Shown here in pieces: positions 1 through 64,000 of a stretch of DNA of 64,000 nucleotides. Numbering within the stretch: the first letter of the stretch is position 1; each line of letters starts with the position of its first letter. Where the stretch lies: the IMG/VR virus record IMGVR_UViG_3300002835_000155, positions 1-64,000 of that record, one strand, 5' to 3'. This DNA comes from a virus. A program made the translations under genes and the position numbers. The notes under the pieces are model-generated. The model searched no databases. It had not been told where the DNA came from and was given only the letters and a program-made list of their open reading frames with translations.

Positions 1-23
1 TTTTCTTTCTTTGTCGTGTTTAC

Positions 24-48
24 CCCGGGTCCCACAATGGGACCCGGG
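24..48. terminator. Perfect inverted repeat, possible terminator
   Basis: An 11-bp perfect stem (cccgggtccca pairing with tgggacccggg) with a 3-nt loop lies just past the stop codon of the leftward gene at 81-836. Neither strand shows a clear T-run after the stem, so intrinsic termination is plausible but unproven. It could also act as a factor-dependent or RNA-processing site. Confidence 0.4.
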
Positions 49-80
49 AAGCTACCATTCTTCACCGTCGGCTACTGTTC

Positions 81-836
81 TTACCATTTGAAGCAGTAGA
101 GGCTTTCAGGATTTTTTGCGTCCCGTTTGGCAGTCAATGCAGCGATAAACCTTCCTTGTTCGATCTTCAGTTCTGCTTCTCGTTTCTCAAGCCTGGATTC
201 TTCGGAAGCCTTCCTTTGTGCATCCAATGCGTCAACGGCGTCTTCCCGTTGCTGCTGTGTCAATGGTTCACCCCGAGCGGTTTCAATGTTCTCACCAATC
301 CACTCTGCTACTGCCTTTGCGATATATCGGGCAGGGTTCGTGATGCGGTTACCGTTCGCTTCCTGTTTTACAGATTGTCGCCAGTACTTAACGGCCATGT
401 CCTGACGCAAGTCATCCTTATCGTGGGGCTGAAGTTCTGCCACCATATCTTTGCATGGTTGCTGATTCATTAGCCACCAAATCAGATACGGGCGGTCCGA
501 CTGCCGCGGGACCGGTCTTCCAGTGTGGTCAACAGTCGGGACCGGTTCAATTCCCTGTCCAGGCGTTTCCACGACTCCCGGGATTGCCGGTTCACCGCAG
601 TCCAGGATTGCGTCCGGGAAGTCGATACACTTCGTTTGCCGCGGTCCTGAGATGTTCGGGACTGCTGACAGCATTGGGTGGGGATACCTCATCCGTTTTG
701 ATGCCCGAATCACTGCCAATGTCACTCGTTCCGATTGGTTCTCAGTCCGGTATCCTAGTCTGCAGCGGACTTCATACTGTTCGCATCTCCAAGGGATTCC
801 CTGATTATCGGATGCCATGCCAAGTGTTCCGATCAT
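81..836 (-). CDS. Hypothetical protein with charged coiled C-terminus
   Basis: Leftward ORF of about 251 aa from ATG 836; an in-frame ATG at 872 would add 12 residues but lies inside the stem of the hairpin at 864-890, so 836 is preferred. The first half is proline-rich and irregular. The last 70 residues are highly charged and helical (Glu/Lys/Arg/Gln), consistent with a coiled coil. No family was recognised. It is the only leftward gene before the long rightward block, so it is transcribed divergently from it, and it ends at the inverted repeat at 24-48. The Shine-Dalgarno sequence is weak. A regulatory or DNA-replication accessory role is possible but is guesswork. Confidence 0.6.
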   Translation of the reverse strand: MIGTLGMASDNQGIPWRCEQYEVRCRLGYRTENQSERVTLAVIRASKRMRYPHPMLSAVPNISGPRQTKCIDFPDAILDCGEPAIPGVVETPGQGIEPVPTVDHTGRPVPRQSDRPYLIWWLMNQQPCKDMVAELQPHDKDDLRQDMAVKYWRQSVKQEANGNRITNPARYIAKAVAEWIGENIETARGEPLTQQQREDAVDALDAQRKASEESRLEKREAELKIEQGRFIAALTAKRDAKNPESLYCFKW

Positions 837-863
837 GTTCTGTCTTTCTTTCTGGGGTTCGGT

Positions 864-890
864 CCGGCTCATCCGAAGTAGATGAGCCGG
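864..890 (-). promoter_or_regulatory. Leader hairpin before leftward gene 81-836
   Basis: A 10-bp perfect stem (ccggctcatc pairing with gatgagccgg) with a 7-nt loop ends 27 nt before ATG 836 on the minus strand. The spacing matches the hairpin-to-start distance seen at many other transcription-unit heads in this genome. A second nested stem-loop lies immediately upstream at 894-929 (atcgtc/gacgat inside tggtag/ctacca). Confidence 0.4.
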
Positions 891-958
891 GATTGGTAGT
901 ATCGTCTATTGCTGACGATGACTCTACCATTCTTCTCCATGCTGAACTGTTCTTTTCA

Positions 959-987
959 TTGATTCTTACACATTGTAAGGATATGAA
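959..987 (+). promoter_or_regulatory. Candidate sigma70 promoter with palindrome in the spacer
   Basis: TTGATT at 959-964, a 17-nt spacer, and TATGAA at 982-987. The spacer contains a perfect 6-3-6 inverted repeat (CTTACA cat TGTAAG, 965-979), the right position for a repressor site. It would drive the rightward early block beginning at 1091. The gap 873-1090 otherwise holds the two leader hairpins of the leftward gene and, at 1029-1072, a degenerate copy of the box-plus-hairpin leader described for 2618-2639. Confidence 0.5.
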
Positions 988-1090
988 ATCCAGCTCGGAA
1001 AGTATTACTTAGAAAGCGGAAAGGGTAAGTACAGTAGACAGCGGTGATTGATTGTGTCCGGCGATGATGCCGACAGAAAGCGGAGGGTGT

Positions 1091-1291
1091 ATGTTCCATG
1101 CCTTTGAATCAGGGTTCCGCATTACATTTAGTAATGGCTGGACATTTAGTATCGCCGTAGAGCCTGGTGGTCTCATGGCAGAGACTGCCTGCTGGTTTGG
1201 TGATGGTGAAATTCAAGAAGTGTCGCGGTGCAGTTCTCCGGAATACATCGTGGACAAAATGAAGGAAGTATCAGAAAGAAAGCGGAGGTGA
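1091..1291 (+). CDS. Small hypothetical protein
   Basis: ATG 1091 is chosen because GGAGG lies 5 nt upstream; an in-frame earlier ATG lacks such a site. The product is 66 aa, with a short beta-rich body and a basic C-terminus. It is the first gene of the rightward block, and its stop abuts the GTG of the next gene, whose GGAGG lies within its last codons, indicating coupled translation. No family recognised. Confidence 0.6.
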   Translation: MFHAFESGFRITFSNGWTFSIAVEPGGLMAETACWFGDGEIQEVSRCSSPEYIVDKMKEVSERKRR

Positions 1292-1294
1292 ATC

Positions 1295-1561
1295 GTGCGG
1301 GATGTAAAGACTCATGAGATTGAAGATCAGAAGTTGTCCCCGGTCAGCCAGTACCAGTTGGGGCGGTGTATGACCGTTGACGGCTACACAAAGAAATGCG
1401 GAGCACCAACGGACTACATGGTAAAGATAAAAGGCTACCGTGGTTGGCGACGAATCCGTGTGTACCAGATTAGTAATGCTGGTACATGCTTCGTCCGTTT
1501 ACCGGGTGACGACTTCTGCCCGATTGATGCTGAATACGTGAGAGAGAAAGCGAGAGGGTGA
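1295..1561 (+). CDS. Small basic hypothetical protein
   Basis: GTG start 3 nt after the preceding stop, with GGAGG in the overlap. The 88-aa product is lysine/arginine-rich in the middle (motif KGYRGWRRIRVYQ) and may be a small beta-barrel nucleic-acid binder, but no family is recognised. Confidence 0.6.
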   Translation: MRDVKTHEIEDQKLSPVSQYQLGRCMTVDGYTKKCGAPTDYMVKIKGYRGWRRIRVYQISNAGTCFVRLPGDDFCPIDAEYVREKARG

Positions 1562-1574
1562 TTGTTCGATAGAG

Positions 1575-1613
1575 TGCCGGGGTCACCGGCATTCGTTCAA
1601 GCAATTCCGCTTG
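1575..1613 (+). other. Two adjacent intergenic hairpins
   Basis: tgccgg/ccggca around a 5-nt loop (1575-1591), then caagc/gcttg around 6 nt (1598-1613), ending 12 nt before the ATG at 1626. The placement is like the leader-hairpin family, but the loop consensus YTGCGR is absent. Confidence 0.35.
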
Positions 1614-1625
1614 TGGAGTTAAACC

Positions 1626-1928
1626 ATGAAGGAGCTGTTTCACTATTACAAGGAAGGCTGTCCGTACAACCCGTCGTGGCACTACGCACATGGGGATGCT
1701 GAGACCTTTCTTCGGCATGACATACCAGTGTGCCCTGACGACTGGGTTCCTCCGGTTGGCAGGTCATTCGTCCTGCTTACGAACAAAGAAGGCGAGACAC
1801 GTAAAGCGGCCTGCTTTTCGTGGATCGACGGGTACAGGACTCACCGGGGGTTATTCGTCTTCATGACGGACCGGGAAAGTGTGGCTTATGCCTCGCAATG
1901 TCTCATGGCTCAAGTTTGGAGGTTGTAA
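1626..1928 (+). CDS. Hypothetical protein
   Basis: 100 aa from ATG 1626, preceded by tggag. The sequence is aromatic-rich and soluble with no recognised domain. Its TAA overlaps the ATG of the next gene by one base, so translation is coupled. Confidence 0.6.
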   Translation: MKELFHYYKEGCPYNPSWHYAHGDAETFLRHDIPVCPDDWVPPVGRSFVLLTNKEGETRKAACFSWIDGYRTHRGLFVFMTDRESVAYASQCLMAQVWRL

Positions 1929-2143
1929 TGGAAAGACCCAACTACGACGCCTGTGATGACAGGCTGAAGGCCAGGATCGACGCAGTAGCTGAGATCATGC
2001 TGGCCAACGTATGGACAGCAGTGTTCCGTGAACTGGACGATACCAATCATCGTTTTGTCATGTTTGGCGAGGACGCTGGGAGGTTGGCCCAAGTCTGCGT
2101 TGATGCCATTAAGAACGAACTACCTGAGTGCCTTGCAAAGTGA
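1928..2143 (+). CDS. Small acidic hypothetical protein
   Basis: 71 aa from ATG 1928, with TGGAGG within the end of the preceding gene. Predicted largely helical. No family recognised; part of the early rightward operon. Confidence 0.55.
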   Translation: MERPNYDACDDRLKARIDAVAEIMLANVWTAVFRELDDTNHRFVMFGEDAGRLAQVCVDAIKNELPECLAK

Positions 2144-2151
2144 GGTGAAAT

Positions 2152-2583
2152 GTGTGTGACCATTTTGACGCCCAACTCGAACGAGTGGTCGAGTGGGCCA
2201 ACTCGCTCAACACCAGCAAGGACGATGCGTTTCGCCGTATCGCCAAGCTGATGAAGGCGGACCATTTCGGTATCGAGTACATTGAGCTGGACAACTACGC
2301 AGACCTGTGTAGCTCGTTCAGTGAAGGTCCGACAGCCGCATACCTGAACACCGGGGACACGTACTCAACGACGCTGATGCTGACCGATGACTACGTCAAC
2401 GGGGTCAAGCTGGTCGTCACATCGTGGGGCGATTGGTACGAAGAACAGGAGCGTTGGGTGTTTGAGCAGTTCAACGCTGTCCGCTGCGGGTACTGTGGTC
2501 ACTTCCACGTTATGGAAGAAGGCCAGCAGTGGAACACCACTAAGTGTGAGCATTGTGGACATAACCTTGACGGGAGTAATTGA
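2152..2583 (+). CDS. Hypothetical protein with C-terminal zinc ribbon
   Basis: GTG start at 2152 with GAGGTG upstream; 143 aa. The last 35 residues hold two knuckles (CGYC and CEHC, 17 residues between), a typical zinc-ribbon spacing. The rest is acidic and unrecognised. Zinc ribbons often contact nucleic acid or RNA polymerase, so a host-takeover role is possible, but this is inference. Confidence 0.65.
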   Translation: MCDHFDAQLERVVEWANSLNTSKDDAFRRIAKLMKADHFGIEYIELDNYADLCSSFSEGPTAAYLNTGDTYSTTLMLTDDYVNGVKLVVTSWGDWYEEQERWVFEQFNAVRCGYCGHFHVMEEGQQWNTTKCEHCGHNLDGSN

Positions 2584-2617
2584 AAACACAGTCAAGCCCG
2601 GTTGAGAGTGTGTGACA

Positions 2618-2639
2618 GGGAGCCATTGCGGTGGCTCCC
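2618..2639 (+). promoter_or_regulatory. YTGCGR leader hairpin, copy A
   Basis: 8-bp perfect stem gggagcca/tggctccc closing the loop ttgcgg. It is preceded by a conserved box (cagtcaagcccggttgagag, then tgtgtgacag) and followed by atcgtgtactttc and a GGAGG. The stem ends 35 nt before ATG 2675. It is one of seven copies in the window, and compensatory stem changes among copies argue for function as RNA. Confidence 0.75.
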
Positions 2640-2674
2640 AATCGTGTACTTTCGAACCTTTGGAGGAGATTACA

Positions 2675-3196
2675 ATGGAAGAGACCAGTTACGCTGGCAT
2701 TGACTACGGTCTTGGCCAGACGAACCGAGATCATGAGACCGGAATACGCTTTGGCATCATCAGCCAGAACGACCTGTCAGGTGATGCTGTGAACGATATC
2801 TACACCAGTGGTGACGATATCGGCTTTGAGAACATGCGTCAGCAGGCCAAAGACGAGTTGGCCGCTGCAATCGAGTCTGCCATTGAGAACTACGGTAAAC
2901 TCAATGCAGAGGAAGCTGCGGAGGACCTTCTGGACAATATCGAATGGCACGACTGTGATGAGTCTGGTCCATACGAGTATTCAGGAGAAGGCTACCACTT
3001 GCGGACAACCAGTGACAACGAGTTGTGGGTGTTGAAGAGTCCCTTCTACACTCACGCTCAATTCTGCAGTCCGTGTGCTCCCGGAGCCGGTCATCTTGGC
3101 AACCCATGTCCAACCGGGCCTAAGACGTATTGTCTGGGTCCAGACTGGTTTGAGAACGGTGAGGCACCATACCCGATCTACAAGGTTGAAGAGTAA
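2675..3196 (+). CDS. Acidic hypothetical protein
   Basis: ATG 2675 is chosen for GGAGGA 7 nt upstream; the frame stays open further upstream but crosses hairpin copy A. The product is 173 aa, acidic, with a central helical segment and a cysteine pair in the C-terminal third (FCSPCAPG). No family recognised. Confidence 0.65.
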   Translation: MEETSYAGIDYGLGQTNRDHETGIRFGIISQNDLSGDAVNDIYTSGDDIGFENMRQQAKDELAAAIESAIENYGKLNAEEAAEDLLDNIEWHDCDESGPYEYSGEGYHLRTTSDNELWVLKSPFYTHAQFCSPCAPGAGHLGNPCPTGPKTYCLGPDWFENGEAPYPIYKVEE

Positions 3197-3227
3197 GTAC
3201 AGTTGACCCCGGTGAGAGTGTGTGACA

Positions 3228-3249
3228 GGGGGCCATTGCGGTGGCTCCC
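3228..3249 (+). promoter_or_regulatory. YTGCGR leader hairpin, copy B
   Basis: Stem gggggcca/tggctccc with one G-U pair, loop ttgcgg. The upstream box tacagttgaccccggtgaga and downstream atcgtgtactttc are nearly identical to copies A and E. The stem ends 30 nt before GTG 3280. Confidence 0.75.
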
Positions 3250-3279
3250 AATCGTGTACTTTCAGAAAGGAGGTTCACA

Positions 3280-3480
3280 GTGGTCAAAGAATGTTTCTAC
3301 ACCCAGTCATACCGTGGCTGGTGGATTCACGTTCATCGAGAACGTGAGCCGGGGACTCTGTTCTGCCGTGAGGTGGTCAAGGTTCAAGATCCTGAGACGT
3401 ACCTGGTGAAAGCGGTTCCGACCGTACGAGCCGCCAAGATGTTTATTACGAGGAGGACAAAATGCCGCGTAACAAAGTGA
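3280..3480 (+). CDS. Small hypothetical protein
   Basis: GTG 3280 lies 6 nt after AAAGGAGG; 66 aa, basic. Its last 19 nt overlap the next gene, whose start is preceded by GAGGAGG inside this coding sequence. No family recognised. Confidence 0.55.
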   Translation: MVKECFYTQSYRGWWIHVHREREPGTLFCREVVKVQDPETYLVKAVPTVRAAKMFITRRTKCRVTK

Positions 3481-4124
3481 CAGAAATCTTCAAGTACGAA
3501 GAACTGTCAGACAGTGCAAAAGAGAAAGCCCGTGAGTGGTATCGCGGACTGGACGGTGGGCTTGACTACGAGTGGTGGGATAGTGTCTACGATGACTTCG
3601 AGGAAGTCTGCAAGATCCTCGGGGTCGAGCTGAGTACCAGTCCTGTGAAACTTATGGGTGGCGGTACTCGACAGAAGCCCGACATTCAATTCAGTGGTTT
3701 CTGGTCACAGGGCGATGGAGCCAGCTTCGAGGGTTGCTTCCGTGGCAAACTCGACATGGTTGAGAAGATCAAAGAGTATGCTCCACAGGACACAGACCTG
3801 CACAACATTGCTGAGTGTCTGTATGTAGACTTTGTTGAGCCGTACAACGCGACGTGCCGAGTGGACATCACAACCAGTGGTCGATACTCACACTCTCACA
3901 CCATGCGGTTCGAGTTCAACGAGTTTGAGAATGCCGAGGGTGAGTGGGAACCAATGGAGGACCGTGATCGTGAAACGGTCGTGGAGAACAACCTGCGATG
4001 GTTGGCCGACTGGTTGTACAACAGCCTTGAGAAAGAACATGACTGGTTGACCAGCGATGAAGTTGTTGCCGAGAACATCATCGCCAACGGGTACGAGTTT
4101 GACGAGAACGGTAATCCTGAGTGA
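3462..4124 (+). CDS. Conserved phage hypothetical protein (DELSDxAKExAREWYR type)
   Basis: 220 aa from ATG 3462. The N-terminus (YEELSDSAKEKAREWYR, residues 10-26) and the central FSGFWSQGDGASFEG motif (around 78-92) are, from memory, hallmarks of a widespread phage protein family sometimes annotated as the N-terminal part of an antitoxin of a stability system. That name is not functionally supported here, and no toxin partner is evident next to it. The rest is acidic and aromatic-rich with a helical C-terminus. Function unknown. Confidence 0.75.
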   Translation: MPRNKVTEIFKYEELSDSAKEKAREWYRGLDGGLDYEWWDSVYDDFEEVCKILGVELSTSPVKLMGGGTRQKPDIQFSGFWSQGDGASFEGCFRGKLDMVEKIKEYAPQDTDLHNIAECLYVDFVEPYNATCRVDITTSGRYSHSHTMRFEFNEFENAEGEWEPMEDRDRETVVENNLRWLADWLYNSLEKEHDWLTSDEVVAENIIANGYEFDENGNPE

Positions 4125-4134
4125 CCGTAACGCC

Positions 4135-4152
4135 GGGCCATTGCGGTGGCCC
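4135..4152 (+). promoter_or_regulatory. YTGCGR leader hairpin, copy C
   Basis: 6-bp stem gggcca/tggccc with loop ttgcgg, 40 nt before GTG 4193. Its upstream box (tgaccgtaacgc) differs from copies A, B, D and E but is shared with copy G, defining a second subtype. Confidence 0.65.
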
Positions 4153-4192
4153 AGTATTATGTTCATTCAAACCTGTGAAAGTGAGGTGAAAC

Positions 4193-4504
4193 GTGAATAC
4201 GTTGGAACGCAAGTTCCCTATCGTTGACAACAAGATCCACAGCAACCCCCGGATCGACTCGGGGTACGTTTGCTCGTTCCGAAGTCAAAGCGGGTACGGT
4301 TACGACCTACACGTTGTTGACCAGGGTATGAGTGAGCCAAGTTGGGTACTTGTAGAAAGCGATACTGACTGGAGCAGCGGACCGATGTCCGTTCTGCTGC
4401 GGTGTGCCTTAGCAGACGGCAGTCCGTACGACGTGTACCGGTACTGCCTCATGTGCCTGAGCACTTTCGGCAGTTTTTCCTGGAAGCCATTGGAGAACCC
4501 ATGA
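4193..4504 (+). CDS. Hypothetical protein
   Basis: 103 aa from GTG 4193 (GTGAGG upstream). Beta-rich and soluble; no family recognised. Overlaps the next gene by ATGA. Confidence 0.55.
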   Translation: MNTLERKFPIVDNKIHSNPRIDSGYVCSFRSQSGYGYDLHVVDQGMSEPSWVLVESDTDWSSGPMSVLLRCALADGSPYDVYRYCLMCLSTFGSFSWKPLENP

Positions 4505-5088
4505 TCGACCCAGAACTACAGCAACGCTTTCGAGAGTTGCTGACGCGGTGTGACGAATCACACTTGGAGTACGAAGAGGAACACGGTGACGCTGGTGATG
4601 CCTACTCGCACTGCGTCGTAGAAGACTCCCACAACGTCAGGGAGGCCCTGGTATATTACATTCTGACCAACTTCCCGGGCTGGACGCCGGAAGAGGTCAA
4701 AGCCGTACTGGGGGAGTTTGACCAGTGGTCGTTCGACATGGTACCCGGTCACCGCTTCAGCGGTCGCAGGAACACTGACCCTGACGAGTCAAAAGCCGGT
4801 TGCCAAGTGTGGTCTACCAGCGTCGAAGAAGTCGAAAACCAGGTCGAGGTCAAGACCCTGGCTGAAAGTCTCGACTGCGAGGTTGAGAACATCCGTGAGC
4901 TGGTACTCGCTGAGAAAGAAGGCCGCATGAGTGACTTCTGTATCGGCCACATCTACCGGCCTGAGACATTCACCACGTTCGAGACGTACCAGGCCACTGA
5001 TGCCTGTTGGTTTGCAGTCGTGCCGTACGACTGGTTCACTGAGAAGATCGAGGAGGTACGAGAACATGCGGAGGAAGTGAAAGATTAA
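4501..5088 (+). CDS. Acidic hypothetical protein
   Basis: ATG 4501 sits in an ATGA overlap with the preceding stop; 195 aa, strongly acidic (Glu/Asp-rich) and mostly helical at both ends. No recognised domain. The acidic nature, shared with many neighbours, is common in early phage proteins that bind host factors, but that is only a general association. Confidence 0.6.
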   Translation: MIDPELQQRFRELLTRCDESHLEYEEEHGDAGDAYSHCVVEDSHNVREALVYYILTNFPGWTPEEVKAVLGEFDQWSFDMVPGHRFSGRRNTDPDESKAGCQVWSTSVEEVENQVEVKTLAESLDCEVENIRELVLAEKEGRMSDFCIGHIYRPETFTTFETYQATDACWFAVVPYDWFTEKIEEVREHAEEVKD

Positions 5089-5121
5089 GTACAGTTGACC
5101 CCGGTGTCAGAGAGTGTGACC

Positions 5122-5143
5122 GACGAGTCTTGCGAGGCTCGTC
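5122..5143 (+). promoter_or_regulatory. YTGCGR leader hairpin, copy D (covarying stem)
   Basis: Stem gacgagtc/ggctcgtc with one U-G pair and loop ttgcga. Six of eight stem positions differ from copy A, yet pairing is kept and the loop is conserved, the strongest evidence for an RNA structure. Preceded by tacagttgaccccggtg and followed by ctcgtgttctctc; it ends 30 nt before ATG 5174. Confidence 0.75.
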
Positions 5144-5173
5144 ACTCGTGTTCTCTCACAGAAAGGAGAAACC

Positions 5174-5395
5174 ATGTTTGGTAGAGAAGATGAGACAGAG
5201 CTGCGTCTGGTTCAACGTGGTGGGTACCTGAGGCCGGATAGGAACTACGACTACTTCCTGTTGAAGCGGTTGATGTTCACTGCTGGCCTGCCCCAGACAA
5301 GAGGTGTTTTGCTGTTGGACAGTCAGTACGACAAGATCCTGGCAGTTGCTGAATGTACAATCTGTGTTACTGAGGAGGAAAACGATGAAGGTTAG
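5174..5395 (+). CDS. Small hypothetical protein
   Basis: 73 aa from ATG 5174 with AAAGGAG upstream. Unrecognised. The last bases overlap the next gene, whose GAGGAGG lies inside this one. Confidence 0.55.
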   Translation: MFGREDETELRLVQRGGYLRPDRNYDYFLLKRLMFTAGLPQTRGVLLLDSQYDKILAVAECTICVTEEENDEG

Positions 5396-5603
5396 ACCGA
5401 ACTTGGCGTATCGGCACGCTAACTACCCGAGCAACACCGCTCTCGACCCAAAGGCGGTTATCGACGCAACTCCTGCGACGAACCAGCCAAACTGGGAGTG
5501 CGAAGGCAAAATCTTCGTGGAGTGCCCAAACGGTGCTCCTGAGTTGCTCCTTGTGGCGGGTGAGTACACTATTGTGGAACCGTTTACTGAGGAAGAGATA
5601 TGA
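5385..5603 (+). CDS. Small hypothetical protein
   Basis: ATG 5385, 8 nt after GAGGAGG; 72 aa. A small predicted beta-rich protein (EGKIFVECPNG...LLLVAGEYTIV). Overlaps the next gene by ATGA. Confidence 0.55.
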   Translation: MKVRPNLAYRHANYPSNTALDPKAVIDATPATNQPNWECEGKIFVECPNGAPELLLVAGEYTIVEPFTEEEI

Positions 5604-5818
5604 CCAACGAGAATTGCCTGAAGGGTATGCGTTGTCCACGTTGTGACAGCTACGGTCCGTTCGGCATTGCGGTTGACGTTGTTATGCTGGTCACCGATGA
5701 AGGTACTGATACCCCAATCGGGGACATGACATGGGACGACTTCAGTTACTGTGAATGCCGTGAGTGTCTGAAGCGTGGTGCTGTCCTGGATTTCTTTGAG
5801 GAGAAAACGGATGGCTAG
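5600..5818 (+). CDS. Small zinc-ribbon-like protein
   Basis: 72 aa from ATG 5600. CPRC near residue 12 and CECREC near residue 51 form two cysteine knuckles consistent with a zinc ribbon. Probably a nucleic-acid or protein binder; no exact family recognised. Confidence 0.6.
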   Translation: MTNENCLKGMRCPRCDSYGPFGIAVDVVMLVTDEGTDTPIGDMTWDDFSYCECRECLKRGAVLDFFEEKTDG

Positions 5819-6062
5819 ACCAGCAAGGTCGATAACGCACCTGAGTGACACGCTGCACTTGGCAGACTGCCACGACGGGTTCTGGTTGTACGATGACACC
5901 CGAGGGATGAACCTGTCCATGCGGGCAAAGACAGCGGAGGAAGCCTTCGTTGATGCTTTGACGTACTACCAGAGACGACTCAAAGAAGTCGAAGGGTATT
6001 ACTCAAGTTTGAAGTCGAGAGTTGACCTGTTCGTTGAGTCGTTTGTTGAGGAGGACGGTTGA
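5811..6062 (+). CDS. Small hypothetical protein
   Basis: ATG 5811 overlaps the preceding stop by 8 nt and has TGAGGAG upstream; 83 aa with a helical C-terminal half. The middle resembles short HicB-like folds only vaguely (beta-strands then an AEEAF helix), which is not enough for a call. Confidence 0.5.
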   Translation: MARPARSITHLSDTLHLADCHDGFWLYDDTRGMNLSMRAKTAEEAFVDALTYYQRRLKEVEGYYSSLKSRVDLFVESFVEEDG

Positions 6063-6063
6063 G

Positions 6064-6471
6064 ATGCTTGAAATCGACGTGAGTTTCCTGTTGGAGATTG
6101 ATGCCAGTAACTTCGCAGCCTCACAAGCTGAGTTGGGTCCAAACGCTGGCAGGATCACATGGGCTAACGCCTGTGAGGTTTGTCACTTGATTAACCTGAC
6201 GCCTGAAGAGATACTTGAGGCCAAGGACTACATCAAGACCTGGGGGGCCTGGGAGGGCGAAGAGATCGACAGTTGGTCTGAGGACGAGACGAAAGCCTTG
6301 ATAGTACAGTCGGCAGCGGTTGACTATCGTGAGGCACTGAGTTGTTGCCGGGTCGACGAAGACTTCGACGACATCGAATGGGACGAGTACCTGGTTCAAG
6401 CTGAGTCTGGTCGCATTTCTGGGAATCTGTTCATGCACGACGGAAAATTGTATATGTCGTTCTGCTCATGA
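6064..6471 (+). CDS. Acidic hypothetical protein
   Basis: 135 aa from ATG 6064, preceded by GAGGACGG. Very acidic with short helices; no recognised domain. Last gene before the tRNA-like element. Confidence 0.55.
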   Translation: MLEIDVSFLLEIDASNFAASQAELGPNAGRITWANACEVCHLINLTPEEILEAKDYIKTWGAWEGEEIDSWSEDETKALIVQSAAVDYREALSCCRVDEDFDDIEWDEYLVQAESGRISGNLFMHDGKLYMSFCS

Positions 6472-6508
6472 GTATCTTATCGACACTGTGACGAGGGTTC
6501 ACAGACTT

Positions 6509-6581
6509 GAGTGGGTCGTCTAACTGGCAAGACCACCGGGCGGCAATCCCGGTGATGCAGGTTCGAATCCTGCCCCACTCA
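6509..6581 (+). tRNA. tRNA-like gene, apparent anticodon GCA, no U33
   Basis: A 73-nt cloverleaf can be folded: acceptor gagtggg/cccactc, D arm gtct/agac around an 8-nt loop with GG, and T arm gcagg/cctgc around ttcgaat. The anticodon stem ccggg/cccgg closes a 7-nt loop cggcaat, giving anticodon GCA (Cys) if standard numbering holds. Position 33 is then G instead of the near-universal U, and one extra base separates the D and anticodon arms. CCA is not encoded. It may be a degenerate tRNA, a tRNA mimic, or a tRNA whose loop is mis-assigned (a shifted reading gives GGC). Confidence 0.7.
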
Positions 6582-6601
6582 CTGGATGTTTTACAACACG
6601 C

Positions 6602-6648
6602 ACCGCTTGGCGACTTATGGGGGAGACTAGCCCCCGTCGCCAAGCGGT
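6602..6648 (+). promoter_or_regulatory. Long bipartite hairpin after the tRNA
   Basis: A 13-bp perfect stem (accgcttggcgac/gtcgccaagcggt) is topped by a bulge and a second 5-bp stem (ggggg/ccccc) with a 7-nt loop, then ctttcttt. It ends 25 nt before ATG 6674. It may terminate or process the tRNA transcript, or serve as a leader hairpin for the next gene. Confidence 0.6.
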
Positions 6649-6673
6649 CTTTCTTTGGAGGGTTGAGAAAGCG

Positions 6674-7102
6674 ATGAGAGACATCATCAAAGAATTGCAC
6701 GACAAGGTTCAGGACGACTTGACTGGGGTTGACGTTGATACCCTCTACGACGAGATGCTCAATGAGTGTTACAGCATGTCATCGGTCGGGGGGCCTTTCA
6801 GCCACATGATGCCGAGCAAGGTTCTCAAAGAATGCGATCCGGTCGCATACCGCTGTGGGTTTTCCGACTGGCTCGACGGTGCGGGGTTCTACGAGGTCGA
6901 CGGTAAGTACTACCACGGGCCTGACCTTGAGTGGATCAAGGACGATCTGATCGACGGGTTGGGAGACGAGATCAGCAACCTTGAAGAACAGGTTGATGAT
7001 ATGCCACAGTCAGACATCGACGCTGGTGTGGACCTTGTCTGCAGAGACCTCATCGACATAGCCAACGACGATATAGCCAAGCTCAGAAAGTATTCTTTCT
7101 AG
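6674..7102 (+). CDS. Hypothetical protein
   Basis: 142 aa from ATG 6674 with GGAGG somewhat far upstream (about 13 nt). Acidic; the central segment CGFSDWLDGAGFYEVDGKYY resembles motifs I have seen in uncharacterised phage proteins, without a known role. Flanked by the bipartite hairpin and hairpin copy E. Confidence 0.6.
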   Translation: MRDIIKELHDKVQDDLTGVDVDTLYDEMLNECYSMSSVGGPFSHMMPSKVLKECDPVAYRCGFSDWLDGAGFYEVDGKYYHGPDLEWIKDDLIDGLGDEISNLEEQVDDMPQSDIDAGVDLVCRDLIDIANDDIAKLRKYSF

Positions 7103-7132
7103 TACAGTCGAGACCGGTGAGAGGTTGTGACA

Positions 7133-7154
7133 GGGGGCCACTGCGGTGGCTCCC
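7133..7154 (+). promoter_or_regulatory. YTGCGR leader hairpin, copy E
   Basis: Stem gggggcca/tggctccc, loop ctgcgg, box tacagtcgagaccggtgaga upstream and atcgtgttctctc downstream. It ends 35 nt before ATG 7190. Confidence 0.75.
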
Positions 7155-7189
7155 AATCGTGTTCTCTCAAACCATTCTGGAGGTGATAC

Positions 7190-7600
7190 ATGTCCGACAA
7201 GAAATGTGAAGAGTTGGTTGATGACCGTCTGGCTGGTCGACTCGAAGACCTGCTGCCAGACTGGGACGATGAAGAACTGGTCAAGACGTTGGCTGATGAC
7301 TTCGACACGGACCGTGAAGGCGTTGAGTCCGGCGATGACTTGAAACATGCGGTAATGAATGACCACCGTGACCGGGCCTGTGAAGGTGTACTGTCTGTCG
7401 AGGTCCGCAAGTCGTACCGGGTCCTGCTGTCATGGGGTGGCCCGTCAGACGGGTTTGACTTCGTGTTCAACAGCGAAGGTGAGTTGATCGAGTGTGAGTA
7501 CTTCTACCAAGACTGGTTCGACGGGGCCAAACGCCCAGTCCCGATGGATCAAGCTGAGGAACTGGTTCAGCTCTACTATGTTGGTCCTGAGTTCAAGTAA
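7190..7600 (+). CDS. Acidic hypothetical protein
   Basis: 136 aa from ATG 7190 with GGAGGTG upstream. The N-terminal half is Asp/Glu-rich and helical; the C-terminal half is aromatic and beta-rich (FDFVFNSEGELIECEYFYQD). No family recognised. Confidence 0.6.
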   Translation: MSDKKCEELVDDRLAGRLEDLLPDWDDEELVKTLADDFDTDREGVESGDDLKHAVMNDHRDRACEGVLSVEVRKSYRVLLSWGGPSDGFDFVFNSEGELIECEYFYQDWFDGAKRPVPMDQAEELVQLYYVGPEFK

Positions 7601-7610
7601 ACCCGTGATG

Positions 7611-7632
7611 GAGGGTCACTGCGGTGGCTCTC
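7611..7632 (+). promoter_or_regulatory. YTGCGR leader hairpin, copy F
   Basis: Stem gagggtca/tggctctc, kept by two G-U pairs, loop ctgcgg. It ends 36 nt before ATG 7669. The upstream box is shortened (acccgtgatg). Confidence 0.65.
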
Positions 7633-7668
7633 TTTCGTGTGTTTCCTGTTTCGAAAGGAGGAAGTGCT

Positions 7669-8040
7669 ATGCTGAAAGTAAGATTCCACCTGGCCAAAGG
7701 TAAGAACTACCAGAAGTGGCAGATCCGAAAAGGCAGGGCTGTCTGTTACTACGATCCAACGAAGGTGAATCTCCTGATGCGGGATTGCCGGTTGGTGAAT
7801 CGGAGAGGGACAGCAGAAAAGATATTCGCTGGTGAGGACAAGACGGTCTGTGCCTGGGTCGAATGCGAGACTGTACATGTCGGTGTTTGTGTTGCCGACC
7901 AGTACGACGCCGGGCAGCAACTGATATACAACCCGAGATGGCAACCGTTCTGGACATCATCGGAGACTGGAGCAAACCTGGATGGGGAGCGGTTCCCTAT
8001 GATCCTGAGTCAAGGCAGGTCCTTGTTTGAGGTTCTTTAA
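7669..8040 (+). CDS. Basic hypothetical protein
   Basis: ATG 7669 with AAAGGAGGAA upstream; 123 aa. The N-terminus is basic and the rest mixed alpha/beta. No family recognised. Its TAA directly abuts the GTG of the next small gene. Confidence 0.6.
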   Translation: MLKVRFHLAKGKNYQKWQIRKGRAVCYYDPTKVNLLMRDCRLVNRRGTAEKIFAGEDKTVCAWVECETVHVGVCVADQYDAGQQLIYNPRWQPFWTSSETGANLDGERFPMILSQGRSLFEVL

Positions 8041-8193
8041 GTGGCTGCACCCAAGACAAAGACCAGCCATTGGTTCAAACACCCAACCGGCATAGGTTGG
8101 AAGTGCCAGGGCTGCGGCCGGTGTAATTCAACGAAGGTGAAAACCTGTTCAAGATGTAAGTTTCTGAAAGGAGGACCAATTGAAAACCGTTGA
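8041..8193 (+). CDS. Tiny zinc-ribbon protein (50 aa)
   Basis: GTG 8041 immediately follows the preceding TAA. The 50-residue product has CQGCGRC and CSRC knuckles (CxxC, about 12 residues, CxxC), a minimal zinc-ribbon fold, in a basic background. The next gene starts inside its 3' end. GAGG lies about 8 nt upstream of the start. Two zinc-ribbon genes in tandem suggest related roles in nucleic-acid or protein binding. Confidence 0.55.
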   Translation: MAAPKTKTSHWFKHPTGIGWKCQGCGRCNSTKVKTCSRCKFLKGGPIENR

Positions 8194-8428
8194 CTGTAAG
8201 TTCTGCGGAGGGGCCAGGCCAGTTGACCCCGCAACGCATCGCTGTAAAGGCTGCGGCATGGAGGAAGGTTCCTGTCGACGTAGCCCCGAGCCGTCCGGAA
8301 GGCGACCATGCCCAATGTGTGACTGCCGAGTGGTTCGGTGGATCAACGACAACACCCAGCTTGAATGCGTGGTGTGTCATACTGAGTTTGAAGCTGTTGA
8401 GAAAGGCATTGACTATGTTTCGAATTGA
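8180..8428 (+). CDS. Zinc-ribbon protein with two CxxC pairs in each half
   Basis: TTG start at 8180, 5 nt after AAAGGAGG, which justifies the rare codon. The 82-aa product has four knuckles: CKFC, CKGC, CPMC and CVVC. This fits two tandem zinc ribbons. It overlaps both neighbours. Confidence 0.6.
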   Translation: MKTVDCKFCGGARPVDPATHRCKGCGMEEGSCRRSPEPSGRRPCPMCDCRVVRWINDNTQLECVVCHTEFEAVEKGIDYVSN

Positions 8429-8753
8429 TCTGGGGATTGCTGGGAGTGGAATTCTGACCGGTCTGCGTGCTCTTGATGAGCGTCGTCGCCTGGGCCTGCC
8501 AGACGACAGCCGCTTGTGCATCTACGACAGGCGTACTTCGTGTTGGTTCGAAGTGACAGAAGCCTTCGCTCGGCAGCACTTCCGGTATGATGATAACGAT
8601 CAGACAGCGACGGTGCCGCTGTCAGCACTCACCAAGGACGACGTGGCAATCGTTAACCACTGTCTGGTCATCCGGGACGACATAACAGACGAGCGTGCAA
8701 TGGAGTTGTTCGCTGCTCATTACGTCAAGGAGGACGTTTCATGCTCTGGTTAA
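8415..8753 (+). CDS. Hypothetical protein
   Basis: 112 aa from ATG 8415, GAAAGG upstream, overlapping the preceding gene by 14 nt. Mixed alpha/beta; not recognised. Its 3' end contains the AAGGAGG and start codon of the next small gene. Confidence 0.55.
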   Translation: MFRIDLGIAGSGILTGLRALDERRRLGLPDDSRLCIYDRRTSCWFEVTEAFARQHFRYDDNDQTATVPLSALTKDDVAIVNHCLVIRDDITDERAMELFAAHYVKEDVSCSG

Positions 8754-8914
8754 TCGACCACCTGGGTCCCATACCGTTTGGGGCCGTCATGTTCTTACTG
8801 ATGCTGGGGCTGCTGGTTCTGACAGATTTCATCCTGTCATGCACAGAGCAACACATCGACCACAATCACCGTATCAACGAGGTATTCAAAGATGGCAAGC
8901 TGGACGGCGAATAA
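8741..8914 (+). CDS. Small single-pass membrane protein (57 aa)
   Basis: ATG 8741, 7 nt after AAGGAGG, overlapping the preceding stop by 13 nt. Residues 11-32 form a strongly hydrophobic segment (PFGAVMFLLMLGLLVLTDFI) followed by a hydrophilic histidine-containing tail. Topology suggests a one-span inner-membrane protein. Function unknown; an early membrane protein could act in exclusion or host modification. Confidence 0.6.
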   Translation: MLWLIDHLGPIPFGAVMFLLMLGLLVLTDFILSCTEQHIDHNHRINEVFKDGKLDGE

Positions 8915-9209
8915 TAACCGGCAGTGGACCGCGTTCTGGTCCAGCATCGACAAGGACGGTAACCGGTACCGTCACCAGGTCCGCAAGACACGACCAGAAG
9001 ACGGTGCCCGCTGGTTGGTCCGTACTCAGGTCTGGCCAAACGGGGAATCTATCTATCACACGGTCAGCGTTGAGCTGCCGAGGTCACACGGTGAGTACCT
9101 GTGGACCATGACCAAAATCTGGACCAACGTAGACGAAGAAGGGCGAGAGATGTATCCGCCCGAGTATCAGTCTGGCTTCAAGAATCTGGGAGAGCGTAAT
9201 GTCGAGTGA
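8892..9209 (+). CDS. Tryptophan-rich hypothetical protein
   Basis: 105 aa from ATG 8892, overlapping the membrane-protein gene by 23 nt. Basic and Trp-rich (about eight Trp), likely a compact beta fold. No family recognised. Confidence 0.55.
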   Translation: MASWTANNNRQWTAFWSSIDKDGNRYRHQVRKTRPEDGARWLVRTQVWPNGESIYHTVSVELPRSHGEYLWTMTKIWTNVDEEGREMYPPEYQSGFKNLGERNVE

Positions 9210-9432
9210 AGAAAAGGACCTGTCCACGCTCAACATCTCGTGGCAGACACGCATGGCCTCAGTGATGAGGCAATTTCACAAGTTGACCAAGAAACCGGTC
9301 TTCGACAAGACCAACGACGTGATGGTCAACGTCATCGGTATGACCTGTGTGATCGGTACGCCGGGCCTGCAGGTCGTCCCAACGGATGGAGGTAGCATCT
9401 ACACTTTGAAATGTGAGGAGTTGGATGTATGA
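9199..9432 (+). CDS. Small hypothetical protein
   Basis: 77 aa from ATG 9199, overlapping the preceding gene by 11 nt. N-terminal amphipathic helix, then a beta-rich half. Unrecognised. Confidence 0.55.
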   Translation: MSSEEKDLSTLNISWQTRMASVMRQFHKLTKKPVFDKTNDVMVNVIGMTCVIGTPGLQVVPTDGGSIYTLKCEELDV

Positions 9433-9773
9433 GACGCAAGACTACAAACGAAGAGTTCCGGGTACTCTCTGACTGGTTGCGGGACCAGCCACAACCCATC
9501 ACCATGACGATAGCTAAACTGCAAACAGCCATGTCTGGTGTGTTGGGGCGACCCGTTCCAAAGAGTTCTTTCGCAAACCTTCTGAAAGATCCGAAGGTGA
9601 CGGTGATGGACCCGAGAGGTGCAAACTTCTCTAACGGGTCAGACCGTATTAAACGGGTTGTGATTGTAATCGAGACCATCTTGGCAGACCTGCACAAACA
9701 CCTGGGGTACATACCCGCTGAGAGTGTTGCTGTTGAGCTGCGATCCCTGGCAAACGGAAAGCGAGGTGAGTAG
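9429..9773 (+). CDS. Hypothetical protein, possible winged-helix
   Basis: 114 aa from ATG 9429 in an ATGA-type overlap. Residues 20-50 (TMTIAKLQTAMSGVLGRP, then SSFANLLKDP) could form a helix-turn-helix followed by basic strands, so a small DNA-binding protein is possible. This is fold guessing from sequence pattern only. Confidence 0.5.
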   Translation: MRRKTTNEEFRVLSDWLRDQPQPITMTIAKLQTAMSGVLGRPVPKSSFANLLKDPKVTVMDPRGANFSNGSDRIKRVVIVIETILADLHKHLGYIPAESVAVELRSLANGKRGE

Positions 9774-9774
9774 C

Positions 9775-10047
9775 ATGAGCGTAACACAACTGACGCACAA
9801 TCATGGTCAGCTTTTGCTGAACGACGTGCTGATATTCCGGTATCGAGGGGGAGACGTCGACACGATCCCCTGGCCGCTCAAGTGTGAGTTCCGGGATGAC
9901 GGTGAGATCCTGCATCAACTCGCCTCATGCTTGTACGACGAGCGAGAATGCGGCGGGTGGGACGGCGACCATGTCCTGCTACCCGATGGTACCAAGTTCT
10001 ACCCGGAGGAGCATCTGGTTGACGCTCCTCGTCGGTACGAGTTCTGA
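9775..10047 (+). CDS. Small hypothetical protein
   Basis: 90 aa from ATG 9775, with GCGAGGTG upstream. Acidic, mixed fold, no family recognised. Confidence 0.55.
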   Translation: MSVTQLTHNHGQLLLNDVLIFRYRGGDVDTIPWPLKCEFRDDGEILHQLASCLYDERECGGWDGDHVLLPDGTKFYPEEHLVDAPRRYEF

Positions 10048-10058
10048 ATGACCGTAAC

Positions 10059-10082
10059 GCTGGTTCTCTGCGGAGGACCAGC
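10059..10082 (+). promoter_or_regulatory. YTGCGR leader hairpin, copy G
   Basis: 9-bp stem gctggttct/aggaccagc with one U-G pair and loop ctgcgg. The stem sequence is unrelated to copies A-F, yet pairing and loop are preserved. Its box tgaccgtaacgc matches copy C. It ends 31 nt before ATG 10114. Confidence 0.75.
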
Positions 10083-10113
10083 ATTGTGTTTATTCACCAG
10101 ACTGGAGGTAACA

Positions 10114-10281
10114 ATGTTCACAGAAGGTCAACAGGTTCGAGTTATCGACGACGAGTGCCCACTTCACGGCAAGATTGTGACGATCATTCGTCGTCACCCA
10201 AAATGCACCGCCGAGTGGGAGGTGCGTACCGAGAGTGGCAGGGAGTGGTTGGTCCACTCGTGCCGGTTGCGACCGGTCTAA
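10114..10281 (+). CDS. Small basic hypothetical protein (SH3-like?)
   Basis: 55 aa from ATG 10114 with TGGAGG upstream. The pattern (EGQQVRVIDDECPLHGKIVTI) resembles small SH3/KOW-like barrels. It is the last gene of the rightward block, and its TAA overlaps the stop codon of the convergent helicase gene. Confidence 0.55.
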   Translation: MFTEGQQVRVIDDECPLHGKIVTIIRRHPKCTAEWEVRTESGREWLVHSCRLRPV

Positions 10282-11729
10282 ATCTTGCCCTTCTGTTTCG
10301 CGTAATCCCGGAGGACGTCCAGTAATCTTGACTGGACGTCCTCTTTGTCGTCTATGCGAGCCCAGATCACCTCGTGAATGGTGTCCTTGGCGTACAGCCT
10401 GTGAACTCTCACAGGTCCACCAACACCCTGCCGGTAGATACGGGCGTTGAACTGGATGTACGTGTCCAGGTTGTCCGTTGGGCCATACCACACGATGTCA
10501 CGGCACGATCCCTTCTGAGCATTGATACCGTACGACATAGCCTGTGGTTGAACCGCCATGTAAGGCGGCTCCAGTGTATCGTTGTTCCACCTGTCGATCA
10601 GGTCAGTGACATGTGCTTCCTTGGTCCCACCCCGGATGATGTGAAGACCTTTGACCGCCTTCTCCATACGCTGGACATCGTGGTCAAACTGGTAAGCTGC
10701 GAAGACTGGCTTGCCTCCAAGCTCGTCAACCAAGTCAGCATACGCATCGGTCATCGCACTGTGTAGGTGGTGAACCGTCCTGTCGTGCCCGTAGATGCCG
10801 CCTGCTGCGATCTGACGGCAAGCATTGTACTTTGCCCCGGCGTTCACGGCACCCCGTTGTGAGCCGTCCTGCAGCTCGATAAACATCTGTCTTTCCATGT
10901 CGTCGTACGCGGCCCGTGCGTCCGGTGGTAGCTCTACCGGTACGTCGTGATACGTGATGGGTGGCATGGACAGGTGGTCTGCTGCGTCGAGCCGGAGGAC
11001 CAGATGCTTCACAGCCTGGTGAATCGCGTCATGCTTCTCGGTACGTACCTGAAAGTTGTTCTGCTCACGAGACCCAACCTGACAGCAGTACTCAGATCGG
11101 AAAGCGGTGACGTTCTTACCGAGGGCTTTACCTTGGTCCAAAATCCAGCACTGTGGGTACAGGTCGGCCAGGTTTCTCGGTGCTGGTGTACCTGTCAGGA
11201 TCACACGGTACGGGATACGCTTGGCGAGGTCACGTACAGCCTGTGATCTCTTCGCGGACCAGTTCTTAAACGAGGTTGACTCGTCGACGATGATAGCCTG
11301 CCAGGGCAATCGGTCCCGGCCCTTCAGTTGGTTAGCGAGCCAGCCGATACCATCTCGGTTGATGATGTGGATGTTAACCTGGGTCGCCAGTCGTTTCCTG
11401 CGTACCGATGCACTGCCGTGTACCACCGAGTAGGACAGTGACCTGAAGTTGGTCCAGCCTGTGATCTCCTGCGGCCACACCTGCCAACAGACACGTAGCG
11501 GGGCCACGATGAGAAAGCGATTGGCCAGACCGAACTCTTTCATCTGCATCATCCACTCCAACGTGGATGAAGTCTTACCAAGCCCGGGGTCGAGGAACAA
11601 CGCGGCTCCACCTTCACCGTCTGGGTTGAGGCTTGTCCTTTCGTGAAGGAACTGCACTGCGGTTTCCTGGTACTTGTGTGGCACCCATAACTTTGGTGCT
11701 TCCTTGTCCGCTCCGAACTTCATCGACAT
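10278..11729 (-). CDS. SNF2-like superfamily II DNA helicase/translocase
   Basis: 483 aa from ATG 11729 (GAGAGGGT upstream). Motif I LDPGLGKT (about 46-54), motif II VDES (variant of DEAH), motif III LTGTPAPRN, and a motif VI-like QFNARIYRQGV near residue 440 define an SF2 helicase of the SNF2-like phage group. Such proteins accompany family A polymerases in phage replication modules and are thought to remodel forks or recombination intermediates. The start overlaps the VRR-NUC gene by 116 nt. Last gene of the replication operon; its 3' end carries the terminator of the opposing block. Confidence 0.92.
   Translation of the reverse strand: MSMKFGADKEAPKLWVPHKYQETAVQFLHERTSLNPDGEGGAALFLDPGLGKTSSTLEWMMQMKEFGLANRFLIVAPLRVCWQVWPQEITGWTNFRSLSYSVVHGSASVRRKRLATQVNIHIINRDGIGWLANQLKGRDRLPWQAIIVDESTSFKNWSAKRSQAVRDLAKRIPYRVILTGTPAPRNLADLYPQCWILDQGKALGKNVTAFRSEYCCQVGSREQNNFQVRTEKHDAIHQAVKHLVLRLDAADHLSMPPITYHDVPVELPPDARAAYDDMERQMFIELQDGSQRGAVNAGAKYNACRQIAAGGIYGHDRTVHHLHSAMTDAYADLVDELGGKPVFAAYQFDHDVQRMEKAVKGLHIIRGGTKEAHVTDLIDRWNNDTLEPPYMAVQPQAMSYGINAQKGSCRDIVWYGPTDNLDTYIQFNARIYRQGVGGPVRVHRLYAKDTIHEVIWARIDDKEDVQSRLLDVLRDYAKQKGKI
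10311..10347 (+). terminator. Terminator inside the 3' end of the opposing helicase gene
   Basis: 13-bp perfect stem gaggacgtccagt/actggacgtcctc with a 7-nt loop, followed on the plus strand by tttg. It would stop rightward early transcription 30 nt past the last rightward gene. The sequence also encodes residues near the C-terminus of the leftward helicase, so one segment serves both roles. Confidence 0.6.
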
Positions 11730-12003
11730 ACCCTCTCACAAAATCCTTTGCCTCGGTCAGATCACTTGTCACCAGTACCGGCACACCTAACGCCCTCAGT
11801 GCTGCGATACGCTGGTCTTGTACTTTGCTGGTCTTACCAGTCGGGGACTTGAACTCGATGCAGACCAGCCTGCCGCCGGGCAGGATGACTGTCCTGTCTG
11901 GAAAGCCAGACACACCTTGGGCTGCCAGCTTCAGGACAAACAGTCCTTGGTCTCGTCCCCACTTGGCAAAGGCAGCTTCAACACGTTTCTCAGGACCGGC
12001 CAT
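11614..12003 (-). CDS. VRR-NUC domain nuclease
   Basis: 129 aa. Residues 33-85 match the VRR-NUC fold: GFPDRTVILPGG then CIEFKSP (catalytic D...ExK) and KVQDQRIAALRALGVPVLV. VRR-NUC is a PD-(D/E)XK nuclease family that in phages is often encoded beside SNF2-like helicases and probably acts as a structure-specific (Holliday-junction type) nuclease. One-base overlap with the polymerase stop. The C-terminal 30 residues are basic and overlap the helicase start. Confidence 0.9.
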   Translation of the reverse strand: MAGPEKRVEAAFAKWGRDQGLFVLKLAAQGVSGFPDRTVILPGGRLVCIEFKSPTGKTSKVQDQRIAALRALGVPVLVTSDLTEAKDFVRGYVDEVRSGQGSTKVMGATQVPGNRSAVPSRKDKPQPRR

Positions 12004-14078
12004 TACTTCCCGTACCTCCTGCTTGCGTGACTCTCACACTCGACCGGCAGGTCATGTGCCCATGCCGGTCGTACCCTCATCAACTCGTGGAACCGATCCA
12101 CGCTCTGATGTTCTGGTGCCTCCCCAACCAACTCGTCATGCACTGACAAGATCATCGGGTATCCATTGGCTTCCATCCGGTGCATCGCTTCCTGTAACAA
12201 GTCGGCAGCGATAGCCTGGCAGATGGACTCGACCAGCGACCCGCCGTACGTTGACCTGCGGACCCACTGCTTCGTCTTGCTGTCGATACCCATGTAGGAT
12301 ATCTCAAGCCGGGTCTTGCCCTCTCGCCATCGGTCAGCCACACGGTTGATCCGTGGCTCTCTCATCCAGATAGCTCGGCCAGAAGGCAGAACGATCCAGC
12401 CCCAATCCATCGTGGCCCCGAATGTGACACGGCCGACAGGTACTGATGACTTCTCGTTGATAGCCTTGGTGAAAGCGTCTTCGCACAGCCGCCAGAACGT
12501 AGGCACCTCGGGGTACGTCTCACGGTACAGCTTGACGATCTCTTTAGCTCGGTCCTCTGGCAACTCGATGCTGTACGGTGGAGCACCGGCCGTGTCTCTG
12601 AACTTCTGGTGGCCCATGCCGTAACCCAGACCGAGTACGGCGACCTTACCCAGTTGCCGCTCTTGTGATCCCTTGGCGATGTCGTCAGGCCGCATGTTGT
12701 ACACACGACTGGCGAACTGCCGGTAAGGACATTTGCCTGTGGAGAAAGCCTCGTTCAGCAGTTTGCAGTTGGCTACCCAGGCAAGGTTTCTGGTTTCGAT
12801 GTTGCTGAAGTCGGAGACGAAGAGTTTCTTTCCGGGTTCAGCACAGATGAAGGAACGGAGTGCGGACGATACCATGTCAGGTACCGAGGTGCTGGCAAAC
12901 GCAGCCAGTGCAGATACGTGGGAGTACGGGTCTGATTCTCTGAGTGATTCATGGAAGACATCTGCTTCTTTTTCATCGAGTACATCCCTCGGAAAGTTCT
13001 GCGGCTGCATCCCTCGACCAGCCTTACGTCCTGTCGCTGCACCATGCCACGCCAGACTATCTCTGATACGTGAGTCATCATCAGTCAAGTCAATCATCGT
13101 CTCGACCTTGCCGAGCGATGACTTACCTGCTGCCTGTACAATCTGCAGTACCTGACGTACCTTCTCTGGCAGCTTAGTGTTTGCCAGTGCGTCCTCTACT
13201 GACTCCTTATTGGTCGACACCATCGACCATCCCATCAGGTCGCAGAAGTCGAGGACCTTCTTACGCTGCGTGACAGCCTGGACCACACCATCCGGAAACG
13301 CAGGTGTTGCTGTGATCCGTCGCAGTTCGTTGTTGTACTCGGCCATAGACTTGTCGATGAGATCCATCGCAGTGACAAGGCCACCCCAGTCAACAGGTAC
13401 ACCACGCTCGTTGACCATGTCATCGAACCGCCACTCAGCCTCACGTTGTGGAGGTAGTGGTCCCAGCCGCAGGTACAGTTCCTCCTGTGTGATCAAGTCC
13501 TGCTGACAGTACTCAACAACACGGTCCAGCTTGGCCTGATCCTCCCACCACAAGGTCGGCATGTTGTCTATCGACGGGTTGTCCTTCAACCAATCGGATA
13601 CTTCTTTCTTGCGGGGCTTACGCGGCTTGCTCAGTTGGAGCATGATCCGGTTACCCTCCATGTCTTTCTGTGCGTCAAGGCCAAGTGCCTTGGCCGCTTC
13701 AACCAGTCTCGCTGGTACTGCGTAGTACCGACAGATCGCTGCGGTGTCGTGCCACTGACGATCCGGTATCTCCGGCCACCCCCACCGCCTGACGCAGACG
13801 TGGTAGTACATCCGTTTCTCAAACGACAGGTTGTGGACCACGATTGGTATGTTGTGTTCTATCGCGTGCATCAACTCAATCGGTCTTTCGGTACCATCGA
13901 GTACCCACTTGCCTCTGTTCGGAGCCAGTGCTGTAGCTGGACGGTCGTTCCACTTCAGACCGATGCAAAGAATACCGGTCTCCGGGTGGCTCGCATAACG
14001 CACCGTTGAGTACGCCTTGAGGTCAATCGGAGACCGGGTTTCAAAATCTAACGTAAGGAACTTAGGTACCCAACTCAT
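12003..14078 (-). CDS. Family A DNA polymerase with 3'-5' exonuclease domain
   Basis: 691 aa. Residues 8-200 are a DnaQ-like exonuclease (LDFET with D11/E13, VHNLSFEK around 81-88). The polymerase domain has motif A SDFSNIETR (D423), motif B RQLGKVAVLGLGYG (R474, K478, Y486) and motif C VHDE (H647-D648-E649). It extends the viral replication strand. At the position of E. coli Pol I Phe762 it has Leu482, a variant reported in virioplankton polymerases and associated there with slower, possibly temperate replication. The start is in an ATGA overlap with the XRE gene. No 5'-3' nuclease domain is present. Confidence 0.95.
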   Translation of the reverse strand: MSWVPKFLTLDFETRSPIDLKAYSTVRYASHPETGILCIGLKWNDRPATALAPNRGKWVLDGTERPIELMHAIEHNIPIVVHNLSFEKRMYYHVCVRRWGWPEIPDRQWHDTAAICRYYAVPARLVEAAKALGLDAQKDMEGNRIMLQLSKPRKPRKKEVSDWLKDNPSIDNMPTLWWEDQAKLDRVVEYCQQDLITQEELYLRLGPLPPQREAEWRFDDMVNERGVPVDWGGLVTAMDLIDKSMAEYNNELRRITATPAFPDGVVQAVTQRKKVLDFCDLMGWSMVSTNKESVEDALANTKLPEKVRQVLQIVQAAGKSSLGKVETMIDLTDDDSRIRDSLAWHGAATGRKAGRGMQPQNFPRDVLDEKEADVFHESLRESDPYSHVSALAAFASTSVPDMVSSALRSFICAEPGKKLFVSDFSNIETRNLAWVANCKLLNEAFSTGKCPYRQFASRVYNMRPDDIAKGSQERQLGKVAVLGLGYGMGHQKFRDTAGAPPYSIELPEDRAKEIVKLYRETYPEVPTFWRLCEDAFTKAINEKSSVPVGRVTFGATMDWGWIVLPSGRAIWMREPRINRVADRWREGKTRLEISYMGIDSKTKQWVRRSTYGGSLVESICQAIAADLLQEAMHRMEANGYPMILSVHDELVGEAPEHQSVDRFHELMRVRPAWAHDLPVECESHASRRYGK

Positions 14079-14311
14079 GGATTCTTTTTTCCTGTCAACT
14101 TCTGTAACGCCTTGAACACTTTCCCGAACAGGTGGTCAGTCCAAGGTCTGTCACCACATTCCAACATCATCAGGTACGACTTGGAGATACCGGCTGCTTT
14201 GGATACGACGTCTGCATTCAGGTTGTGAAACTTCCTGCATGTACGGATCTGCTTGCCGGTCTCTTCGTGGTCGATTACCTCGACGGTTACGCTCGTGCGT
14301 ATCAGCTCCAT
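14075..14311 (-). CDS. XRE-family helix-turn-helix protein
   Basis: 78 aa from ATG 14311 with GGAGGTTGAG upstream. Residues 24-60 (IRTCRKFHNLNADVVSKAAG, then ISKSYLMMLECGDR) match a Cro/CI-type HTH. Likely a DNA-binding regulator. Its position inside the replication operon, just ahead of polymerase, suggests it controls phage transcription, possibly the palindromic operators at 59.97-60.10 kb; this link is untested. Confidence 0.75.
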   Translation of the reverse strand: MELIRTSVTVEVIDHEETGKQIRTCRKFHNLNADVVSKAAGISKSYLMMLECGDRPWTDHLFGKVFKALQKLTGKKNP

Positions 14312-14330
14312 CTCAACCTCCTAAGAAGGC

Positions 14331-14352
14331 GTGGCCGGGCGAACCCGGCCAC
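14331..14352 (-). promoter_or_regulatory. 9-bp hairpin between SSB and XRE genes
   Basis: Perfect stem gtggccggg/cccggccac with a tetraloop that reads ttcg on the transcribed (minus) strand, 19 nt before ATG 14311 and directly after the SSB stop. T-run is poor, so it is more likely an RNA-processing or stabilising leader hairpin than a full terminator. Confidence 0.5.
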
Positions 14353-14363
14353 ACCAAGACAGA

Positions 14364-15167
14364 TTAGTGCTGAGGTGGGTAGACGTAGCCCGGCATCGGC
14401 GGGGCCATCTGCTGAGGTGGGTACCCGGGGTGAACCGGAGGAGCTGCGTAACCCTGAGGTGGGTAGCCCGGGGCCGGTGGTGCAGCCGGTGGCATGGCGA
14501 ACCCCTGCGGTGCTACCGGGGGGACGAATGCAGACGCTGGGATTTCACCCATAACGTCAGCAAAGTCCTTCGTAGCGTCTCGTGGGGCCACCAATGGTGT
14601 ACCATCAGCACACTTGAGAACCGAATTCAGGTAGAACTTGATCCCCCTGTTGCCATTCGACTCGTACGCACCAGCTTTCAGGCTGACGTACACGATCGCT
14701 CCCGGGTAGATCACATCGGGGTCAACGACAGGTACCGGTGGGTTACCGACAAATACGTTCGGTTTACCGTACTGGGCATTGCTGTTGGCACCGAAGAAGA
14801 ATCCATCACGGTTCTCGTGACCCGGTCGGATCTTGATAGACCGCAGAGGCTGCTTCTCCATCGTGTTGATGGACTTCTTGAACTTCTCCTGGCAGACAAC
14901 CTCAGCAGCGGCCATGAGCTTCTGTGCGATCGCCTGGTAAGCAGGATTCTCAGCGAAGCAGATGAACTCTGCCGAGTACATCAGTGGACTGTTGGGGTCT
15001 TTAGCGTCCTTCCGGCGAGGGATGAACAGGTTCGGGTAACTGATAACCAAAGGACCGACCGTTACCCGGGTCGGGTCAGTTGCCATTGCTGCAGGCTGTT
15101 GTGGGGCACTGCTGGCTACTGGCATGGATGGGGAAACTCCAGGTGGGGGACCGAACGCATTACTCAT
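14364..15167 (-). CDS. Single-stranded DNA-binding protein (DUF2815-like)
   Basis: 267 aa. Residues 30-180 fit the phage ssDNA-binding DUF2815 family (T7 gp2.5-type OB fold): VGPLVISYPNLFIPR, then YSAEFICF, and the IYPGAIVYVSLKAGAY strand. The last 70 residues are an unusual Pro/Gly/Tyr/Gln-rich tail (repeated GYPPQ), replacing the short acidic tail typical of SSBs. It is encoded beside the DUF2800-type nuclease, a known phage pairing. It should coat replication intermediates and recruit polymerase or helicase. Confidence 0.82.
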   Translation of the reverse strand: MSNAFGPPPGVSPSMPVASSAPQQPAAMATDPTRVTVGPLVISYPNLFIPRRKDAKDPNSPLMYSAEFICFAENPAYQAIAQKLMAAAEVVCQEKFKKSINTMEKQPLRSIKIRPGHENRDGFFFGANSNAQYGKPNVFVGNPPVPVVDPDVIYPGAIVYVSLKAGAYESNGNRGIKFYLNSVLKCADGTPLVAPRDATKDFADVMGEIPASAFVPPVAPQGFAMPPAAPPAPGYPPQGYAAPPVHPGYPPQQMAPPMPGYVYPPQH

Positions 15168-16380
15168 CTGACGACTCCATTGCTTGGATCAACTCGATTG
15201 CTGTCTCGGGACGAACTTCTTCACCACGAGCACGGGCATCAACCAATTTGACACCCACAGGTTTAGACTGAACAAGTTTACCGAACTTGTCCTTATACTC
15301 GGCCCAGAGACCCTTCTCTTTCAGGACCTTCTCCAGTTTCGCCGGGGAGATCACGCCTTGTTCGGTGATATCCTTCGATGAAACTCCCTTGAAGACTCGC
15401 GGTACCTTTTTACGGATAGCCTCTTCGTCTTCAACGTACGCACGATTACCGTACTTCATAATCAGTTTGTGGCCCGGGATCGGTTCGCCCTTCGACGCTC
15501 GATTAACCAGATCAACCACAACACCTTTCATGAAGTCCTTGACCACGTCGAACATCTGCATGTACCTAACCAGTTGGTCAGTCGCCAGGTCCGATGTGGG
15601 TGTGGCCAGCAACGTCATGTCATTGGGATTCGTGAAGGTGGAAATCTCCACGAAGTCAGTGACAAGTGCTTCTCTGGCTTTACAGCCTTCCTTACGGCGA
15701 CAGTACTTACACCAGTCGCCTGCTGACAGGTTGTCTGGTTTAGGTACTGTCATGTCGGGGTTGTCCAGAACGAACTGAGCTGCCTCAGTGATCTGCCCCC
15801 AGACCTTTGTTAACTCATCGGCACCAGGTTCATACCGGCTAACCTGTGGGTTGCAGCGTGGTTGGACAATGATCTGCACAACCCGGCCGAACGTACGACC
15901 GAGTGTTGCCAGTGCCAGCAACGAGTAGGCCGTCAACTGGACTGAGTCTGCAAACACTGGTTTGTGCCCGTACTTCAGGTCCATGATGACCAGGATATCG
16001 TCACCCGGAATGATGCAGTCCGACGTACCGCCGAACATCTCGTTCGGGATAGACGGGTGTACCAACTGCTGTTCTGACACGATAGTTGCCGGGTCAATAC
16101 TGAACTCGGCACAGGCAGCTCTGGCTGTGTCGATGAACAACTCAACGCCCTCGACCATCTCGATTGTGATGGGGTACCGCTCGTCGAAGTCTTTACTGCC
16201 CAGCATGTCACGAGGGTTAGCCCCCCACGTCAGACAGAACTCCAGCAACGAGTGGCAGGTTGTTCCTTCCTCGGCTGCAGAAGACGGCTTGTCCGGGACG
16301 AACGGTCCGTAGATGGAACCCATGCAGTTCAGAATGCGAGGGAGCGACGATGGTCCCAGCAGGTAGTGTTTCCCGCTCAT
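15160..16380 (-). CDS. PD-(D/E)XK (DUF2800, RecB/Cas4-like) nuclease
   Basis: 406 aa. The N-terminus LGPSSLPRILNCMGS is characteristic of DUF2800. The catalytic core lies around residues 115-145 (GGTSDCII, then IMDLKYGHKPV, then QLTAYSL). A C-terminal cysteine set (CKYCRRKEGC, about 225-235) resembles the iron-sulfur or metal knuckle of Cas4-like nucleases. It probably processes recombination or replication ends together with the SSB. Start ATG 16380 with GGAG upstream. Confidence 0.88.
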   Translation of the reverse strand: MSGKHYLLGPSSLPRILNCMGSIYGPFVPDKPSSAAEEGTTCHSLLEFCLTWGANPRDMLGSKDFDERYPITIEMVEGVELFIDTARAACAEFSIDPATIVSEQQLVHPSIPNEMFGGTSDCIIPGDDILVIMDLKYGHKPVFADSVQLTAYSLLALATLGRTFGRVVQIIVQPRCNPQVSRYEPGADELTKVWGQITEAAQFVLDNPDMTVPKPDNLSAGDWCKYCRRKEGCKAREALVTDFVEISTFTNPNDMTLLATPTSDLATDQLVRYMQMFDVVKDFMKGVVVDLVNRASKGEPIPGHKLIMKYGNRAYVEDEEAIRKKVPRVFKGVSSKDITEQGVISPAKLEKVLKEKGLWAEYKDKFGKLVQSKPVGVKLVDARARGEEVRPETAIELIQAMESSDE

Positions 16381-17015
16381 ACGTTGACTCCCTGCTGACG
16401 GAGTGCATTAGCCAGCAAGGAAGCATTCTCGTTGGTCAAGCCAGCGATTGACACACCGCTTGCTGCCTGAGCTGCGGCGACTATCGCCTTGCCGTTCGTC
16501 AGACTGTTGTGAGCACGGATAGCTGCGGCTCGTACCGTTCCGGCGTCAATAGCAGGACCGGTTATCGGGGCCATCGCTGCCACGCCAGTTGTTACAGGTG
16601 CCACGGTGAGTGGAGCCTGATTGAACTGAGGCATGACCGGGGCTGATGGTGGTGTTGCTGGCGTAACCGGTTGGTTACTCAGCACATCAACGGCAACGGA
16701 TTGCTGGTCCAACCCACCCTTACTCGGCATAAAAGTCGGCACACCATTTTGCACAACTGGCTGCTTAGCCGGAGGTGCTGGCATGGACGCGGGTGGGACC
16801 ATCTGCTGCACCGGTAGTGCAAAAGCTGGCACGGCTTGCGGGGCCTCGGGTGCCGCAAACACCGGTAGGATCGCGTGTGATGTTGAAGTTGCAACTTCCG
16901 GTATGGTCCGCTGCGGTGTAACGACTGGTAGACCCAATGACGATTGGATCTTCTGCCGGAGTTCTTCCGGCAGGAGTTTCAACTCCTCCAGTCCCAATGA
17001 GATAGTCACTTGCAT
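16377..17015 (-). CDS. Pro/Ala-rich hypothetical protein, first gene of replication operon
   Basis: 212 aa from ATG 17015, chosen for GGAGGT 8 nt upstream; an earlier in-frame start would extend across the promoter. Residues 1-35 are a structured helical segment (LEELKLLPEELRQKIQSSLG), then about 120 residues of low-complexity Pro/Ala/Val linker, then a helical C-terminus. It may tether partner proteins. No family recognised. Confidence 0.65.
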   Translation of the reverse strand: MQVTISLGLEELKLLPEELRQKIQSSLGLPVVTPQRTIPEVATSTSHAILPVFAAPEAPQAVPAFALPVQQMVPPASMPAPPAKQPVVQNGVPTFMPSKGGLDQQSVAVDVLSNQPVTPATPPSAPVMPQFNQAPLTVAPVTTGVAAMAPITGPAIDAGTVRAAAIRAHNSLTNGKAIVAAAQAASGVSIAGLTNENASLLANALRQQGVNV

Positions 17016-17046
17016 AAAGCACCTCCAGTGAAATCGGGACGGAGGT

Positions 17047-17075
17047 ACTCTATCTGAGTCCACAAAACCTGTCAA
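17047..17075 (-). promoter_or_regulatory. Strong sigma70 promoter of the replication operon
   Basis: On the minus strand: TTGACA (17075-17070), exactly 17 nt, TAGAGT (17052-17047). The consensus -35 and optimal spacing make this one of the best promoters in the window. It would start transcription about 25 nt upstream of ATG 17015 and drive the leftward genes down to 10278. Confidence 0.8.
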
Positions 17076-17093
17076 CAGATTTTGTAAACTTTC

Positions 17094-18710
17094 TCAGACC
17101 ATCTCATTCCAGGTAATTGCCTGCTGGGACAGCGTCTTTTGACAAAGAACTTTACCTTCGTCGTCAACCCATTTCAGCAGGCATTGGATGGTGGCTGTAC
17201 CGGGTGAAGCCCGGCGAGACTGGCTCGACGGGATTTCGATCTTCAGGTACGACTCGGGAGCACCTGGGTCCACGTACGTAACGACAGCTTTGACGCGGCC
17301 TGTCGACCCCGATTGAGTGATGGTTACCTCAGGTGCGAATTCCGGGTCAGTAAATTCGAAGTCACCAACGGTTGTAATCGGGTCGTTGCTGGCATCCCGG
17401 ATGAAGACATGGATCGAAGCGTTAGCCTCGTCGGTGTAACTATCACCCACGTTGAGCGTAGCAGGGAAACCTACGATTGTCCCAGACGTGCCGTTCACGG
17501 TAGCTAATGCTGCCGCGATGTACGCTACAACGAGGTCTCGAATGCTATCCAAGATACCTGTAGTCGGGTCTGCTGGAGTTGTTCCACTTGCAGGTATGCC
17601 AAGAATGGCTCGAATCGCTGCCCGTTCGTCAGCGGTCCAGTCACTAGATCCTCCCCCACTGGAGGGAGCGAGTTCTAACATGTTTGCGGTAAACTGGTAC
17701 ACAGACCCATCAAGCACCATACCTGAGTCGATCTTGTCAAGGATGGTCTTGGCTGCGGCCAATGCGGCACTCGTCGCCAGCCCACTCTGAATCTGACTAA
17801 CCGGATGAATATGCAACGACACAATCGTAAACGCCACCCCGTTGACCGGAGCCGATGTCAGAGGTTCCTCCACCACGATAGTCTTTGTGGCTCCTACATA
17901 GTCTACTATCGAACGAACCTGTCCGGCCAGTGCCCCGTCAGTGAACACCAGCATCGAGTCGTTGTAGAAGTTATCAACCGCTGAATCGAGGTCAGTAGTG
18001 AACGTGGTCGTTGTTGCAGACGCATCAATGACAGTCGAGTCGATTTGTTGGAACGCATTCGTTTGTCGCAGTCGTTTGCCCGATGAAGTCGCGACGTTAT
18101 GGGTAGCTTTTGTTAATGGCTCGTCCCAGATCAGGTCAACCAATGCGGCAGTAGCAGCGGAGTCCAGTGCCGCTGCTATTCTTCCTGACTCCAATGCTGC
18201 CGGAAGTCTCGTTTGAATGTCGTTCGTGTCGGATTGAATGGCGTCGATCTTGGTTTCGTTCGCATCGACCTGAGTGATGATCGCCGTCTGAGCGTCACTG
18301 ACATTCGTTGCTGTTGCCAGTCCGGCCTGAATCTCAGTCACAGCATCGGCCTTAATCGCGTCCGCGTCAATTGCGTCCGTCGCAATCACGGCAGCCGTTA
18401 TTGATCCGTCCGCAGGCACTGTTCGCCCTGGCACAGAAGAAGCCGTTGTCACCACCGTAACGCACGCTGGAATGCACCCTGTCTTTTTAGCGATCAGAAT
18501 GAACGAGGTGTAATTCGTTTCGGCCTGTGTCGGAGTGTAAAGAACAATGCCGTCCGTGCTGTAGGCTGTCGTGCCGCCACCGTCTGCCTCCGCCACACCT
18601 ATCGGCTTGATTCGTACGGTGCAGCCGCTTGTCTGGACCGCTCCGTCTGATATTTGCACCACTGCACCAATTGCGATTGGTTCCGGGCTTGCGGCGTTCC
18701 TTGGATACAT
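17094..18710 (-). CDS. Tail fibre-like structural protein
   Basis: 538 aa from ATG 18710 (GGGAGGAAC upstream; the preceding stop overlaps it). The N-terminus is a small beta domain. Residues about 90-200 consist of short Asp/Ala/Thr-rich heptad-like repeats (DAIDADAIKADAVTEIQAGL; ANETKIDAIQSDTNDIQTRL) typical of trimeric fibre coiled coils. The C-terminus is a beta-sandwich-like domain (INVGDSYTDE-like to VDPGAPESYLKIEI). Probably a receptor-binding or fibre component. No exact family recognised. Confidence 0.65.
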   Translation of the reverse strand: MYPRNAASPEPIAIGAVVQISDGAVQTSGCTVRIKPIGVAEADGGGTTAYSTDGIVLYTPTQAETNYTSFILIAKKTGCIPACVTVVTTASSVPGRTVPADGSITAAVIATDAIDADAIKADAVTEIQAGLATATNVSDAQTAIITQVDANETKIDAIQSDTNDIQTRLPAALESGRIAAALDSAATAALVDLIWDEPLTKATHNVATSSGKRLRQTNAFQQIDSTVIDASATTTTFTTDLDSAVDNFYNDSMLVFTDGALAGQVRSIVDYVGATKTIVVEEPLTSAPVNGVAFTIVSLHIHPVSQIQSGLATSAALAAAKTILDKIDSGMVLDGSVYQFTANMLELAPSSGGGSSDWTADERAAIRAILGIPASGTTPADPTTGILDSIRDLVVAYIAAALATVNGTSGTIVGFPATLNVGDSYTDEANASIHVFIRDASNDPITTVGDFEFTDPEFAPEVTITQSGSTGRVKAVVTYVDPGAPESYLKIEIPSSQSRRASPGTATIQCLLKWVDDEGKVLCQKTLSQQAITWNEMV

Positions 18711-19471
18711 CAGTTTGTTCCTCCCCCAATAACCAATGAACGCCTTGGAATCCATGCAGCATTAAACCCGCCAGCAGCCACCGCAACCGATGACCGGCGA
18801 CGTGGGGCAAGCTCGTAGGCGATGCCGCGACGGGATGCGAGTAGGCTGATTTCTTGCGACGACAAAACGCGATTATGCACAAACACGTCGTCTATTTGCC
18901 CGTTTGTATAAAACAGCCCGACGTACGCCCCGATTGCCTCGACCGCTGATGATGATGCCGGAACTGTCCCAGCATCTGAACCGTATAGTTTTCCATCGAC
19001 GAAAATCCGGCGATCTCCGGCTGCAAGTGTGTACGCAAGGTGATACCACTGATTGAGCACCAGTGTGTAAGGAGTCGGCTGAAGAAGTGTTCCGTTGCAA
19101 TAACAGTATGGTCGCCCAGTCACGCCCATCAACGCCGAAAATCCGCTCGTCCCCGCCGTGGTGTTAAACAGTCCCTGAAACGCTACGAATGATTTCGATA
19201 ATACCCAAAAGCACACCGTGGCAGGATACGTCATGATCGCTGATGACGGCACTGCAACATAGTCATTCGACCCGTCAAAATCCAAAGCATATCGACCGCC
19301 GCTTGTGACCCAATCGCTGGCGACATCCATATTTGTGAGTGTCGCATGTCGGCCAAACCGCGACCAATCTCTCAGCGTCAATCCACTTGGACCAAGGCCG
19401 GGATTCCAAGCCCCGACGCAACCACGCCACAATCCGGGATACCTCAATTCTGTTGTTAACTTATGCCGCAT
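18710..19471 (-). CDS. LamG/concanavalin-like lectin virion protein
   Basis: About 253 aa from ATG 19471 (TGATG overlap with the preceding stop). LamG hallmarks: ALDFDGSNDYVAVP (around 70), NQWYHLAYTL (around 140), RRIFVDGKLYG and GQIDDVFVHNRVLSSQEIS (around 185-205). The C-terminal AAWIPRRSLVIGGG tail is a motif I recall from LamG-type proteins of marine and planctomycete sequences. The fold binds carbohydrate, so it is a likely host-surface adsorption protein working with the adjacent fibre. Confidence 0.8.
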   Translation of the reverse strand: MRHKLTTELRYPGLWRGCVGAWNPGLGPSGLTLRDWSRFGRHATLTNMDVASDWVTSGGRYALDFDGSNDYVAVPSSAIMTYPATVCFWVLSKSFVAFQGLFNTTAGTSGFSALMGVTGRPYCYCNGTLLQPTPYTLVLNQWYHLAYTLAAGDRRIFVDGKLYGSDAGTVPASSSAVEAIGAYVGLFYTNGQIDDVFVHNRVLSSQEISLLASRRGIAYELAPRRRSSVAVAAGGFNAAWIPRRSLVIGGGTN

Positions 19472-19989
19472 CAGCCCACCGTCTCGTACATGCCTTTGCA
19501 TGTCACCTGATGACCAGATGATGCAAGATTAACACCAGTCGAGTGCGTCAGAAACAACACCAGTTTGGCAGGCAATACGCCGCCAAATGCACCGGCGAGT
19601 GACGATACGGCAAGCTGATATGTGTCGTCTGTTCCGGGGTCTGCTCGTGTACCAGCAGCCCAGACCAGCATTGCGACGGCATCGCGGTTAGTGGTGTCCT
19701 TGAAGGCTCCAGTTCCTTCCGTGCCAAACGTACCGGAAGTAAGTGCTGTCGTCGGCCAGTTAGAATCATCCAGCATGGCGATCGCGTACAATGCAATCTG
19801 CCCCGCTGTTGCAGAGTTGCCCAGCACAACTTTACCGCTGATTAGCTTGTCCAGATCAAGATCAGTCGTGTTGTCAATGATGCCCGACAACCAACCAGCA
19901 ACCAGTGTGGACGATGTCGCAATGCTCGCCAGATTCGTGACCGTCAGGTTTGCTGACGCTTGATATGCTCGTTTGATATTTGATGGCAT
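19471..19989 (-). CDS. Hypothetical virion-associated protein
   Basis: 172 aa. Ser/Thr/Ala-rich with alternating beta segments and no cysteines except near the C-terminus; composition and position between fibre genes suggest a structural or decoration role. Family not recognised. Confidence 0.6.
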   Translation of the reverse strand: MPSNIKRAYQASANLTVTNLASIATSSTLVAGWLSGIIDNTTDLDLDKLISGKVVLGNSATAGQIALYAIAMLDDSNWPTTALTSGTFGTEGTGAFKDTTNRDAVAMLVWAAGTRADPGTDDTYQLAVSSLAGAFGGVLPAKLVLFLTHSTGVNLASSGHQVTCKGMYETVG

Positions 19990-19991
19990 GA

Positions 19992-20414
19992 TTAACCTTT
20001 CATTGCTTCCTGAACGTCATCAGTAGTAAACACCTGCGGAACATTCGCTGCCGCATCCAGTGCCGCAACTTCTTCTGCGGTCACAAGACCGGATTGAAGT
20101 AATCCACCGAGCATCGCTTCGACCTCTGGAAGATCAAAATCAATCCTCCAGTCCTTGCGGACCCAGTCGAGAAACGTAATGCAGATGCCCTTGATTGCGT
20201 CAGGTGTTTCCGACGATTCACGAGCCAATGTGATCTTTGCCCATACACCATTCATGCTGGCGATTTTCTGGATCAAGCCACCGTCAACGGGCTGGCGAAT
20301 AACTGGAGCGATTACAGAACAACGTGCCGCACAAGCAGCGTGCCGACCTGCGTTCCAGTGTGCCAGTGCTTCACTGTCTGATTCGATCAGGGTTTTAAGT
20401 TCACCAGGATTCAT
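19992..20414 (-). CDS. Hypothetical protein
   Basis: 140 aa from ATG 20414 (GCAGGAGATG upstream). Helical, with motifs KTLIESDSEALAHWNAGR and an acidic EEVAALDAA tail; resembles small phage proteins found beside tail fibres, but role unknown. Start overlaps the preceding small gene. Confidence 0.6.
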   Translation of the reverse strand: MNPGELKTLIESDSEALAHWNAGRHAACAARCSVIAPVIRQPVDGGLIQKIASMNGVWAKITLARESSETPDAIKGICITFLDWVRKDWRIDFDLPEVEAMLGGLLQSGLVTAEEVAALDAAANVPQVFTTDDVQEAMKG

Positions 20415-20574
20415 TGTTATCATCTCCTGCAAGTACTGATTCAGCTTGCTCAATCGCTGAGGCCAGTTCTTCCATCAGCGAAATTGTTCCTGTAGTTTCA
20501 TCAACAACATCTGCACTAATAAATGGTCTCGCTGCGGCAATTAGTCTTTGCAGTGCTTCGCGAACGTCACTCAT
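20401..20574 (-). CDS. Small helical protein (57 aa)
   Basis: ATG 20574 to TGA 20401. The product (MSDVREALQRLIAAAR..., ending DDNNESW) is an acidic helical peptide with normal codon use. Its 3' end overlaps the downstream start at 20414 by 14 nt, which supports coupling. Family unknown. Confidence 0.5.
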   Translation of the reverse strand: MSDVREALQRLIAAARPFISADVVDETTGTISLMEELASAIEQAESVLAGDDNNESW

Positions 20575-20619
20575 GATTTACTCGATTCCAAAATCAACAG
20601 CGGTTCAACGAGTCCGCGT

Positions 20620-21009
20620 TTACCTATCAATCATCTGTGAAGATTCCAGTACCTTACTCATCATGGAATTCCACTCTCTACGCTCTTGTCTGTGGTTTTC
20701 GTCCAGCTCACGGAGAAGCACCCGGTTGGCCTCACCCTCACGTTCGTACCCATCCTGAATGGTTTGGATGTGCGAGGGTATCGCCACGTCGACACAGTAC
20801 TTGCCACCAAACCAAAACCCAGCACCAATCGCGGTTAGAATGAGCGTAAGCAGTACGTTGTTGAATGCTTGGCCAGTCATCCACCTGGACCACATTGATA
20901 TCAACCTACCCCACCAGGGACCTTCAAGGAGGGCTTTCTCTTCACTAATGCGTTCTATCCGTTCAGCCTCAGTCTCAATACGCATAACTTCATCGCCAGA
21001 CGACACCAT
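20620..21009 (-). CDS. Single-span membrane protein with coiled coil
   Basis: 129 aa from ATG 21009; the frame is open further upstream but that part spans a terminator hairpin, so 21009 is chosen. A charged helical N-terminus (IETEAERIERISEEK), a transmembrane segment (about 55-78, NVLLTLILTAIGAGFWFGG) and a charged helical C-terminal domain. The layout fits an inner-membrane spanin or a holin-accessory protein, but this is inference. Confidence 0.55.
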   Translation of the reverse strand: MVSSGDEVMRIETEAERIERISEEKALLEGPWWGRLISMWSRWMTGQAFNNVLLTLILTAIGAGFWFGGKYCVDVAIPSHIQTIQDGYEREGEANRVLLRELDENHRQERREWNSMMSKVLESSQMIDR

Positions 21010-21020
21010 GTCTCTCCCCT

Positions 21021-21052
21021 CAAAGAAAAACTGGCCGGACATCCCGGCCAGT
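21021..21052 (-). terminator. Intrinsic terminator or attenuator
   Basis: 9-bp stem actggccgg/ccggccagt with a 5-nt loop, followed on the minus strand by TTTTTCTTT. It ends the 21065-21532 gene and lies only 12 nt before ATG 21009, so it may act as an attenuator for the downstream genes. Confidence 0.8.
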
Positions 21053-21064
21053 CTTGTGGAAATA

Positions 21065-21532
21065 TCAGAGTGCGTCAGGAACAACCGCTGTCTGTACAGC
21101 ACCAAGATTGGTCCAGCCAGTCATGATCCACGTATTGGCTGCAACGTATTGCAGGAGATACGTGTTGCCTGCGGTCAGAGCTGCTTCGTTGGTTGCACCG
21201 ACAGTGACGTTGTTAACCTTGTCCGCAGCAACGGCTGAGATAAGTTCGCAGGCTGTTGCCCCGACCTTAATCGTGATCATCTTACCAACCGCAGCGGCAG
21301 GCAAACTGATCTGCTTGTCGGCATTATCGCTTGTGACAGTGACGAAGTTCGCCGTCGCGGGGATGAGCCCGGTCGTGCCGCCACCAGTGGTGGCTGTGAC
21401 CGCCACAGACGTCGGGTCGCAGTACCCGTAGAGTTCTGTGAAGTTGTCGTCACACTTTGTGTACAAAGCCCGCAGCCGGGACGGTGAACTTACGAGTTGA
21501 TTACTACCGGAGATCAAAGTCTGTCGTGACAT
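21065..21532 (-). CDS. Hypothetical fibre/decoration-type protein
   Basis: 155 aa from ATG 21532 (AAGGA upstream). The C-terminal two thirds read as a repetitive beta protein (ITIKVGATACELISAVAADK; NTYLLQYVAANTWIMTGW), a pattern common in phage fibre or head-decoration domains. Has its own candidate promoter and terminator, implying strong independent expression of a structural protein. Confidence 0.6.
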   Translation of the reverse strand: MSRQTLISGSNQLVSSPSRLRALYTKCDDNFTELYGYCDPTSVAVTATTGGGTTGLIPATANFVTVTSDNADKQISLPAAAVGKMITIKVGATACELISAVAADKVNNVTVGATNEAALTAGNTYLLQYVAANTWIMTGWTNLGAVQTAVVPDAL

Positions 21533-21591
21533 GAGTACCGTTTCCTTCACAGGAGAACCAAAGGCGGAACGCTACTCGTCTGGGGGTTAGG

Positions 21592-21897
21592 TCAAGGATT
21601 GTACCGGCTCCACAACCACCGCACAACCTGTGTTACCAAATTTTTTATGGCCATCCACATCAACCATGAAGCAATCGGGCCGAGCCCGGCGACCCACTCG
21701 TTTCGTATTCGACCGATCATCTCCTCCGGACTTGTGCAGAAGATGTGGTGCTTCTCGTAGTACGCAACAATTTTGTCAACCTTAGCCTGCAGGCCAAAGG
21801 CTTGACTGTACGAAACCGAGTCTCGAACGGACCCGACGATCCACGACGTGTCGCATTTCAGGTGTTTGTAAAGCTCTCGCCGCTCGGTCTCGTTCAT
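21592..21897 (-). CDS. Hypothetical membrane-associated protein
   Basis: 101 aa. Soluble helical N-terminal part with a central amphipathic region; the last 35 residues (IASWLMWMAIKNLVTQVVRW) are hydrophobic and Trp-rich and could insert in membrane. ATGA overlap with the upstream lipoprotein gene places it in the presumed lysis cluster. No family recognised. Confidence 0.5.
   Translation of the reverse strand: MNETERRELYKHLKCDTSWIVGSVRDSVSYSQAFGLQAKVDKIVAYYEKHHIFCTSPEEMIGRIRNEWVAGLGPIASWLMWMAIKNLVTQVVRWLWSRYNP
21598..21626 (-). promoter_or_regulatory. Candidate promoter for gene 21065-21532
   Basis: Minus strand TTGTGC (21626-21621), 17 nt, TACAAT (21603-21598). The -10 lies in the context CCGGTACAATC, identical to the -10 context of the promoter at 31542-31570. 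The leader also holds the TAACCCCCAGACG motif (21578-21589). Confidence 0.5.
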
Positions 21898-22427
21898 TTC
21901 AGCAGCCTCGTCAACTCAGCAATAGTTCCGGGGCCATACCCCGCCGACTGGTACCGCCCACTGCGGTCCTGATACATCAAGCCTTTCCACCCACCGTCAT
22001 CACCGACCCACCGGATGATCGGATACCCGCCGCTCCAGCCGGGGTCGTCGACATACTCAACTTCAAACCCGGCCTCAGCGAACTTACCGGCCCGGTCGTC
22101 CTGCTCAAGCTGTCTACAGGGTCTACACCCCGGGATGCTGGACACGTAGAGTTTAATCACCGATGGGGAGAGCAACGTAGGAGAGGAGGGTGGCTCCTGA
22201 GCTACATCCCCATCGGTGGGAGGATTCTGGACAAGGTCTTTGATCTGCATCAGGATCTGTGTGTTCTCCTGCAGTACAATCTTGACCTCTCCAACTTCAG
22301 TCGTGGTGGCCTTAACTGCCGACGTAACCATGTCCACGTAGGCAGGTGTCACCTCGACGGTAGGCTTAACCTCCCGGCTACATCCGACAAGGGTCATCAC
22401 CAGTAGAAACAGGTATATCATTTTCAT
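21894..22427 (-). CDS. Lipoprotein with thioredoxin/glutaredoxin-like CxxC domain
   Basis: 177 aa from ATG 22427. Residues 1-16 form a lipoprotein signal with lipobox LVGC (Cys16). After a helical linker, residues 90-150 look like a thioredoxin fold: strand IKLYVSSIPG, active-site CRPC (101-104), then a helix and YPIIRW with a Pro at the usual cis-Pro position. It would be a membrane-anchored periplasmic disulfide enzyme. ATGA overlap on both sides, directly after the papain-like protease gene. A role in envelope weakening at lysis is a hypothesis. Confidence 0.7.
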   Translation of the reverse strand: MKMIYLFLLVMTLVGCSREVKPTVEVTPAYVDMVTSAVKATTTEVGEVKIVLQENTQILMQIKDLVQNPPTDGDVAQEPPSSPTLLSPSVIKLYVSSIPGCRPCRQLEQDDRAGKFAEAGFEVEYVDDPGWSGGYPIIRWVGDDGGWKGLMYQDRSGRYQSAGYGPGTIAELTRLLK

Positions 22428-23263
22428 GCGGCCACCCACCATTTAACCTTCTTCTTGATATCGTCCAGTTTCCACTCTCTCGGCTTCACGTTCGGCATCT
22501 CGGAGATGCCGATGAAGACGGAGAACTTCGCCTGTAGCATCTGGGTAATCGCGTCAGGCGACCATTCAGCCCAACCACCATTCCCCCAGTTCTTACCCCA
22601 ACTGTTCATCATCCACACGTATGGTCGACCCTGGCTGTCCTTACGTGTTGAGAGGGAGTACAACCCTATTGCGTGACCACCACTGTTACCAAGACTGAAC
22701 TTGTCGACAACCGCCCGGTCAACGCTGGAGTTCCAGGGGATACCGAGGTGAACCATGCCAACCCCGGCACCGAGGAAAGTACGGATCGCGTCGTACGTCG
22801 TGAGGCGGATCGACTTACCGATCTTGAAGTTGCTACCAAGGGTGTCAAGTACTTCCCAGGGTTTTGGTGGTTTTGGATTGTACCTGTCGCTGTACCCCCA
22901 CTCGGATTCGAACGGCATACCAAGGTTCGAAGCAACCCAGATGCCTGATTCAATCGTAGACCCAGCGTCCCGGCCGAGGAGTCCGTCTTTCATCTGGGAA
23001 CGGTAGTACCCGTATGCCCTGCTGAACTGAACATCAGTCTTACCCGTTGCGAGAACGTACAACCACTCACAACCAGAGGTAATGCTCTGCCCCTGGCAAG
23101 ATCCCATGCCGCCTTGATTCTCTACCCGGAGTAAAGCCCTCGGGTCGAGAGATACCTCCCGGTACGACCCGCACAGGGCCATAACCTCGTCCTCGCCACT
23201 CATGCCGAAGAGGACGTCAAACTTCTCAAGGTCGATTCGCCAACCGTTCAGTCTGCCGTTCAT
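22424..23263 (-). CDS. Papain-like (C1) cysteine protease, candidate lysis enzyme
   Basis: 279 aa. Catalytic pattern of family C1: oxyanion Gln50 and nucleophile Cys56 in ENQGGMGSCQGQS, His197 in SGGHAIGLYS, Asn220 in MMNSWGKNWG. No signal peptide and no propeptide, so it acts in the cytoplasm or is released via holin-like proteins. Located among small membrane-protein genes in the position expected for an endolysin, while no lysozyme or amidase is recognised in the window. Alternatives are virion maturation or an injected protease. Confidence 0.8.
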   Translation of the reverse strand: MNGRLNGWRIDLEKFDVLFGMSGEDEVMALCGSYREVSLDPRALLRVENQGGMGSCQGQSITSGCEWLYVLATGKTDVQFSRAYGYYRSQMKDGLLGRDAGSTIESGIWVASNLGMPFESEWGYSDRYNPKPPKPWEVLDTLGSNFKIGKSIRLTTYDAIRTFLGAGVGMVHLGIPWNSSVDRAVVDKFSLGNSGGHAIGLYSLSTRKDSQGRPYVWMMNSWGKNWGNGGWAEWSPDAITQMLQAKFSVFIGISEMPNVKPREWKLDDIKKKVKWWVAA

Positions 23264-23568
23264 TGCTCACTCCACGCTTTGGCCAAGTCAGCCTCTTGAT
23301 TCTTCTCGATGGCGACAGCCACGTCGTCACCAACCTTATCGTAGGCTTTACCAAACGCGGCTCTGTCCATCTCGGCCCACGCGGTAGCCCGAGCTTCGCT
23401 GGTCGAACCGGTCATCTGGGCCAGCCGTTGTAGGTTCTCAACCTTGAGCTGCCTGTCCATCTGGTGGGCAGTAGACAGCGTGTCTGAAAAGGCAACGTCC
23501 GTGCTGCCTCCCGGAACCAGTAGAAGTGACCCACCGATGATCATTAGAATCGTTGGTAAGTACTTCAT
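23260..23568 (-). CDS. Membrane-anchored or exported helical protein
   Basis: 102 aa. Residues 3-24 are hydrophobic (YLPTILMIIGGSLLLVPGG), a signal anchor or cleavable signal; the rest is a charged, helical, Ala/Glu/Asp-rich domain. The size and layout are compatible with an i-spanin-like protein, but no direct match is claimed. ATGA overlap with the preceding gene. Confidence 0.5.
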   Translation of the reverse strand: MKYLPTILMIIGGSLLLVPGGSTDVAFSDTLSTAHQMDRQLKVENLQRLAQMTGSTSEARATAWAEMDRAAFGKAYDKVGDDVAVAIEKNQEADLAKAWSEQ

Positions 23569-23852
23569 GTCTTCTTCTCCCCACCGAGCCGGGCGACCTC
23601 GAACCGAAGTATCTCGGCTTCAGTGAACCCTCCAGCCGCGTACGACCATCTGGTCTCAGCCGTTGCCGTTGGGCTCGCTTCTTTAACAAGCTCCATGTAC
23701 GCAGCAATGCCGACCGGGGCTGGTGCGTCTGAGTCTGCATGGGTATCCGGTGGTGTAGCTGGTTTACGGAGCTTGCCGTACAGGAAAGTACCAGCCCCGG
23801 TCAGGCCACCGAGTGAGAGGAGAACTGCTCCAACGATCTGGGTCGTACTCAA
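23565..23852 (-). CDS. Small membrane protein (holin candidate)
   Basis: 95 aa from TTG 23852, which directly follows the preceding TGA; ATG 23879 is an alternative. Residues 5-28 (IVGAVLLSLGGLTGAGTFLYG) form a transmembrane segment, followed by a Pro-rich linker and a soluble helix. The position beside the protease suggests a holin or anchor role. Confidence 0.5.
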   Translation of the reverse strand: MSTTQIVGAVLLSLGGLTGAGTFLYGKLRKPATPPDTHADSDAPAPVGIAAYMELVKEASPTATAETRWSYAAGGFTEAEILRFEVARLGGEKKT

Positions 23853-23853
23853 T

Positions 23854-24195
23854 TCACACCCCCGGTGCCATGAAACCAACTCGGGCGTACTCCAACACCG
23901 CGTTGACGACGTAACGGATGAGCTTTGCCTCGACGAAGTCAGGCAGGAGCTTACTCATGTTGATACGCTTGCAGAGGTCCGTCACGATGACGTCCTCATG
24001 TACCTTCAGTTCTTCAACGGTCAAGCCGTCAGCAGCACTGGCCATGAATTGTGCGACCCAAGGTGGGAGGTGGCTGTCGATCAAGACAACCAGCTTCTCG
24101 ATAACTAAGCCCTCAATCGCCTCGCTGACGAACGGGATGTCTGTCGCGTCGTTCAGCTTTTTGACAATGTCGTTTACAACAGCACCTGTCAGCAT
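23854..24195 (-). CDS. Hypothetical protein, first gene of lysis-region operon
   Basis: 113 aa from ATG 24195, with AGGAGG 5 nt before the spacer. Helical throughout; no transmembrane segment or known domain. Follows the promoter at 24251-24279. Confidence 0.6.
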   Translation of the reverse strand: MLTGAVVNDIVKKLNDATDIPFVSEAIEGLVIEKLVVLIDSHLPPWVAQFMASAADGLTVEELKVHEDVIVTDLCKRINMSKLLPDFVEAKLIRYVVNAVLEYARVGFMAPGV

Positions 24196-24250
24196 GACTT
24201 TCCTCCTATGCGGGGTTTTCCTGTACCGGAAAATTCTCAACTTCAAGAAA

Positions 24251-24279
24251 AGATTACCGTACCGCTTGTATCCTGTCAA
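24251..24279 (-). promoter_or_regulatory. Strong sigma70 promoter of the lysis-region operon
   Basis: Minus strand TTGACA (24279-24274), 17 nt, TAATCT (24256-24251), overlapping the last codons of the 1605-aa gene. Start of transcription would lie near 24244, 50 nt ahead of ATG 24195. Confidence 0.75.
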
Positions 24280-27200
24280 TCAGGGCTTTACGAGAATCTC
24301 TCGCTGGTTTGTCTTTGTCCGGTTTCTCATCGTCCTTCTTAGATTCCCGGTCCAACTTTTTCTGCAAGGCCAGAGCCTTCTCGATCTGTTCGAGTTGCAT
24401 CGCGGTCTCGGTGTCGCCGTTGGCCAAGGCGAATTCCTTCAACTTATCAGCACCACTGACGATCGTTAGCGGTCGAGCCCCGAGTTTAATCTGCAGAGCG
24501 TTGAGACGGTCTCGCAGGTCACGAGTAATCTGTTCGTTCTCAACCGTCTCCTCTCGGAAGCCGGTGGTGAGTCGTATGACTTTGTCCCAAGCACTCAACC
24601 GTTTATCGGTCGCGATCTTGGTCGACGACAACAGTCGTGACACCGGACTCATCGCTGCTACTGACTCGGCAATCGGACCACCAACCGGGGTCGGCCGACC
24701 TGAAGCATCACGGCTCTGTAGTCCAAGGTTAGCTGCGATACGTCCCATCGTTGGGTCGAGGTCGTCAAGTCTTCTACCACCCATCGGCCCCTGACTGAAC
24801 AGAGACGTATTGGTGCTGTACTCGATCAACCACTTCATCGCCGGATTAGACGAGCTGAGGGCGTGCTGCATCAGACCACGCAGATCACCCTGCAAGGCGT
24901 TGCCTGCGTACTTAACAGCGTCTTCGTGCATGAGACCAAGAGATGTCAGGTACTTGAGCTGACCTTCGTCCGTCTCTCCCAGCGGAATAGCCGCAGAGTC
25001 GAGGTACTGATATGGGACGTAGTCCTCTTCACCACCCTGACCGAGACGGGTTGCCCTGATAACCATACCAAGTTTACCACCCGGGTTAACCATCATCTCT
25101 GAGGCGAACAGTGGTAGCGTCTGTCTCATGAACGAGTAGTACGGGATGATTGACTTCATCCACTTGTGTTCAAAGCGGGTGAAGTTCTTTGGGTTGGCAT
25201 TGAGCAGTATCCTGTCAGCATCAGCCAATGCCTGCTTCATCGACTTAGTTTTCTTCAGCCGGTCGAGGATGAACGTGGTACGCACTGTCGAGTCGATCAT
25301 ACTTCGTAGATCGTTCATCGTGTTGACGACGGGGTTCTCCCCTACAGACCGCTGTACCTGTCGACCGAGTTCGTCCCGTGTCCACATACCCTGTACGTTG
25401 ACTGCCTTCTTAGCCGCTGTCTTGGTCGCCTGAATCGGACTGGTCGCTGCGAGCTTAACCGTACCGGCTATGGTGGACGGAGCGTTCCGCAGCCGATCAA
25501 CCATAGAACTGTACGACCCGCCAGCTTTGTTACGTAGCAACGCCATCGACGAGTCGGACTCGGCCAGCCGGAACGCATCGGCCGTCACGATGTCTGGGTT
25601 AGGAGACCCGTGCATGTGGTGGGCGTTGAACATGTCCTGGAATACACGTCCACGACTTTCAGCGGTAGACGGTATCCCTTTCGAGGCGAGGTACTGCTCG
25701 ATGTCAGCAATACCTTCACCCGGGTCTATCGCCATACCTCTCGTGAATGACCAAGCCGCCTTGCCGTGTGTGTAGATAGCAGCGGGGTCCATGTCGCCCA
25801 TGAGTACGCCCTGTGCATACGACGACATACCGTCGCGAACACCGGTTGCTGGTGACGTACTGAGCTGACCAGCTTTGGTCAGCGTATTCCAGTTCTGAGC
25901 GGCCCGAAGCGGTGTCTCAAGTTCCGGCAGTGAAGCCATCCCGGAGATTTCATTGAACGTCTTCATCTGGCTCCACGTATCAGCCGGGAGCCGGAGCGAT
26001 TTGATTTCCAGAATCTGCTTGGCTAACTCATCGACATTGTCGGTTGCCTTCAAAGCCCCGTTGTCGACCAGATAGCTCCGGACCGATTCGATGAAACGCT
26101 TGTCACTGATACCTTTACCGAAGAAGCCGTCGTCAATCGCTTCTTCGAAAGTCATACCACGTTTGTTGGCCAGATCGTACTCGACCTCAACATTGCCTCG
26201 TGGACTTCGTACACCGAATGCGTTCGGGTTGGTACGTGCGTCGACCACAGCCTTGCCGACGAAGTCGCGTTGCTCTTTCAGCAAGCTCTCCATCGCCAGG
26301 TTCTTGTCAAGGTACTCCTTGTTGCTGACCGCTGCTGACTTCTCATACAAACTGTTGAACCGCCGCTCGACGTTATCAGCAACGTCGATAGCGAGGGCTC
26401 GGTGTCTGTCGACCAGACCGATAGACATGTCCTGCTTTATCTTCGCAGCTTCTCGGGCAGCGTCATCCTGGATAACGTCAGCTTTGTCAGCTACCTCGCC
26501 ACGCAACTGCTCAAGACGTGTACGCTGAGCAGGCGTAAACATCATCGCTTCAAGACTGTCGTCGTCCAGGCGTAGTAACGCTTCATGAGGTGACTGTGGT
26601 TTGACGAAGTCGATACCTTCGGCCAGCTCATCAAAGGTTTTATGCCAATCCTTCAACCCACCTTTGCGGGAGAAAGATCCAGCAGCATCCATTGCGACGA
26701 TGTCCCCGTTGTCGTCCAGCTTAGGCATCCATTGGACGATCTTCTCTTTGTAGTTCCGAGTGATGCCGTTGTGGACCCCGTCGATGATCGCTTCCCTCTG
26801 CAGAAGCGGATCGTCAACCAGCATCTTGTCGAGGCTGTCCAACAGCTTCTTCTGCTGCAGTTCAACCTGGTGACGCTGAGTGGGTTTGAGCATCACCAGC
26901 TCGGACCTCATACCCCTATCGTGCTTGACGCCGATGTAGAGTTCCTTGCCTTCCTGTACGTGAGCAATAGCTGCGTCGTACTCATTGATCTTGGTAAACA
27001 ACCGGCGTATGTTCGGGTCGAGGATGTTGTTCTTATCAACGAACTTCAGGTCCTCCGGCTTCATGTTCAACACACGCTCGGTGCCGTCTACCTTCGGGGT
27101 AATGCTCGTGTATGACTTCCACCAGCCCCGACCAGGTTGTACGCCAGCCACGTCGCCCTGCTTGACCTGTTGAGCGAACCCAGCGACAAAACCGTTGAAC

Positions 27201-29071
27201 CTGGCCTTGAACTCGTCAACGGGTAAGTACGACTTGATCGTGGTCTTCGTATCTTCGGCGTTGAACAGCTTACGTACCAATCGCTCAGTACCGTCAGCGT
27301 TCAACCCATCAGGGACGTAGCCGAGAGGTTTGAGGGCGTCAGCCAATCCTGCCTGTGCATTTATCTCCAGCTTTGAAGCCGTACCACCTCGGGCAAGTTC
27401 ACGAGCGATGTCCTGCAGAGCGTCGGGGAACCATGATGTATCGGCCATGCCCGTGGTGTCGATACGAGCGGTACCGTCAACGACGGATACGTTTACCGAG
27501 TCCGCCATCTGGCCCCCTCGTACCACTGTGAATACACCGGGTGTCGCCGTGTTAGCGAACGCTCTGGTGTCTGTGGCATTGACGGGCTGCATCTGCTGCA
27601 TCCGGGTCCACAAGTCTTCCGGAGTCATACCGATGGCTTCAGCGAATGACTCAACGTGTCGAGGGCCTACGTACCCCGGCAGGAAGTTAGGACCGTTGTT
27701 TGCACCGGTACCTGTAGCGAGGTCGTTAACTTCACGGACAGTGTTCTGCCAAACGCTGTCACCGTACAAAGTGTTGACACCCGGGGTTCCGTCGAAGAAC
27801 CCCTTGTACATCATGTCACGACCACCAGTGGCCTGCAGTGTTGACACGAGGCTGGCGTACTTGTTCCGCATCCACTTGCTGTGGGTCAAACCGCTGATGC
27901 TTTCTGCCCGAGCGAGTGACACGTTCTTACGTCTCGGTGAGAATTCAACAACGTCGATCATGTCCCCGATGTTACCACCAAGCTCGTGGACTCTATCCTT
28001 CAGTGCGTCTCTGAAGTCCTTCATCTGCGTAGCTACATCCAGGACGTCCTGCGGGATCTCTACCGATTGGCTCAACCACTGCTTCTTCGGGTCGAAGTCA
28101 AAGTCATTGTAGATTTTATCGTCGTTGACCAGCTTGACCTTCGTACCGGTAGAGGACCGGTCGACCCACTCGACTTCTTTGAAAGCGTTTGATCCCTCAG
28201 GTGTAACAAGGTCACCCTGTCGCAGCTTAGCTGTCGTTGGGTCGTACGTACCTTCCCAGACACGGAACAGTTGTTCTTCCCGGGCCTTGGTCACCAGAGG
28301 TGACGCATCGTCCAACCAGTTGGCTGGATCATTCATGTCAAGGTCTGGGTTCTTGTTGAGGTTGAACCCGCTTCGGTTGGCAGTCTCGACAAGATCAATA
28401 CTCATCGTGTCAGCCAGTTGCTTCGCAGCATCTGCCGTGACGGTAGCTCGCTCCTTGATACCCTGAGCGAACTCGTCAGTTACCCCACCGCTCGGTGCGT
28501 TGAACATAGCCTTTACGCCACGCCCTACACTTTTAGCAGCAGTCGTCAGTCTGTCCTTCGTGATCTGCCCGATCTGGGCCGGTAGCTTGTCAAACAGGTT
28601 GACAGCCCCCCGGGCCACACCTTTGACTACAGGGTGAGCCCGGTTAACCAGGCTGGCTGCACCAGTGGCCATCTTCGTGCCCTTGGTTAACGGGCCGAAG
28701 GGGTCAAGCAACACCTCGGCACCGAACCCAGCAAGGTCGCGTAACCCCTCACCTGGATCTGACAACCAGCCGTACATACCCGTCTCACGGTTGGACCTCA
28801 TACCATACTTCTCAAGCAGTTGTCTGCCCGATGTACGGTTCCTGTCCGTGAGAGGGGAGAGCCACTGGTCGAGTGGGTTCTCGCCAGCCAGAATATCTCG
28901 AATCGACGAACCCGGTAGATCGAGGAAGTTACCTACGGACGCGACGGCTCCGAGACTAGCCCCACCCACAGCACTCAACGTGTCCATCAGGCCGGTACCA
29001 CCAGACTGAGGTTGTTGAGGCTGGAGTTGGTTCTGCGGTACGAGATTGAGAAGCTGAGATACTGTAGGCAT
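24254..29071 (-). CDS. Giant internal virion protein (1605 aa) with shared N-terminal module
   Basis: 1605 aa from ATG 29071. Residues 48-127 (from GNFLDLPGSS through ENRTSG-like NRTSGRQLL, ETGMYGWLSDP and GFGAEVLLDP) are homologous to residues 12-91 of the 570-aa protein at 48638-50350, about 47 of 80 positions identical by eye. The rest is long, charged and helical with several coiled-coil stretches and a basic Lys/Asp-rich C-terminus. Its size, place among late genes and lack of membrane segments fit an internal core protein ejected with DNA, like T7 gp16; a tape-measure role cannot be excluded. Confidence 0.75.
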   Translation of the reverse strand: MPTVSQLLNLVPQNQLQPQQPQSGGTGLMDTLSAVGGASLGAVASVGNFLDLPGSSIRDILAGENPLDQWLSPLTDRNRTSGRQLLEKYGMRSNRETGMYGWLSDPGEGLRDLAGFGAEVLLDPFGPLTKGTKMATGAASLVNRAHPVVKGVARGAVNLFDKLPAQIGQITKDRLTTAAKSVGRGVKAMFNAPSGGVTDEFAQGIKERATVTADAAKQLADTMSIDLVETANRSGFNLNKNPDLDMNDPANWLDDASPLVTKAREEQLFRVWEGTYDPTTAKLRQGDLVTPEGSNAFKEVEWVDRSSTGTKVKLVNDDKIYNDFDFDPKKQWLSQSVEIPQDVLDVATQMKDFRDALKDRVHELGGNIGDMIDVVEFSPRRKNVSLARAESISGLTHSKWMRNKYASLVSTLQATGGRDMMYKGFFDGTPGVNTLYGDSVWQNTVREVNDLATGTGANNGPNFLPGYVGPRHVESFAEAIGMTPEDLWTRMQQMQPVNATDTRAFANTATPGVFTVVRGGQMADSVNVSVVDGTARIDTTGMADTSWFPDALQDIARELARGGTASKLEINAQAGLADALKPLGYVPDGLNADGTERLVRKLFNAEDTKTTIKSYLPVDEFKARFNGFVAGFAQQVKQGDVAGVQPGRGWWKSYTSITPKVDGTERVLNMKPEDLKFVDKNNILDPNIRRLFTKINEYDAAIAHVQEGKELYIGVKHDRGMRSELVMLKPTQRHQVELQQKKLLDSLDKMLVDDPLLQREAIIDGVHNGITRNYKEKIVQWMPKLDDNGDIVAMDAAGSFSRKGGLKDWHKTFDELAEGIDFVKPQSPHEALLRLDDDSLEAMMFTPAQRTRLEQLRGEVADKADVIQDDAAREAAKIKQDMSIGLVDRHRALAIDVADNVERRFNSLYEKSAAVSNKEYLDKNLAMESLLKEQRDFVGKAVVDARTNPNAFGVRSPRGNVEVEYDLANKRGMTFEEAIDDGFFGKGISDKRFIESVRSYLVDNGALKATDNVDELAKQILEIKSLRLPADTWSQMKTFNEISGMASLPELETPLRAAQNWNTLTKAGQLSTSPATGVRDGMSSYAQGVLMGDMDPAAIYTHGKAAWSFTRGMAIDPGEGIADIEQYLASKGIPSTAESRGRVFQDMFNAHHMHGSPNPDIVTADAFRLAESDSSMALLRNKAGGSYSSMVDRLRNAPSTIAGTVKLAATSPIQATKTAAKKAVNVQGMWTRDELGRQVQRSVGENPVVNTMNDLRSMIDSTVRTTFILDRLKKTKSMKQALADADRILLNANPKNFTRFEHKWMKSIIPYYSFMRQTLPLFASEMMVNPGGKLGMVIRATRLGQGGEEDYVPYQYLDSAAIPLGETDEGQLKYLTSLGLMHEDAVKYAGNALQGDLRGLMQHALSSSNPAMKWLIEYSTNTSLFSQGPMGGRRLDDLDPTMGRIAANLGLQSRDASGRPTPVGGPIAESVAAMSPVSRLLSSTKIATDKRLSAWDKVIRLTTGFREETVENEQITRDLRDRLNALQIKLGARPLTIVSGADKLKEFALANGDTETAMQLEQIEKALALQKKLDRESKKDDEKPDKDKPARDSRKALIDRIQAVR

Positions 29072-29076
29072 TTAAC

Positions 29077-31509
29077 TCACTTCATTGGGTTTGCTGGCAA
29101 TGGGTACTCGTATCCACCTGGAGATACAGTAGGGCCACCTTCCCCGGACAGGATTGCAGACCCACCTATGAACCTATTCGTATCGGGACGGATGTTGCTC
29201 TTGAATTTCGCCCACCACTTCTGAAGGTCTTGCGGTGACGGGTTCTTCATGGTCGCAAGCTCTTTATACATCGGCCCGAAGGTTTTAGTGTGAGCTGCGT
29301 CTACCCCCGTCGCCCCGAACAAACCATTCATTTCTAAACCAAAAGGACCAAGGAGTCCCTCTGCTTCAAGCCCGGGCGACATGTCAAACGGGTCGTAACT
29401 TGGCGTACCATACCCAGCCTGCATTGCAACAGTTGCTGTGTATAACTTCTGCAGATCCTCAACACCCAGGTCCTGGCCATCTTGAACCATCTGCTGTATG
29501 CCGAAGTGCATACCCTGGACGTTATCCGGAGAGTCGGCAAGACCCGCAAACATTGGAGACGGTGGGACCGTCGTACCGTCCGGGGCCTTGCCTCCGTTAG
29601 CCAACACATCCAGTATATCCCGAGATGCTTTGCTGCTGTCTGGTGTTACAATTCCACCCGGCATCAACTTTTCGGATACATCCGCCATCGGATTCGGTCC
29701 AGCTTGATTCTGACCACCCCTACCGGCCATCATGTCTGGGTACATCTGCCCCGCCATAGAAGTACCACCTGCTATCGGGTTGCCTGACCGACGCAGAGCC
29801 TTCTCAGCCCGTAACTGCATACGGTAGTTAGCTTCCTGCGGACTGAGCCTGCCTTCTCGGACAGCCTTCAAGGTCAGGGAGTTGTTGCCGTTGCTGCTGC
29901 CAGTCATCCGGTCATATTGGCGGTAGTTCATCCCGCCATTAGCAGCCTTGAATGCTTCGTGCTTTGCGGCTCGTGCTGCAGCTTGTGCGTTGGCAGCAGC
30001 ACGACGTTTCAGCTCAGCCTCAGGTACGTTCTGGTTGTTGCGGTCACGTAGTGCCTCACGCTCGACCTTACCGGCCGTCTGTGCCCGACGAGCCGACTCC
30101 GGTGTACCCGTGAAGTACACGACCTTACCGTCAGCCGTACGTACAGCTCGGCCCTCAGCAATTGCTGTGGCGTCTGCGTTTAGTCCAGCCCCATACGCAC
30201 CACCGAATCTACCCCCGATATTGGTTGGGTCGGCTGCAGCTCCACCACCTGCGATACGCCGGGCATTCCCTTCAGCGAGGTTGAGCTTTTCTTCAGGATC
30301 AAGCCGCATTGGATTCCGAGCGTATCCGACGTTGCCGTTGTACCCGTTTACTGTTGGAGCAGTCACCCCGTTGAGATCCTCAGGAGCAATCTTGCGGAAG
30401 TTTCGTGTCGCTTCACCAGACGACGTCGCCCCCGGCTCGAACATGATATTCCCTTGACGTGTACCACGGTCGATCTCAGCCTGCATTGCTGCAATCCGGG
30501 GATCACCACCCGGTGCCGGGTTCATAGGATTGTCTGATTGTGACCGTTGGCGTAGAGCATCAATCTTCCCGGCAAGTTCCGTCATACGGATGGACTCCAT
30601 ATCCATGCCCGCTGCTTGCTGCTCATAGTAGCTTGGTGCTTGACTCGCAACACTCCGAGGGACAGGACCCCGGTCGTCAGGGGTGTACCCGCTACGGATC
30701 GGGTTTGCATCCGGGGCGTTGAGGACGTCAGCCAAGTTCGGTACGTCCCCAGACCCAGCACCGTTCCACGAGAATCGGAAACCTGGCGTATCTTGTAAGT
30801 CGCGTATGCGTTCTGGACGTACGTTACCCATCGGTCCGTCATAGTATTCCGTAGGTGGGTTCAGAGCACCCGCAACCGTGTTGTACATTGAGGATATGCC
30901 CTGCCCGACGCTGTTGACGAACCCGCGTAGACCCGGAGACCCCTGGATCTGAGTGTTCAAACCCGGAGCTGCGTACCCCACCTGCTGGCCGGGAGGGACC
31001 TGTGGGAGTGCGTTACGCCCCCTCTGGTAGCTCTCCATCCCGTCCTGTGCAAAGTTAAGCCCTTGGCTCGCGGCTTCCAGACCCCGTCCAACGAGTCCGG
31101 GTATTGGAGACGACCCGCCGATACCTTGGCCGTTACCACCGGGTGCTGCGTACCCCTGCTGACTACCGTACATCGGGTTCAGCCGGTCCTGCTTGACAGC
31201 GTCCAGTGCTGCCGCAGCCCTACCCAGCACGTCCTGGTTCTGCGGGTTGAACGACCGAGGTCCACCCATGTTTTGTACCCCCCCGTTCACCAGGGGGTTA
31301 CCGTTCCCGTCCCTGTCGTCCACCCCGTAGATGAAGTTGGCGTTGCCGGGATTCTGGCCCCTGTCAATCCGGTACTGCTCCTGAAATGTGTTTGGTCTCG
31401 GAGGTATGTAGTCGGGATGACTTGGATGGTAAATCATAGCATTACGTAAAGCGGGTGCCGCCGACCGCTGTGTCAGGCTTCGTCGCTTTCTGAACAAATT
31501 ATCCGGCAT
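29077..31509 (-). CDS. Large Gly/Asn/Gln-rich internal virion protein
   Basis: 810 aa from ATG 31509 (promoter directly upstream; an in-frame start at 31560 would overlap the promoter). The N-terminal 400 residues are low-complexity Gly/Asn/Pro/Gln-rich with short Tyr motifs (GYAAPG repeated three times). The middle is Ala/Arg-rich and helical, and the C-terminus is compact. Adjacent to the 1605-aa gene (6-nt gap), it is probably a co-packaged core protein. No catalytic motif seen. Confidence 0.7.
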   Translation of the reverse strand: MPDNLFRKRRSLTQRSAAPALRNAMIYHPSHPDYIPPRPNTFQEQYRIDRGQNPGNANFIYGVDDRDGNGNPLVNGGVQNMGGPRSFNPQNQDVLGRAAAALDAVKQDRLNPMYGSQQGYAAPGGNGQGIGGSSPIPGLVGRGLEAASQGLNFAQDGMESYQRGRNALPQVPPGQQVGYAAPGLNTQIQGSPGLRGFVNSVGQGISSMYNTVAGALNPPTEYYDGPMGNVRPERIRDLQDTPGFRFSWNGAGSGDVPNLADVLNAPDANPIRSGYTPDDRGPVPRSVASQAPSYYEQQAAGMDMESIRMTELAGKIDALRQRSQSDNPMNPAPGGDPRIAAMQAEIDRGTRQGNIMFEPGATSSGEATRNFRKIAPEDLNGVTAPTVNGYNGNVGYARNPMRLDPEEKLNLAEGNARRIAGGGAAADPTNIGGRFGGAYGAGLNADATAIAEGRAVRTADGKVVYFTGTPESARRAQTAGKVEREALRDRNNQNVPEAELKRRAAANAQAAARAAKHEAFKAANGGMNYRQYDRMTGSSNGNNSLTLKAVREGRLSPQEANYRMQLRAEKALRRSGNPIAGGTSMAGQMYPDMMAGRGGQNQAGPNPMADVSEKLMPGGIVTPDSSKASRDILDVLANGGKAPDGTTVPPSPMFAGLADSPDNVQGMHFGIQQMVQDGQDLGVEDLQKLYTATVAMQAGYGTPSYDPFDMSPGLEAEGLLGPFGLEMNGLFGATGVDAAHTKTFGPMYKELATMKNPSPQDLQKWWAKFKSNIRPDTNRFIGGSAILSGEGGPTVSPGGYEYPLPANPMK

Positions 31510-31541
31510 GATTCTCTCCGTCAGGAAAATGTTGAGCCGGG

Positions 31542-31570
31542 ATTGTACCGGGCTTGACAATGGGTGTCTA
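31542..31570 (-). promoter_or_regulatory. Promoter for the internal-protein genes
   Basis: Minus strand TAGACA (31570-31565), 17 nt, TACAAT (31547-31542): five of six matches in each box. Transcription would begin about 25 nt before ATG 31509. Confidence 0.75.
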
Positions 31571-31585
31571 GTAGAAACATGGCGA

Positions 31586-31607
31586 CCCTGCCCCGATCGG
31601 GGCAGGG
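31586..31607 (-). terminator. 9-bp GC-rich hairpin downstream of methyltransferase gene
   Basis: Stem ccctgcccc/ggggcaggg around gatc, between the stop at 31664 and the promoter at 31570. No good T-run follows on the minus strand, so it may be a weak terminator insulating the next transcription unit. Confidence 0.5.
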
Positions 31608-31663
31608 CCTTCCCAGGCCATGTTGGAGGGTCCAGCTATTTATCCACCTGACCCTGGCCGTAA

Positions 31664-32152
31664 CTATGCTTCCTTCGTACAATGTGCATACGTGTCGTAC
31701 AGTCCCTGCCTCGTTTGGATGACCTGAAACCCAACTTCCACACAGACTTCCGCGATCTGTTTACCGCTCAGGTTTTCGTAATACTCACCATCACGAAGGA
31801 GCTGTCCGTCATGGTGACTGTGGGCTGCTCGACCCGGAGCGGCACACGTCACCAAAAATACGCCGTCCGGCTTCAACCATCGAAACGCCGCCCCGATTAA
31901 CTGACGCCAGTTTGCTGCGTGCTCAAGCACTTCGCAACATACGACCATATCAACAAGACTTGGGGGTGTCCACTCCGCAGCATTGCACACAACGTCAACT
32001 GCTGGCCCCGCGTACAAATCCAGTCCGGTCCACGTCGCGTTGGGGAACAGGTGCCTGACGGTTCCGTTGATATCTCGTGACCCAATTTCGACCACAGTGA
32101 TAAGCCCAGCCGTCTTGAACTCTGCAATAAAGTTTCCAGCGTCAGGGTGCAT
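31664..32152 (-). CDS. Class I SAM-dependent methyltransferase
   Basis: 162 aa from ATG 32152, overlapping the end of the preceding gene. Motif I VVEIGSRDINGT (about 20-31), GLDLYAG (motif II acidic strand), CCEVLEHA (motif IV) and the motif V/VI region WLKPDGVFLVTC indicate a compact Rossmann methyltransferase of the FkbM/UbiE-like small-molecule or sugar class rather than a DNA methylase. Paired with the glycosyltransferase-like gene, it may methylate a sugar or glycan. Confidence 0.8.
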   Translation of the reverse strand: MHPDAGNFIAEFKTAGLITVVEIGSRDINGTVRHLFPNATWTGLDLYAGPAVDVVCNAAEWTPPSLVDMVVCCEVLEHAANWRQLIGAAFRWLKPDGVFLVTCAAPGRAAHSHHDGQLLRDGEYYENLSGKQIAEVCVEVGFQVIQTRQGLYDTYAHCTKEA

Positions 32153-33353
32153 ATTTCTTTTTCCAGTCGTCAAAAAACGGTTTTTGGTTTTGCATGAATG
32201 AGTCGAGGTAGAGAGTCCGCATAGCCACGTTATCCATAAACTCACAATAACACTCGCTGGCGTTGAAGTTTTGACCTGGCCAATTCTCAACACCACCGTA
32301 TCGATCCTGTACTCTCGTCCCAGGAAGGTACTTCGCTCGGACAGCGAAGAAGGTTCCAGCATAGTGCCAGCCTCGTTGCGGATCAGTTTGTGCTAAGCCA
32401 AACATTCGAAACGAACCTACCATTTTGTAGCCCGCATTCATATGTTTGATAACCCGATCGTGTGAAAATATCACACTCTCGTACATCCAATCAATCCACA
32501 GATCGATAGCTTTTGAATTGAAGGTTCGCTCCCTGACGCCCTTACCGTGAGCGTATAAAAAGATATCGTTCTGTCCTCGTGGCATGATTTGCTGAAGCAG
32601 AGTGAAGGATGGGTTCTCACCGTGCGGCGTATTGCCAGCGGTGACTATTTCTATTCGTGGGTCAAGAGCAGCACGTACTTCTTCAACGGGACTCGTCGTG
32701 TCGTCAGTAACCACAATAACGACGCACTTCCCAGTGATCATACTAGCCAGCTTGTTCCAAGCGTCCGCATGTCGTTGCCAATACCCTCTGATCGGCCAAA
32801 GGTGAGCCCCGAAGTGGAGCGTTGGTGGCTCCGTAAATGGATCTGGTGTTGGTGGTGGACAGTCTTTGACATCGTTGTAGTTTCGCGTCTGATTCGCAGT
32901 TGGGCCTTTTGCAGTACCACCTGCGGTCCAAGCATCGCCACGGGCTCTTGCTGGTCTCTCCAGTTTAATACGCGGACTCGGGCAACTCGTCGTCGCTGCC
33001 GCCAGCACTCCCGTCACGATTTCCCCGATCCTTTTCCGCTGCCCTTCTTTGTCGCCGTGTGCAGCCCGCCACGATGGAGGCCATTCAATTTCAGCATACA
33101 GTTTCTGGACGATTGCGGCATGATCGTGATTAGGCTTTCCGTTAAGCCCCATCAAGTAGTTGCGGCACGTTCCGCAGTTCACTCGCTGGCCCGTCTCTGC
33201 CTCGACCGCTGTCAACATGAGCGAGCCAGCGTTTGAGCAGTCTCGGCATGGTCTTGGTCCCGCTGAGCACGATCGACGCGCCGGGACATCCCCGCCGCCA
33301 AACGATGTGACGTATCGCCCATCTGTTTGCAGTCGCTTAGTGACGAGAGGCAT
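32142..33353 (-). CDS. Glycosyltransferase-like protein with Cys-rich N-terminus
   Basis: 403 aa from ATG 33353 (AGAGGGA upstream). Residues 20-75 hold cysteine pairs (CRDC, CGTC) suggesting a metal knuckle. The C-terminal 230 residues resemble GT-A-type transferases: VVIVVTDDTT, then FLYAHGKGV, a W-rich central part and GWHYAGTFFAVRAKYL. Probably modifies a surface glycan or a virion protein. It is nested in the virion gene cluster next to a methyltransferase. Moderate certainty; donor and target unknown. Confidence 0.6.
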   Translation of the reverse strand: MPLVTKRLQTDGRYVTSFGGGDVPARRSCSAGPRPCRDCSNAGSLMLTAVEAETGQRVNCGTCRNYLMGLNGKPNHDHAAIVQKLYAEIEWPPSWRAAHGDKEGQRKRIGEIVTGVLAAATTSCPSPRIKLERPARARGDAWTAGGTAKGPTANQTRNYNDVKDCPPPTPDPFTEPPTLHFGAHLWPIRGYWQRHADAWNKLASMITGKCVVIVVTDDTTSPVEEVRAALDPRIEIVTAGNTPHGENPSFTLLQQIMPRGQNDIFLYAHGKGVRERTFNSKAIDLWIDWMYESVIFSHDRVIKHMNAGYKMVGSFRMFGLAQTDPQRGWHYAGTFFAVRAKYLPGTRVQDRYGGVENWPGQNFNASECYCEFMDNVAMRTLYLDSFMQNQKPFFDDWKKKYAP

Positions 33354-33492
33354 CGAAGTCCCTCTGCACGCGGTCCATTTCTTCAAGTCGATTTGCCCAG
33401 TCGCGTTCTTCGTATTGTCGCAATGTGATCGGAATATGTGCCAACAATGACGCGATAGCCTCGACCAGCAAAATCAAAAAGATTTCCTTCAT
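33337..33492 (-). CDS. Small membrane-anchored protein (51 aa)
   Basis: ATG 33492 with CGGAGG 7 nt upstream, TAA at 33337. A hydrophobic N-terminal helix (IFLILLVEAIASLLAHI, residues 4-20) is followed by a charged helical tail (QYEERDWANRLEEMDRVQ). It overlaps the start of the glycosyltransferase-like gene by 17 nt. The SD and overlap support it as a real gene. Confidence 0.6.
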   Translation of the reverse strand: MKEIFLILLVEAIASLLAHIPITLRQYEERDWANRLEEMDRVQRDFDASRH

Positions 33493-33493
33493 G

Positions 33494-34780
33494 TCAGCAT
33501 CCTCCGTAGGTTGCCTCTTGCGTTGGATTGCGAAGTGTAAAATCGTAATAGGCCGAGCCTAATAGCATGTTGTGAATTGTGATGTAAATCAGATGCGATG
33601 TTGCGGCGTTTCCCGGCGTTTCGTTTTTGCAGCACAGAGAATACTCATAACTAATATGCCTCAGTGGCGACCCGGATGAGTGGTACACTACGCCATAGTA
33701 TTCGTACTTTTGAACGATCGTGTCGTCTCTGAATGGATTCGTTGCGTCCGATGCTTTTTTTACAATTACGATGTATTTTGCGTTATCTGGATTGAGGCAA
33801 CTCGGCATCAACGGAAAGATCAGGTCCGTCACCGAGATAGCAAAAACGCAGTCCTCTGGATTCCATGCACGTTCGGCAAGTGGAACCAATGTGCCGCCCG
33901 ATCCAATCGCCCCACCGATAGGAGACAGATTACAGGATGTTCCTCCAGAGACGACCGTTCCGAGCATGGTTGCGTCAAAGTCAGCGCGACACTCGCATTC
34001 AAAAGGACCGATTTCCTCGCAACTGCACTGCTTGCACGCCACGCTAATAATCGTGCCGTCGTAGAGTGTCACGCTTGCCGACATATCGGCACAGCCAGTG
34101 ACGAAGACAGGATCTTGTTCCTCACCGTTAGCGGTCAGCGTGATAACACATTCGCCAGTGTACTCGTCTCTGCCGAGGGCAACCGACAGCTCGTAGTACC
34201 CGACAGTGCCCTCCCAAACAGGGGCGTCACACGGATACGACACGTCGCAGATTTCGCCTTCTCCGACTATGATACCTACGTCGGTAATCGTCACGCATAG
34301 ACAATCACACGAACACCGGCACGTTCCGCAAAAGAAGTCTCTGCAGCCCGTGTCGGGATTATCGATCAGTGCCAGTTCGCGAGGCTCATATTTTGACCAT
34401 CGCAACGTGCCTTCAAGGTATCCAGTCGACACCGCCACCTCGCCGGATGGATCTCGGCAACTCGCTCCTTCGTAACATGTTGCACGGTAGACCTCTTCGT
34501 CGTCGAGAGTGACGATGTACTCACATTCATCAGTGAGGTAGTTCCGCTCCCAGTACGAGACAAAGGCGACCGAACCAACTGTGCCCGTCCATGACGTTCC
34601 GGCGAATGTGGCTGAGCCGTATGCAATGTCTTCACCGTAGACTTCCCACTCCAAGCATAGCTTGCAAGGCAGGGCACCGCAGCATTGATCAGCCGGGGCA
34701 GTGTCGCAAGTTTCAACCATGAACTCAGCACAGGGTTCTAGCTTCGTTGGCGATGCTTTGCGAAGATACCTCGGAGGCAT
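33494..34780 (-). CDS. Cysteine-rich virion-associated protein with internal repeats
   Basis: 428 aa with more than 30 cysteines. At least two repeats of about 100 residues share the pattern C-x-C-L..., W-x-GTVG, a tyrosine strand, a short Y/L-TDECEYIV or YTGECVIT segment and C-x(5)-S, so they arose by duplication. The central CGTCRCSCDCLC cluster and other CxC pairs suggest metal binding or dense disulfides. Located in the tail-gene block, so probably a tail or appendage protein. No known family named. Confidence 0.65.
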   Translation of the reverse strand: MPPRYLRKASPTKLEPCAEFMVETCDTAPADQCCGALPCKLCLEWEVYGEDIAYGSATFAGTSWTGTVGSVAFVSYWERNYLTDECEYIVTLDDEEVYRATCYEGASCRDPSGEVAVSTGYLEGTLRWSKYEPRELALIDNPDTGCRDFFCGTCRCSCDCLCVTITDVGIIVGEGEICDVSYPCDAPVWEGTVGYYELSVALGRDEYTGECVITLTANGEEQDPVFVTGCADMSASVTLYDGTIISVACKQCSCEEIGPFECECRADFDATMLGTVVSGGTSCNLSPIGGAIGSGGTLVPLAERAWNPEDCVFAISVTDLIFPLMPSCLNPDNAKYIVIVKKASDATNPFRDDTIVQKYEYYGVVYHSSGSPLRHISYEYSLCCKNETPGNAATSHLIYITIHNMLLGSAYYDFTLRNPTQEATYGGC

Positions 34781-35472
34781 TATTCACACTCCGGCTGGGC
34801 ACAAAGGTCGTCGATGATCCAACGAGGTTCGCAGTACCCCGTCAGTGGATAGTGGTACGTTGCTCGCCCTGTCGTTCCAACCAAGTCCTGCGGGGTCAAT
34901 CCACTCAGGTAATTGCAGATGTCATAGACATAGTACTCGCCGCCGTACTCCGACCCCGGCGGGGTTCCTGTGCAGCTCTGGTTGTAGTAGGTTGCTGTGA
35001 CTACGAGCGTCGTTTCGTCGACGTAGTCAGTCTCGGGACACAGGACACTGTCAATGGTGAACCAGATGGTGTGACCGCCACCGGAGCCGCCCCCGACTTG
35101 TACAACTACGCCTATGCCGTCTGCCGCCTGCTGCAGCACCCGGAACCCAACACCACCATCAGACATTTCCCACGACCCATCGGTTGGGCCAACTTCGTCG
35201 CCAACAGACGCAGCAGCATCAAGCAGTACCACCCTCGGTTTATTCCAGACGAGGGACTCACCTCGCTTCGCACTGGCGACCGGTACCGGACCGTTGACGA
35301 AGAATAAACCCGACGTGTTGTCAGGTTTACTGGCATGACTGGTCGTATCAAAGGCCGTCCGTAACTGGACCACCCCGAACGCCGGTATCTCCTCCCCAGC
35401 GTCGTTAACCCAAGGGACAACCGCAGACAAGTCTACAGCCGATCTGTTTGGTACTCGACTCCTGTCAGTCAT
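34780..35472 (-). CDS. Hypothetical virion protein
   Basis: 230 aa. Residues 25-60 (EEIPAFGVVQLRTAF, GLFFVNGPVPV) form a beta-rich domain; the C-terminal third has paired cysteines and many Tyr. Overlaps both neighbours by a few bases, so it is co-translated with the tail genes. Confidence 0.6.
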   Translation of the reverse strand: MTDRSRVPNRSAVDLSAVVPWVNDAGEEIPAFGVVQLRTAFDTTSHASKPDNTSGLFFVNGPVPVASAKRGESLVWNKPRVVLLDAAASVGDEVGPTDGSWEMSDGGVGFRVLQQAADGIGVVVQVGGGSGGGHTIWFTIDSVLCPETDYVDETTLVVTATYYNQSCTGTPPGSEYGGEYYVYDICNYLSGLTPQDLVGTTGRATYHYPLTGYCEPRWIIDDLCAQPECE

Positions 35473-37105
35473 TGTTGTCTCGCTTACGTGACTCTACCAC
35501 CTTAGACCTCTGGATATGCACAGCAGACTTCATCGCCCTCAGGTGAGCCACTCGCTGAGCCCGAGAAGGAATCCTCCGGTCGAACTCGAAGTTCTGCGAA
35601 GCTGTAGTACGGTTTACCGCATGACTGTGTTCTCCGCAAGTCATAACATGTTTAATTTGTTGGATCGCCCCGTCACACCGTAGAGCCAGCTTCGGCTGGT
35701 TGTACACGACGTACCGACTGGCCGACGTCGCGAACATACCTGCAGCCGCAGTAGCCGCTGCATCGCCCAACGCGATCAGAGACACCGCGTTGGTGGAGTA
35801 CCCAGTAACTGCATGACTTGTGTCGTACGTGACAATCGTCTCAGCACGGTCTTCGTGCCTTATCGTGTAATACCCGACACCTGACGGTTCAGCGTCCACG
35901 TCGTACTCGTAGTGTCGCCATGCTCCTGTGGTCGAGTCACGGATGCGAATCGTCACTTCGATGTACAGCTCCGCTGCTTTAACGTCAGAGTTATCCATCC
36001 AGTAGATAGGCTTCTCAAACAGCAGCAACCCGTTCTCACCATCGAACCTGTACCGTCTCCCCATGACGCGGTCACCGATATCCGTATTACCTCCCACGAA
36101 AGGCTGTGCCTTCTCGTCCGGAAGCTGGTGGTACTTACCGTAAACCCGGAGGTTCTCATACGTATCATCAGGCCGGAAGTCTTCAGTGCTTAGCAGCCTG
36201 CCGTCGATTGGCAGGATCTGGTCGAGAGTTGTTAATGACCCGGACCCGTCCGGTATGGTCCACGTCCCGTCAGCGAAACCTTTGACACGGTAGGCTGACC
36301 GGACGTACGCCTGAGCTTCTATCTTCTGGTCGTCGGTCAGGGGGTCTGTAGCTTCGTTCAAGCTGTACGGTGCAACACGCTCCCAACCCCCTGCTGGCTT
36401 AATAGACAGATCGTCGATCAGCTTCCAGGAGCCGTCAGTGTCCAGTCCTACAGCTTCCATCTTCAGCCGTACCTGAGCGACAGAATCCTCGAAGCAGTTT
36501 CGGAAGTACCGAGGGACCAGCTTCGGGTCTATCGTGTCTGACCCAGCAAACGCATCCGTTAAAGAAAGGGTCGCCCCGGTGCCGAGCTTCACCACGGTGA
36601 CAGTCTCAGAGCCAAAACCAAGGGCGACCGAGTATCCATACTCAGTAAAGAGTGCTTCCGCTACCTCGACCACGTCATCGCATCGCCATGACACGGGAGG
36701 GTAGATGTTTGTTGGCAGTGCAGACACGTCGGCTGATGCCTCACCGAGTGCGGTCATCAAGAGAGTACCGAGCTGTCTGAGGGTTCTGACGCGGGACTTC
36801 GACCCAGCCCGTAGTGTGTTGTACTCACCCGAGATCGGGGCCGCACGGGTCCACCGCTCACGCCGGTCCAGAACCTTCAGCAATGTGAACCACCCATCAT
36901 CTGTTGCTCGCATGGACGCAAGGTCAACAACACAGTCTGGAAGCGTTATGGTGGTGGCACTCCAGACAAACGATAGTGTGCCGGACGTTGGTATCGCTGC
37001 TACCTGCGGGTTGAAGCGAAGTAGTGCAACATCTGCCGCAAACCCCAGGGTCTGGTTGTACTCAGCTTCCACCGGGTCTACGATGCTGGTGAAGGACCAA
37101 CTCAT
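35465..37105 (-). CDS. Large tail-associated structural protein
   Basis: 546 aa, beta-rich with a basic helical C-terminus (RAQRVAHLRAMKSAVHIQRS). No motif identifies it, but size and place in the leftward tail block suggest a tail hub or distal-tail protein. Starts in an ATGA overlap with the preceding gene. Confidence 0.6.
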   Translation of the reverse strand: MSWSFTSIVDPVEAEYNQTLGFAADVALLRFNPQVAAIPTSGTLSFVWSATTITLPDCVVDLASMRATDDGWFTLLKVLDRRERWTRAAPISGEYNTLRAGSKSRVRTLRQLGTLLMTALGEASADVSALPTNIYPPVSWRCDDVVEVAEALFTEYGYSVALGFGSETVTVVKLGTGATLSLTDAFAGSDTIDPKLVPRYFRNCFEDSVAQVRLKMEAVGLDTDGSWKLIDDLSIKPAGGWERVAPYSLNEATDPLTDDQKIEAQAYVRSAYRVKGFADGTWTIPDGSGSLTTLDQILPIDGRLLSTEDFRPDDTYENLRVYGKYHQLPDEKAQPFVGGNTDIGDRVMGRRYRFDGENGLLLFEKPIYWMDNSDVKAAELYIEVTIRIRDSTTGAWRHYEYDVDAEPSGVGYYTIRHEDRAETIVTYDTSHAVTGYSTNAVSLIALGDAAATAAAGMFATSASRYVVYNQPKLALRCDGAIQQIKHVMTCGEHSHAVNRTTASQNFEFDRRIPSRAQRVAHLRAMKSAVHIQRSKVVESRKRDNND

Positions 37106-37869
37106 TCGATTGCCTCAACGGTCGGTACAATGAATGCGTTAAACCCCTGGCTCGTTGTGGCTTCCATCGCGTACTGCCACGATGTTCCATACATCTCGGC
37201 CCCACCAACAACGATGTCTTGTGCGTCTGTGTACTCGACTACCCGCATTTCACCATGCTCGATCGATGGGTACAGTGGGTCCGCTGGTACTGGGAAATCT
37301 GACCGGCCGATAGCCTCACCCTCCTGGATGTACCAGAAGCTGGTTGCTGTCTGTAAGGTCTGAGCGTCTGGCTCCCCCGTGATCTTTGGGGAGTACCGCC
37401 ACAGTGGGCCACCGGTGCCTTTGACTGTCAACTTCTGCTTGAGAGCGTAAAGCCCGTCACCGACCCGAATCTCTGCCCGCAGTACAAGGAAGAAGGTTCT
37501 GGTGTTCGTGTACTCGACACGACCACCCCAAGGCCCGTTGATAAATGACGGGGGTACGACTACTTTCGTACCGCCGAATGTTTCTTCGTTGAAGACAAGG
37601 TGCCTTGTCGGTGTAACTCCATCATCGTGGTACAGGCCGAAGTCCTGGTAGTCGATGTTGTACGCTTCAGTCAGATCGAACAGAGCATCAGTCAGGTTCT
37701 GCTTGGTGATCTCAGGGTCCGCATCGTCATCGACTTTCTTCACGCCGACGATTGTGTACTCGATGATGTCCCCCATGCGGCGGTTGAACTTGTCAACAAT
37801 CCACTGTACCGAGGTGCGTACCATCACCTCATCTACATCGTGTGCATACTCGCCGTACATGAAGATCAT
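37102..37869 (-). CDS. Hypothetical tail-block protein
   Basis: 255 aa from ATG 37869, in an ATGA overlap with the preceding stop; a GTG 9 nt earlier is possible. Mixed alpha/beta, aromatic-rich, no recognised domain. Probably structural by context. Confidence 0.6.
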   Translation of the reverse strand: MIFMYGEYAHDVDEVMVRTSVQWIVDKFNRRMGDIIEYTIVGVKKVDDDADPEITKQNLTDALFDLTEAYNIDYQDFGLYHDDGVTPTRHLVFNEETFGGTKVVVPPSFINGPWGGRVEYTNTRTFFLVLRAEIRVGDGLYALKQKLTVKGTGGPLWRYSPKITGEPDAQTLQTATSFWYIQEGEAIGRSDFPVPADPLYPSIEHGEMRVVEYTDAQDIVVGGAEMYGTSWQYAMEATTSQGFNAFIVPTVEAIE

Positions 37870-38510
37870 AGATGCCACCGATCGAGGTCTGATGTGTTAC
37901 CTTCGTTCGCCCTGAAAGACCGGGCAACAAAGGCTTCTGTCGACTCAAGGTTACTTGTTGACATCGGTGCTCGTAGGTCTCGGGCACCGGATACATCCTG
38001 TCTGGGGGGTAATTGTATCAGGTCATCTACGACTGAGAAGATTTCTTTTGGGTCAAGCGGAAAGTTCGGTGGTACCGTCACGGTGACCTGAGCCCTCGGG
38101 GTAACCTGGGCCTGCCCTGTGGTCGACTGCCTATCCTTCATGGAGGCTGGAAGCCCTGCAATAGTATCCAGTATCTTGGGTGTGGCAACTCGACCAGTAA
38201 CTGTTTCCGGTGAGAACACCCGGGCCTCACCGACCTTCATCGGTTGCTGAGGTTTGGGGTTAACAGTCCGACCAGCTACTACCTCAGTCTTGTTTGGTAC
38301 CGCAGGTCTGCCCGGTATCGTTTCCAACTGTGATACGCTGACCTGAACAGGTATGTCCGGCATACCTGTTTTGGGATTCGCTACGGCCCCCACTTCCTTT
38401 GAAGTGTTGGTGGGGCTTGCCTCTGGTACCGCGTTGCCTAGTGGTTGTACCCCCTCAGATACAACTCGCTCCAGGGATATCCTGTCCAACAGATCCTTTG
38501 GCCGAGACAT
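37866..38510 (-). CDS. Pro/Val-rich repeat protein
   Basis: 214 aa from ATG 38510, chosen for GGAGGAA 7 nt upstream; ATG 38570 would lengthen the overlap with the next gene. The central part repeats a short unit of the form V-x-G-R/x-A-x-P-x-K/T (for example VAGRTVNPK, VTGRVATPK, IPGRPAVPNK), an extended proline-rich rod or linker. Likely a structural spacer or assembly chaperone. Confidence 0.55.
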   Translation of the reverse strand: MSRPKDLLDRISLERVVSEGVQPLGNAVPEASPTNTSKEVGAVANPKTGMPDIPVQVSVSQLETIPGRPAVPNKTEVVAGRTVNPKPQQPMKVGEARVFSPETVTGRVATPKILDTIAGLPASMKDRQSTTGQAQVTPRAQVTVTVPPNFPLDPKEIFSVVDDLIQLPPRQDVSGARDLRAPMSTSNLESTEAFVARSFRANEGNTSDLDRWHL

Positions 38511-39144
38511 CGGCGGTTCCTCCATCGGAGCTTCCGCCAGCAAACGGATCAAGTCGCTTATCTCGTCCATACAACACCGTCCATTCGATCAACATTCTGT
38601 TGCGGTGCCACAGCTCGTCCTGCATCGGACAATCGGTCCTGTACCTCCAGTAGTGCCGCCAAGTCTTTAACCATCGCTCGTTCGAGAGGCCGTTGGGCTC
38701 CGACCAGTGTCCCTTGAGACAGCCTCGATGTGTCTCACATGGAACTTTGATTCCTCCGGGAAGGATTGTTGGTTCCCCGCTCGGTCCGACGTGTAGAGTT
38801 CCATCTTCATGGTTGACACAGTATTTCCGACATGTCGAGCAGGACAGCACACTCAGACCTGGGTTCGTTGCGTGGAGTTGAATGCTATCACTGAGGTCCT
38901 GAAAGTCTCGTGACTCATCCTTCGACGTGTAGCCGAGAACAATGTTGATAACCTCAGACTTGAACTGATCCGCTGCGTCTCCACGGTTCCAGACATGTGA
39001 ACGCACCAAACTGAGCCACGCCCCCTCTGGGTCCGTGACGGCCAACTCTTTCCACTCCTTCTTCTCAATCCACAACATCGGGCGGCAAAAGACGCCCGGT
39101 GCTGCTTCCTGAGTGAATCCGTCATTAAGGTACGCTGGGATCAT
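38455..39144 (-). CDS. Hypothetical protein with cysteine/histidine motif
   Basis: 229 aa. A probable zinc site lies near residues 102-145 (CSTCRKYC, then CETHRGC). The following W-rich segment (NERWLKTWRHYWRYRTDC) is striking. In position it corresponds to tail-assembly chaperone genes that follow a tail tube gene, but no frameshift site was identified. Confidence 0.55.
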   Translation of the reverse strand: MIPAYLNDGFTQEAAPGVFCRPMLWIEKKEWKELAVTDPEGAWLSLVRSHVWNRGDAADQFKSEVINIVLGYTSKDESRDFQDLSDSIQLHATNPGLSVLSCSTCRKYCVNHEDGTLHVGPSGEPTILPGGIKVPCETHRGCLKGHWSEPNGLSNERWLKTWRHYWRYRTDCPMQDELWHRNRMLIEWTVLYGRDKRLDPFAGGSSDGGTADVSAKGSVGQDIPGASCI

Positions 39145-40007
39145 GTGTTAACCAGTACCACGTTAAAGGCTGCAGTAGCTGAAGTACGATGTGCTTCCCA
39201 AGTCATCGGCAATCGGATCTCTTCGAGAGAACCTTCGATGGACGGTCCTTCTGGGATGAATACAGCGTTCGGCAGGTTGATCGTCACAGTGTCGGTGCCG
39301 TTGGTCAGGACTAATGCGTGGTCGTTACCAGATACAGTTGAGTCCCTCCAGTCCCAATAGAAGTCCTTCGTACCGGCGATGTACGGGATACTGGTAGCAA
39401 GCAGTGTCTGACGTGGTCCGTTGCCAACATCAGTCAGAGCTACGTTTGCATTCCACGACGGGATCAGTTTGTTGTCGATGACAAAGGCGAACCGGTCAAA
39501 GTCAATATCGGTGCTGTTGATCGCGTAGGTGGCCCCAGCGAACGGAAAAATGTTGTCAACAGTGCCGTCAACCCACGACGGGGCTCCTTCGGTTTCATCC
39601 TCAGCGATCCATTGGATCTCCAGAGAGACCGGCAGCGTACCCGTCTGGCCCCTCAGAATAAAACGACTCACCCGGCATCCCGAGAAGCTGTGGATGGCAC
39701 CGACAGCGTCCACGTCAACCGTAATCGTTGTCAGTGCTGACTGGTTGGCTGTGTACGTACCGGTCACGTTGGTCAACCCGGCGAGTGGTAACAGCTCGAC
39801 AAGGATCGGGTACGTAATGTCGTGATATGTTGTGAACGCAAACTTGCGACGACCTGACGCGGTTCGGTTGATCAGTGGATCTCGGTTACCGCAAATGGCG
39901 TCAGGGTTCTGTATCCGTTCAACTGAACTCTGATTCAGGAACTTGGCAAAACAGAACTTCTTCCCGTTAACCATCATACGGGCGTTGACCGGAACGGACA
40001 TTGTCAT
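39141..40007 (-). CDS. Possible tail tube or major tail protein
   Basis: 288 aa, beta-rich with strands such as LTTITVDVDAVGAIHSFSGC and a loop typical of tube-forming proteins. Its place right after a probable tail-terminator gene matches the usual order connector, terminator, tube. The call is by context and fold pattern; other virion roles remain open. Confidence 0.45.
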   Translation of the reverse strand: MTMSVPVNARMMVNGKKFCFAKFLNQSSVERIQNPDAICGNRDPLINRTASGRRKFAFTTYHDITYPILVELLPLAGLTNVTGTYTANQSALTTITVDVDAVGAIHSFSGCRVSRFILRGQTGTLPVSLEIQWIAEDETEGAPSWVDGTVDNIFPFAGATYAINSTDIDFDRFAFVIDNKLIPSWNANVALTDVGNGPRQTLLATSIPYIAGTKDFYWDWRDSTVSGNDHALVLTNGTDTVTINLPNAVFIPEGPSIEGSLEEIRLPMTWEAHRTSATAAFNVVLVNT

Positions 40008-40525
40008 CTGTGGTGCCTCACCATAACTTGGAATGTGAACAAAGCAACCTGCTGCTCATGTCTGACCAGGCTCTGGGCTTCCGCAGACAACCTTTTGATA
40101 ATGTGTACGACGAATGGATCATACACCTCCACGTCAGCGTCCTGCAAGAACGGATTAGGTACCGCAAGCAGTTCAGTCCGGATGAGATCCATCCAATCCA
40201 TGTACGTCCGAAGTGGGCCAGATGAATCGTAGTTTGACACGTCCAGAATTTGAATTGCTATTCTTACGACTTCATCATCAGCACAGTTCAGCCCGGCCCC
40301 GATTGTGGACTCCACAGGCAGTGACGTAATTCGGATCGCGGGGAGAGCAATGTTTTGTATGCCGTTCTCCCCACGACCCTGTTCAACTGCTTTCCACACT
40401 CGAATGGCATTGGGTGGAACAGGTCGTACGACTTCCCCCTGACTGGCAGTGAACTGGCGGGTTGCCGCCATGCTCTCCAGTATAAGCCGCGTACGATTGA
40501 GAATGTTCCACTCGGGGGCTGCCAT
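40004..40525 (-). CDS. Possible tail terminator/completion protein
   Basis: 173 aa, mixed alpha/beta of the size of gpU/HK97-gp10-like proteins, with the motif YMDWMDLIRTELLAV in the middle and a beta C-terminus (QVALFTFQVMVRHHR). Overlaps both neighbours by ATGA-type junctions. Assignment by context only. Confidence 0.45.
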   Translation of the reverse strand: MAAPEWNILNRTRLILESMAATRQFTASQGEVVRPVPPNAIRVWKAVEQGRGENGIQNIALPAIRITSLPVESTIGAGLNCADDEVVRIAIQILDVSNYDSSGPLRTYMDWMDLIRTELLAVPNPFLQDADVEVYDPFVVHIIKRLSAEAQSLVRHEQQVALFTFQVMVRHHR

Positions 40526-40902
40526 TACTCGTCGACTCCTACGTCAATCAAAAACTCCTGGGTCTGTCGCACCACCATCAGTTTGTGGACAAAGCTACCC
40601 TTGGTATATACTTCCAGTGTGTAGTTCGTGCCTATTTTACTTGTACCGATAGTCAGTACCCCCACGTCACACCGTCGCAGGATCTCACAGGCCAAGTCGG
40701 CCGTTGTCACCCACTCAAGCTCAGGTGTTTGCGGGGGAATGTCCAATGTCCTGTAGCCGTAGTCCGTACCATTGAGCGATCTGGGTTTTAGACCGGACTC
40801 GTCTGGAATCAGCGGACTTGGCTTCAAGGAAGGCTGCTGCCAGCCGAGTTTTTGACGTAAGCATCTCACTATGGTTGCCAACAGGTCTCGCACCGTACTC
40901 AT
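40525..40902 (-). CDS. Small connector-region protein, start uncertain
   Basis: 125 aa if started at 40902, but this overlaps the 3' end of the adaptor gene by 182 nt; an in-frame GTG at 40710 would give a 61-aa product without overlap. The C-terminal part (TADLACEILRRCDVGVLTIG) reads as a normal alpha/beta protein. The GGAGG directly touching ATG 40902 is too close for that start; a GTG three codons later would be better spaced. Confidence 0.5.
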   Translation of the reverse strand: MSTVRDLLATIVRCLRQKLGWQQPSLKPSPLIPDESGLKPRSLNGTDYGYRTLDIPPQTPELEWVTTADLACEILRRCDVGVLTIGTSKIGTNYTLEVYTKGSFVHKLMVVRQTQEFLIDVGVDE

Positions 40903-41884
40903 CCTCCGCTAATCTTGCAACAAGAACCTCCATCGTCGCATCGGCAGTGTCGATGAGACTGGACGCTGTGTATGCTACATCATCGACAGCCAGTGCGGTA
41001 TTGGAAATCCGACAAGTACTGGAAGTGAGACGCTCGACAACCCGGACCTCTGTGCAGTCCCTGTTATACCGGATGTCACCGGCTTGAGTATCGCCCCACG
41101 TACCTGTTGGCGTATCCGTATCGTTGTTGGCAATTCTCAACAGTACGTTGGCACCGGACCACAGGGACGTAACCACGCCTTCAGAAAACGTCGCCACGCC
41201 AGAAGAGACCGTAACCGTTCCACGGCGTTCTCTAGTAAGGACATCATTCGGCCTCCTCGCTTTATACATGTACTGCAGGACAGCGTCCTGCGTCTGCTCC
41301 GTTGGTATCCACATGGCCCAACGCTGGGGGTTATTCGAATCGCCAATCAAGGCGTAGCTTGTTGGTAGGACGGGTGACCAGGCAAAGCCTTCCTGGATCT
41401 GGAATGCTTCGACAAGGTTCAACCTCATCATCTGTACGTTCTGGATACCCTCGATAACCTGTAGCACGTCTCCCACGTCCTGCGGGAGCGGGTACACCAC
41501 CTGTTGAATCAGGTAGGACTCATCGTCAAGGTCCTCGATCGGGTGTTTGCCGTCGTATAGCTCGATGACTGTACTGCTGGTTCTCTTGTAGATCGGGTAC
41601 CAGTTGTTGTTCAACCTGATGTGGCGAGACGTGGCGTTTGACGGCCACGTCGCACCAGTCAGTGTTACAAGCCGGGTAGAGACACTGAAGTCGACGGTGC
41701 CTGTGGTCTGACCTGCGTACGTGAGAAGCGTACCCATTCGATGGAAGTACGCCCACTCGTGCAGAGTCATCAGGCGAGCCCATGCTGATAGTACCGCGTT
41801 ACGAACCTTTCCCTCCAGCCAGCCGGAGAGGGGTTGGTTAATCGCTACTGACATATGGGACATCATATCGTCGACTGTGATCAC
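40721..41884 (-). CDS. Head-tail adaptor-like protein
   Basis: 387 aa from GTG 41884. Begins with a helical domain (SGWLEGKVRNAVLSAWARLM) then a long beta domain with WMWIPTEQ-type strands and a helical C-terminus. Similar domain order is found in connector proteins that bind the portal of podoviruses. Position two genes downstream of the portal supports it. Confidence 0.55.
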   Translation of the reverse strand: MITVDDMMSHMSVAINQPLSGWLEGKVRNAVLSAWARLMTLHEWAYFHRMGTLLTYAGQTTGTVDFSVSTRLVTLTGATWPSNATSRHIRLNNNWYPIYKRTSSTVIELYDGKHPIEDLDDESYLIQQVVYPLPQDVGDVLQVIEGIQNVQMMRLNLVEAFQIQEGFAWSPVLPTSYALIGDSNNPQRWAMWIPTEQTQDAVLQYMYKARRPNDVLTRERRGTVTVSSGVATFSEGVVTSLWSGANVLLRIANNDTDTPTGTWGDTQAGDIRYNRDCTEVRVVERLTSSTCRISNTALAVDDVAYTASSLIDTADATMEVLVARLAEDEYGARPVGNHSEMLTSKTRLAAAFLEAKSADSRRVRSKTQIAQWYGLRLQDIGHSPANT

Positions 41885-42516
41885 CCGAACGTCTCCTTCT
41901 GAACCTGATCAAGACTTGTCGGTGCGTTCATCAGATCCTCACCCGACATAGGCCGGGAGTGGTTGTGAAGAATCTCAGCTTCAAGGTCTCGCTCGTCGAC
42001 TCGCTCATACTCTGGCAGTGCCCGATACTCTGACTTGTACCTAGCCATTGCCACGTCATTCATGGCGACCTTCTGACCCTCAGGGCATTGCTGCTCCGGA
42101 TGGTTCTCCCAGTCGCCTTCGACCCACTCGTTACGATTCTTCATCGCACGCTTGACGTCCGATAACGTGTTCTTGTGGGTCACGATGCAATCCGGATCTC
42201 CGGGGTACTTGGCTAAGCCTCTGTAAACCACGGCATCTTCCGGAAGGTTGTCGCCCGTCTTCATCTTGTAGTTCTTCCGGTACAGGTCGAGCATCGGCTC
42301 GCACCCTCGGAACTGCTCAGAGACAGACTTCGTGTTGGCTTGGATGATCCTGTCATCCACGCCAGTTCTTGGTGGGGTCCGTGTCGCAAGCGTTGCCGCC
42401 ATAGACACTGACTCACCTTTGGCCAGCATACGCTCGAATGCTTCGACCGCGTGAGGCCCCGCGTTTACGACAGCGTCGTATTCGAGGTTGTCTCTCATGG
42501 TTTCGAAGCGACTCAT
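41881..42516 (-). CDS. Hypothetical protein beside portal
   Basis: 211 aa, helical with a KNYKMKTGDNLPEDAVVYRG segment. No catalytic motif. In several phages the gene after the portal encodes a portal-associated or scaffold factor; this is the only basis for a structural guess. Confidence 0.55.
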   Translation of the reverse strand: MSRFETMRDNLEYDAVVNAGPHAVEAFERMLAKGESVSMAATLATRTPPRTGVDDRIIQANTKSVSEQFRGCEPMLDLYRKNYKMKTGDNLPEDAVVYRGLAKYPGDPDCIVTHKNTLSDVKRAMKNRNEWVEGDWENHPEQQCPEGQKVAMNDVAMARYKSEYRALPEYERVDERDLEAEILHNHSRPMSGEDLMNAPTSLDQVQKETFG

Positions 42517-42707
42517 GGGCTTGACTCCGTGACTTCCACGGTAGCTACCGGGGTAGTTGGTTCAACTTCCGGAGTCGGTACTTCCTCGAAGCTCTCGTCA
42601 ACACACTTCAGTACCTTCAGCAACGCTGACGTACCGACTCCACTGCCGAGCTTGTGCCTCAGCATCATCTCAAGGGCCGACTCTTCGATAGGTGTCAACA
42701 GTGACAT
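42513..42707 (-). CDS. Small hypothetical protein
   Basis: 64 aa, helical N-terminal half and a Pro/Glu/Val-rich tail. Starts within a few bases of the portal stop and ends in an ATGA overlap. Confidence 0.5.
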   Translation of the reverse strand: MSLLTPIEESALEMMLRHKLGSGVGTSALLKVLKCVDESFEEVPTPEVEPTTPVATVEVTESSP

Positions 42708-44887
42708 TACTTACCCTTATTCTTCGCAGCCTGCTCTGCAGCCGCTGCCTGGATGTCCTGCTGCTCCTGCAGGTGAACCATTTTCTGCAGGTGAGCCTCC
42801 TCCTGCATACGAACTTTCTGGCGGTTGAACAGATCATTCCACTGCATCTTTTGCTGTGCAGGAGCCGCCGCTCCACCTTGTTTGTACTGAGCGTCGACCA
42901 GCCTTGCAACGGTCTTCGCTTTAATCTCTTCGGTTTGAGCCACAGTTTTCTGAGACTCAATGGCAGCAGCCTGTTGCTGAGCCTGCAGCATGGCAGGATC
43001 TTGCTGTGGACGCCACTCTCCGAAGAAGAAGTCTTCGATGTCCCGGATCTGTGCAGACTCCCCGAACCGAGCGATGATAGCATTCATCGGTTTGGTGTCG
43101 CCGGTATCGGTCGCGTACTGCTGTGCAGCCGGAATCAAGAACGGTGCGATCCTCTCCAGATCACTCATATCCTTGTCGCGGTTGGGCCGCTTCATGTCTG
43201 TCGCTTCGATCCACACCTCGACCTCGCGACACAGTTCTTCGAACGGCATGGCCCCGAGCAAGGTGTCCCATGCCATTGAACCCCAGGGGCCAAGTAGACC
43301 CCGGAGCTGTTCGCCCCTCATGTACATCGCTGCGAGCCACAGCTCCTTCGTGGAGACGTTGACTACGAACTTGTGGACGTCAGTCGCCATCTTCTCTGGT
43401 CGGACGTTAGCAGCGTTCTGCTTAGCGTTTACGTCAGCACTCACGCGAGCTTGCTTCTGGCTGACACCGTAGTGGATGTCATCGAGCCCTGTCGCCATCT
43501 GGAACTGGTTGTCGAGGTACTGCAACCAGTCCAGCAGGTTACCCTGTACCTCTGGCCGCTGCAGAAACGACACGACGTCCTGGACTCGGATATTCGAGAC
43601 CGGGTTGATCTTGATAATCGCAGGGTTGTTCTCACCCTTGATTGCTTGCTCGACCTCTTGTTCATACCCGTTGTAGATGGCGATGATGTCTCTGCGTCGG
43701 TCCCAGCTCATTTCGAGATGGGTAACAAGCAGGATGTTCATGGCCAACAACGAACCGATACCCGGACCGAGTACAGCCATCGGCCAGGTTGAGTTGATGA
43801 TCGGGTAGAAGTCCATGACCTCGACAGGCCACTTGCGGTCCTTCCACAATTCACAGACCGAACCGTATCGTGACGTTCGCCACTTCAACGCTTCAAGGAT
43901 CTGCTCCGGCATACCCAGGTTGACAAGATCCGGTGGTAGGTTCAACGGGTGGGGAACCGTACGACAGAGACATAGGTAACAGTTGTCACCGGTCAACTGG
44001 TCGATGGCTTGGCCGAAGTCACCGTGGACTCCCGCAACACGAGCACCAATACCACCTGTCGACCATACCTCAAACCATTCGACCTGGTCTTGGTATAGGG
44101 TCTGTGCGTTCTCCTGCACTGAACCCTTTGTGGCGAACTCGAAACTGGTGTGTGTTCCACGACCGTAGAGGTACCCGGCTGGGTACCCAAAGCGACGTTC
44201 AACGACCCACGCTGGTTCCTGATGACGCCGGGCGATCCATTTTACATCTCGTAGGAGTGGATCTTTTGCATCCGGGTCGATCAGCAAGTCATCGACGGGG
44301 GCGTAGAACGTACCGACGCAGGCCGCACCTGTCGCCTTGTCTTCATATGTCTCAGTCCAGCCGCACCCTCGGCCGGTCACAAGAGCATCCTGAATGATCA
44401 TCTCGTAGTCAGACTTCACCGAGCCTGGGTGCTGCCGACCGATGTACTCCATCACGACAGTGGCGAGACTGTTACGCATTGTGCGTTGAGCCTCGTTCTG
44501 CTCCTGCTGCTGCTTAACTTGGTCAAGCAACATCTCATCTGTCAAACCAAGAAGCTGAGCAATCTGTACCTGGTCGGGGGTGTCAGCCGTCTTAACTTCG
44601 CGTGACGGGTTCTGCCAGTACAAGCTCGGGCCGATGATAGCCACCAGCTCGAAGGCTTTGTTCAAGCTGACCATAAACTGTGGTTGACTGACCGATGGGT
44701 AGAACTCTTTACGGAAGCTGTCCTCCCACATGGTCTTGGCTGAGCTGCCGAGGAATTGTCGGCAGAGCTTGGCCATCACGTTGAACCGCTCTTTCGTTTT
44801 CTCTGCAGCACCGAACCGGGCGAACCACTGATTGACCAGTGGACCCAGAACCCATCGCTGCAGTTGTTCCATATCGAGCGGTTGCAT
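42707..44887 (-). CDS. Portal protein
   Basis: 726 aa from ATG 44887 (AAGGA upstream). Long helical N-terminal region, then a central portal core: a VTGRGCGWTETYE strand-turn, DDLLIDPDAKDP, and WYDVW-like WFEVW around residue 280. The C-terminus is a Gln/Ala/Lys-rich helical barrel/crown as in large podovirus portals. It is encoded directly after the terminase, with one small gene between, as usual. It forms the dodecameric DNA channel and binds terminase and adaptor. Confidence 0.85.
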   Translation of the reverse strand: MQPLDMEQLQRWVLGPLVNQWFARFGAAEKTKERFNVMAKLCRQFLGSSAKTMWEDSFRKEFYPSVSQPQFMVSLNKAFELVAIIGPSLYWQNPSREVKTADTPDQVQIAQLLGLTDEMLLDQVKQQQEQNEAQRTMRNSLATVVMEYIGRQHPGSVKSDYEMIIQDALVTGRGCGWTETYEDKATGAACVGTFYAPVDDLLIDPDAKDPLLRDVKWIARRHQEPAWVVERRFGYPAGYLYGRGTHTSFEFATKGSVQENAQTLYQDQVEWFEVWSTGGIGARVAGVHGDFGQAIDQLTGDNCYLCLCRTVPHPLNLPPDLVNLGMPEQILEALKWRTSRYGSVCELWKDRKWPVEVMDFYPIINSTWPMAVLGPGIGSLLAMNILLVTHLEMSWDRRRDIIAIYNGYEQEVEQAIKGENNPAIIKINPVSNIRVQDVVSFLQRPEVQGNLLDWLQYLDNQFQMATGLDDIHYGVSQKQARVSADVNAKQNAANVRPEKMATDVHKFVVNVSTKELWLAAMYMRGEQLRGLLGPWGSMAWDTLLGAMPFEELCREVEVWIEATDMKRPNRDKDMSDLERIAPFLIPAAQQYATDTGDTKPMNAIIARFGESAQIRDIEDFFFGEWRPQQDPAMLQAQQQAAAIESQKTVAQTEEIKAKTVARLVDAQYKQGGAAAPAQQKMQWNDLFNRQKVRMQEEAHLQKMVHLQEQQDIQAAAAEQAAKNKGK

Positions 44888-44889
44888 CG

Positions 44890-45204
44890 TCAATCCTTAA
44901 TCGGTAACACGCCGAATGCTGTTCGTGGTAACCACGATCCGTTCTTACGGTAGTTGTTGTTCTTCAGCCGTTCATCTCCAACGAGACAGACGCCTTTCAC
45001 CACGACCTGTTTGCCCGTACCGACGACAGACAGGTATGACAGGTCAACCATGTTGTCATCGCAAAACGCTAACACAGTGGCTGGGGCCGGAGCCCCATTC
45101 AATTCGTTCTGGGCAAACCACCAGATGGTGTCTCCGAGCCACACCGTATGTGGCGAAGAGTTTTCCTGCACTTCGTACTGCCGTACAATTTCTGCTGATT
45201 TCAT
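44890..45204 (-). CDS. Small protein between terminase and portal
   Basis: 104 aa from ATG 45204. Beta-rich with a basic C-terminus (RLKNNNYRKNGSWLPRTAFG). Perhaps a packaging accessory; no family recognised. A TAACCCCCAG motif lies 7 nt before the start. Confidence 0.55.
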   Translation of the reverse strand: MKSAEIVRQYEVQENSSPHTVWLGDTIWWFAQNELNGAPAPATVLAFCDDNMVDLSYLSVVGTGKQVVVKGVCLVGDERLKNNNYRKNGSWLPRTAFGVLPIKD

Positions 45205-45219
45205 ACTACGTCCTGGGGG

Positions 45220-48018
45220 TTATGGGATGCCGAGAACAATCTTGTCCTTGCGGTCTTCCTTGTCTCGACGGAAACGATCCTGGATAAACTTCTGGTCTGC
45301 CTCCCACATGAGGAGACCGGGGTCTTTGGGAACCTGATTCACCGGAGGTGCCATGAACTTCGGGTTGAATCCGGCGTAGTACTCAGCACAATTCCCAGTA
45401 ACCATTACCTTCATATTTCTTCGCACAATCAGTGTGCCGTTTGGTACGGTAGCACAGTACACTTTCCCTGAATAGTGTTTTCTCGTAGGCAAGTATTCGT
45501 TTTTGTGATTTACAAGGGAAGCGACTCCTCTTCGAAGGTACACCCAGTACTGATCTCGGCCTAACCCCGTTCTACCTTCTATGTTCCAGTCTTTGCCTTT
45601 GCGAACCGTGACAGACGTGTGTTGGCCAAGTTTAAGGTACAACTCCTGTAGGTCACCAGCCAGAAGCCTACTCGTTGTAGCCATATGGTCTTTACCCCGT
45701 TGGACCCAACCATCACCGGCGAGATACCCTCGAAGGAAAGCCCTGATTACATTAGGGGCAGATTGTTTGACCCAATCTGGTACCCTTTTATCCCAAGCCT
45801 TGTACCCCAGATTCATATCATGGATGGCTGTCCACAACTGCCTACTGGATATTACGTAGCTGCTCTTATCCCGCACCCAGTGCCACGGTACACGGTTCAA
45901 TAAGTTTTCCAGTTTCACGACACCGTCAGGCTTTACCTGAGCTATCTGGACGCGGTAGCCGCTACCTGGTATTTTTACTACTTGATCTATACTGCCTTCC
46001 GACACCCACCATCCGATCAGTTCTGCGTAGTCTTCGGTGTTGATTGATGCAGCCTTATTACGACACTTCCACGGGCATGTTAACTCGGTTGTCTCCTGGG
46101 ACTGTACCCCCCATTCAACACCCGGACTCAGCTTCAACAGGTTTTGCCGGGGTAAATCTTCTGCGTTGACGAACACCCATTTGTCTCGGTCGTGCTGCCG
46201 GTACACCACCATCCGGTGGGTTGGTGTCACCGAGCAGCTCACTGTGCGGGTTTCTATCTCAACCAGGTCGCCGTCAAACTGTTTTTCTACCCAACGTACC
46301 GGCGACTGGTACTCCAGTGTATTCTGTGGGCTAACTGTAGCAAGCCTCTCCGTACGATCTACGGTATCCCACGTCTTCCAACCTGAGTCTGTTAACACCT
46401 CTACCGAGGGGTGGAAACAGTCTAAGATGTCGTGGATCTGGCCCGGAGCGAGCTTGTCCTGAACATCCTCCTTTGTAACGGCTTTCACCGTCGTCTCTAA
46501 CTGTTTGACAAGCACCGGGCACATGTGAGTCACAACGCGAAACCGGGGTCGGCCGCATGACGTTCGTACCTGCATTAGTGTACGTAACTTCAACGAACGG
46601 TTAACCCAGACGGTCTCACCCCTGAGAAACATATCACCGGTCAATTGACAACGCAAGCCCGCCTTCCGGAACTCCATCTCGTAATTCTGGAAAACCGTAT
46701 GGGCGTGCCCCATTGGCGTCTGATCACCTGCCTTAGCGTCTCCAATGAATCGGGCGTACCAGCGGTGTGGATCGGCTGCTTTGGCTCGTCTGGCCATTTC
46801 TCCAGCGTGAATACGTGGGACAGCCATCTCCCGGAATACGATGTGGTAGGGGTCGCCGTCGTCCCAGAAAGACTCAGGAGGTATTGCCACCCAGAGCAAT
46901 GCAGGCCGGACAGTACCCGGGTCAAGGATGATATCAACGCACCAGTCGGCTGGAGCGTTCCAGTTGAGCCGACGCATCGCCTCGGTGACCTTGTCGTTCA
47001 ACGGGTGTCCATCGCCGTAGTCAACACAGTGGGTACGCTTATTGAACTCCGGGTACGCGAGGATGTTACCAACGACGAAGTCGCCCATCGCACGAGCGGT
47101 TATCTGATCCTCTGACCAACCTTCGATACGCTTACGCTTTTCATCCTCGTCGATGAAGGGGTTCTTGAATGAGGTGAACTTGAAGTTGGTTACGTCGAGC
47201 TTTTTACGAGTACCTGCGTTGAACTCTTCTCGTTGGTTCTCGCATCGCCGGTATAAGTCGAGCAGGGCAGGCGTCGAAGCGTCCGGCCACGATGTCCAGA
47301 AGATACGGCCCTTACGGTCGGACAGACGAGACTGCCACTCGGCGTAGTGGCTGCTGTTCTCGATTTCTTCGTCGATCCAGATGATGTTTACAGGGTCGCC
47401 ACGCTTCACAGCTCCAGACGATGCAAACGCATAGACGGTTGAACCGTCCTTCATGGTCAACGACTCAAACTGGAACGCTGCCTTGTTAGCCCACGATTCC
47501 TTCTCGATCATTGTTGGCGGGATGAACGGTGGTGCTGGCTTCCTCTCGTTGACTGGTATTACGTCATCCCCTGGTACAACGCCTGGCTGCCAGCATCTCC
47601 ACATGCCGGTTGTCTTGTCTCGAACAATGTCGAACGCTCCCGGTTTGCAGAGCAGTCGATAGATCGTCTGACCGATGTGGTTCAACTGCAGACCGATAAG
47701 CCACACGTTGACCGGTCGGTCAAGCCAACCGGGTTCACGCACGTAGTGTTTCGACCCATCCGAAAAGGTAATGGGTACTCCTGTCAGGTACGACGAGACC
47801 ATCGCTGCTACGATTGTGGACTTGCCAGATCGTGGTGCTCCTTGTACCAGAATTTCGGAAGCCCCACTGAGGACAACCTCTTCCTGGTACTTCGTTGGCC
47901 TGAACAGTTCAAGGGCGTTTACCCGTTGACGTACGAGCTTAGCAGCAGCAGCGACACCTTGTTGAAGGTCCTGCCTGTCTTTCAGTGATGACTTTATTCG
48001 ACTGATGAGATCACTCAT
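45220..48018 (-). CDS. terL: Terminase large subunit, interrupted by an intein
   Basis: 932-aa precursor. ATPase: Walker A QGAPRSGKST (about 59-68) and Walker B NIIWIDEE (211-218). Nuclease: ILDPG (364-368, first Asp), FIGDAKAGD (424-432) and HDILD (529-533, third Asp). An intein of 343 residues (534-876) is inserted right after HDILD; splicing would give a 589-aa terminase, a normal size. It cuts and packages DNA at the portal. ATG 48018 follows the small-subunit candidate directly. Confidence 0.92.
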   Translation of the reverse strand: MSDLISRIKSSLKDRQDLQQGVAAAAKLVRQRVNALELFRPTKYQEEVVLSGASEILVQGAPRSGKSTIVAAMVSSYLTGVPITFSDGSKHYVREPGWLDRPVNVWLIGLQLNHIGQTIYRLLCKPGAFDIVRDKTTGMWRCWQPGVVPGDDVIPVNERKPAPPFIPPTMIEKESWANKAAFQFESLTMKDGSTVYAFASSGAVKRGDPVNIIWIDEEIENSSHYAEWQSRLSDRKGRIFWTSWPDASTPALLDLYRRCENQREEFNAGTRKKLDVTNFKFTSFKNPFIDEDEKRKRIEGWSEDQITARAMGDFVVGNILAYPEFNKRTHCVDYGDGHPLNDKVTEAMRRLNWNAPADWCVDIILDPGTVRPALLWVAIPPESFWDDGDPYHIVFREMAVPRIHAGEMARRAKAADPHRWYARFIGDAKAGDQTPMGHAHTVFQNYEMEFRKAGLRCQLTGDMFLRGETVWVNRSLKLRTLMQVRTSCGRPRFRVVTHMCPVLVKQLETTVKAVTKEDVQDKLAPGQIHDILDCFHPSVEVLTDSGWKTWDTVDRTERLATVSPQNTLEYQSPVRWVEKQFDGDLVEIETRTVSCSVTPTHRMVVYRQHDRDKWVFVNAEDLPRQNLLKLSPGVEWGVQSQETTELTCPWKCRNKAASINTEDYAELIGWWVSEGSIDQVVKIPGSGYRVQIAQVKPDGVVKLENLLNRVPWHWVRDKSSYVISSRQLWTAIHDMNLGYKAWDKRVPDWVKQSAPNVIRAFLRGYLAGDGWVQRGKDHMATTSRLLAGDLQELYLKLGQHTSVTVRKGKDWNIEGRTGLGRDQYWVYLRRGVASLVNHKNEYLPTRKHYSGKVYCATVPNGTLIVRRNMKVMVTGNCAEYYAGFNPKFMAPPVNQVPKDPGLLMWEADQKFIQDRFRRDKEDRKDKIVLGIP
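45391..46419 (-). other. Intein with LAGLIDADG-type endonuclease in terminase
   Basis: Residues 534-876 of the terminase precursor. Begins with Cys534 (CFHPSVEVLTDSGW), has block B VTPTH (His601), dodecapeptide-like motifs LIGWWVSEGS (667-676) and FLRGYLAGDGW (761-771), and ends VYCATVPNG...VMVTGN (Asn876) before Cys877 of the C-extein. Penultimate His of most inteins is replaced by Gly876-1. The insertion point is inside the third acidic motif of the nuclease, so unspliced protein should be inactive. Confidence 0.9.
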
Positions 48019-48641
48019 ACGTAGATAACCTCGGCCTTTAGACCAGCCTCAATCTTATCGAGGGCTCGTCCAGCCGCAGCCACCACCGCTTCAGCATCTG
48101 CTTCAATAATCGCGTCAAGGATCTTCACCCTGAAGTCCGGGTCGGTCTCAATCTGAAGCAACGCAGCTTGTGAGGCGATGGCCATGAGGTCAGCCTCGGA
48201 CACATCGGCCAGTGGGTCCCCCGTATCGCCAGCGAGCTTGTCTCGTGCCTGGAAGATGTTGACCAACATCTCGGTCAACCCTTTGGCCACCTTCCAGTCT
48301 GTCTCGTGGAAGACCTGTAGCTCGGGATCGAGGTGTTCACCTTTCACCCTCTTGAGATCCTCTACAATCATCTTGGCGAGGTTACCAGCTCCGCCGAGAG
48401 CCTCCTCTGCAGCCTCGGCCATGTCGAGCGTGAGCGGCCGTCCCGATCGGCGTACCTCAGCTAAGGCATCCCTGAACCCACGCCCGGGCTTAGCCGGAGT
48501 ACTCGTGGCCAGCACAGCAATTGTGCTGGCTGTCTTTACTTCATCTTCGCAGGACATACAGAAACCTCTGGGGGAGAGTTGCTTGACCGGCATACCGCAC
48601 ATCCCTTTGCAGATGACGCGGCCCGGGAATACCTCGCTCAC
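48015..48641 (-). CDS. Terminase small subunit candidate
   Basis: 208 aa from GTG 48641 (overlapping the preceding stop). N-terminal zinc-like motif (CKGMCGMP...CMSC, residues 11-31) and a helical C-terminal two thirds rich in Ala/Glu. Directly precedes the large terminase, the usual place for the DNA-recognition subunit. No sequence match, so the call rests on context and overall fold. Confidence 0.6.
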   Translation of the reverse strand: MSEVFPGRVICKGMCGMPVKQLSPRGFCMSCEDEVKTASTIAVLATSTPAKPGRGFRDALAEVRRSGRPLTLDMAEAAEEALGGAGNLAKMIVEDLKRVKGEHLDPELQVFHETDWKVAKGLTEMLVNIFQARDKLAGDTGDPLADVSEADLMAIASQAALLQIETDPDFRVKILDAIIEADAEAVVAAAGRALDKIEAGLKAEVIYV

Positions 48642-50350
48642 ATTACACCGCCGTAATTGTTCTGACGGGCGAGTATGTTGTATAGGGCAGTTGTTGCGAC
48701 TGGGGCGGCTACGCCCGGCAACTGTTGTATCGGCCGCATTGGATTCGTTGATTGCATCGTTGCCGCGTCCGCTGCCTGGACTCGCGGTTTGGCAACCTGC
48801 TGAACCAGAGTCGTTGGGTTGATCGGTACACGTTGACCGTCGATAGCTCGTACCCTCATCTGGTTCAAAAGGTCTTGATCCCAGATGGCGTAGTTGTACG
48901 TGTTGCGGCCCGTAGACGCAGCAAGGTTTTTTGTCCCAGAAATACCCAGTTTTGAAACAGACTCCGCATTATCTATTGGTGCGGTACGTGGCTCTCCCCG
49001 CAGTAACACCCGGGCGATCTCTTCGCCAGTAAGTTCATCTGCATTTTCGAGGAGGTCTATGGCTGAACTCTCGTGTAAACCTGTTCGTCTCGCGATGTCT
49101 TCGGCAATGCTTCGCTGACTGTTACGAGCCTGACTGGCTGCTGCCAACCAACGCATACCTTCCGGAGTGTCAAGGTAGTCAGGATTGTAACCCTTCAACT
49201 CTCGCATCCTCATCCTCGCTTTACCTAAATTGGTCCGTGAGGCCATAAACTCGTTCACCGCATCGTTCAGCCCGGGTACGCTCTCCATCAGACCTGATTG
49301 GACTGGGTAGTGCTGCTGACCGAGCGGCTTATGCCAATCGACGAGTTTCTCGTGAAAGTCGTCAGGAGCATCGAGCTGGTATAGTCTCGCTTTAGGAACC
49401 GATGCTTCGAGGTTGCCATATGCAGCTTTGATCTCAGCCGGAATTGGTTGCTTGTCCAGACCAACCCCGTCACTCAGTATGTCGTACAGCTTGTCTCGCC
49501 CCCTCAAAGTCCTGATGTCAGTACCCAGCCAATTGTTGTTGTCCAGCAATGACACAAGGGATTTGACACTGTCTGGAACCGGGTCGTCAATGAACGAATT
49601 CAACAACGGGTTTATAGCTCCCGAGCTAGGCTCAAGCTCATTCTTTCTCTTAATCAACGCTCGGCTGAATTCTGTCAGCGGATCGTTACGCTTCAACTTT
49701 CTTTGCACTAAATCCCGGTAATGCTCACTCGTGCTCTCCGCTTCGGCAAAGTACGCACCAGGCCCGTAAGCGTTAGCACCCTCGCCAGTCTTCAGTCGGC
49801 CCACGTCGAACATGCCGTATGGATTCTCCGGTGTCGCAGACGCAGTCCAGTCATGCCCACCGTGATAAACAACAGGACGCTCGGGGGTGTACCCGAGGAG
49901 TTTCTGTGGAGCCTGCTGTGTGATAGGGTTGACAAGCTCGTCAGCCTGGCCAGCCAGTTTCGCGTTGACGTACCCATACTTGCCACCGTTGAACTCGTTC
50001 AACGCAGAATTGTACCAGTTATCCGACTTAGCGATCCTACGACCGTCTAAAGCCTTCATAACCCCAGCACCGCTGACAAGGTTCAACGGGTCAAGGATCA
50101 TCTCGGCCCCGAATCCAAGAACGTCAGCCACTCCCTCCAGTGGGTCGTTGAGCCAGCCAGACATACCCGTCTCTTTGTTCTTACCAAAGATCGGGTTCAA
50201 CATGTCCCTGCCAGACGTACGGTTCTCTGACGTGAACGGTGTCGCCCACTGGTCGAACGGGTTACTTCCGGCGAACAGGTCTCGCAACGACGATGCTGGT
50301 AGATCAAGAGCGTTACCCGCGTAGCTCAGAAGTTCCATCAATCCTGGCAT
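48638..50350 (-). CDS. Virion protein with ejection-type N-terminal module and ART-like domain
   Basis: 570 aa from ATG 50350. Residues 12-91 match residues 48-127 of the 1605-aa internal protein. Residues 159-215 resemble the ADP-ribosyltransferase fold of phage polyvalent proteins: VYHGG, a GEGANAYGPGAYFAE segment and EHYRD, followed near residue 315 by LYQLDAPDDFHEKLVDW, which resembles the third ART motif. The C-terminal third (from about 390) is helical. The likely role is an injected ADP-ribosyltransferase effector, with the shared module acting as a packaging or ejection tag; enzyme activity is inferred. Confidence 0.7.
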   Translation of the reverse strand: MPGLMELLSYAGNALDLPASSLRDLFAGSNPFDQWATPFTSENRTSGRDMLNPIFGKNKETGMSGWLNDPLEGVADVLGFGAEMILDPLNLVSGAGVMKALDGRRIAKSDNWYNSALNEFNGGKYGYVNAKLAGQADELVNPITQQAPQKLLGYTPERPVVYHGGHDWTASATPENPYGMFDVGRLKTGEGANAYGPGAYFAEAESTSEHYRDLVQRKLKRNDPLTEFSRALIKRKNELEPSSGAINPLLNSFIDDPVPDSVKSLVSLLDNNNWLGTDIRTLRGRDKLYDILSDGVGLDKQPIPAEIKAAYGNLEASVPKARLYQLDAPDDFHEKLVDWHKPLGQQHYPVQSGLMESVPGLNDAVNEFMASRTNLGKARMRMRELKGYNPDYLDTPEGMRWLAAASQARNSQRSIAEDIARRTGLHESSAIDLLENADELTGEEIARVLLRGEPRTAPIDNAESVSKLGISGTKNLAASTGRNTYNYAIWDQDLLNQMRVRAIDGQRVPINPTTLVQQVAKPRVQAADAATMQSTNPMRPIQQLPGVAAPVATTALYNILARQNNYGGVM

Positions 50351-50361
50351 GATGACTCGCC

Positions 50362-50400
50362 TAAAGAAAAAGGGCAGACAAGTCTAGCCTGCCTGCCCTT
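50362..50400 (-). terminator. Intrinsic terminator or attenuator before the ART gene
   Basis: 8-bp stem aagggcag/ctgccctt, extendable through a 15-nt apical region, followed on the minus strand by TTTTTCTTT. It lies 12 nt before ATG 50350, so it could limit transcription of the ART and terminase genes relative to capsid genes. Confidence 0.75.
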
Positions 50401-50427
50401 CGGGTTAAAGTCTGATTGACTGGTAGA

Positions 50428-50535
50428 TCACTTCTGCGTTGGCGGCGTCAGAGTCACCTGAACCGGATTACCAGCCTGAACTACCTGAGCTGTTGAGGTA
50501 CCATGAATTGCGGGTGGAGGACTGTTGGGCGTCAT
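50428..50535 (-). CDS. Possible 35-aa peptide between two terminators
   Basis: ATG 50535 to TGA 50428, product Pro/Thr/Val-rich (MTPNSPPPAIHG...). Only a weak GGTGG lies upstream. It sits in an otherwise empty 255-nt gap between two terminator hairpins, so it may be an unused ORF or a small RNA region. Confidence 0.3.
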   Translation of the reverse strand: MTPNSPPPAIHGTSTAQVVQAGNPVQVTLTPPTQK

Positions 50536-50572
50536 AGTTAGGATCACCACCATTCGTAGCCGGTGAGGGCGA

Positions 50573-50648
50573 AGAGAAAGAAAGACCCGACGAGATGCAC
50601 GTCAGCACGGACGTACGTTGACGTTGACGTGCGAGAGGTGCGTCGGGT
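50573..50648 (-). terminator. Large compound terminator after decoration gene
   Basis: Outer stem acccgacg/cgtcgggt (50585-50592 with 50641-50648) encloses an inner stem tgcacgtca/tgacgtgc and is followed on the minus strand by tctttctttctc. It directly follows the stop of the gene at 50656. Confidence 0.65.
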
Positions 50649-50655
50649 GTGTTTA

Positions 50656-51186
50656 TCAGCCTTTGACTGCGGAGAACGCATTCTGGAAGAAGACTCTGGC
50701 TCGGGCTCCGGACAACGCAGCTTCGGCTGCAAGGCCGCAGTGACCGACTGGGTTCGTACCGGCAGTACCAGCTCCGAACTTGCCAGACGCCAAGGTCTGT
50801 ACGACAGCGTTAGCTGTGATATCTCCAGCACCGATCTCTACGTCGATTGGACCTTCGATGATCAGCCAGAAGTAGGCTCCGTCAGCGACAGTGTTGCCGA
50901 CCCCGATGAAAGGGTCAACCACTCCATCACAGCGAAGGTTCGCCCCACTGAGTGCCCCAATCGTCTTCCCAAGGCCCCCGCTCTTGTAGGTAGCCCCAAG
51001 GCCACTTCCCAAGGTTCCGCCAGAATCGTTCTTCACGAAGATGGCTTTGAGTGTGGACTGAGAGTTCAGGACATGGGCGTTTGGATCGGTAGTATCCCGA
51101 TCGAGGAAAGTCTTTACGACGCCAAGGGCATTGTCGTCTTTGACAATGTCCACTTCACCAAGTTGCTGCTGAATGTTGCAAGACAT
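50656..51186 (-). CDS. Head decoration/stabilising protein candidate
   Basis: 176 aa. Gly/Ala-rich beta protein (GVVKTFLDRDTTDPN, LGKTIGALSGANL, FWLIIEGPID) immediately after the major capsid gene, between its own hairpins, which fits a cement or decoration protein. No sequence family claimed. Confidence 0.6.
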   Translation of the reverse strand: MSCNIQQQLGEVDIVKDDNALGVVKTFLDRDTTDPNAHVLNSQSTLKAIFVKNDSGGTLGSGLGATYKSGGLGKTIGALSGANLRCDGVVDPFIGVGNTVADGAYFWLIIEGPIDVEIGAGDITANAVVQTLASGKFGAGTAGTNPVGHCGLAAEAALSGARARVFFQNAFSAVKG

Positions 51187-51231
51187 ATTGAACGCTCCGA
51201 AAGATGGAGAAGAGTTTCAGGGAGGAGAGAG

Positions 51232-51253
51232 GCCCGGCCGGTTAAGGCCGGGC
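51232..51253 (-). promoter_or_regulatory. 8-bp leader hairpin of decoration gene
   Basis: Stem gcccggcc/ggccgggc with a 6-nt loop, between the capsid stop (51274) and ATG 51186 (45 nt away). CTCTCTCC follows on the minus strand. It may be a weak terminator or an RNA-stabilising hairpin. Confidence 0.5.
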
Positions 51254-51273
51254 TATCGGTTTGACCGTCATCA

Positions 51274-52419
51274 TCACGTCTTGGAGATGAATCGAGCCAG
51301 GTATTTCGGCATGAACTTGTAGTTGCCGTAGCAACTGACGTAGTACAGGTATCCAACGTCCTTGACAGAGTAGTCAGGACCCTGAGCACCGTAAATCTGG
51401 TTGTGGACGAAGAACGCTTCCACGTACTGTGGCAAGTACATGTAGGCTTCGCCAGTCGGGACAGCGTAGTCCATTGAGTAGACCATGCCGTCGACCATCA
51501 GGGTTTCGCCTGGATAGCCGAGGTCACCGTCGCGGAACGGCATCATCTGGCGGTTGTTCTCACGGAAGCTGTTCTTGAACTCCGTGAACATTTCAGACGC
51601 CATGACCACGTTCGGCATGGCTCCGACCATTGACTGACCGCCTCGGTGCAGCATCGCAGTCTGAGCATAGCTCGTTGCAGCGATAGCGTTTGAGGCCCAG
51701 TCGGTAGCAGAAGTCTGCCACGCTGTCGAGGCGTAGTTAACGATCAGTGGGCTCGTGCCGTCGTACTCGCTTGAACCCTGACCGAAAGGCCAGTCCTTGT
51801 CCAGGTTTGCATTCGGGCTGGTTGCCAAGTCGCCAGACCAGGTACCGCCAAGGTTACCGAGAGCACAAGACTGACCAGCGTAGGTCCCGTCAGGCTTCGC
51901 AATCTTGTCAGCAGCAGTCACGGTGCCAGTTGCGTATGACAGTGGGGTTTTCAGACCCACGAAGTCATACACGTTTGCAGCCAGGTTGCCGTCCTTGTAG
52001 TAGGAGTGACTGAGTCGCTCCATCATGGACTGAGCAAGTTCTTTGGACTTGCGGGTGTAGCGGTCACTGATCTGCTCAGGTGCTCCCTGAGCCTGCAGGT
52101 ATTCCAGCTCTGGCAAGTAGTCGGTACCACGGTACCCCTTCATGCCGATGTAGAACTGGATGTCAGTGTCAGTGTTGACGAACTCGATTGGTTGACCGTC
52201 GATGGCCGGGATGATCTGTGGTTGTTTGACCCGAGCGTTCCACATCTGAGTGTGTGAACGAGCGTTGTACGTGATCGACCCGTACTTCATCAGATTGAAG
52301 TACGTCAGGTAGTTTCGGACTGTCAAGTCAGAAACGCCCTTCCAGTACTTCGGAGCCAAGTCACGGACGCTGTTAATGTGCCCGTTGACAGTTGCTGAAT
52401 TGATCGTATGACCGGCCAT
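51274..52419 (-). CDS. Major capsid protein
   Basis: 381 aa from ATG 52419 (GGAGTAGC upstream). N-terminal helix, then alpha/beta domain with an extended E-loop-like part (ARSHTQMWNARV, around 57-68) and a beta C-terminus with a Tyr-rich end (YLYYVSCYGNYKFMPKYLARF). Neighbours are scaffold upstream and decoration downstream, the classical head order. It forms the icosahedral shell. Confidence 0.8.
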   Translation of the reverse strand: MAGHTINSATVNGHINSVRDLAPKYWKGVSDLTVRNYLTYFNLMKYGSITYNARSHTQMWNARVKQPQIIPAIDGQPIEFVNTDTDIQFYIGMKGYRGTDYLPELEYLQAQGAPEQISDRYTRKSKELAQSMMERLSHSYYKDGNLAANVYDFVGLKTPLSYATGTVTAADKIAKPDGTYAGQSCALGNLGGTWSGDLATSPNANLDKDWPFGQGSSEYDGTSPLIVNYASTAWQTSATDWASNAIAATSYAQTAMLHRGGQSMVGAMPNVVMASEMFTEFKNSFRENNRQMMPFRDGDLGYPGETLMVDGMVYSMDYAVPTGEAYMYLPQYVEAFFVHNQIYGAQGPDYSVKDVGYLYYVSCYGNYKFMPKYLARFISKT

Positions 52420-52432
52420 GTGCTACTCCGTG

Positions 52433-53479
52433 TTATTGCGGAAGGGCTTGTAGTCTGGCAAACGATGGGAGTCCGTCGTTGTCCAGGAATACATTCTGTT
52501 GTTGAGGAGGAACATTACTGAGGAAAGTTCCCGGAGCGTTAAACGCCGGGTTCTGTGCTGGTGGGTTCTGAAGAACCTGTTGCATCCAAGGTTGTGGCTG
52601 AGGCTGTGGGGCCTGTTGAGTCACGGTTGTCAAGTATGGGGTGGCTGCTGTCATGGCAAACCTGTGAACATCCTCGGGTGTCATCCCGTAGTTCGCAGCC
52701 ATGTCCCACGCATCGCCGTACGCTTTTCCCGCTACGGATGGTGTACGTGTCCCATTCTGATCGGTCGTCCATAGCACAGCCTCGTTCTGCTTGATCCACG
52801 CTTCGTGCGGTTTTGGGGTACTCTTCGCAATGTCATGTTGAAGCTGCAGGTTCTGCTGCTTCAGGGCTTCCATCTCTCTCTGGAGTGGAGTCAGGTATTG
52901 CTCGATTGCCGTCTTGCCGTACTTAGCGATGAAGGCTGCAGGGTCAGACAGTTCAGCCTGACGGGCCTGTGCTTCAAGGATCTGCTGGTTAAGTTGCTGA
53001 GCCAGTTGTCCGGCAGCAGGTTGCTTAGCGACCCACTGCCCGTTCTCAAGAGCCATCCAGCCATTCTGCTGGAAAGCCATTGCCATCTTATTCAAGTCTT
53101 CAGCCGGTGGTGCAGGAAGCTGCGGAGCGGCTGGAGGGGTTACAGGTTGAGCTTTGACTCGGTCGAGTTCATCAGCCGTCTGTTCAGCCACAGTGTAGAT
53201 CGCGTTGAACGCTTCCTGCACAGTGTTGAACCGTCCGGGAGGGAGTCTTCCCTCCTGCTCAAGTTGAACCAGATACGGGTCTCGCGGGGGAGCCGCTGGT
53301 GGTACAAACTGAGGAGTCGGCTGTGGTGTTGGAGGAGCTGGTAAACCCATCCCGCCCGGTTGTGGAACCGGGACGGGAGGGCTGTTCGCTCCCCCAGACG
53401 GAGCACTCGGAATGTTCGGTTGTGGGATAGCAGCCTGTTGCTGCAACATCTGAAACGACGGTATCGCTGGGGTAGTCAT
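52433..53479 (-). CDS. Scaffolding protein
   Basis: 348 aa, Pro/Gln/Ala-rich throughout (about 20 percent Pro and 15 percent Gln by eye) with a helical coiled middle (LTPLQREMEALKQQNLQLQ). Directly precedes the capsid gene in transcription order. It should guide capsid assembly and then leave. First gene of the late leftward block. Confidence 0.75.
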   Translation of the reverse strand: MTTPAIPSFQMLQQQAAIPQPNIPSAPSGGANSPPVPVPQPGGMGLPAPPTPQPTPQFVPPAAPPRDPYLVQLEQEGRLPPGRFNTVQEAFNAIYTVAEQTADELDRVKAQPVTPPAAPQLPAPPAEDLNKMAMAFQQNGWMALENGQWVAKQPAAGQLAQQLNQQILEAQARQAELSDPAAFIAKYGKTAIEQYLTPLQREMEALKQQNLQLQHDIAKSTPKPHEAWIKQNEAVLWTTDQNGTRTPSVAGKAYGDAWDMAANYGMTPEDVHRFAMTAATPYLTTVTQQAPQPQPQPWMQQVLQNPPAQNPAFNAPGTFLSNVPPQQQNVFLDNDGLPSFARLQALPQ

Positions 53480-53492
53480 CTTGGGTCCTTAT

Positions 53493-53610
53493 GTCTGGGG
53501 GTTAAACATTCCCAAGCATGAGAATCCTTTTAGCCTTGCATTGCAATAGCAAGAAGTTTACAAACTATTCAGATTCGGCTTTTTCAGCTTTCTCGGTTTT
53601 ACCCCCAGAC
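53493..53610. promoter_or_regulatory. Divergent intergenic region with inverted TAACCCCCAGAC copies
   Basis: Between the scaffold gene (leftward) and the lone HTH gene (rightward). gtctgggggtt at 53493-53503 and acccccagac at 53601-53610 are inverted copies of a 10-bp motif, each close to its start codon. In between lies a palindromic ttgcattgcaa core. No convincing sigma70 promoter is visible; a phage-specific late promoter is possible. Confidence 0.4.
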
Positions 53611-53620
53611 GGAGTTACAG

Positions 53621-53863
53621 GTGCTGATAGACGAGAATGAGCCGCCGTACATGACCCCAAAAGAAGTGGTCGCCTGGCTCAAACAACGTGGCGTTGAAGT
53701 GACGACAGACACGGTTCGCAACTGGTGTCTCAAGGGACTGCAGAATAAAAAAAGACCCGAGGTGCGTTACTACCTCGGGTCTTTCTGGTTGGGTGGTCGT
53801 CTTCAGATTTTCAGGGATGAGCTGGTTGTGTTTGCTCAGGCTTTGGTGCCTCAAGATACCTGA
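53621..53863 (+). CDS. HTH protein, excisionase/MerR-like candidate
   Basis: 80 aa from GTG 53621 with GGAG upstream. Residues 11-40 (MTPKEVVAWLKQRGVEVTTD, then TVRNWCLKG) match a winged HTH_17/AlpA-type DNA-binding domain that picks specific sites, and residues 50-70 form the wing. It runs opposite to all neighbours and converges on the recombinase gene with a 25-nt gap, so it could be a directionality factor for that enzyme. A terminator hairpin lies inside its coding sequence. Confidence 0.6.
   Translation: MLIDENEPPYMTPKEVVAWLKQRGVEVTTDTVRNWCLKGLQNKKRPEVRYYLGSFWLGGRLQIFRDELVVFAQALVPQDT
53745..53787 (-). terminator. Terminator inside the HTH coding sequence
   Basis: 11-bp perfect stem agacccgaggt/acctcgggtct with an 8-nt loop. 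The minus strand reads a run TTTTTTATT after the stem; the plus strand reads tttctgg. It would stop leftward recombinase transcription and possibly act on both strands. Confidence 0.8.
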
Positions 53864-53887
53864 TCAGTTTCTCCTCTTTGGTAAGCG

Positions 53888-55426
53888 TCATCCCAGTCTC
53901 CCCATAAAGTCTGCTGCAGCCTCTGGTGACGCACACGATGACGCCAGCATTGTCAGTGACTGCTTGTCCTTTAGCCGTCCCGGAAACATCTTCGCAACGC
54001 GGAGGAACTCTGTCTGGTTCCGCATAAGCTGACACGCTGTCTCCGGACTCAACGGGTACCGCACCTCACCCTTGTGTTTCTGTAACTTTTCGCACAGCTT
54101 GTGACGTCGTTCGCTGAACTCGATCTTCTGCATGAGGTGAACCCGACGAGCGTATGTTCTACACGACTCGCCGTACTCGCCCTGTATTGGCGGCAGGCCC
54201 TTCCTCTTCAACCACTTGTTACTGATGACACGGAATGCTTCCTTCCGACTACGATAGTTCTTCGCTGTCAGGTGAAGCTCAATGTGCATGTAGAACCGTT
54301 CGTCTGCCGAAAAGATGTTCTCGAAGTGGTAGTGCTTCTGGTTGAAGTGTTTCTTCATGTCACGCAGGAGCTTCGGTACACGCATCGCCTGCATCTTCGG
54401 GTTGACCCCGATGGCCCCAAAGTTACCGAGTCGTGTCAGGCGTGAGATGTCCTGTGACTCGATCTCCGCAAACATGGCCAGCATCTGCATAAGCATCTTG
54501 CCCTGAGGCTTGTCTGTTCTCAGGTCGCCCTCAACGGTCATCAGGGACGCCCCGGTCTTGTGGATCGAATCGACCACTCGGTTAGCGTCGACCATTGACC
54601 TGAAGAGACGGTCTGGTCGCCACGCCACAACCATGTCGCCGGGCTTCAGTGCCTTGAGCATCTCGCCCCCGGCCTTTCTCTTCTCGAACTTGGTCTTGAA
54701 GGCTGACACCCCTTCATCCTTGTACCAGATGACCTCAGCTCCACGCAGGTCTGCTGGCAGGAGCTTAGTCAGCAGGTTGACCTGATGCTCGACTGTCTGG
54801 TCATTCGTCGATACGCGGACGTAGGCATGGACTCGGCCTGTGAACTTGTACTTATCAGCTTCACGGTCGCGTTGGATCTGCTGAAGGATGGCACCGATAT
54901 CTTTTGATGAAGACAGTGGCTCGACTACCACAGGTTTTGGTCGCTCGGGTGCTACCGCTTTAGCGATGACTCGTGACTCTTTAACTCGGGCTGAGATCAG
55001 TTCTGATCGTAGCTGAGCCATGACAGCCATCATGTAGAGCATCGCCTTGCCGTTGGCTGTATCCGTGTTGAGCGTTGGGTAGTCGACGAACTTCACCGTC
55101 ACGCCGTTCTGTACCCACTGGTCCATCACAGCAACCATGTCGTTAAACTGGCGGAACAGACGATGGGTGGCTAACGCGATGATGACGTCGCCGGGTTTAG
55201 CGTTGCCAAGCAGCAGGAGCCCACCTGGCCGTTGGCATAGCTTCTTCTTGAAGGCTGACTTACCACCGTCGATGAAGACGCCGGGCAGGTCACAGTTGGT
55301 CTCAAGACCAAGCAGGTAGTCGTTGTTCCTGGCGTACTCAAGACACACCCGGACCTGCTGGTCAATGGAGTAGCCGTTGACGTACTGATCGAGTGTTGAG
55401 ACTCGTGCGTAGATCCATGTGCTCAT
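53888..55426 (-). CDS. Serine recombinase with two tandem catalytic domains
   Basis: 512 aa. First resolvase-type domain, residues 4-150: IYARVS (R8, S10), THRLFRQ (R89, R92). Second domain, residues 199-340: YVRVSTNDQ (R204, S206), DEGVSAFK, WRPDRLFRS (R273, R276). Both keep the nucleophilic Ser and key Arg. The C-terminal 170 residues are basic and helical and might bind DNA; no zinc ribbon is present. Normal serine recombinases carry a single catalytic domain. The role could be integration, invertible control or resolution; target unknown. It overlaps the methyltransferase-like gene by 4 nt. Confidence 0.85.
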   Translation of the reverse strand: MSTWIYARVSTLDQYVNGYSIDQQVRVCLEYARNNDYLLGLETNCDLPGVFIDGGKSAFKKKLCQRPGGLLLLGNAKPGDVIIALATHRLFRQFNDMVAVMDQWVQNGVTVKFVDYPTLNTDTANGKAMLYMMAVMAQLRSELISARVKESRVIAKAVAPERPKPVVVEPLSSSKDIGAILQQIQRDREADKYKFTGRVHAYVRVSTNDQTVEHQVNLLTKLLPADLRGAEVIWYKDEGVSAFKTKFEKRKAGGEMLKALKPGDMVVAWRPDRLFRSMVDANRVVDSIHKTGASLMTVEGDLRTDKPQGKMLMQMLAMFAEIESQDISRLTRLGNFGAIGVNPKMQAMRVPKLLRDMKKHFNQKHYHFENIFSADERFYMHIELHLTAKNYRSRKEAFRVISNKWLKRKGLPPIQGEYGESCRTYARRVHLMQKIEFSERRHKLCEKLQKHKGEVRYPLSPETACQLMRNQTEFLRVAKMFPGRLKDKQSLTMLASSCASPEAAADFMGRLG

Positions 55427-55995
55427 AAGTTATCCCACTGTGCCGCCATCGCGTCAGCCAAGCCTTGGTACGTCTCTGACCGTTTCTTGCCTCGGTCTTT
55501 CCCCGGCGACATCATGTGTATCCGAGCTTCACGCCCTTCAACAATGTTCGTCGGTTCCAACTTCGGTAAGCCTTTTAACCACAGGCATGTTGCCTTGGTC
55601 TCCCCGTGGCCGAACTGCCACGGCTGAACGATCTGGGTGTAGTCTACCTTAATGATCTCTTTGGCGTGCTTGTGCATGATCGGATTCTCAATACAGACTC
55701 TCGGGCAGTCAACTTCGAGAAACTTACTGAAGAACTCGGCACCGGCCTTCATCTTCTCTTGACGACCCTCTTCCGTGTACAGCCATCGAACTCCGCTGTT
55801 ACAAAGGTAGGTACAAGGTGGGTGAAAAATACACAAGTCCCAACCGCAGTCCAGTATGCTTAAAACATCGCACTGTAGGTGGTGTGGGCTCCCGTCGTCT
55901 GCTGGTAGAAGATCACATGACCAAGCGTCATGCCCTCTAGCCCGGAACGCTCTGCGAACAGCCCCTGAGAACTCACATCCAACTAAGACGTGCAT
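55423..55995 (-). CDS. C5-cytosine methyltransferase-like phage protein
   Basis: 190 aa from ATG 55995 (GGAG upstream). SAM-binding-like start VLVGCEFSGAVRRAF, an acidic second strand (SCDLLPA), FHPPCTYLCNSG where PPC resembles motif IV of cytosine-5 methyltransferases, and ENPIM, a variant of the ENV motif. It ends FGHGETKATCLWLKGLPKL. Only about half the length of a full C5 methyltransferase and lacking a target-recognition domain; it is common in phages and could modify cytosine in DNA or nucleotides. Confidence 0.7.
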   Translation of the reverse strand: MHVLVGCEFSGAVRRAFRARGHDAWSCDLLPADDGSPHHLQCDVLSILDCGWDLCIFHPPCTYLCNSGVRWLYTEEGRQEKMKAGAEFFSKFLEVDCPRVCIENPIMHKHAKEIIKVDYTQIVQPWQFGHGETKATCLWLKGLPKLEPTNIVEGREARIHMMSPGKDRGKKRSETYQGLADAMAAQWDNL

Positions 55996-56516
55996 TGCAT
56001 TCCGCTCCAAGTCGTTAAGTTAAAAAGTCGTGTTATCGTTGGTCGTGATACTCCGAAAAGTTCGGCTATCTCTAATTGGGATGCTCCACCCTCCCAAAGT
56101 TCCCACGCTCTATGCCTGTCATCAGCAGTGAGTTTTCCGGTGCGTCGAAGGTCATACGTACCATGACGTTTCTTATCCTGTTCGTTCTCCCAGTAGGACC
56201 CCCATGCAAGATTATCTGCCCGGCAGTTAGCCGGGTTTCCGTCAAGATGCCTGACGCACAGGTGAGACTTCGGGTTTGGTACGAAAAGTGTAGCAACGAG
56301 TTTGTGTACCCGGATTTTGACACGCTCTCCTGACCTCCCACAAAGTGTCAGTCCTGGATATCCTTTTGCGTCTGTAGAGGGGTTTAATCTTCTGTACTCT
56401 GACCGAAACCCACGACTCGTTTTGCAGGAAAGTACGTACCCGTCGCTACACACGAGATATCCGTCAAAACTTGGTATGGGTTTTACATCGGTAGTTTCTA
56501 GGAATGGACCGTTCAC
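55983..56516 (-). CDS. HNH homing endonuclease (NUMOD4-type)
   Basis: 177 aa from GTG 56516 overlapping the preceding stop. NUMOD4-like N-terminus (KPIPSFDGYLVCSDGYVLSC), then an HNH core VHKLVATLFV...CVRHLDGNPANC...NLAWGS (residues about 80-108), and a C-terminal HTH (EIAELFGVSRPTITRLFN) for DNA binding. A free-standing homing endonuclease; insertion between the methyltransferase-like and downstream genes probably reflects its mobility. Confidence 0.85.
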   Translation of the reverse strand: MNGPFLETTDVKPIPSFDGYLVCSDGYVLSCKTSRGFRSEYRRLNPSTDAKGYPGLTLCGRSGERVKIRVHKLVATLFVPNPKSHLCVRHLDGNPANCRADNLAWGSYWENEQDKKRHGTYDLRRTGKLTADDRHRAWELWEGGASQLEIAELFGVSRPTITRLFNLTTWSGMQCTS

Positions 56517-56698
56517 GCCAACACCTCCGTCAAATGTGCAAAGTACTCGTCCGGGAAAGTACCATCACCTTCCCGGACGATCAGCCCGACAAGGTCTGGC
56601 TTGTCGGACCATTGAACGTACAGGCCGGGTCCAACGTCGTCCCACACGAAACGAATGTTGCACCCGGCCCGGCCGATTAAACAGAACGTGACCTTCAT
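56513..56698 (-). CDS. Small hypothetical protein
   Basis: 61 aa from ATG 56698 in a short overlap with the preceding gene. Compact beta-rich pattern (VTFCLIGRAGCNIRFVW). Unrecognised. Confidence 0.5.
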   Translation of the reverse strand: MKVTFCLIGRAGCNIRFVWDDVGPGLYVQWSDKPDLVGLIVREGDGTFPDEYFAHLTEVLA

Positions 56699-56889
56699 GG
56701 CCACCCCATACACTTGAGACGGTATGACAGAGACATACCGTGGAGATTGTACGGGTCCGGGTCCAGCTTGGGATCGAGGGTGATCTTGTCCATCGGCAAC
56801 TCCCTCGTCGGCTCCTCAGCTACTTCGGGCTTGACGAAGTGTGACCTGGCCGCAGCCTCCATCCGTGCGATGTCGTCAATCAGTGTCAT
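56695..56889 (-). CDS. Small hypothetical protein
   Basis: 64 aa with an acidic helical N-terminus and a C-terminal LDPDPYNLHGMSLSYRLK motif. ATGA overlaps on both sides. Family unknown. Confidence 0.5.
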   Translation of the reverse strand: MTLIDDIARMEAAARSHFVKPEVAEEPTRELPMDKITLDPKLDPDPYNLHGMSLSYRLKCMGWP

Positions 56890-57149
56890 TGGATGTACCC
56901 CCGGTTTATCGGCACCCCATCGTTCCAGTTGATGTTGGTCAGGTCAGCCCAGTGGGTAACCATGTCACTGCACTCTTTCGGGTCTTCAGAATCCTCATCA
57001 ATGAAGACACCGTCGATAAACAGATATACGTCGACCCAACGTATGCCTGCCTCCTTGTTGTGCCCCCAGACCAGCACGTACGAGTCGTCTCTCGGTAGCC
57101 GGTCCTTCACGTCAATCCGGTGCAACGTATGCGTACTATCACTTGTCAT
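56886..57149 (-). CDS. DUF551-like protein
   Basis: 87 aa. Shows RLPRDDSYVLVWGHN near residue 18 and VTHWADL near residue 65, the ends of the small DUF551 domain found in many phage and prophage proteins. Function of the family is unknown. Overlaps the primase-helicase gene by 11 nt. Confidence 0.65.
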   Translation of the reverse strand: MTSDSTHTLHRIDVKDRLPRDDSYVLVWGHNKEAGIRWVDVYLFIDGVFIDEDSEDPKECSDMVTHWADLTNINWNDGVPINRGYIQ

Positions 57150-59406
57150 CTGCTTCTCCTAAAAACTTGAATCGAACGGTCTTTTGCTCGCCCTGTATCG
57201 GCAATTCTACGACAGTACCCTCTCGCAGAAACATGTCCAGTTCTTTCCTGGCTTCATCTTTCTTCAACTTGAGAACACTGTAGTACTCACGGAGTGTCCA
57301 TACGTCACCAAACGCCTTCTCAACACGGCGACGGCGGTCAGCCGCCTGGACCGCAAACCGGGCTGGTACTGACTCTTCTCGACCCAGCATGTAGTTACTG
57401 CTGGCTACTGCAAAGGCTGACTCCACGATTCCATCAACCAGCTTCTGTTTCTGATACCAGTTGTGCTCCATGAAGTCGATTGCTTTCTGCATCCACTCCT
57501 TGCTGATGTTACCGTGGTCCTGGTTGCCAACCTGATGCAGCTCCCAGAATCTTTTGTCGCAACCACAGTTCAACGTCAAAAGTTTCGTTGCTGTACGTAA
57601 CGCAATCTCGGCATGACGAACAACGTCTGCTCGGTACGGATGGTCCTCTGGCCACTGGCTGAGCGTCTGCGGGGACTTCTTGTAGGCGGCATACTCTCGC
57701 CAGGCTTCACGAGCCTGGGAGTCCAGTGTCATCGTGAGAGGTTTAACAGCCACTCCGGTCCCGGCAAGAAGACCTGATATCGAAGGTAAGCCGATAGACG
57801 GCTTCACAGACTCCAGTCTCCCTACGATCTCATACCACTGCTTTAGGAACTCCTGGACTTTGGCCAAAGCTGCCGGGTCCTCTTTAGCTGGTACATCACC
57901 GATTGGGTAGACGAACATTCTCGGCAGGAGCCCATCCATGCAGTCATTGATTGGCATCTGGTTCAGGTTGATCTTCTGGATCGCTGCACAGACTGTGAGG
58001 AAAGGCTGCTGTACCCCGAACGTACCTTTCTGCAGTGTCCTCTTGATCTTGTCGCCAGACCAGCACTTGTGGAACAGACTGTTGTCTGACCCCTGCCCGG
58101 CGTTGGGTCCATACTTGCCGAGCATCTTGAAGAACTCTTTACCCTCGGTGAACTCCAGCATGATCCCACGCTGGAACCGGCTCATAAGGGAGACGAGACC
58201 TTCGGGGCTCCCTTCGGTTGTAACACTTTCGGAGTGGGAGACCGGTCCTAGCAAGGCCGATAAGGTCTTACTCTTCCCCGTCCCGGAACCTCCCACTCCG
58301 AATGAAAACATCTGCAGACCCATCGTATCGTGGTCTGGACTAACTCTGACTCTGACGGCTTGACCCAGTGCGTGCGAGGTAACGCATAGGATCGCATGGA
58401 GAAATAGATTCCTCGGATAGCCTGCCAGCTTTGCGTACTGACTGGCTTCCTCAATCATCTCCGGAAAGATGTGTGTTGGGATCTCTGGTGACTGACCAGC
58501 GTTAGTCGACGCCTGCATGGACCTCATGGTCTCAAGGACGTCGTTGACATCCTCCATGCTGATCTCAGTGGTTAACTCTTTCAGCGGGTCTACCGGCCGC
58601 TGAAGGTTGTTGAATAGGTTCTTGATCTCGTGCTCACCCCGGCCCTCCATCTCGTACGAGCCGATAGCCTGAGACATGTACCGGCACAGGTCTTCGACAT
58701 GATTGCGGGGCAGCATCCACTTGGTGTAAAGCTCTTTGGAGAACTTCAGCAACCAGTCATGGCGATACCCTTCGCCCGGGAGAAACCCTTCACCTGTGGA
58801 TACGACATCGGCCTTTGAATAGTCCTTGTCAGTATAGTTGGTGAGGAAGAACTGGATGATGTTCTCAGGCATCTGAGCGACACCAACATCCCAGGGTGCA
58901 TGACCCGGTACCCAGTCATAGAACAACCCTGTGTCCGGGTGCAACGATGGGGGAATGATGGAGTACTGCCGTCGTTTGTTCTTCTCGTTGAAGAGACCAA
59001 GGCGGCACTCGATGTTGTCGACCTTCAGGTTGGCCTTGTTGAAAACGGCCAGCCGAGGTTCGTACTTGAACAGGTGGTGGACACCTCGTCGAGACGTGAA
59101 GTACATCACGGTCTTAACACCGGACTCCTTGATCATCTCACTGAGTGCTGCGGCTGCGGTTTCACTGTCTGGCTCGACGTCACAGAGATTGGACTCCGGA
59201 CCAAACGAGATGGCCATGTTAAAGAGGCCGGACGGCACGAGCGTTACGAACTTGTTGATGTCGTTCGTCGCGTAGGCGTCCCAGTCGCCTTTGTGCAGGA
59301 ACTCTTGTTTAGCTCCATACTTTAATGGGAAGATACGTACGCCGAGGCGACACAGGTGCCCAGCCGTTCGCAACGCCGCCTGGCGGTGCTCTTGCAAATC
59401 ATTCAT
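57139..59406 (-). CDS. Primase-polymerase/helicase (AEP + DUF3987-type)
   Basis: 755 aa. Residues 10-190 form an archaeo-eukaryotic primase-like domain: CDVEPDS (D76/E78), SRRGVHHLF (His110) and the basic RLGLF turn. Residues 310-640 are a DUF3987-type helicase/ATPase with Walker A GVGGSGTGKS (370-379) and IMLEFTEG as a Walker B-like strand, then INLNQMPIND. It likely primes and unwinds DNA for the family A polymerase. Second leftward gene from the control region; it has its own weak promoter upstream. Confidence 0.85.
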   Translation of the reverse strand: MNDLQEHRQAALRTAGHLCRLGVRIFPLKYGAKQEFLHKGDWDAYATNDINKFVTLVPSGLFNMAISFGPESNLCDVEPDSETAAAALSEMIKESGVKTVMYFTSRRGVHHLFKYEPRLAVFNKANLKVDNIECRLGLFNEKNKRRQYSIIPPSLHPDTGLFYDWVPGHAPWDVGVAQMPENIIQFFLTNYTDKDYSKADVVSTGEGFLPGEGYRHDWLLKFSKELYTKWMLPRNHVEDLCRYMSQAIGSYEMEGRGEHEIKNLFNNLQRPVDPLKELTTEISMEDVNDVLETMRSMQASTNAGQSPEIPTHIFPEMIEEASQYAKLAGYPRNLFLHAILCVTSHALGQAVRVRVSPDHDTMGLQMFSFGVGGSGTGKSKTLSALLGPVSHSESVTTEGSPEGLVSLMSRFQRGIMLEFTEGKEFFKMLGKYGPNAGQGSDNSLFHKCWSGDKIKRTLQKGTFGVQQPFLTVCAAIQKINLNQMPINDCMDGLLPRMFVYPIGDVPAKEDPAALAKVQEFLKQWYEIVGRLESVKPSIGLPSISGLLAGTGVAVKPLTMTLDSQAREAWREYAAYKKSPQTLSQWPEDHPYRADVVRHAEIALRTATKLLTLNCGCDKRFWELHQVGNQDHGNISKEWMQKAIDFMEHNWYQKQKLVDGIVESAFAVASSNYMLGREESVPARFAVQAADRRRRVEKAFGDVWTLREYYSVLKLKKDEARKELDMFLREGTVVELPIQGEQKTVRFKFLGEADDK

Positions 59407-59438
59407 CTTTTCTGTCTCCGGGGGAAGCGGACCGGGAC

Positions 59439-59467
59439 AGTGTCTACTCAGGTTGATGGTTTGTCAA
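59439..59467 (-). promoter_or_regulatory. Candidate promoter for primase-helicase gene
   Basis: Minus strand TTGACA (59467-59462), 17 nt, GACACT (59444-59439). Perfect -35, poor -10, so weak or activator-dependent. It lies within the end of the upstream small gene. Confidence 0.45.
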
Positions 59468-59666
59468 GTCTTGGTTTCAGCACTATCGGACTTGGGAAGT
59501 AGCTGTCGGTGACGTGGTTGCAGTCCGAGCAGTATTTAACGTAACCGTCATCGGTCGTCATCCTCAGAACCAGAGCGTGTTCTGGGTGCGGGCAGGAACC
59601 CAGTCTGATGATCTGCCGGAGCTGGGCACAGCGGCGGGCAGTTGATGGGGCCTCATCCCTTCTCAT
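59448..59666 (-). CDS. Small zinc-finger-like protein
   Basis: 72 aa from ATG 59666. Residues 24-55 (CPHPEHAL...KYCSDCNHVTDSYFPS) have a Cys-His-Cys-Cys pattern suggestive of a zinc finger. It is the first leftward gene of the divergent control region, with a weak SD. Function unknown. Confidence 0.5.
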   Translation of the reverse strand: MRRDEAPSTARRCAQLRQIIRLGSCPHPEHALVLRMTTDDGYVKYCSDCNHVTDSYFPSPIVLKPRLDKPST

Positions 59667-59832
59667 TTTTTTGCATACCGGCTATACAGGTTAAACTGGT
59701 TAGACCTTATACGTTATACCTGACTTCTAACCTGGTTATACCTAAAGGGTTTCTTTAGAAACTAATCACTGGTCAAACTTTAAGCCGGTTTAACCAGCGA
59801 GACCTGGTAGACCACTAGCCCGCGATGCGGGC

Positions 59833-59861
59833 ATAGTAGGTCTACCAGGCTGGCCTGTCAA
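59833..59861 (-). promoter_or_regulatory. Leftward promoter PL of the control region
   Basis: Minus strand TTGACA (59861-59856), 17 nt, TACTAT (59838-59833). The -10 sits between the two arms of an 11-bp inverted repeat (cctggtagacc/ggtctaccagg, 59803-59813 and 59839-59849), so a bound repressor would block it. It drives the zinc-finger, primase-helicase and downstream genes. Confidence 0.75.
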
Positions 59862-59973
59862 ATCCAAACTAAAATTTTGTCAAAGATTGGTCGCAAAGAA
59901 ATCTCTCTACGTTTACCGGGCCTGAAGCCCGGTTAAACCGTCTACGGTAATACCTGGTTAAGCCGGTACCGGA

Positions 59974-59991
59974 TGGTAAAAATCCTTACCA
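59974..59991 (+). promoter_or_regulatory. Operator 1 (TGGTAA-N6-TTACCA)
   Basis: Perfect palindrome with 6-nt centre aaatcc, placed 9 nt upstream of TTGACA at 60001. Its twin lies at 60085-60102. Confidence 0.65.
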
Positions 59992-60000
59992 ATTCGGCAG

Positions 60001-60028
60001 TTGACAGATGTTTAGTGCATCCTAAAAC
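60001..60028 (+). promoter_or_regulatory. Rightward promoter PR1
   Basis: TTGACA at 60001-60006, 16 nt, TAAAAC at 60023-60028 (4 of 6). The weak -10 suggests activation or redundancy with PR2. Confidence 0.5.
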
Positions 60029-60084
60029 CTAGTGCGCGGGGCGCGGATGCAGTAGCTGCACCGGACGTCTGTACAGTGTTCCTA

Positions 60085-60102
60085 TGGTAAAGAATCTTAC
60101 CA
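60085..60102 (+). promoter_or_regulatory. Operator 2 (TGGTAA-N6-TTACCA)
   Basis: Second perfect palindrome, centre agaatc, 8 nt upstream of TTGACA at 60111. The repeated operator-plus-TTGACA layout implies two related, co-regulated promoters. Confidence 0.65.
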
Positions 60103-60110
60103 ACGATGGT

Positions 60111-60138
60111 TTGACAAAAGTTTTACCGGGGCGATGAT
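60111..60138 (+). promoter_or_regulatory. Rightward promoter PR2
   Basis: TTGACA at 60111-60116, 16 nt, GATGAT at 60133-60138. Its -10 lies in the loop of a hairpin (60125-60147), 30 nt before ATG 60177. Confidence 0.5.
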
Positions 60139-60147
60139 ACGCCCGGT
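60125..60147 (+). promoter_or_regulatory. Leader hairpin before MazG-like gene
   Basis: Stem accggg/cccggt with an 11-nt loop, 29 nt before ATG 60177, the same spacing as in the early-block hairpins. No YTGCGR loop. Confidence 0.4.
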
Positions 60148-60176
60148 GACATTCACAATTTTCTTTGGAGGGTACC

Positions 60177-60713
60177 ATGACATTATCGGAATTGAACCTG
60201 GCGATCGTTAAGTGGGCAGACGATCGGATGATCCTGACGCACAGCTCGGCCTACGCTCAGGCATTTAAGACGGCCGAGGAGGTGAAGGAGCTGGTCGAAG
60301 CGTTAACTTGTAGAAAGTTCTATGTTCACGGAAACGGGTTCCACCGCGACGGGTTAGACGAAATCAGGGACGCCATCGGGGACATATACGTCACCTTGAT
60401 CGTTGGAGCTACCTGCTACGACGAGGAGTACTGTGACACGGTGACACCAGAGGCAAGGAGGTCCTCAGTGGCACCATCATCGGTGCCGGACCCGGTTGAT
60501 CGGTTGCAGAAGGCTCTGATCCCACTTGGGGCCGCGTGTAAAGGTCAAGGCTCGTACTGGATGACCTGGCTGCTTATGGTGGCGTACATTTCTCAGATTG
60601 CGGAAGAAGCTGGTACAACTCTTGTGGACTGCGTCAAGCAGGCTTATGATCAGATCAAGGACCGGAAGGGGTACCTGACGGCAGAGGGCATCTTTGTGAA
60701 GGAGGAAGTGTGA
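60177..60713 (+). CDS. MazG-like nucleotide pyrophosphohydrolase
   Basis: 178 aa from ATG 60177 (GGAGGG 4 nt upstream of spacer). Metal-binding pattern of the all-alpha NTP pyrophosphatase superfamily: KTAEEVKELVEAL (EExxE, about 31-43) and DEIRDAIGDIYVTLI (ExxD, about 63-77). The enzyme hydrolyses (d)NTPs to monophosphates, adjusting nucleotide pools or stress signals. The C-terminal half (from about 105) is an added helical domain. ATG of the next gene overlaps its stop. Confidence 0.75.
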   Translation: MTLSELNLAIVKWADDRMILTHSSAYAQAFKTAEEVKELVEALTCRKFYVHGNGFHRDGLDEIRDAIGDIYVTLIVGATCYDEEYCDTVTPEARRSSVAPSSVPDPVDRLQKALIPLGAACKGQGSYWMTWLLMVAYISQIAEEAGTTLVDCVKQAYDQIKDRKGYLTAEGIFVKEEV

Positions 60714-61390
60714 TGAAGGCTAAGTTTATCGGTACAAGTCGTGATATGACATCTGGTAAGATTTACGAGGTCGACCAGCAACCGTCTGGGTTCTTCTGGG
60801 TAGCCGATGATGAGGGGGAGTGGGACAGCTTACCCGGTCGTTGGTTCGAGGTCATACCAGACGAACCGTCAGCAGAACCGGCTGCTACTACAAACGTAGT
60901 AATTGACGGACCGGGTGAGTATGTCACGCAGTCTCAGTGGGACCCTGCCAAGGCTCCAGCTCCACACGGGGCTGAAACCAAGCCCTCCAACCCCAAAGAC
61001 GTTATTGGTTCAACCAAGCCCCCGTTGAGCTGTATCCCCACCGGGCCGCTCTACGAGGTCGGTGCCGCCATGCTGGATGGCTCAGCCAAGTACGGCCGTC
61101 ATAACTGGCGAGTCATCGGTGTGCGGTCCAGCGTCTACTACGATGCTGCTCTGCGTCACCTGATGAAATGGTGGGAGGGTGAGGAGCTTGACGCAGACAG
61201 CGGCTGTCACCACTTGGCTCACGCTGTTGCCTGCTGTCTGATCGTGCGTGACGCGGCTAACCTGGGTCAGTTGACGGACGATAGGCCGGTGCCGGGGGGC
61301 GATCCTACCGCTGGTGTGAAAGAGCTGATCAAGCAGATCAAGGAACGGTACCCCGAGCCGGTACCGCCGTTTCTGGCTTCCCAGAAGTAG
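60713..61390 (+). CDS. dATP/dGTP diphosphohydrolase-like protein (DUF5664)
   Basis: 225 aa from ATG 60713, 8 nt after GGAGG. After an SH3-like N-terminal part and a Pro/Ala linker, residues 90-200 match the DUF5664 family: SNPKDVIGSTKPPLSCIPTG, then LDGSAKYGRHNWR, RHLMKWWEGEELD and HHLAHAVACCLIV. Members are annotated as dATP/dGTP diphosphohydrolases and sometimes occur with diaminopurine-DNA genes, but no PurZ homolog is seen here. Confidence 0.75.
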   Translation: MKAKFIGTSRDMTSGKIYEVDQQPSGFFWVADDEGEWDSLPGRWFEVIPDEPSAEPAATTNVVIDGPGEYVTQSQWDPAKAPAPHGAETKPSNPKDVIGSTKPPLSCIPTGPLYEVGAAMLDGSAKYGRHNWRVIGVRSSVYYDAALRHLMKWWEGEELDADSGCHHLAHAVACCLIVRDAANLGQLTDDRPVPGGDPTAGVKELIKQIKERYPEPVPPFLASQK

Positions 61391-61405
61391 GAAACAGATT
61401 GTGTC

Positions 61406-61433
61406 GGGGCCATCTTTTCGATAGGATGGCCCC
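61406..61433 (+). promoter_or_regulatory. Leader hairpin before phosphoesterase gene
   Basis: 9-bp stem ggggccatc/gatggcccc with a 10-nt loop, 31 nt before ATG 61465. Acts as leader hairpin or weak terminator for the preceding gene. Confidence 0.55.
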
Positions 61434-61464
61434 GGTTTATCAGCCAATCCTTGCGGAGCCACGT

Positions 61465-63315
61465 ATGTTCACGTTGGAGAAGGGCGTCAGCCCTAACGTC
61501 GTCAGTGTGTACCTTGACTGCAAAAAGAAGAGAGAGCACTGGTTCTTGTTGAGTGGTGACCGGCACCACGATAATCCACATTGTAATCAGGAGCTTGAGA
61601 AGAAGCATCTCGACGAAGCCCTTGAAAGAGAAGCTGGTATCATTGATATAGGTGACCTGTTCTGTGCGATGCAGGGTAAGTACGACAAAAGGTCGAACAA
61701 GTCAGATATCAGACCTGAGCACCAGAACGGTGAGTACCTTGACTCACTGGTCACAACGGCCGCAAAGTTCTACGAGCCGTACGCGAAAAACATTATTGCT
61801 CTGGGCTACGGCAACCACGAATGTGTTGATGCTGACACGGAAGTTCTGACAAGACGTGGATGGGTGGCAATACCTGAAGTCACGTTGTCAGACGTAGTCG
61901 CGTCGTTGCACCCACACAATGGTGTTGTGACTTGGGCAAAACCTGTCAAACTGCATGTGTATCCACATCAAGGCAGCATGGTTAAGGTGGAAGGTAGGGG
62001 CAGTAACATGTTCCTCACTGAAAACCACAGAGTTGCGTACCGGGCACAGGGGTCAAACGAACTTCGATACCGGTACGCCAAGGATATTTTCAGGTCTGCG
62101 GGAACTTGTGCCGCGATCCCCGTTTCAGGGGAATCCGGAAATGCTGAGTACGACCTGTCAGACGATCAGCTATCCCTGGCTGCGTGGGTGCTATCAGACG
62201 GCTCAATTCCGAAGACGGAAGGGAGTAACTCTACATACATCTACCAGTCAAAGCCTGAAGGTATCCTAAAGATACGCGGGCTTCTGGATAGCCTTGGATT
62301 GGAGTACGTGGAACAGGTGCGGTCTGACCGGCCACTTCCCGCTGGGATTAAAACTATGCGGAACCAACACGTCTTTGTCGTAAAGACAAGGCTGCACTAC
62401 CTGGTGGGGGTTGGTAAGAAAAGAGTGTTGCCTACCTGGGTATCGTTACTCAGTGACAGACAGTTCAACGTATTCCTTCAGTCGTACATAGATGGTGACG
62501 GTACTCGCCGGAAGGCTCCGAACCAAACGGCCACTGCTATCTACGGAACTAAAGCGATGCTGGACTCCCTCAACGCCGAGTGTGTCACACATGGTATTCG
62601 GTCTTCCGTTATCTGGAGGAACGTGTCTACCGGTAAAGGTCACTACGTGTTGAACGTGGCTTGGCGTGGTAGCATCAGGATCAAGGCGTGTAACGCTGAA
62701 ACAGTCCCCTTCGTCGGGAACGTGTACTGTCTTACAACCCATAGCGGGAATTTCTTCATGCGAAGAAAAGGTCTCGTGTGTGTTACGGGCAACTGTTCAA
62801 TTCTCGGCAGGCACGAGACAAACTTAACAGAACGTCTCGCTCAAGCTCTCAGGACGAAGACTGGAGCCTTGGTTCCGGTGACCGGCTATACCGGCTGGGT
62901 CAGGTTTAACCTTGATGGGGGTGGGGGGCGTAGAAGTTCTCGGACCCTTTGGCACATGCACGGTTACGGTGGGGGTGGTCCGGTCACTCAGGACACCATA
63001 CAGGCTCAGCGACAGAACGCCTACGTTGATGGGGCTGATATCATGTTGAGCGGCCACGTCCATCAGAGGTGGCTGCAGGAGAACATGAAGGTGTACCTCG
63101 ATACGTTCGGGGAGGTTAAGCACAGAAGTTCATGGTATGTCAAAGCAGCAACGTACAAAGAGGAGTACGGCTCCGGTGCCGGTGGTTGGCACGTCGGGAC
63201 CGGCAAACCTCCTAAACCACTAGGGGCTTGGTGGCTAAAGCTCACACTTGATCGGTTCAGGTCTAAAGGTAAGGGTCACCTTATGACACACATTGAGATT
63301 ACACCAACGAATTGA
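61465..63315 (+). CDS. Calcineurin-like metallophosphoesterase interrupted by an intein
   Basis: 616-aa precursor from ATG 61465 (GCGGAG upstream; the frame is open further left but that part covers a hairpin). Metal ligands: SGDRHHDN (D32, H34), IDIGDLF (D64), GNHE (116-119) and SGHVHQ (530-533). An intein (residues 120-443) sits directly after GNHE, and the spliced protein is 292 aa. Resembles phage phosphoesterases that may act on nucleotides, DNA or RNA ends; substrate unknown. It is the third gene of the rightward unit. Confidence 0.9.
   Translation: MFTLEKGVSPNVVSVYLDCKKKREHWFLLSGDRHHDNPHCNQELEKKHLDEALEREAGIIDIGDLFCAMQGKYDKRSNKSDIRPEHQNGEYLDSLVTTAAKFYEPYAKNIIALGYGNHECVDADTEVLTRRGWVAIPEVTLSDVVASLHPHNGVVTWAKPVKLHVYPHQGSMVKVEGRGSNMFLTENHRVAYRAQGSNELRYRYAKDIFRSAGTCAAIPVSGESGNAEYDLSDDQLSLAAWVLSDGSIPKTEGSNSTYIYQSKPEGILKIRGLLDSLGLEYVEQVRSDRPLPAGIKTMRNQHVFVVKTRLHYLVGVGKKRVLPTWVSLLSDRQFNVFLQSYIDGDGTRRKAPNQTATAIYGTKAMLDSLNAECVTHGIRSSVIWRNVSTGKGHYVLNVAWRGSIRIKACNAETVPFVGNVYCLTTHSGNFFMRRKGLVCVTGNCSILGRHETNLTERLAQALRTKTGALVPVTGYTGWVRFNLDGGGGRRSSRTLWHMHGYGGGGPVTQDTIQAQRQNAYVDGADIMLSGHVHQRWLQENMKVYLDTFGEVKHRSSWYVKAATYKEEYGSGAGGWHVGTGKPPKPLGAWWLKLTLDRFRSKGKGHLMTHIEITPTN
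61822..62793 (+). other. Intein with dodecapeptide motifs in phosphoesterase
   Basis: Starts Cys120 (CVDADTEVLTRRGWV), block B LTENH (His188), DOD-like AAWVLSDGSI (239-248) and FLQSYIDGDGT (337-347), and ends VCVTGN (Asn443) before Cys444. As in the terminase intein, the residue before Asn is Gly, not His. Insertion right after the catalytic GNHE means activity should need splicing. 324 residues. Confidence 0.88.
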
Positions 63316-63323
63316 GGCGTAGT

Positions 63324-63509
63324 ATGAATGCTGACCAAAAGTTTTGGTTGACGTTATGGTTGATTTTCGGGACCACGATTGTATCGGTCGCAGCTATCTG
63401 TACTCGGTACTACACCGAGCAGTACAAGCTGATGATCCAGTCCGGGTACGAAGAGGGTACTCTGCCGGGCAAGGTAGGTACGTACTGGGTGAAGGGAGAT
63501 ACAAAATGA
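63324..63509 (+). CDS. Small single-span membrane protein
   Basis: 61 aa from ATG 63324 (GAGGCG upstream). Residues 8-28 are hydrophobic (FWLTLWLIFGTTIVSVAAIC), then a soluble tail ending GTYWVKGDTK. Function unknown. Confidence 0.6.
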   Translation: MNADQKFWLTLWLIFGTTIVSVAAICTRYYTEQYKLMIQSGYEEGTLPGKVGTYWVKGDTK

Positions 63510-63784
63510 TACCACGCACAGTCAACATCCTTGGCAGAGAGTACCTCGTCCGGCGTAAACGGATGAAGGAGTCGGGGTTGTGTGACTTCGGTGTTGGTAT
63601 CATCTACCTGAAGTCCGGGTTACGTGGTAAAGACGCCCACGATACTCTCCTGCATGAGATTATCCACGGCGTCCTTCACGAGTCCGGTATCCATTTCAAC
63701 TGGTCAGAAGAATTTACAGAATCGGTTGTCCGTGCGTTGGAGCATGGACTGGGCAGGGTTGGGTATAAACTTGGAGGTGAGTGA
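63506..63784 (+). CDS. Small zinc metallopeptidase-like protein (HExxH)
   Basis: 92 aa from ATG 63506 (AAGGGAG upstream). The motif LLHEIIHGVLHESG (about residues 49-62) is a zincin signature. Residues before it form a beta-sheet with conserved IYLKSGLRG. It resembles compact phage/SprT- or ImmA-like proteases that degrade repressors or other targets. Start overlaps the membrane-protein stop by 4 nt. Confidence 0.65.
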   Translation: MIPRTVNILGREYLVRRKRMKESGLCDFGVGIIYLKSGLRGKDAHDTLLHEIIHGVLHESGIHFNWSEEFTESVVRALEHGLGRVGYKLGGE

Positions 63785-63942
63785 TGGTTCATTTGATGTA
63801 CTGGAGTGAGTTCCGGCTGGCGGGACTGCGATGGTCCACATATGTTGACGTCTGCCGAGGACAGACGCCTAACTGGTGGAGGTACGGTGGACCCCGGTCC
63901 AACCTCATGAGATTCCCGGACCAGTTGGTTTTCCAGTCATGA
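63784..63942 (+). CDS. Small Trp/Arg-rich protein (52 aa)
   Basis: ATG 63784 in an ATGA overlap with the preceding stop; TGA ends at 63942. Basic and aromatic (WWRYGGPRSNLMRF). Followed by a strong terminator, so it is the last gene of this unit. No family recognised. Confidence 0.5.
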   Translation: MVHLMYWSEFRLAGLRWSTYVDVCRGQTPNWWRYGGPRSNLMRFPDQLVFQS

Positions 63943-63948
63943 GAATTT

Positions 63949-63975
63949 GCCCGGCGTATCTTGCCGGGCATTTTC
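63949..63975 (+). terminator. Intrinsic terminator of the right-hand operon
   Basis: 7-bp stem gcccggc/gccgggc with a 7-nt loop followed by attttcgttt, 6 nt after the stop at 63942. Confidence 0.85.
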
Positions 63976-64000
63976 GTTTCAGCAATACTGTCCACAGGAG

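What the first reader, a model, noticed from the sequence alone, without database searches (positions are those of the whole stretch)
2618..10082. Seven-copy covarying leader hairpin with a conserved YTGCGR loop
Copies at 2618, 3228, 4135, 5122, 7133, 7611 and 10059 each end 30-40 nt before a start codon and share the loop TTGCGG, CTGCGG or TTGCGA. Stem sequences vary (gggagcca, gacgagtc, gctggttct) with compensatory or wobble changes, and a GGAGG site follows. Two subtypes of upstream box exist (tacagttgaccccggtgaga versus tgaccgtaacgc). This looks like a structured RNA module heading sub-operons: perhaps a processing site, a 5' stabiliser or a binding site for a phage or host protein. No sigma70 promoter accompanies the copies.
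Basis: seen in the sequence. Interest (0 to 1): 0.82.

Follow-up and report, generated by a model that had tools for sequence, protein, structure and literature searches.

The report
Phage intercistronic RNA hairpins resembling RNase III sites
This phage and its few known relatives place a conserved RNA hairpin in most gaps between the small genes of one transcribed block, much as phage T7 does at the sites where a host enzyme cuts its message into separate mRNAs.

Summary
All seven hairpins exist, all on the + strand. Each is about 52 nt with 22 base pairs: a 9-bp upper stem, a conserved 2x2 internal loop and a 12-13-bp lower stem. The "YTGCGR hexaloop" is better read as a UGCG tetraloop closed by a covarying Y-R pair. 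A covariance model recovers exactly these seven in the 67.9-kb record and 5-9 in each of four related viral contigs. Across 31 copies, 17 of 22 pairs show changes on both sides (covariation 0.72, against 0.25 shuffled). Wobbles are G.U on the coding strand (109 cells) and almost never A.C (4), so it acts as sense RNA. An eighth, diverged copy lies at 1557-1609. Copies start within about 22 nt of the upstream stop codon and end 12-28 nt before the next start. No homologue was found outside this group, and nothing similar is in Rfam.

Best explanation: RNase III-type processing hairpins that cut a long transcript into separately translated mRNAs, as in T7. Architecture, placement and predicted cut-to-start distance (median 32 nt; T7 34) match T7 sites, but cleavage is untested. 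The conserved loop and 3' strand leave a protein-binding "RNA regulon" as main rival.

The parts
2603..2654 (+). Hairpin 1 (type 1, GTGAC/TCG core, loop UGCG); before ORF 2675-3196
   Evidence: R1 72.7 bits; fold z -4.9
3213..3264 (+). Hairpin 2 (type 1); before ORF 3280-3480
   Evidence: R1 74.4 bits; fold z -4.2
4118..4169 (+). Hairpin 3 (type 2, GTAAC/TTA core); contains the upstream gene's TGA; before ORF 4193-4504
   Evidence: R1 66.0 bits; fold z -4.7; stop position
5107..5158 (+). Hairpin 4 (type 1, UUGCGA loop form); before ORF 5174-5395
   Evidence: R1 61.3 bits; fold z only -1.65
7118..7169 (+). Hairpin 5 (type 1); before ORF 7190-7600; present before this gene in all the related genomes
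   Evidence: R1 75.4 bits; synteny
7596..7647 (+). Hairpin 6 (type 3, GTGATG/TTTCG core); contains the upstream TAA; before ORF 7669-8040
   Evidence: R1 59.8 bits; fold z -3.8
10045..10096 (+). Hairpin 7 (type 2); starts at the upstream TGA; before ORF 10114-10281
   Evidence: R1 61.8 bits; fold z -5.1
1557..1609 (+). Eighth, diverged hairpin (type 4, ATTGT/GCAAT lower stem, loop not UGCG); before ORF 1626-1928
   Evidence: Missed by R1; folds as 7 bp + 1x1 + 2 bp + 2x2 + 9 bp; aligns in A9. R2 score of 48.3 bits is by construction
3199..3212 (+). Upstream box ACAGTTGACCCCGG of hairpin 2
5091..5104 (+). Upstream box ACAGTTGACCCCGG of hairpin 4
7104..7117 (+). Upstream box ACAGTCGAGACCGG of hairpin 5
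2588..2601 (+). Upstream box ACAGTCAAGCCCGG of hairpin 1
1031..1044 (+). Box-like ACAGTAGACAGCGG after a TAA with only a short weak hairpin behind it; possible degenerate copy

Best explanation
The hairpins are a family of RNase III-type processing signals in a long + strand transcript. Shown here: each folds in the sense RNA into a 22-bp hairpin interrupted by a 2x2 internal loop, lies between the stop codon of one gene and the Shine-Dalgarno site of the next, and is maintained by compensatory change. Inferred: host RNase III (the phage encodes none that was detected) binds the two-turn helix and cuts the 3' strand near the internal loop, around the invariant U43 (CCC-AAU^CGUGU). This would leave the upper stem-loop as a protective 3' end on the upstream mRNA, and give the downstream mRNA a new 5' end about 24-40 nt before its start codon with a free Shine-Dalgarno site. 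The block is thereby divided into separately decaying and separately translated units without a promoter per unit.
For: Architecture: 9-bp upper stem + 4-nt loop, internal loop, 12-13-bp lower stem in 31 copies. T7 sites R0.3, R0.5, R1, R1.1, R4.7 and R18.5 fold the same way with 9-10-bp upper stems; R1 even has the loop C(UGCG)G. R1.1 is described as a hairpin with a 4/5-nt internal loop cut by RNase III (PMC6121014, PMC8708148). Placement: 5' base -22 to +10 nt from the upstream stop, 3' end 12-28 nt before the start, strong Shine-Dalgarno. Predicted cut to start: median 32 nt, range 24-40; T7 median 34. Sense-RNA polarity 109 G.U against 4 A.C. Loop varies in diverged copies (CGCG, CGAG, GGTCA) while the stem architecture stays, as expected for a loop-indifferent dsRNA nuclease. 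No U-tract, no sigma70-like site. No RNase III or dsRBD family in the phage, so a host enzyme would do. Other unrelated phages also have their own ~22-bp intercistronic hairpins with internal loops.
Against: No cleavage, 5'-end or RNA-seq data. The internal loop is small and symmetric (2x2), unlike the asymmetric 4/5 loop of T7 R1.1. Models R1 and R2 do not hit T7: analogy, not homology. RNase III does not explain why UGCG is kept in 27 of 31 copies, why the pair C25-G34 is kept as C-G in 29 of 31, or why the 3' strand UYGUGU is conserved beyond pairing. T7 cut coordinates other than R1.1 are from memory. The minus-strand block also has some long intergenic hairpins (7 of 12 against 3 of 9 gaps, Fisher p = 0.39), so a long hairpin by itself is not distinctive. 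The host is unknown.
Confidence: 0.5

Rival explanations
1. The hairpin is the binding site of a phage or host RNA-binding protein that controls translation or stability of at least eight cistrons together (an RNA regulon); the conserved loop and the tandem-wobble/mismatch core are the contact points.
For: Strong sequence conservation where pairing does not demand it: UGCG, A16-U43 invariant in 31/31, R15-Y44, U-G/G-U/U-G wobble tract and UYGUGU 3' strand. Copies are confined to one gene block and one strand.
Against: Loop differs in the diverged copies. The Shine-Dalgarno site is outside the hairpin. No RNA-binding family stood out among the Pfam and PHROGs families listed, though most genes are unassigned and the lists are cut at 25 families.
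Confidence: 0.25
2. The hairpin is not cut; it is a passive insulator that blocks translational coupling between cistrons and protects mRNA ends from exonucleases.
For: Sits exactly between stop codon and Shine-Dalgarno; most genes without a hairpin in between overlap or abut.
Against: Passive roles need only stability, not a conserved core, a conserved mismatch and conserved wobbles.
Confidence: 0.15
3. Transcription antitermination element (put- or nut-like) that lets host RNA polymerase cross terminators in the block.
For: A terminator-like hairpin with CTTTCTTT lies inside the block at 6603-6649; RNA-level action and no sigma70-like sites.
Against: At least eight copies spread through the block, each tied to a Shine-Dalgarno site, rather than one or two near a promoter; put elements have two stem-loops (own knowledge).
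Confidence: 0.05
4. DNA-level element: recombination boundary, operator or hairpin promoter.
For: Gene gain and loss occurs at hairpin junctions: downstream genes differ between relatives after the same hairpin. The box is uniform within a genome and differs between genomes.
Against: 109 G.U against 4 A.C cells and reverse-strand model scores of at most 27 bits against 48-74 on the sense strand show selection on sense RNA; no T7-type RNA polymerase detected (positive control).
Confidence: 0.03

Closest known systems
Bacteriophage T7 RNase III processing sites (R0.3, R0.5, R1, R1.1, R1.3, R4.7, R18.5)
   Same: Sense-strand intercistronic hairpins about 33 nt before the next start codon; 9-10-bp upper stem with a small loop, internal loop, lower stem; several copies along one transcribed region; R1 has the same C(UGCG)G loop
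   Different: No detectable sequence homology; 2x2 instead of asymmetric internal loop; strong conservation of loop and 3' strand; no T7-type RNA polymerase detected in this phage; cleavage not shown
Cluster K mycobacteriophage SAS/ESAS (PMC3203893)
   Same: Repeated element with inverted repeats just upstream of translation starts of a subset of non-structural genes, with family-specific consensus
   Different: The authors report that changes in the ESAS arms do not support RNA pairing and favour DNA-binding proteins; here the arms covary strongly and the sense-RNA bias is clear
HK022 put / lambda nut antitermination RNAs
   Same: Phage-encoded cis-acting RNA hairpins in early transcripts
   Different: One or two copies near promoters; different structure; not tied to each Shine-Dalgarno site (own knowledge, not tested)

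Membership tests
T7-type RNase III processing site | Double-stranded RNA hairpin of about two helical turns with an internal loop, on the transcribed strand | tested here: met
   22 pairs with 2x2 loop, 31 copies; sense-strand G.U bias
T7-type RNase III processing site | Intercistronic position, cut about 22-60 nt before a start codon | tested here: met
   Predicted cut 24-40 nt before start, T7 median 34; the cut position itself is inferred
T7-type RNase III processing site | Asymmetric internal loop (4/5 nt in R1.1) | tested here: not met
   Internal loop is 2x2 in most copies; R1.1 description PMC6121014
T7-type RNase III processing site | Sequence homology to T7 sites | tested here: not met
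   R1 and R2 find nothing in T7, E up to 10
T7-type RNase III processing site | Cleavage by RNase III | not testable with these tools
   Needs in vitro cleavage or end mapping
Cluster K ESAS | Inverted repeats whose changes do not support RNA pairing | tested here: not met
   Covariation score 0.722 against 0.252 shuffled; ESAS statement in PMC3203893
Intrinsic transcription terminator | GC stem followed directly by a U-tract | tested here: not met
   Longest T run in the 5 aligned bases after the helix is 0-4, mostly 0-2; scan finds no excess of terminator-like sites (10 found, 10.4 expected) but lists 4135 and 10059 weakly
Any Rfam 15 family | Match at or near gathering score | tested here: not met
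   Only the tRNA in the window; no hairpin match at E up to 5. T7 itself has no Rfam match, so absence from Rfam says little about this class
Phage RNA polymerase promoter plus hairpin cassette | T7-type single-subunit RNA polymerase gene | tested here: not met
   PF00940 absent in own record, found in T7 as positive control
HK022 put / lambda nut antitermination RNA | Lets RNA polymerase read through terminators | not tested
   No transcription data; judged unlikely from copy number and position only

The most novel reading that the evidence does not exclude
The hairpins form an RNA regulon: a sequence-specific phage or host protein reads the UGCG loop and the UYGUGU/wobble core and switches or paces at least eight cistrons together, possibly coupled to RNase III cleavage.
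Probability: 0.22. Interest if true: 0.75.

Novelty: new variant of a known kind. Interest (0 to 1): 0.55.

Why it matters
Processing of phage messages by RNase III is known mainly from T7, T3 and lambda. A covarying, repeated hairpin family in an unrelated uncultured phage group, with different hairpin families in other phages that carry small-gene blocks, suggests that hairpin-divided transcripts may be a common phage strategy that annotation pipelines and Rfam miss. It gives a ready set of natural variants (31 copies) for testing what RNase III, or a specific binding protein, needs to recognise.

Tried and rejected
Host or prophage copies: the strict motif in 84,980 bacterial and archaeal genomes gave three single hits, none of which appears in the model search of those loci, so chance. 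The strict pattern in 2.9 million viral contigs found only the four relatives. Named phages sharing a neighbouring gene (Acinetobacter D22, Pseudomonas PMBT3, Erythrobacter XM05, Caulobacter CcrBL9) lack it. DNA polymerase and helicase searches gave only distant named phages, so the host is not identified. Rfam at loose threshold gave nothing credible. Hairpin length alone as a discriminator between gene blocks is not significant. A phage-specific promoter reading of the upstream box: no phage RNA polymerase found and box copies are tied to hairpins. An alignment of the L046/L047 hairpins was too gapped for a covariation test.
Full report
What was checked. The window is positions 1-64000 of a 67,861-base viral record whose last 967 bases repeat its first 967, so the genome is probably complete at about 66.9 kb. 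It is a tailed phage with Prim-Pol/DUF3987 and DNA polymerase genes, a serine-recombinase (Resolvase-domain) integrase, portal and head proteins and many unassigned genes. Rightward genes run from about 60,165 through the ends to 10,281; almost everything else is leftward. No near DNA relative is among 50,697 phage records. A DNA polymerase search found four related viral contigs with 95, 79, 79 and 70% identity; L006 and L008 gave the same hairpin sequences.

The observation. All seven hairpins are present. Scanning every YTGCGR, only these seven sites in the window have 6 or more flanking pairs; the relatives have 3-9 such sites each in the equivalent block, all but one (a 7-pair match in L006/L008 on the other strand) on the coding strand of the small genes. 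A 60-nt ungapped alignment of 24 copies shows that the element is longer than described: columns 4-16 pair with 43-55, 17-18/41-42 form a conserved 2x2 internal loop, and 19-27 pair with 32-40 around UGCG. Sixteen of 21 predicted pairs carry double changes. On 31 copies, 92.4% of cells pair against 67.6% in shuffles; the covariation score is 0.722 against 0.252, and 0.10-0.17 when the partners are slid. Copies within a genome are related, so these are not formal probabilities, but the slid controls keep relatedness and fall far below.

Strand. Among paired columns there are 109 G.U cells and 4 A.C cells. If the complementary strand were the functional one, the reverse would hold. Model R2 scores the sense strand 48-74 bits and the reverse complement at most 27. 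The functional molecule is therefore the sense transcript.

Conservation pattern. A16-U43 is invariant in 31 of 31 copies; position 15-44 is G-C or A-U in all; 12-14/45-47 is a tract of U.G, G.U, U.G wobbles; 17-42 is never a standard pair in the 24-copy set, most often C opposite A. The 3' strand UYGUGU (columns 43-48) carries 1.1-2.0 bits per column, more than most of its partners. The loop is UGCG in all but four of the 31 copies (CGCG, CGAG, and GGTCA in two orthologous copies).

Census. Model R1 finds exactly the seven copies in the whole record. Gap-by-gap folding adds a diverged eighth copy at 1557-1609, which has an orthologue in L020 and similar forms in L007 and L022. These were added to the alignment, so model R2's hits on them are by construction. 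Other hairpins, less clearly of this family, sit in the gaps before 61,465 and 64,007.

Position. In 28 copies the 5' base lies between 22 nt downstream and 10 nt upstream of the upstream stop codon, and in the 27 copies with a called start the 3' end is 12-28 nt (median 20) before it, with a strong Shine-Dalgarno between. Copies with an upstream box have the stop 14-22 nt before the stem; copies without it mostly have the stop inside the 5' arm. Most genes without a hairpin in between overlap or abut. Across relatives the same hairpin can be followed by different genes, and a hairpin can be absent where two genes abut (L005, between the homologues of 7190-7600 and 7669-8040). The hairpin is thus a junction element, not part of one gene.

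Comparison with T7. T7 was folded around its RNase III sites. Cut positions other than R1.1 are from memory of Dunn and Studier 1983; R1.1 at nt 5887 is confirmed in PMC8708148. R0.3, R0.5, R1, R1.1, R4.7 and R18.5 form a 9-10-bp upper stem with a small loop, an internal loop and a lower stem, with the cut on the 3' side of the internal loop. R1 has the loop C(UGCG)G. Cut-to-start distance in T7 is 22-61 nt for nine of ten sites (median of all ten 34); placing the cut equivalently here gives 24-40 nt (median 32). There is no sequence homology. PMC8708148 also reports that a 12-bp stem with a tetraloop suffices for E. coli RNase III and that its targets share no strong consensus; PMC6121014 describes the R1.1 internal loop.

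What does not fit. RNase III alone does not require the loop, the C25-G34 pair or the UYGUGU strand to be conserved. The U.G closing pair in 9 of 31 copies argues that plain UNCG stability is not the whole reason for UGCG. A specific binding protein is therefore the main rival. The box 5' of type 1 hairpins (ACAG..CCGG here, TAGCAGGTCCGG in relatives) is uniform within a genome and tied to the hairpins but unexplained.

Distribution. Outside this group no copy was found in viral contigs (strict pattern), bacterial and archaeal genomes or the named phages tested. Contigs that share only the 2675-3196 gene family have different intercistronic hairpins of similar build, which suggests convergence; this was only partly followed.

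Verdict. A real, new, covarying sense-RNA family; most likely an RNase III-type processing signal (about 0.5), otherwise a protein-binding regulon (about 0.25) or a passive insulator (about 0.15).

Noticed in passing
L046 2723-9516, L047 5008-9495, L034 5411-10322, L039 6559-9164: Other viral contigs that share only the 2675-3196 gene family carry their own repeated long intercistronic hairpins with internal loops (about 22 pairs in L046/L047), starting at the upstream stop codon; not matched by R1 or R2.
   Followed up: partly
window 6603-6649: Strong hairpin followed by CTTTCTTT just after the only tRNA (Cys, 6509-6582): a likely terminator or tRNA-processing hairpin inside the hairpin block; also present in the related contig G001.
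   Followed up: no
window 1-967 and record 66895-67861: Identical 967-base repeat at both ends of the record: probably a complete, circularly assembled or terminally redundant genome of about 66.9 kb.
   Followed up: partly
window 1-12000: No sigma70-like site found where 6.3 are expected in shuffles (sd 2.6): possible depletion of host-promoter-like sequences.
   Followed up: no
window 61404-61458 and about 63930-63985: Further intergenic hairpins at gene junctions upstream in the same + block (GGGGCCATC..GATGGCCCC; GCCCGGC..GCCGGGC), not clearly of the same family.
   Followed up: partly
window 45220-48018 (-) and 61399-63315 (+): Two proteins match thymidylate synthase, PhoH-like and other PHROGs only over short stretches, one with a weak LAGLIDADG_3 match: they look like intein- or homing-endonuclease-bearing proteins.
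   Followed up: no
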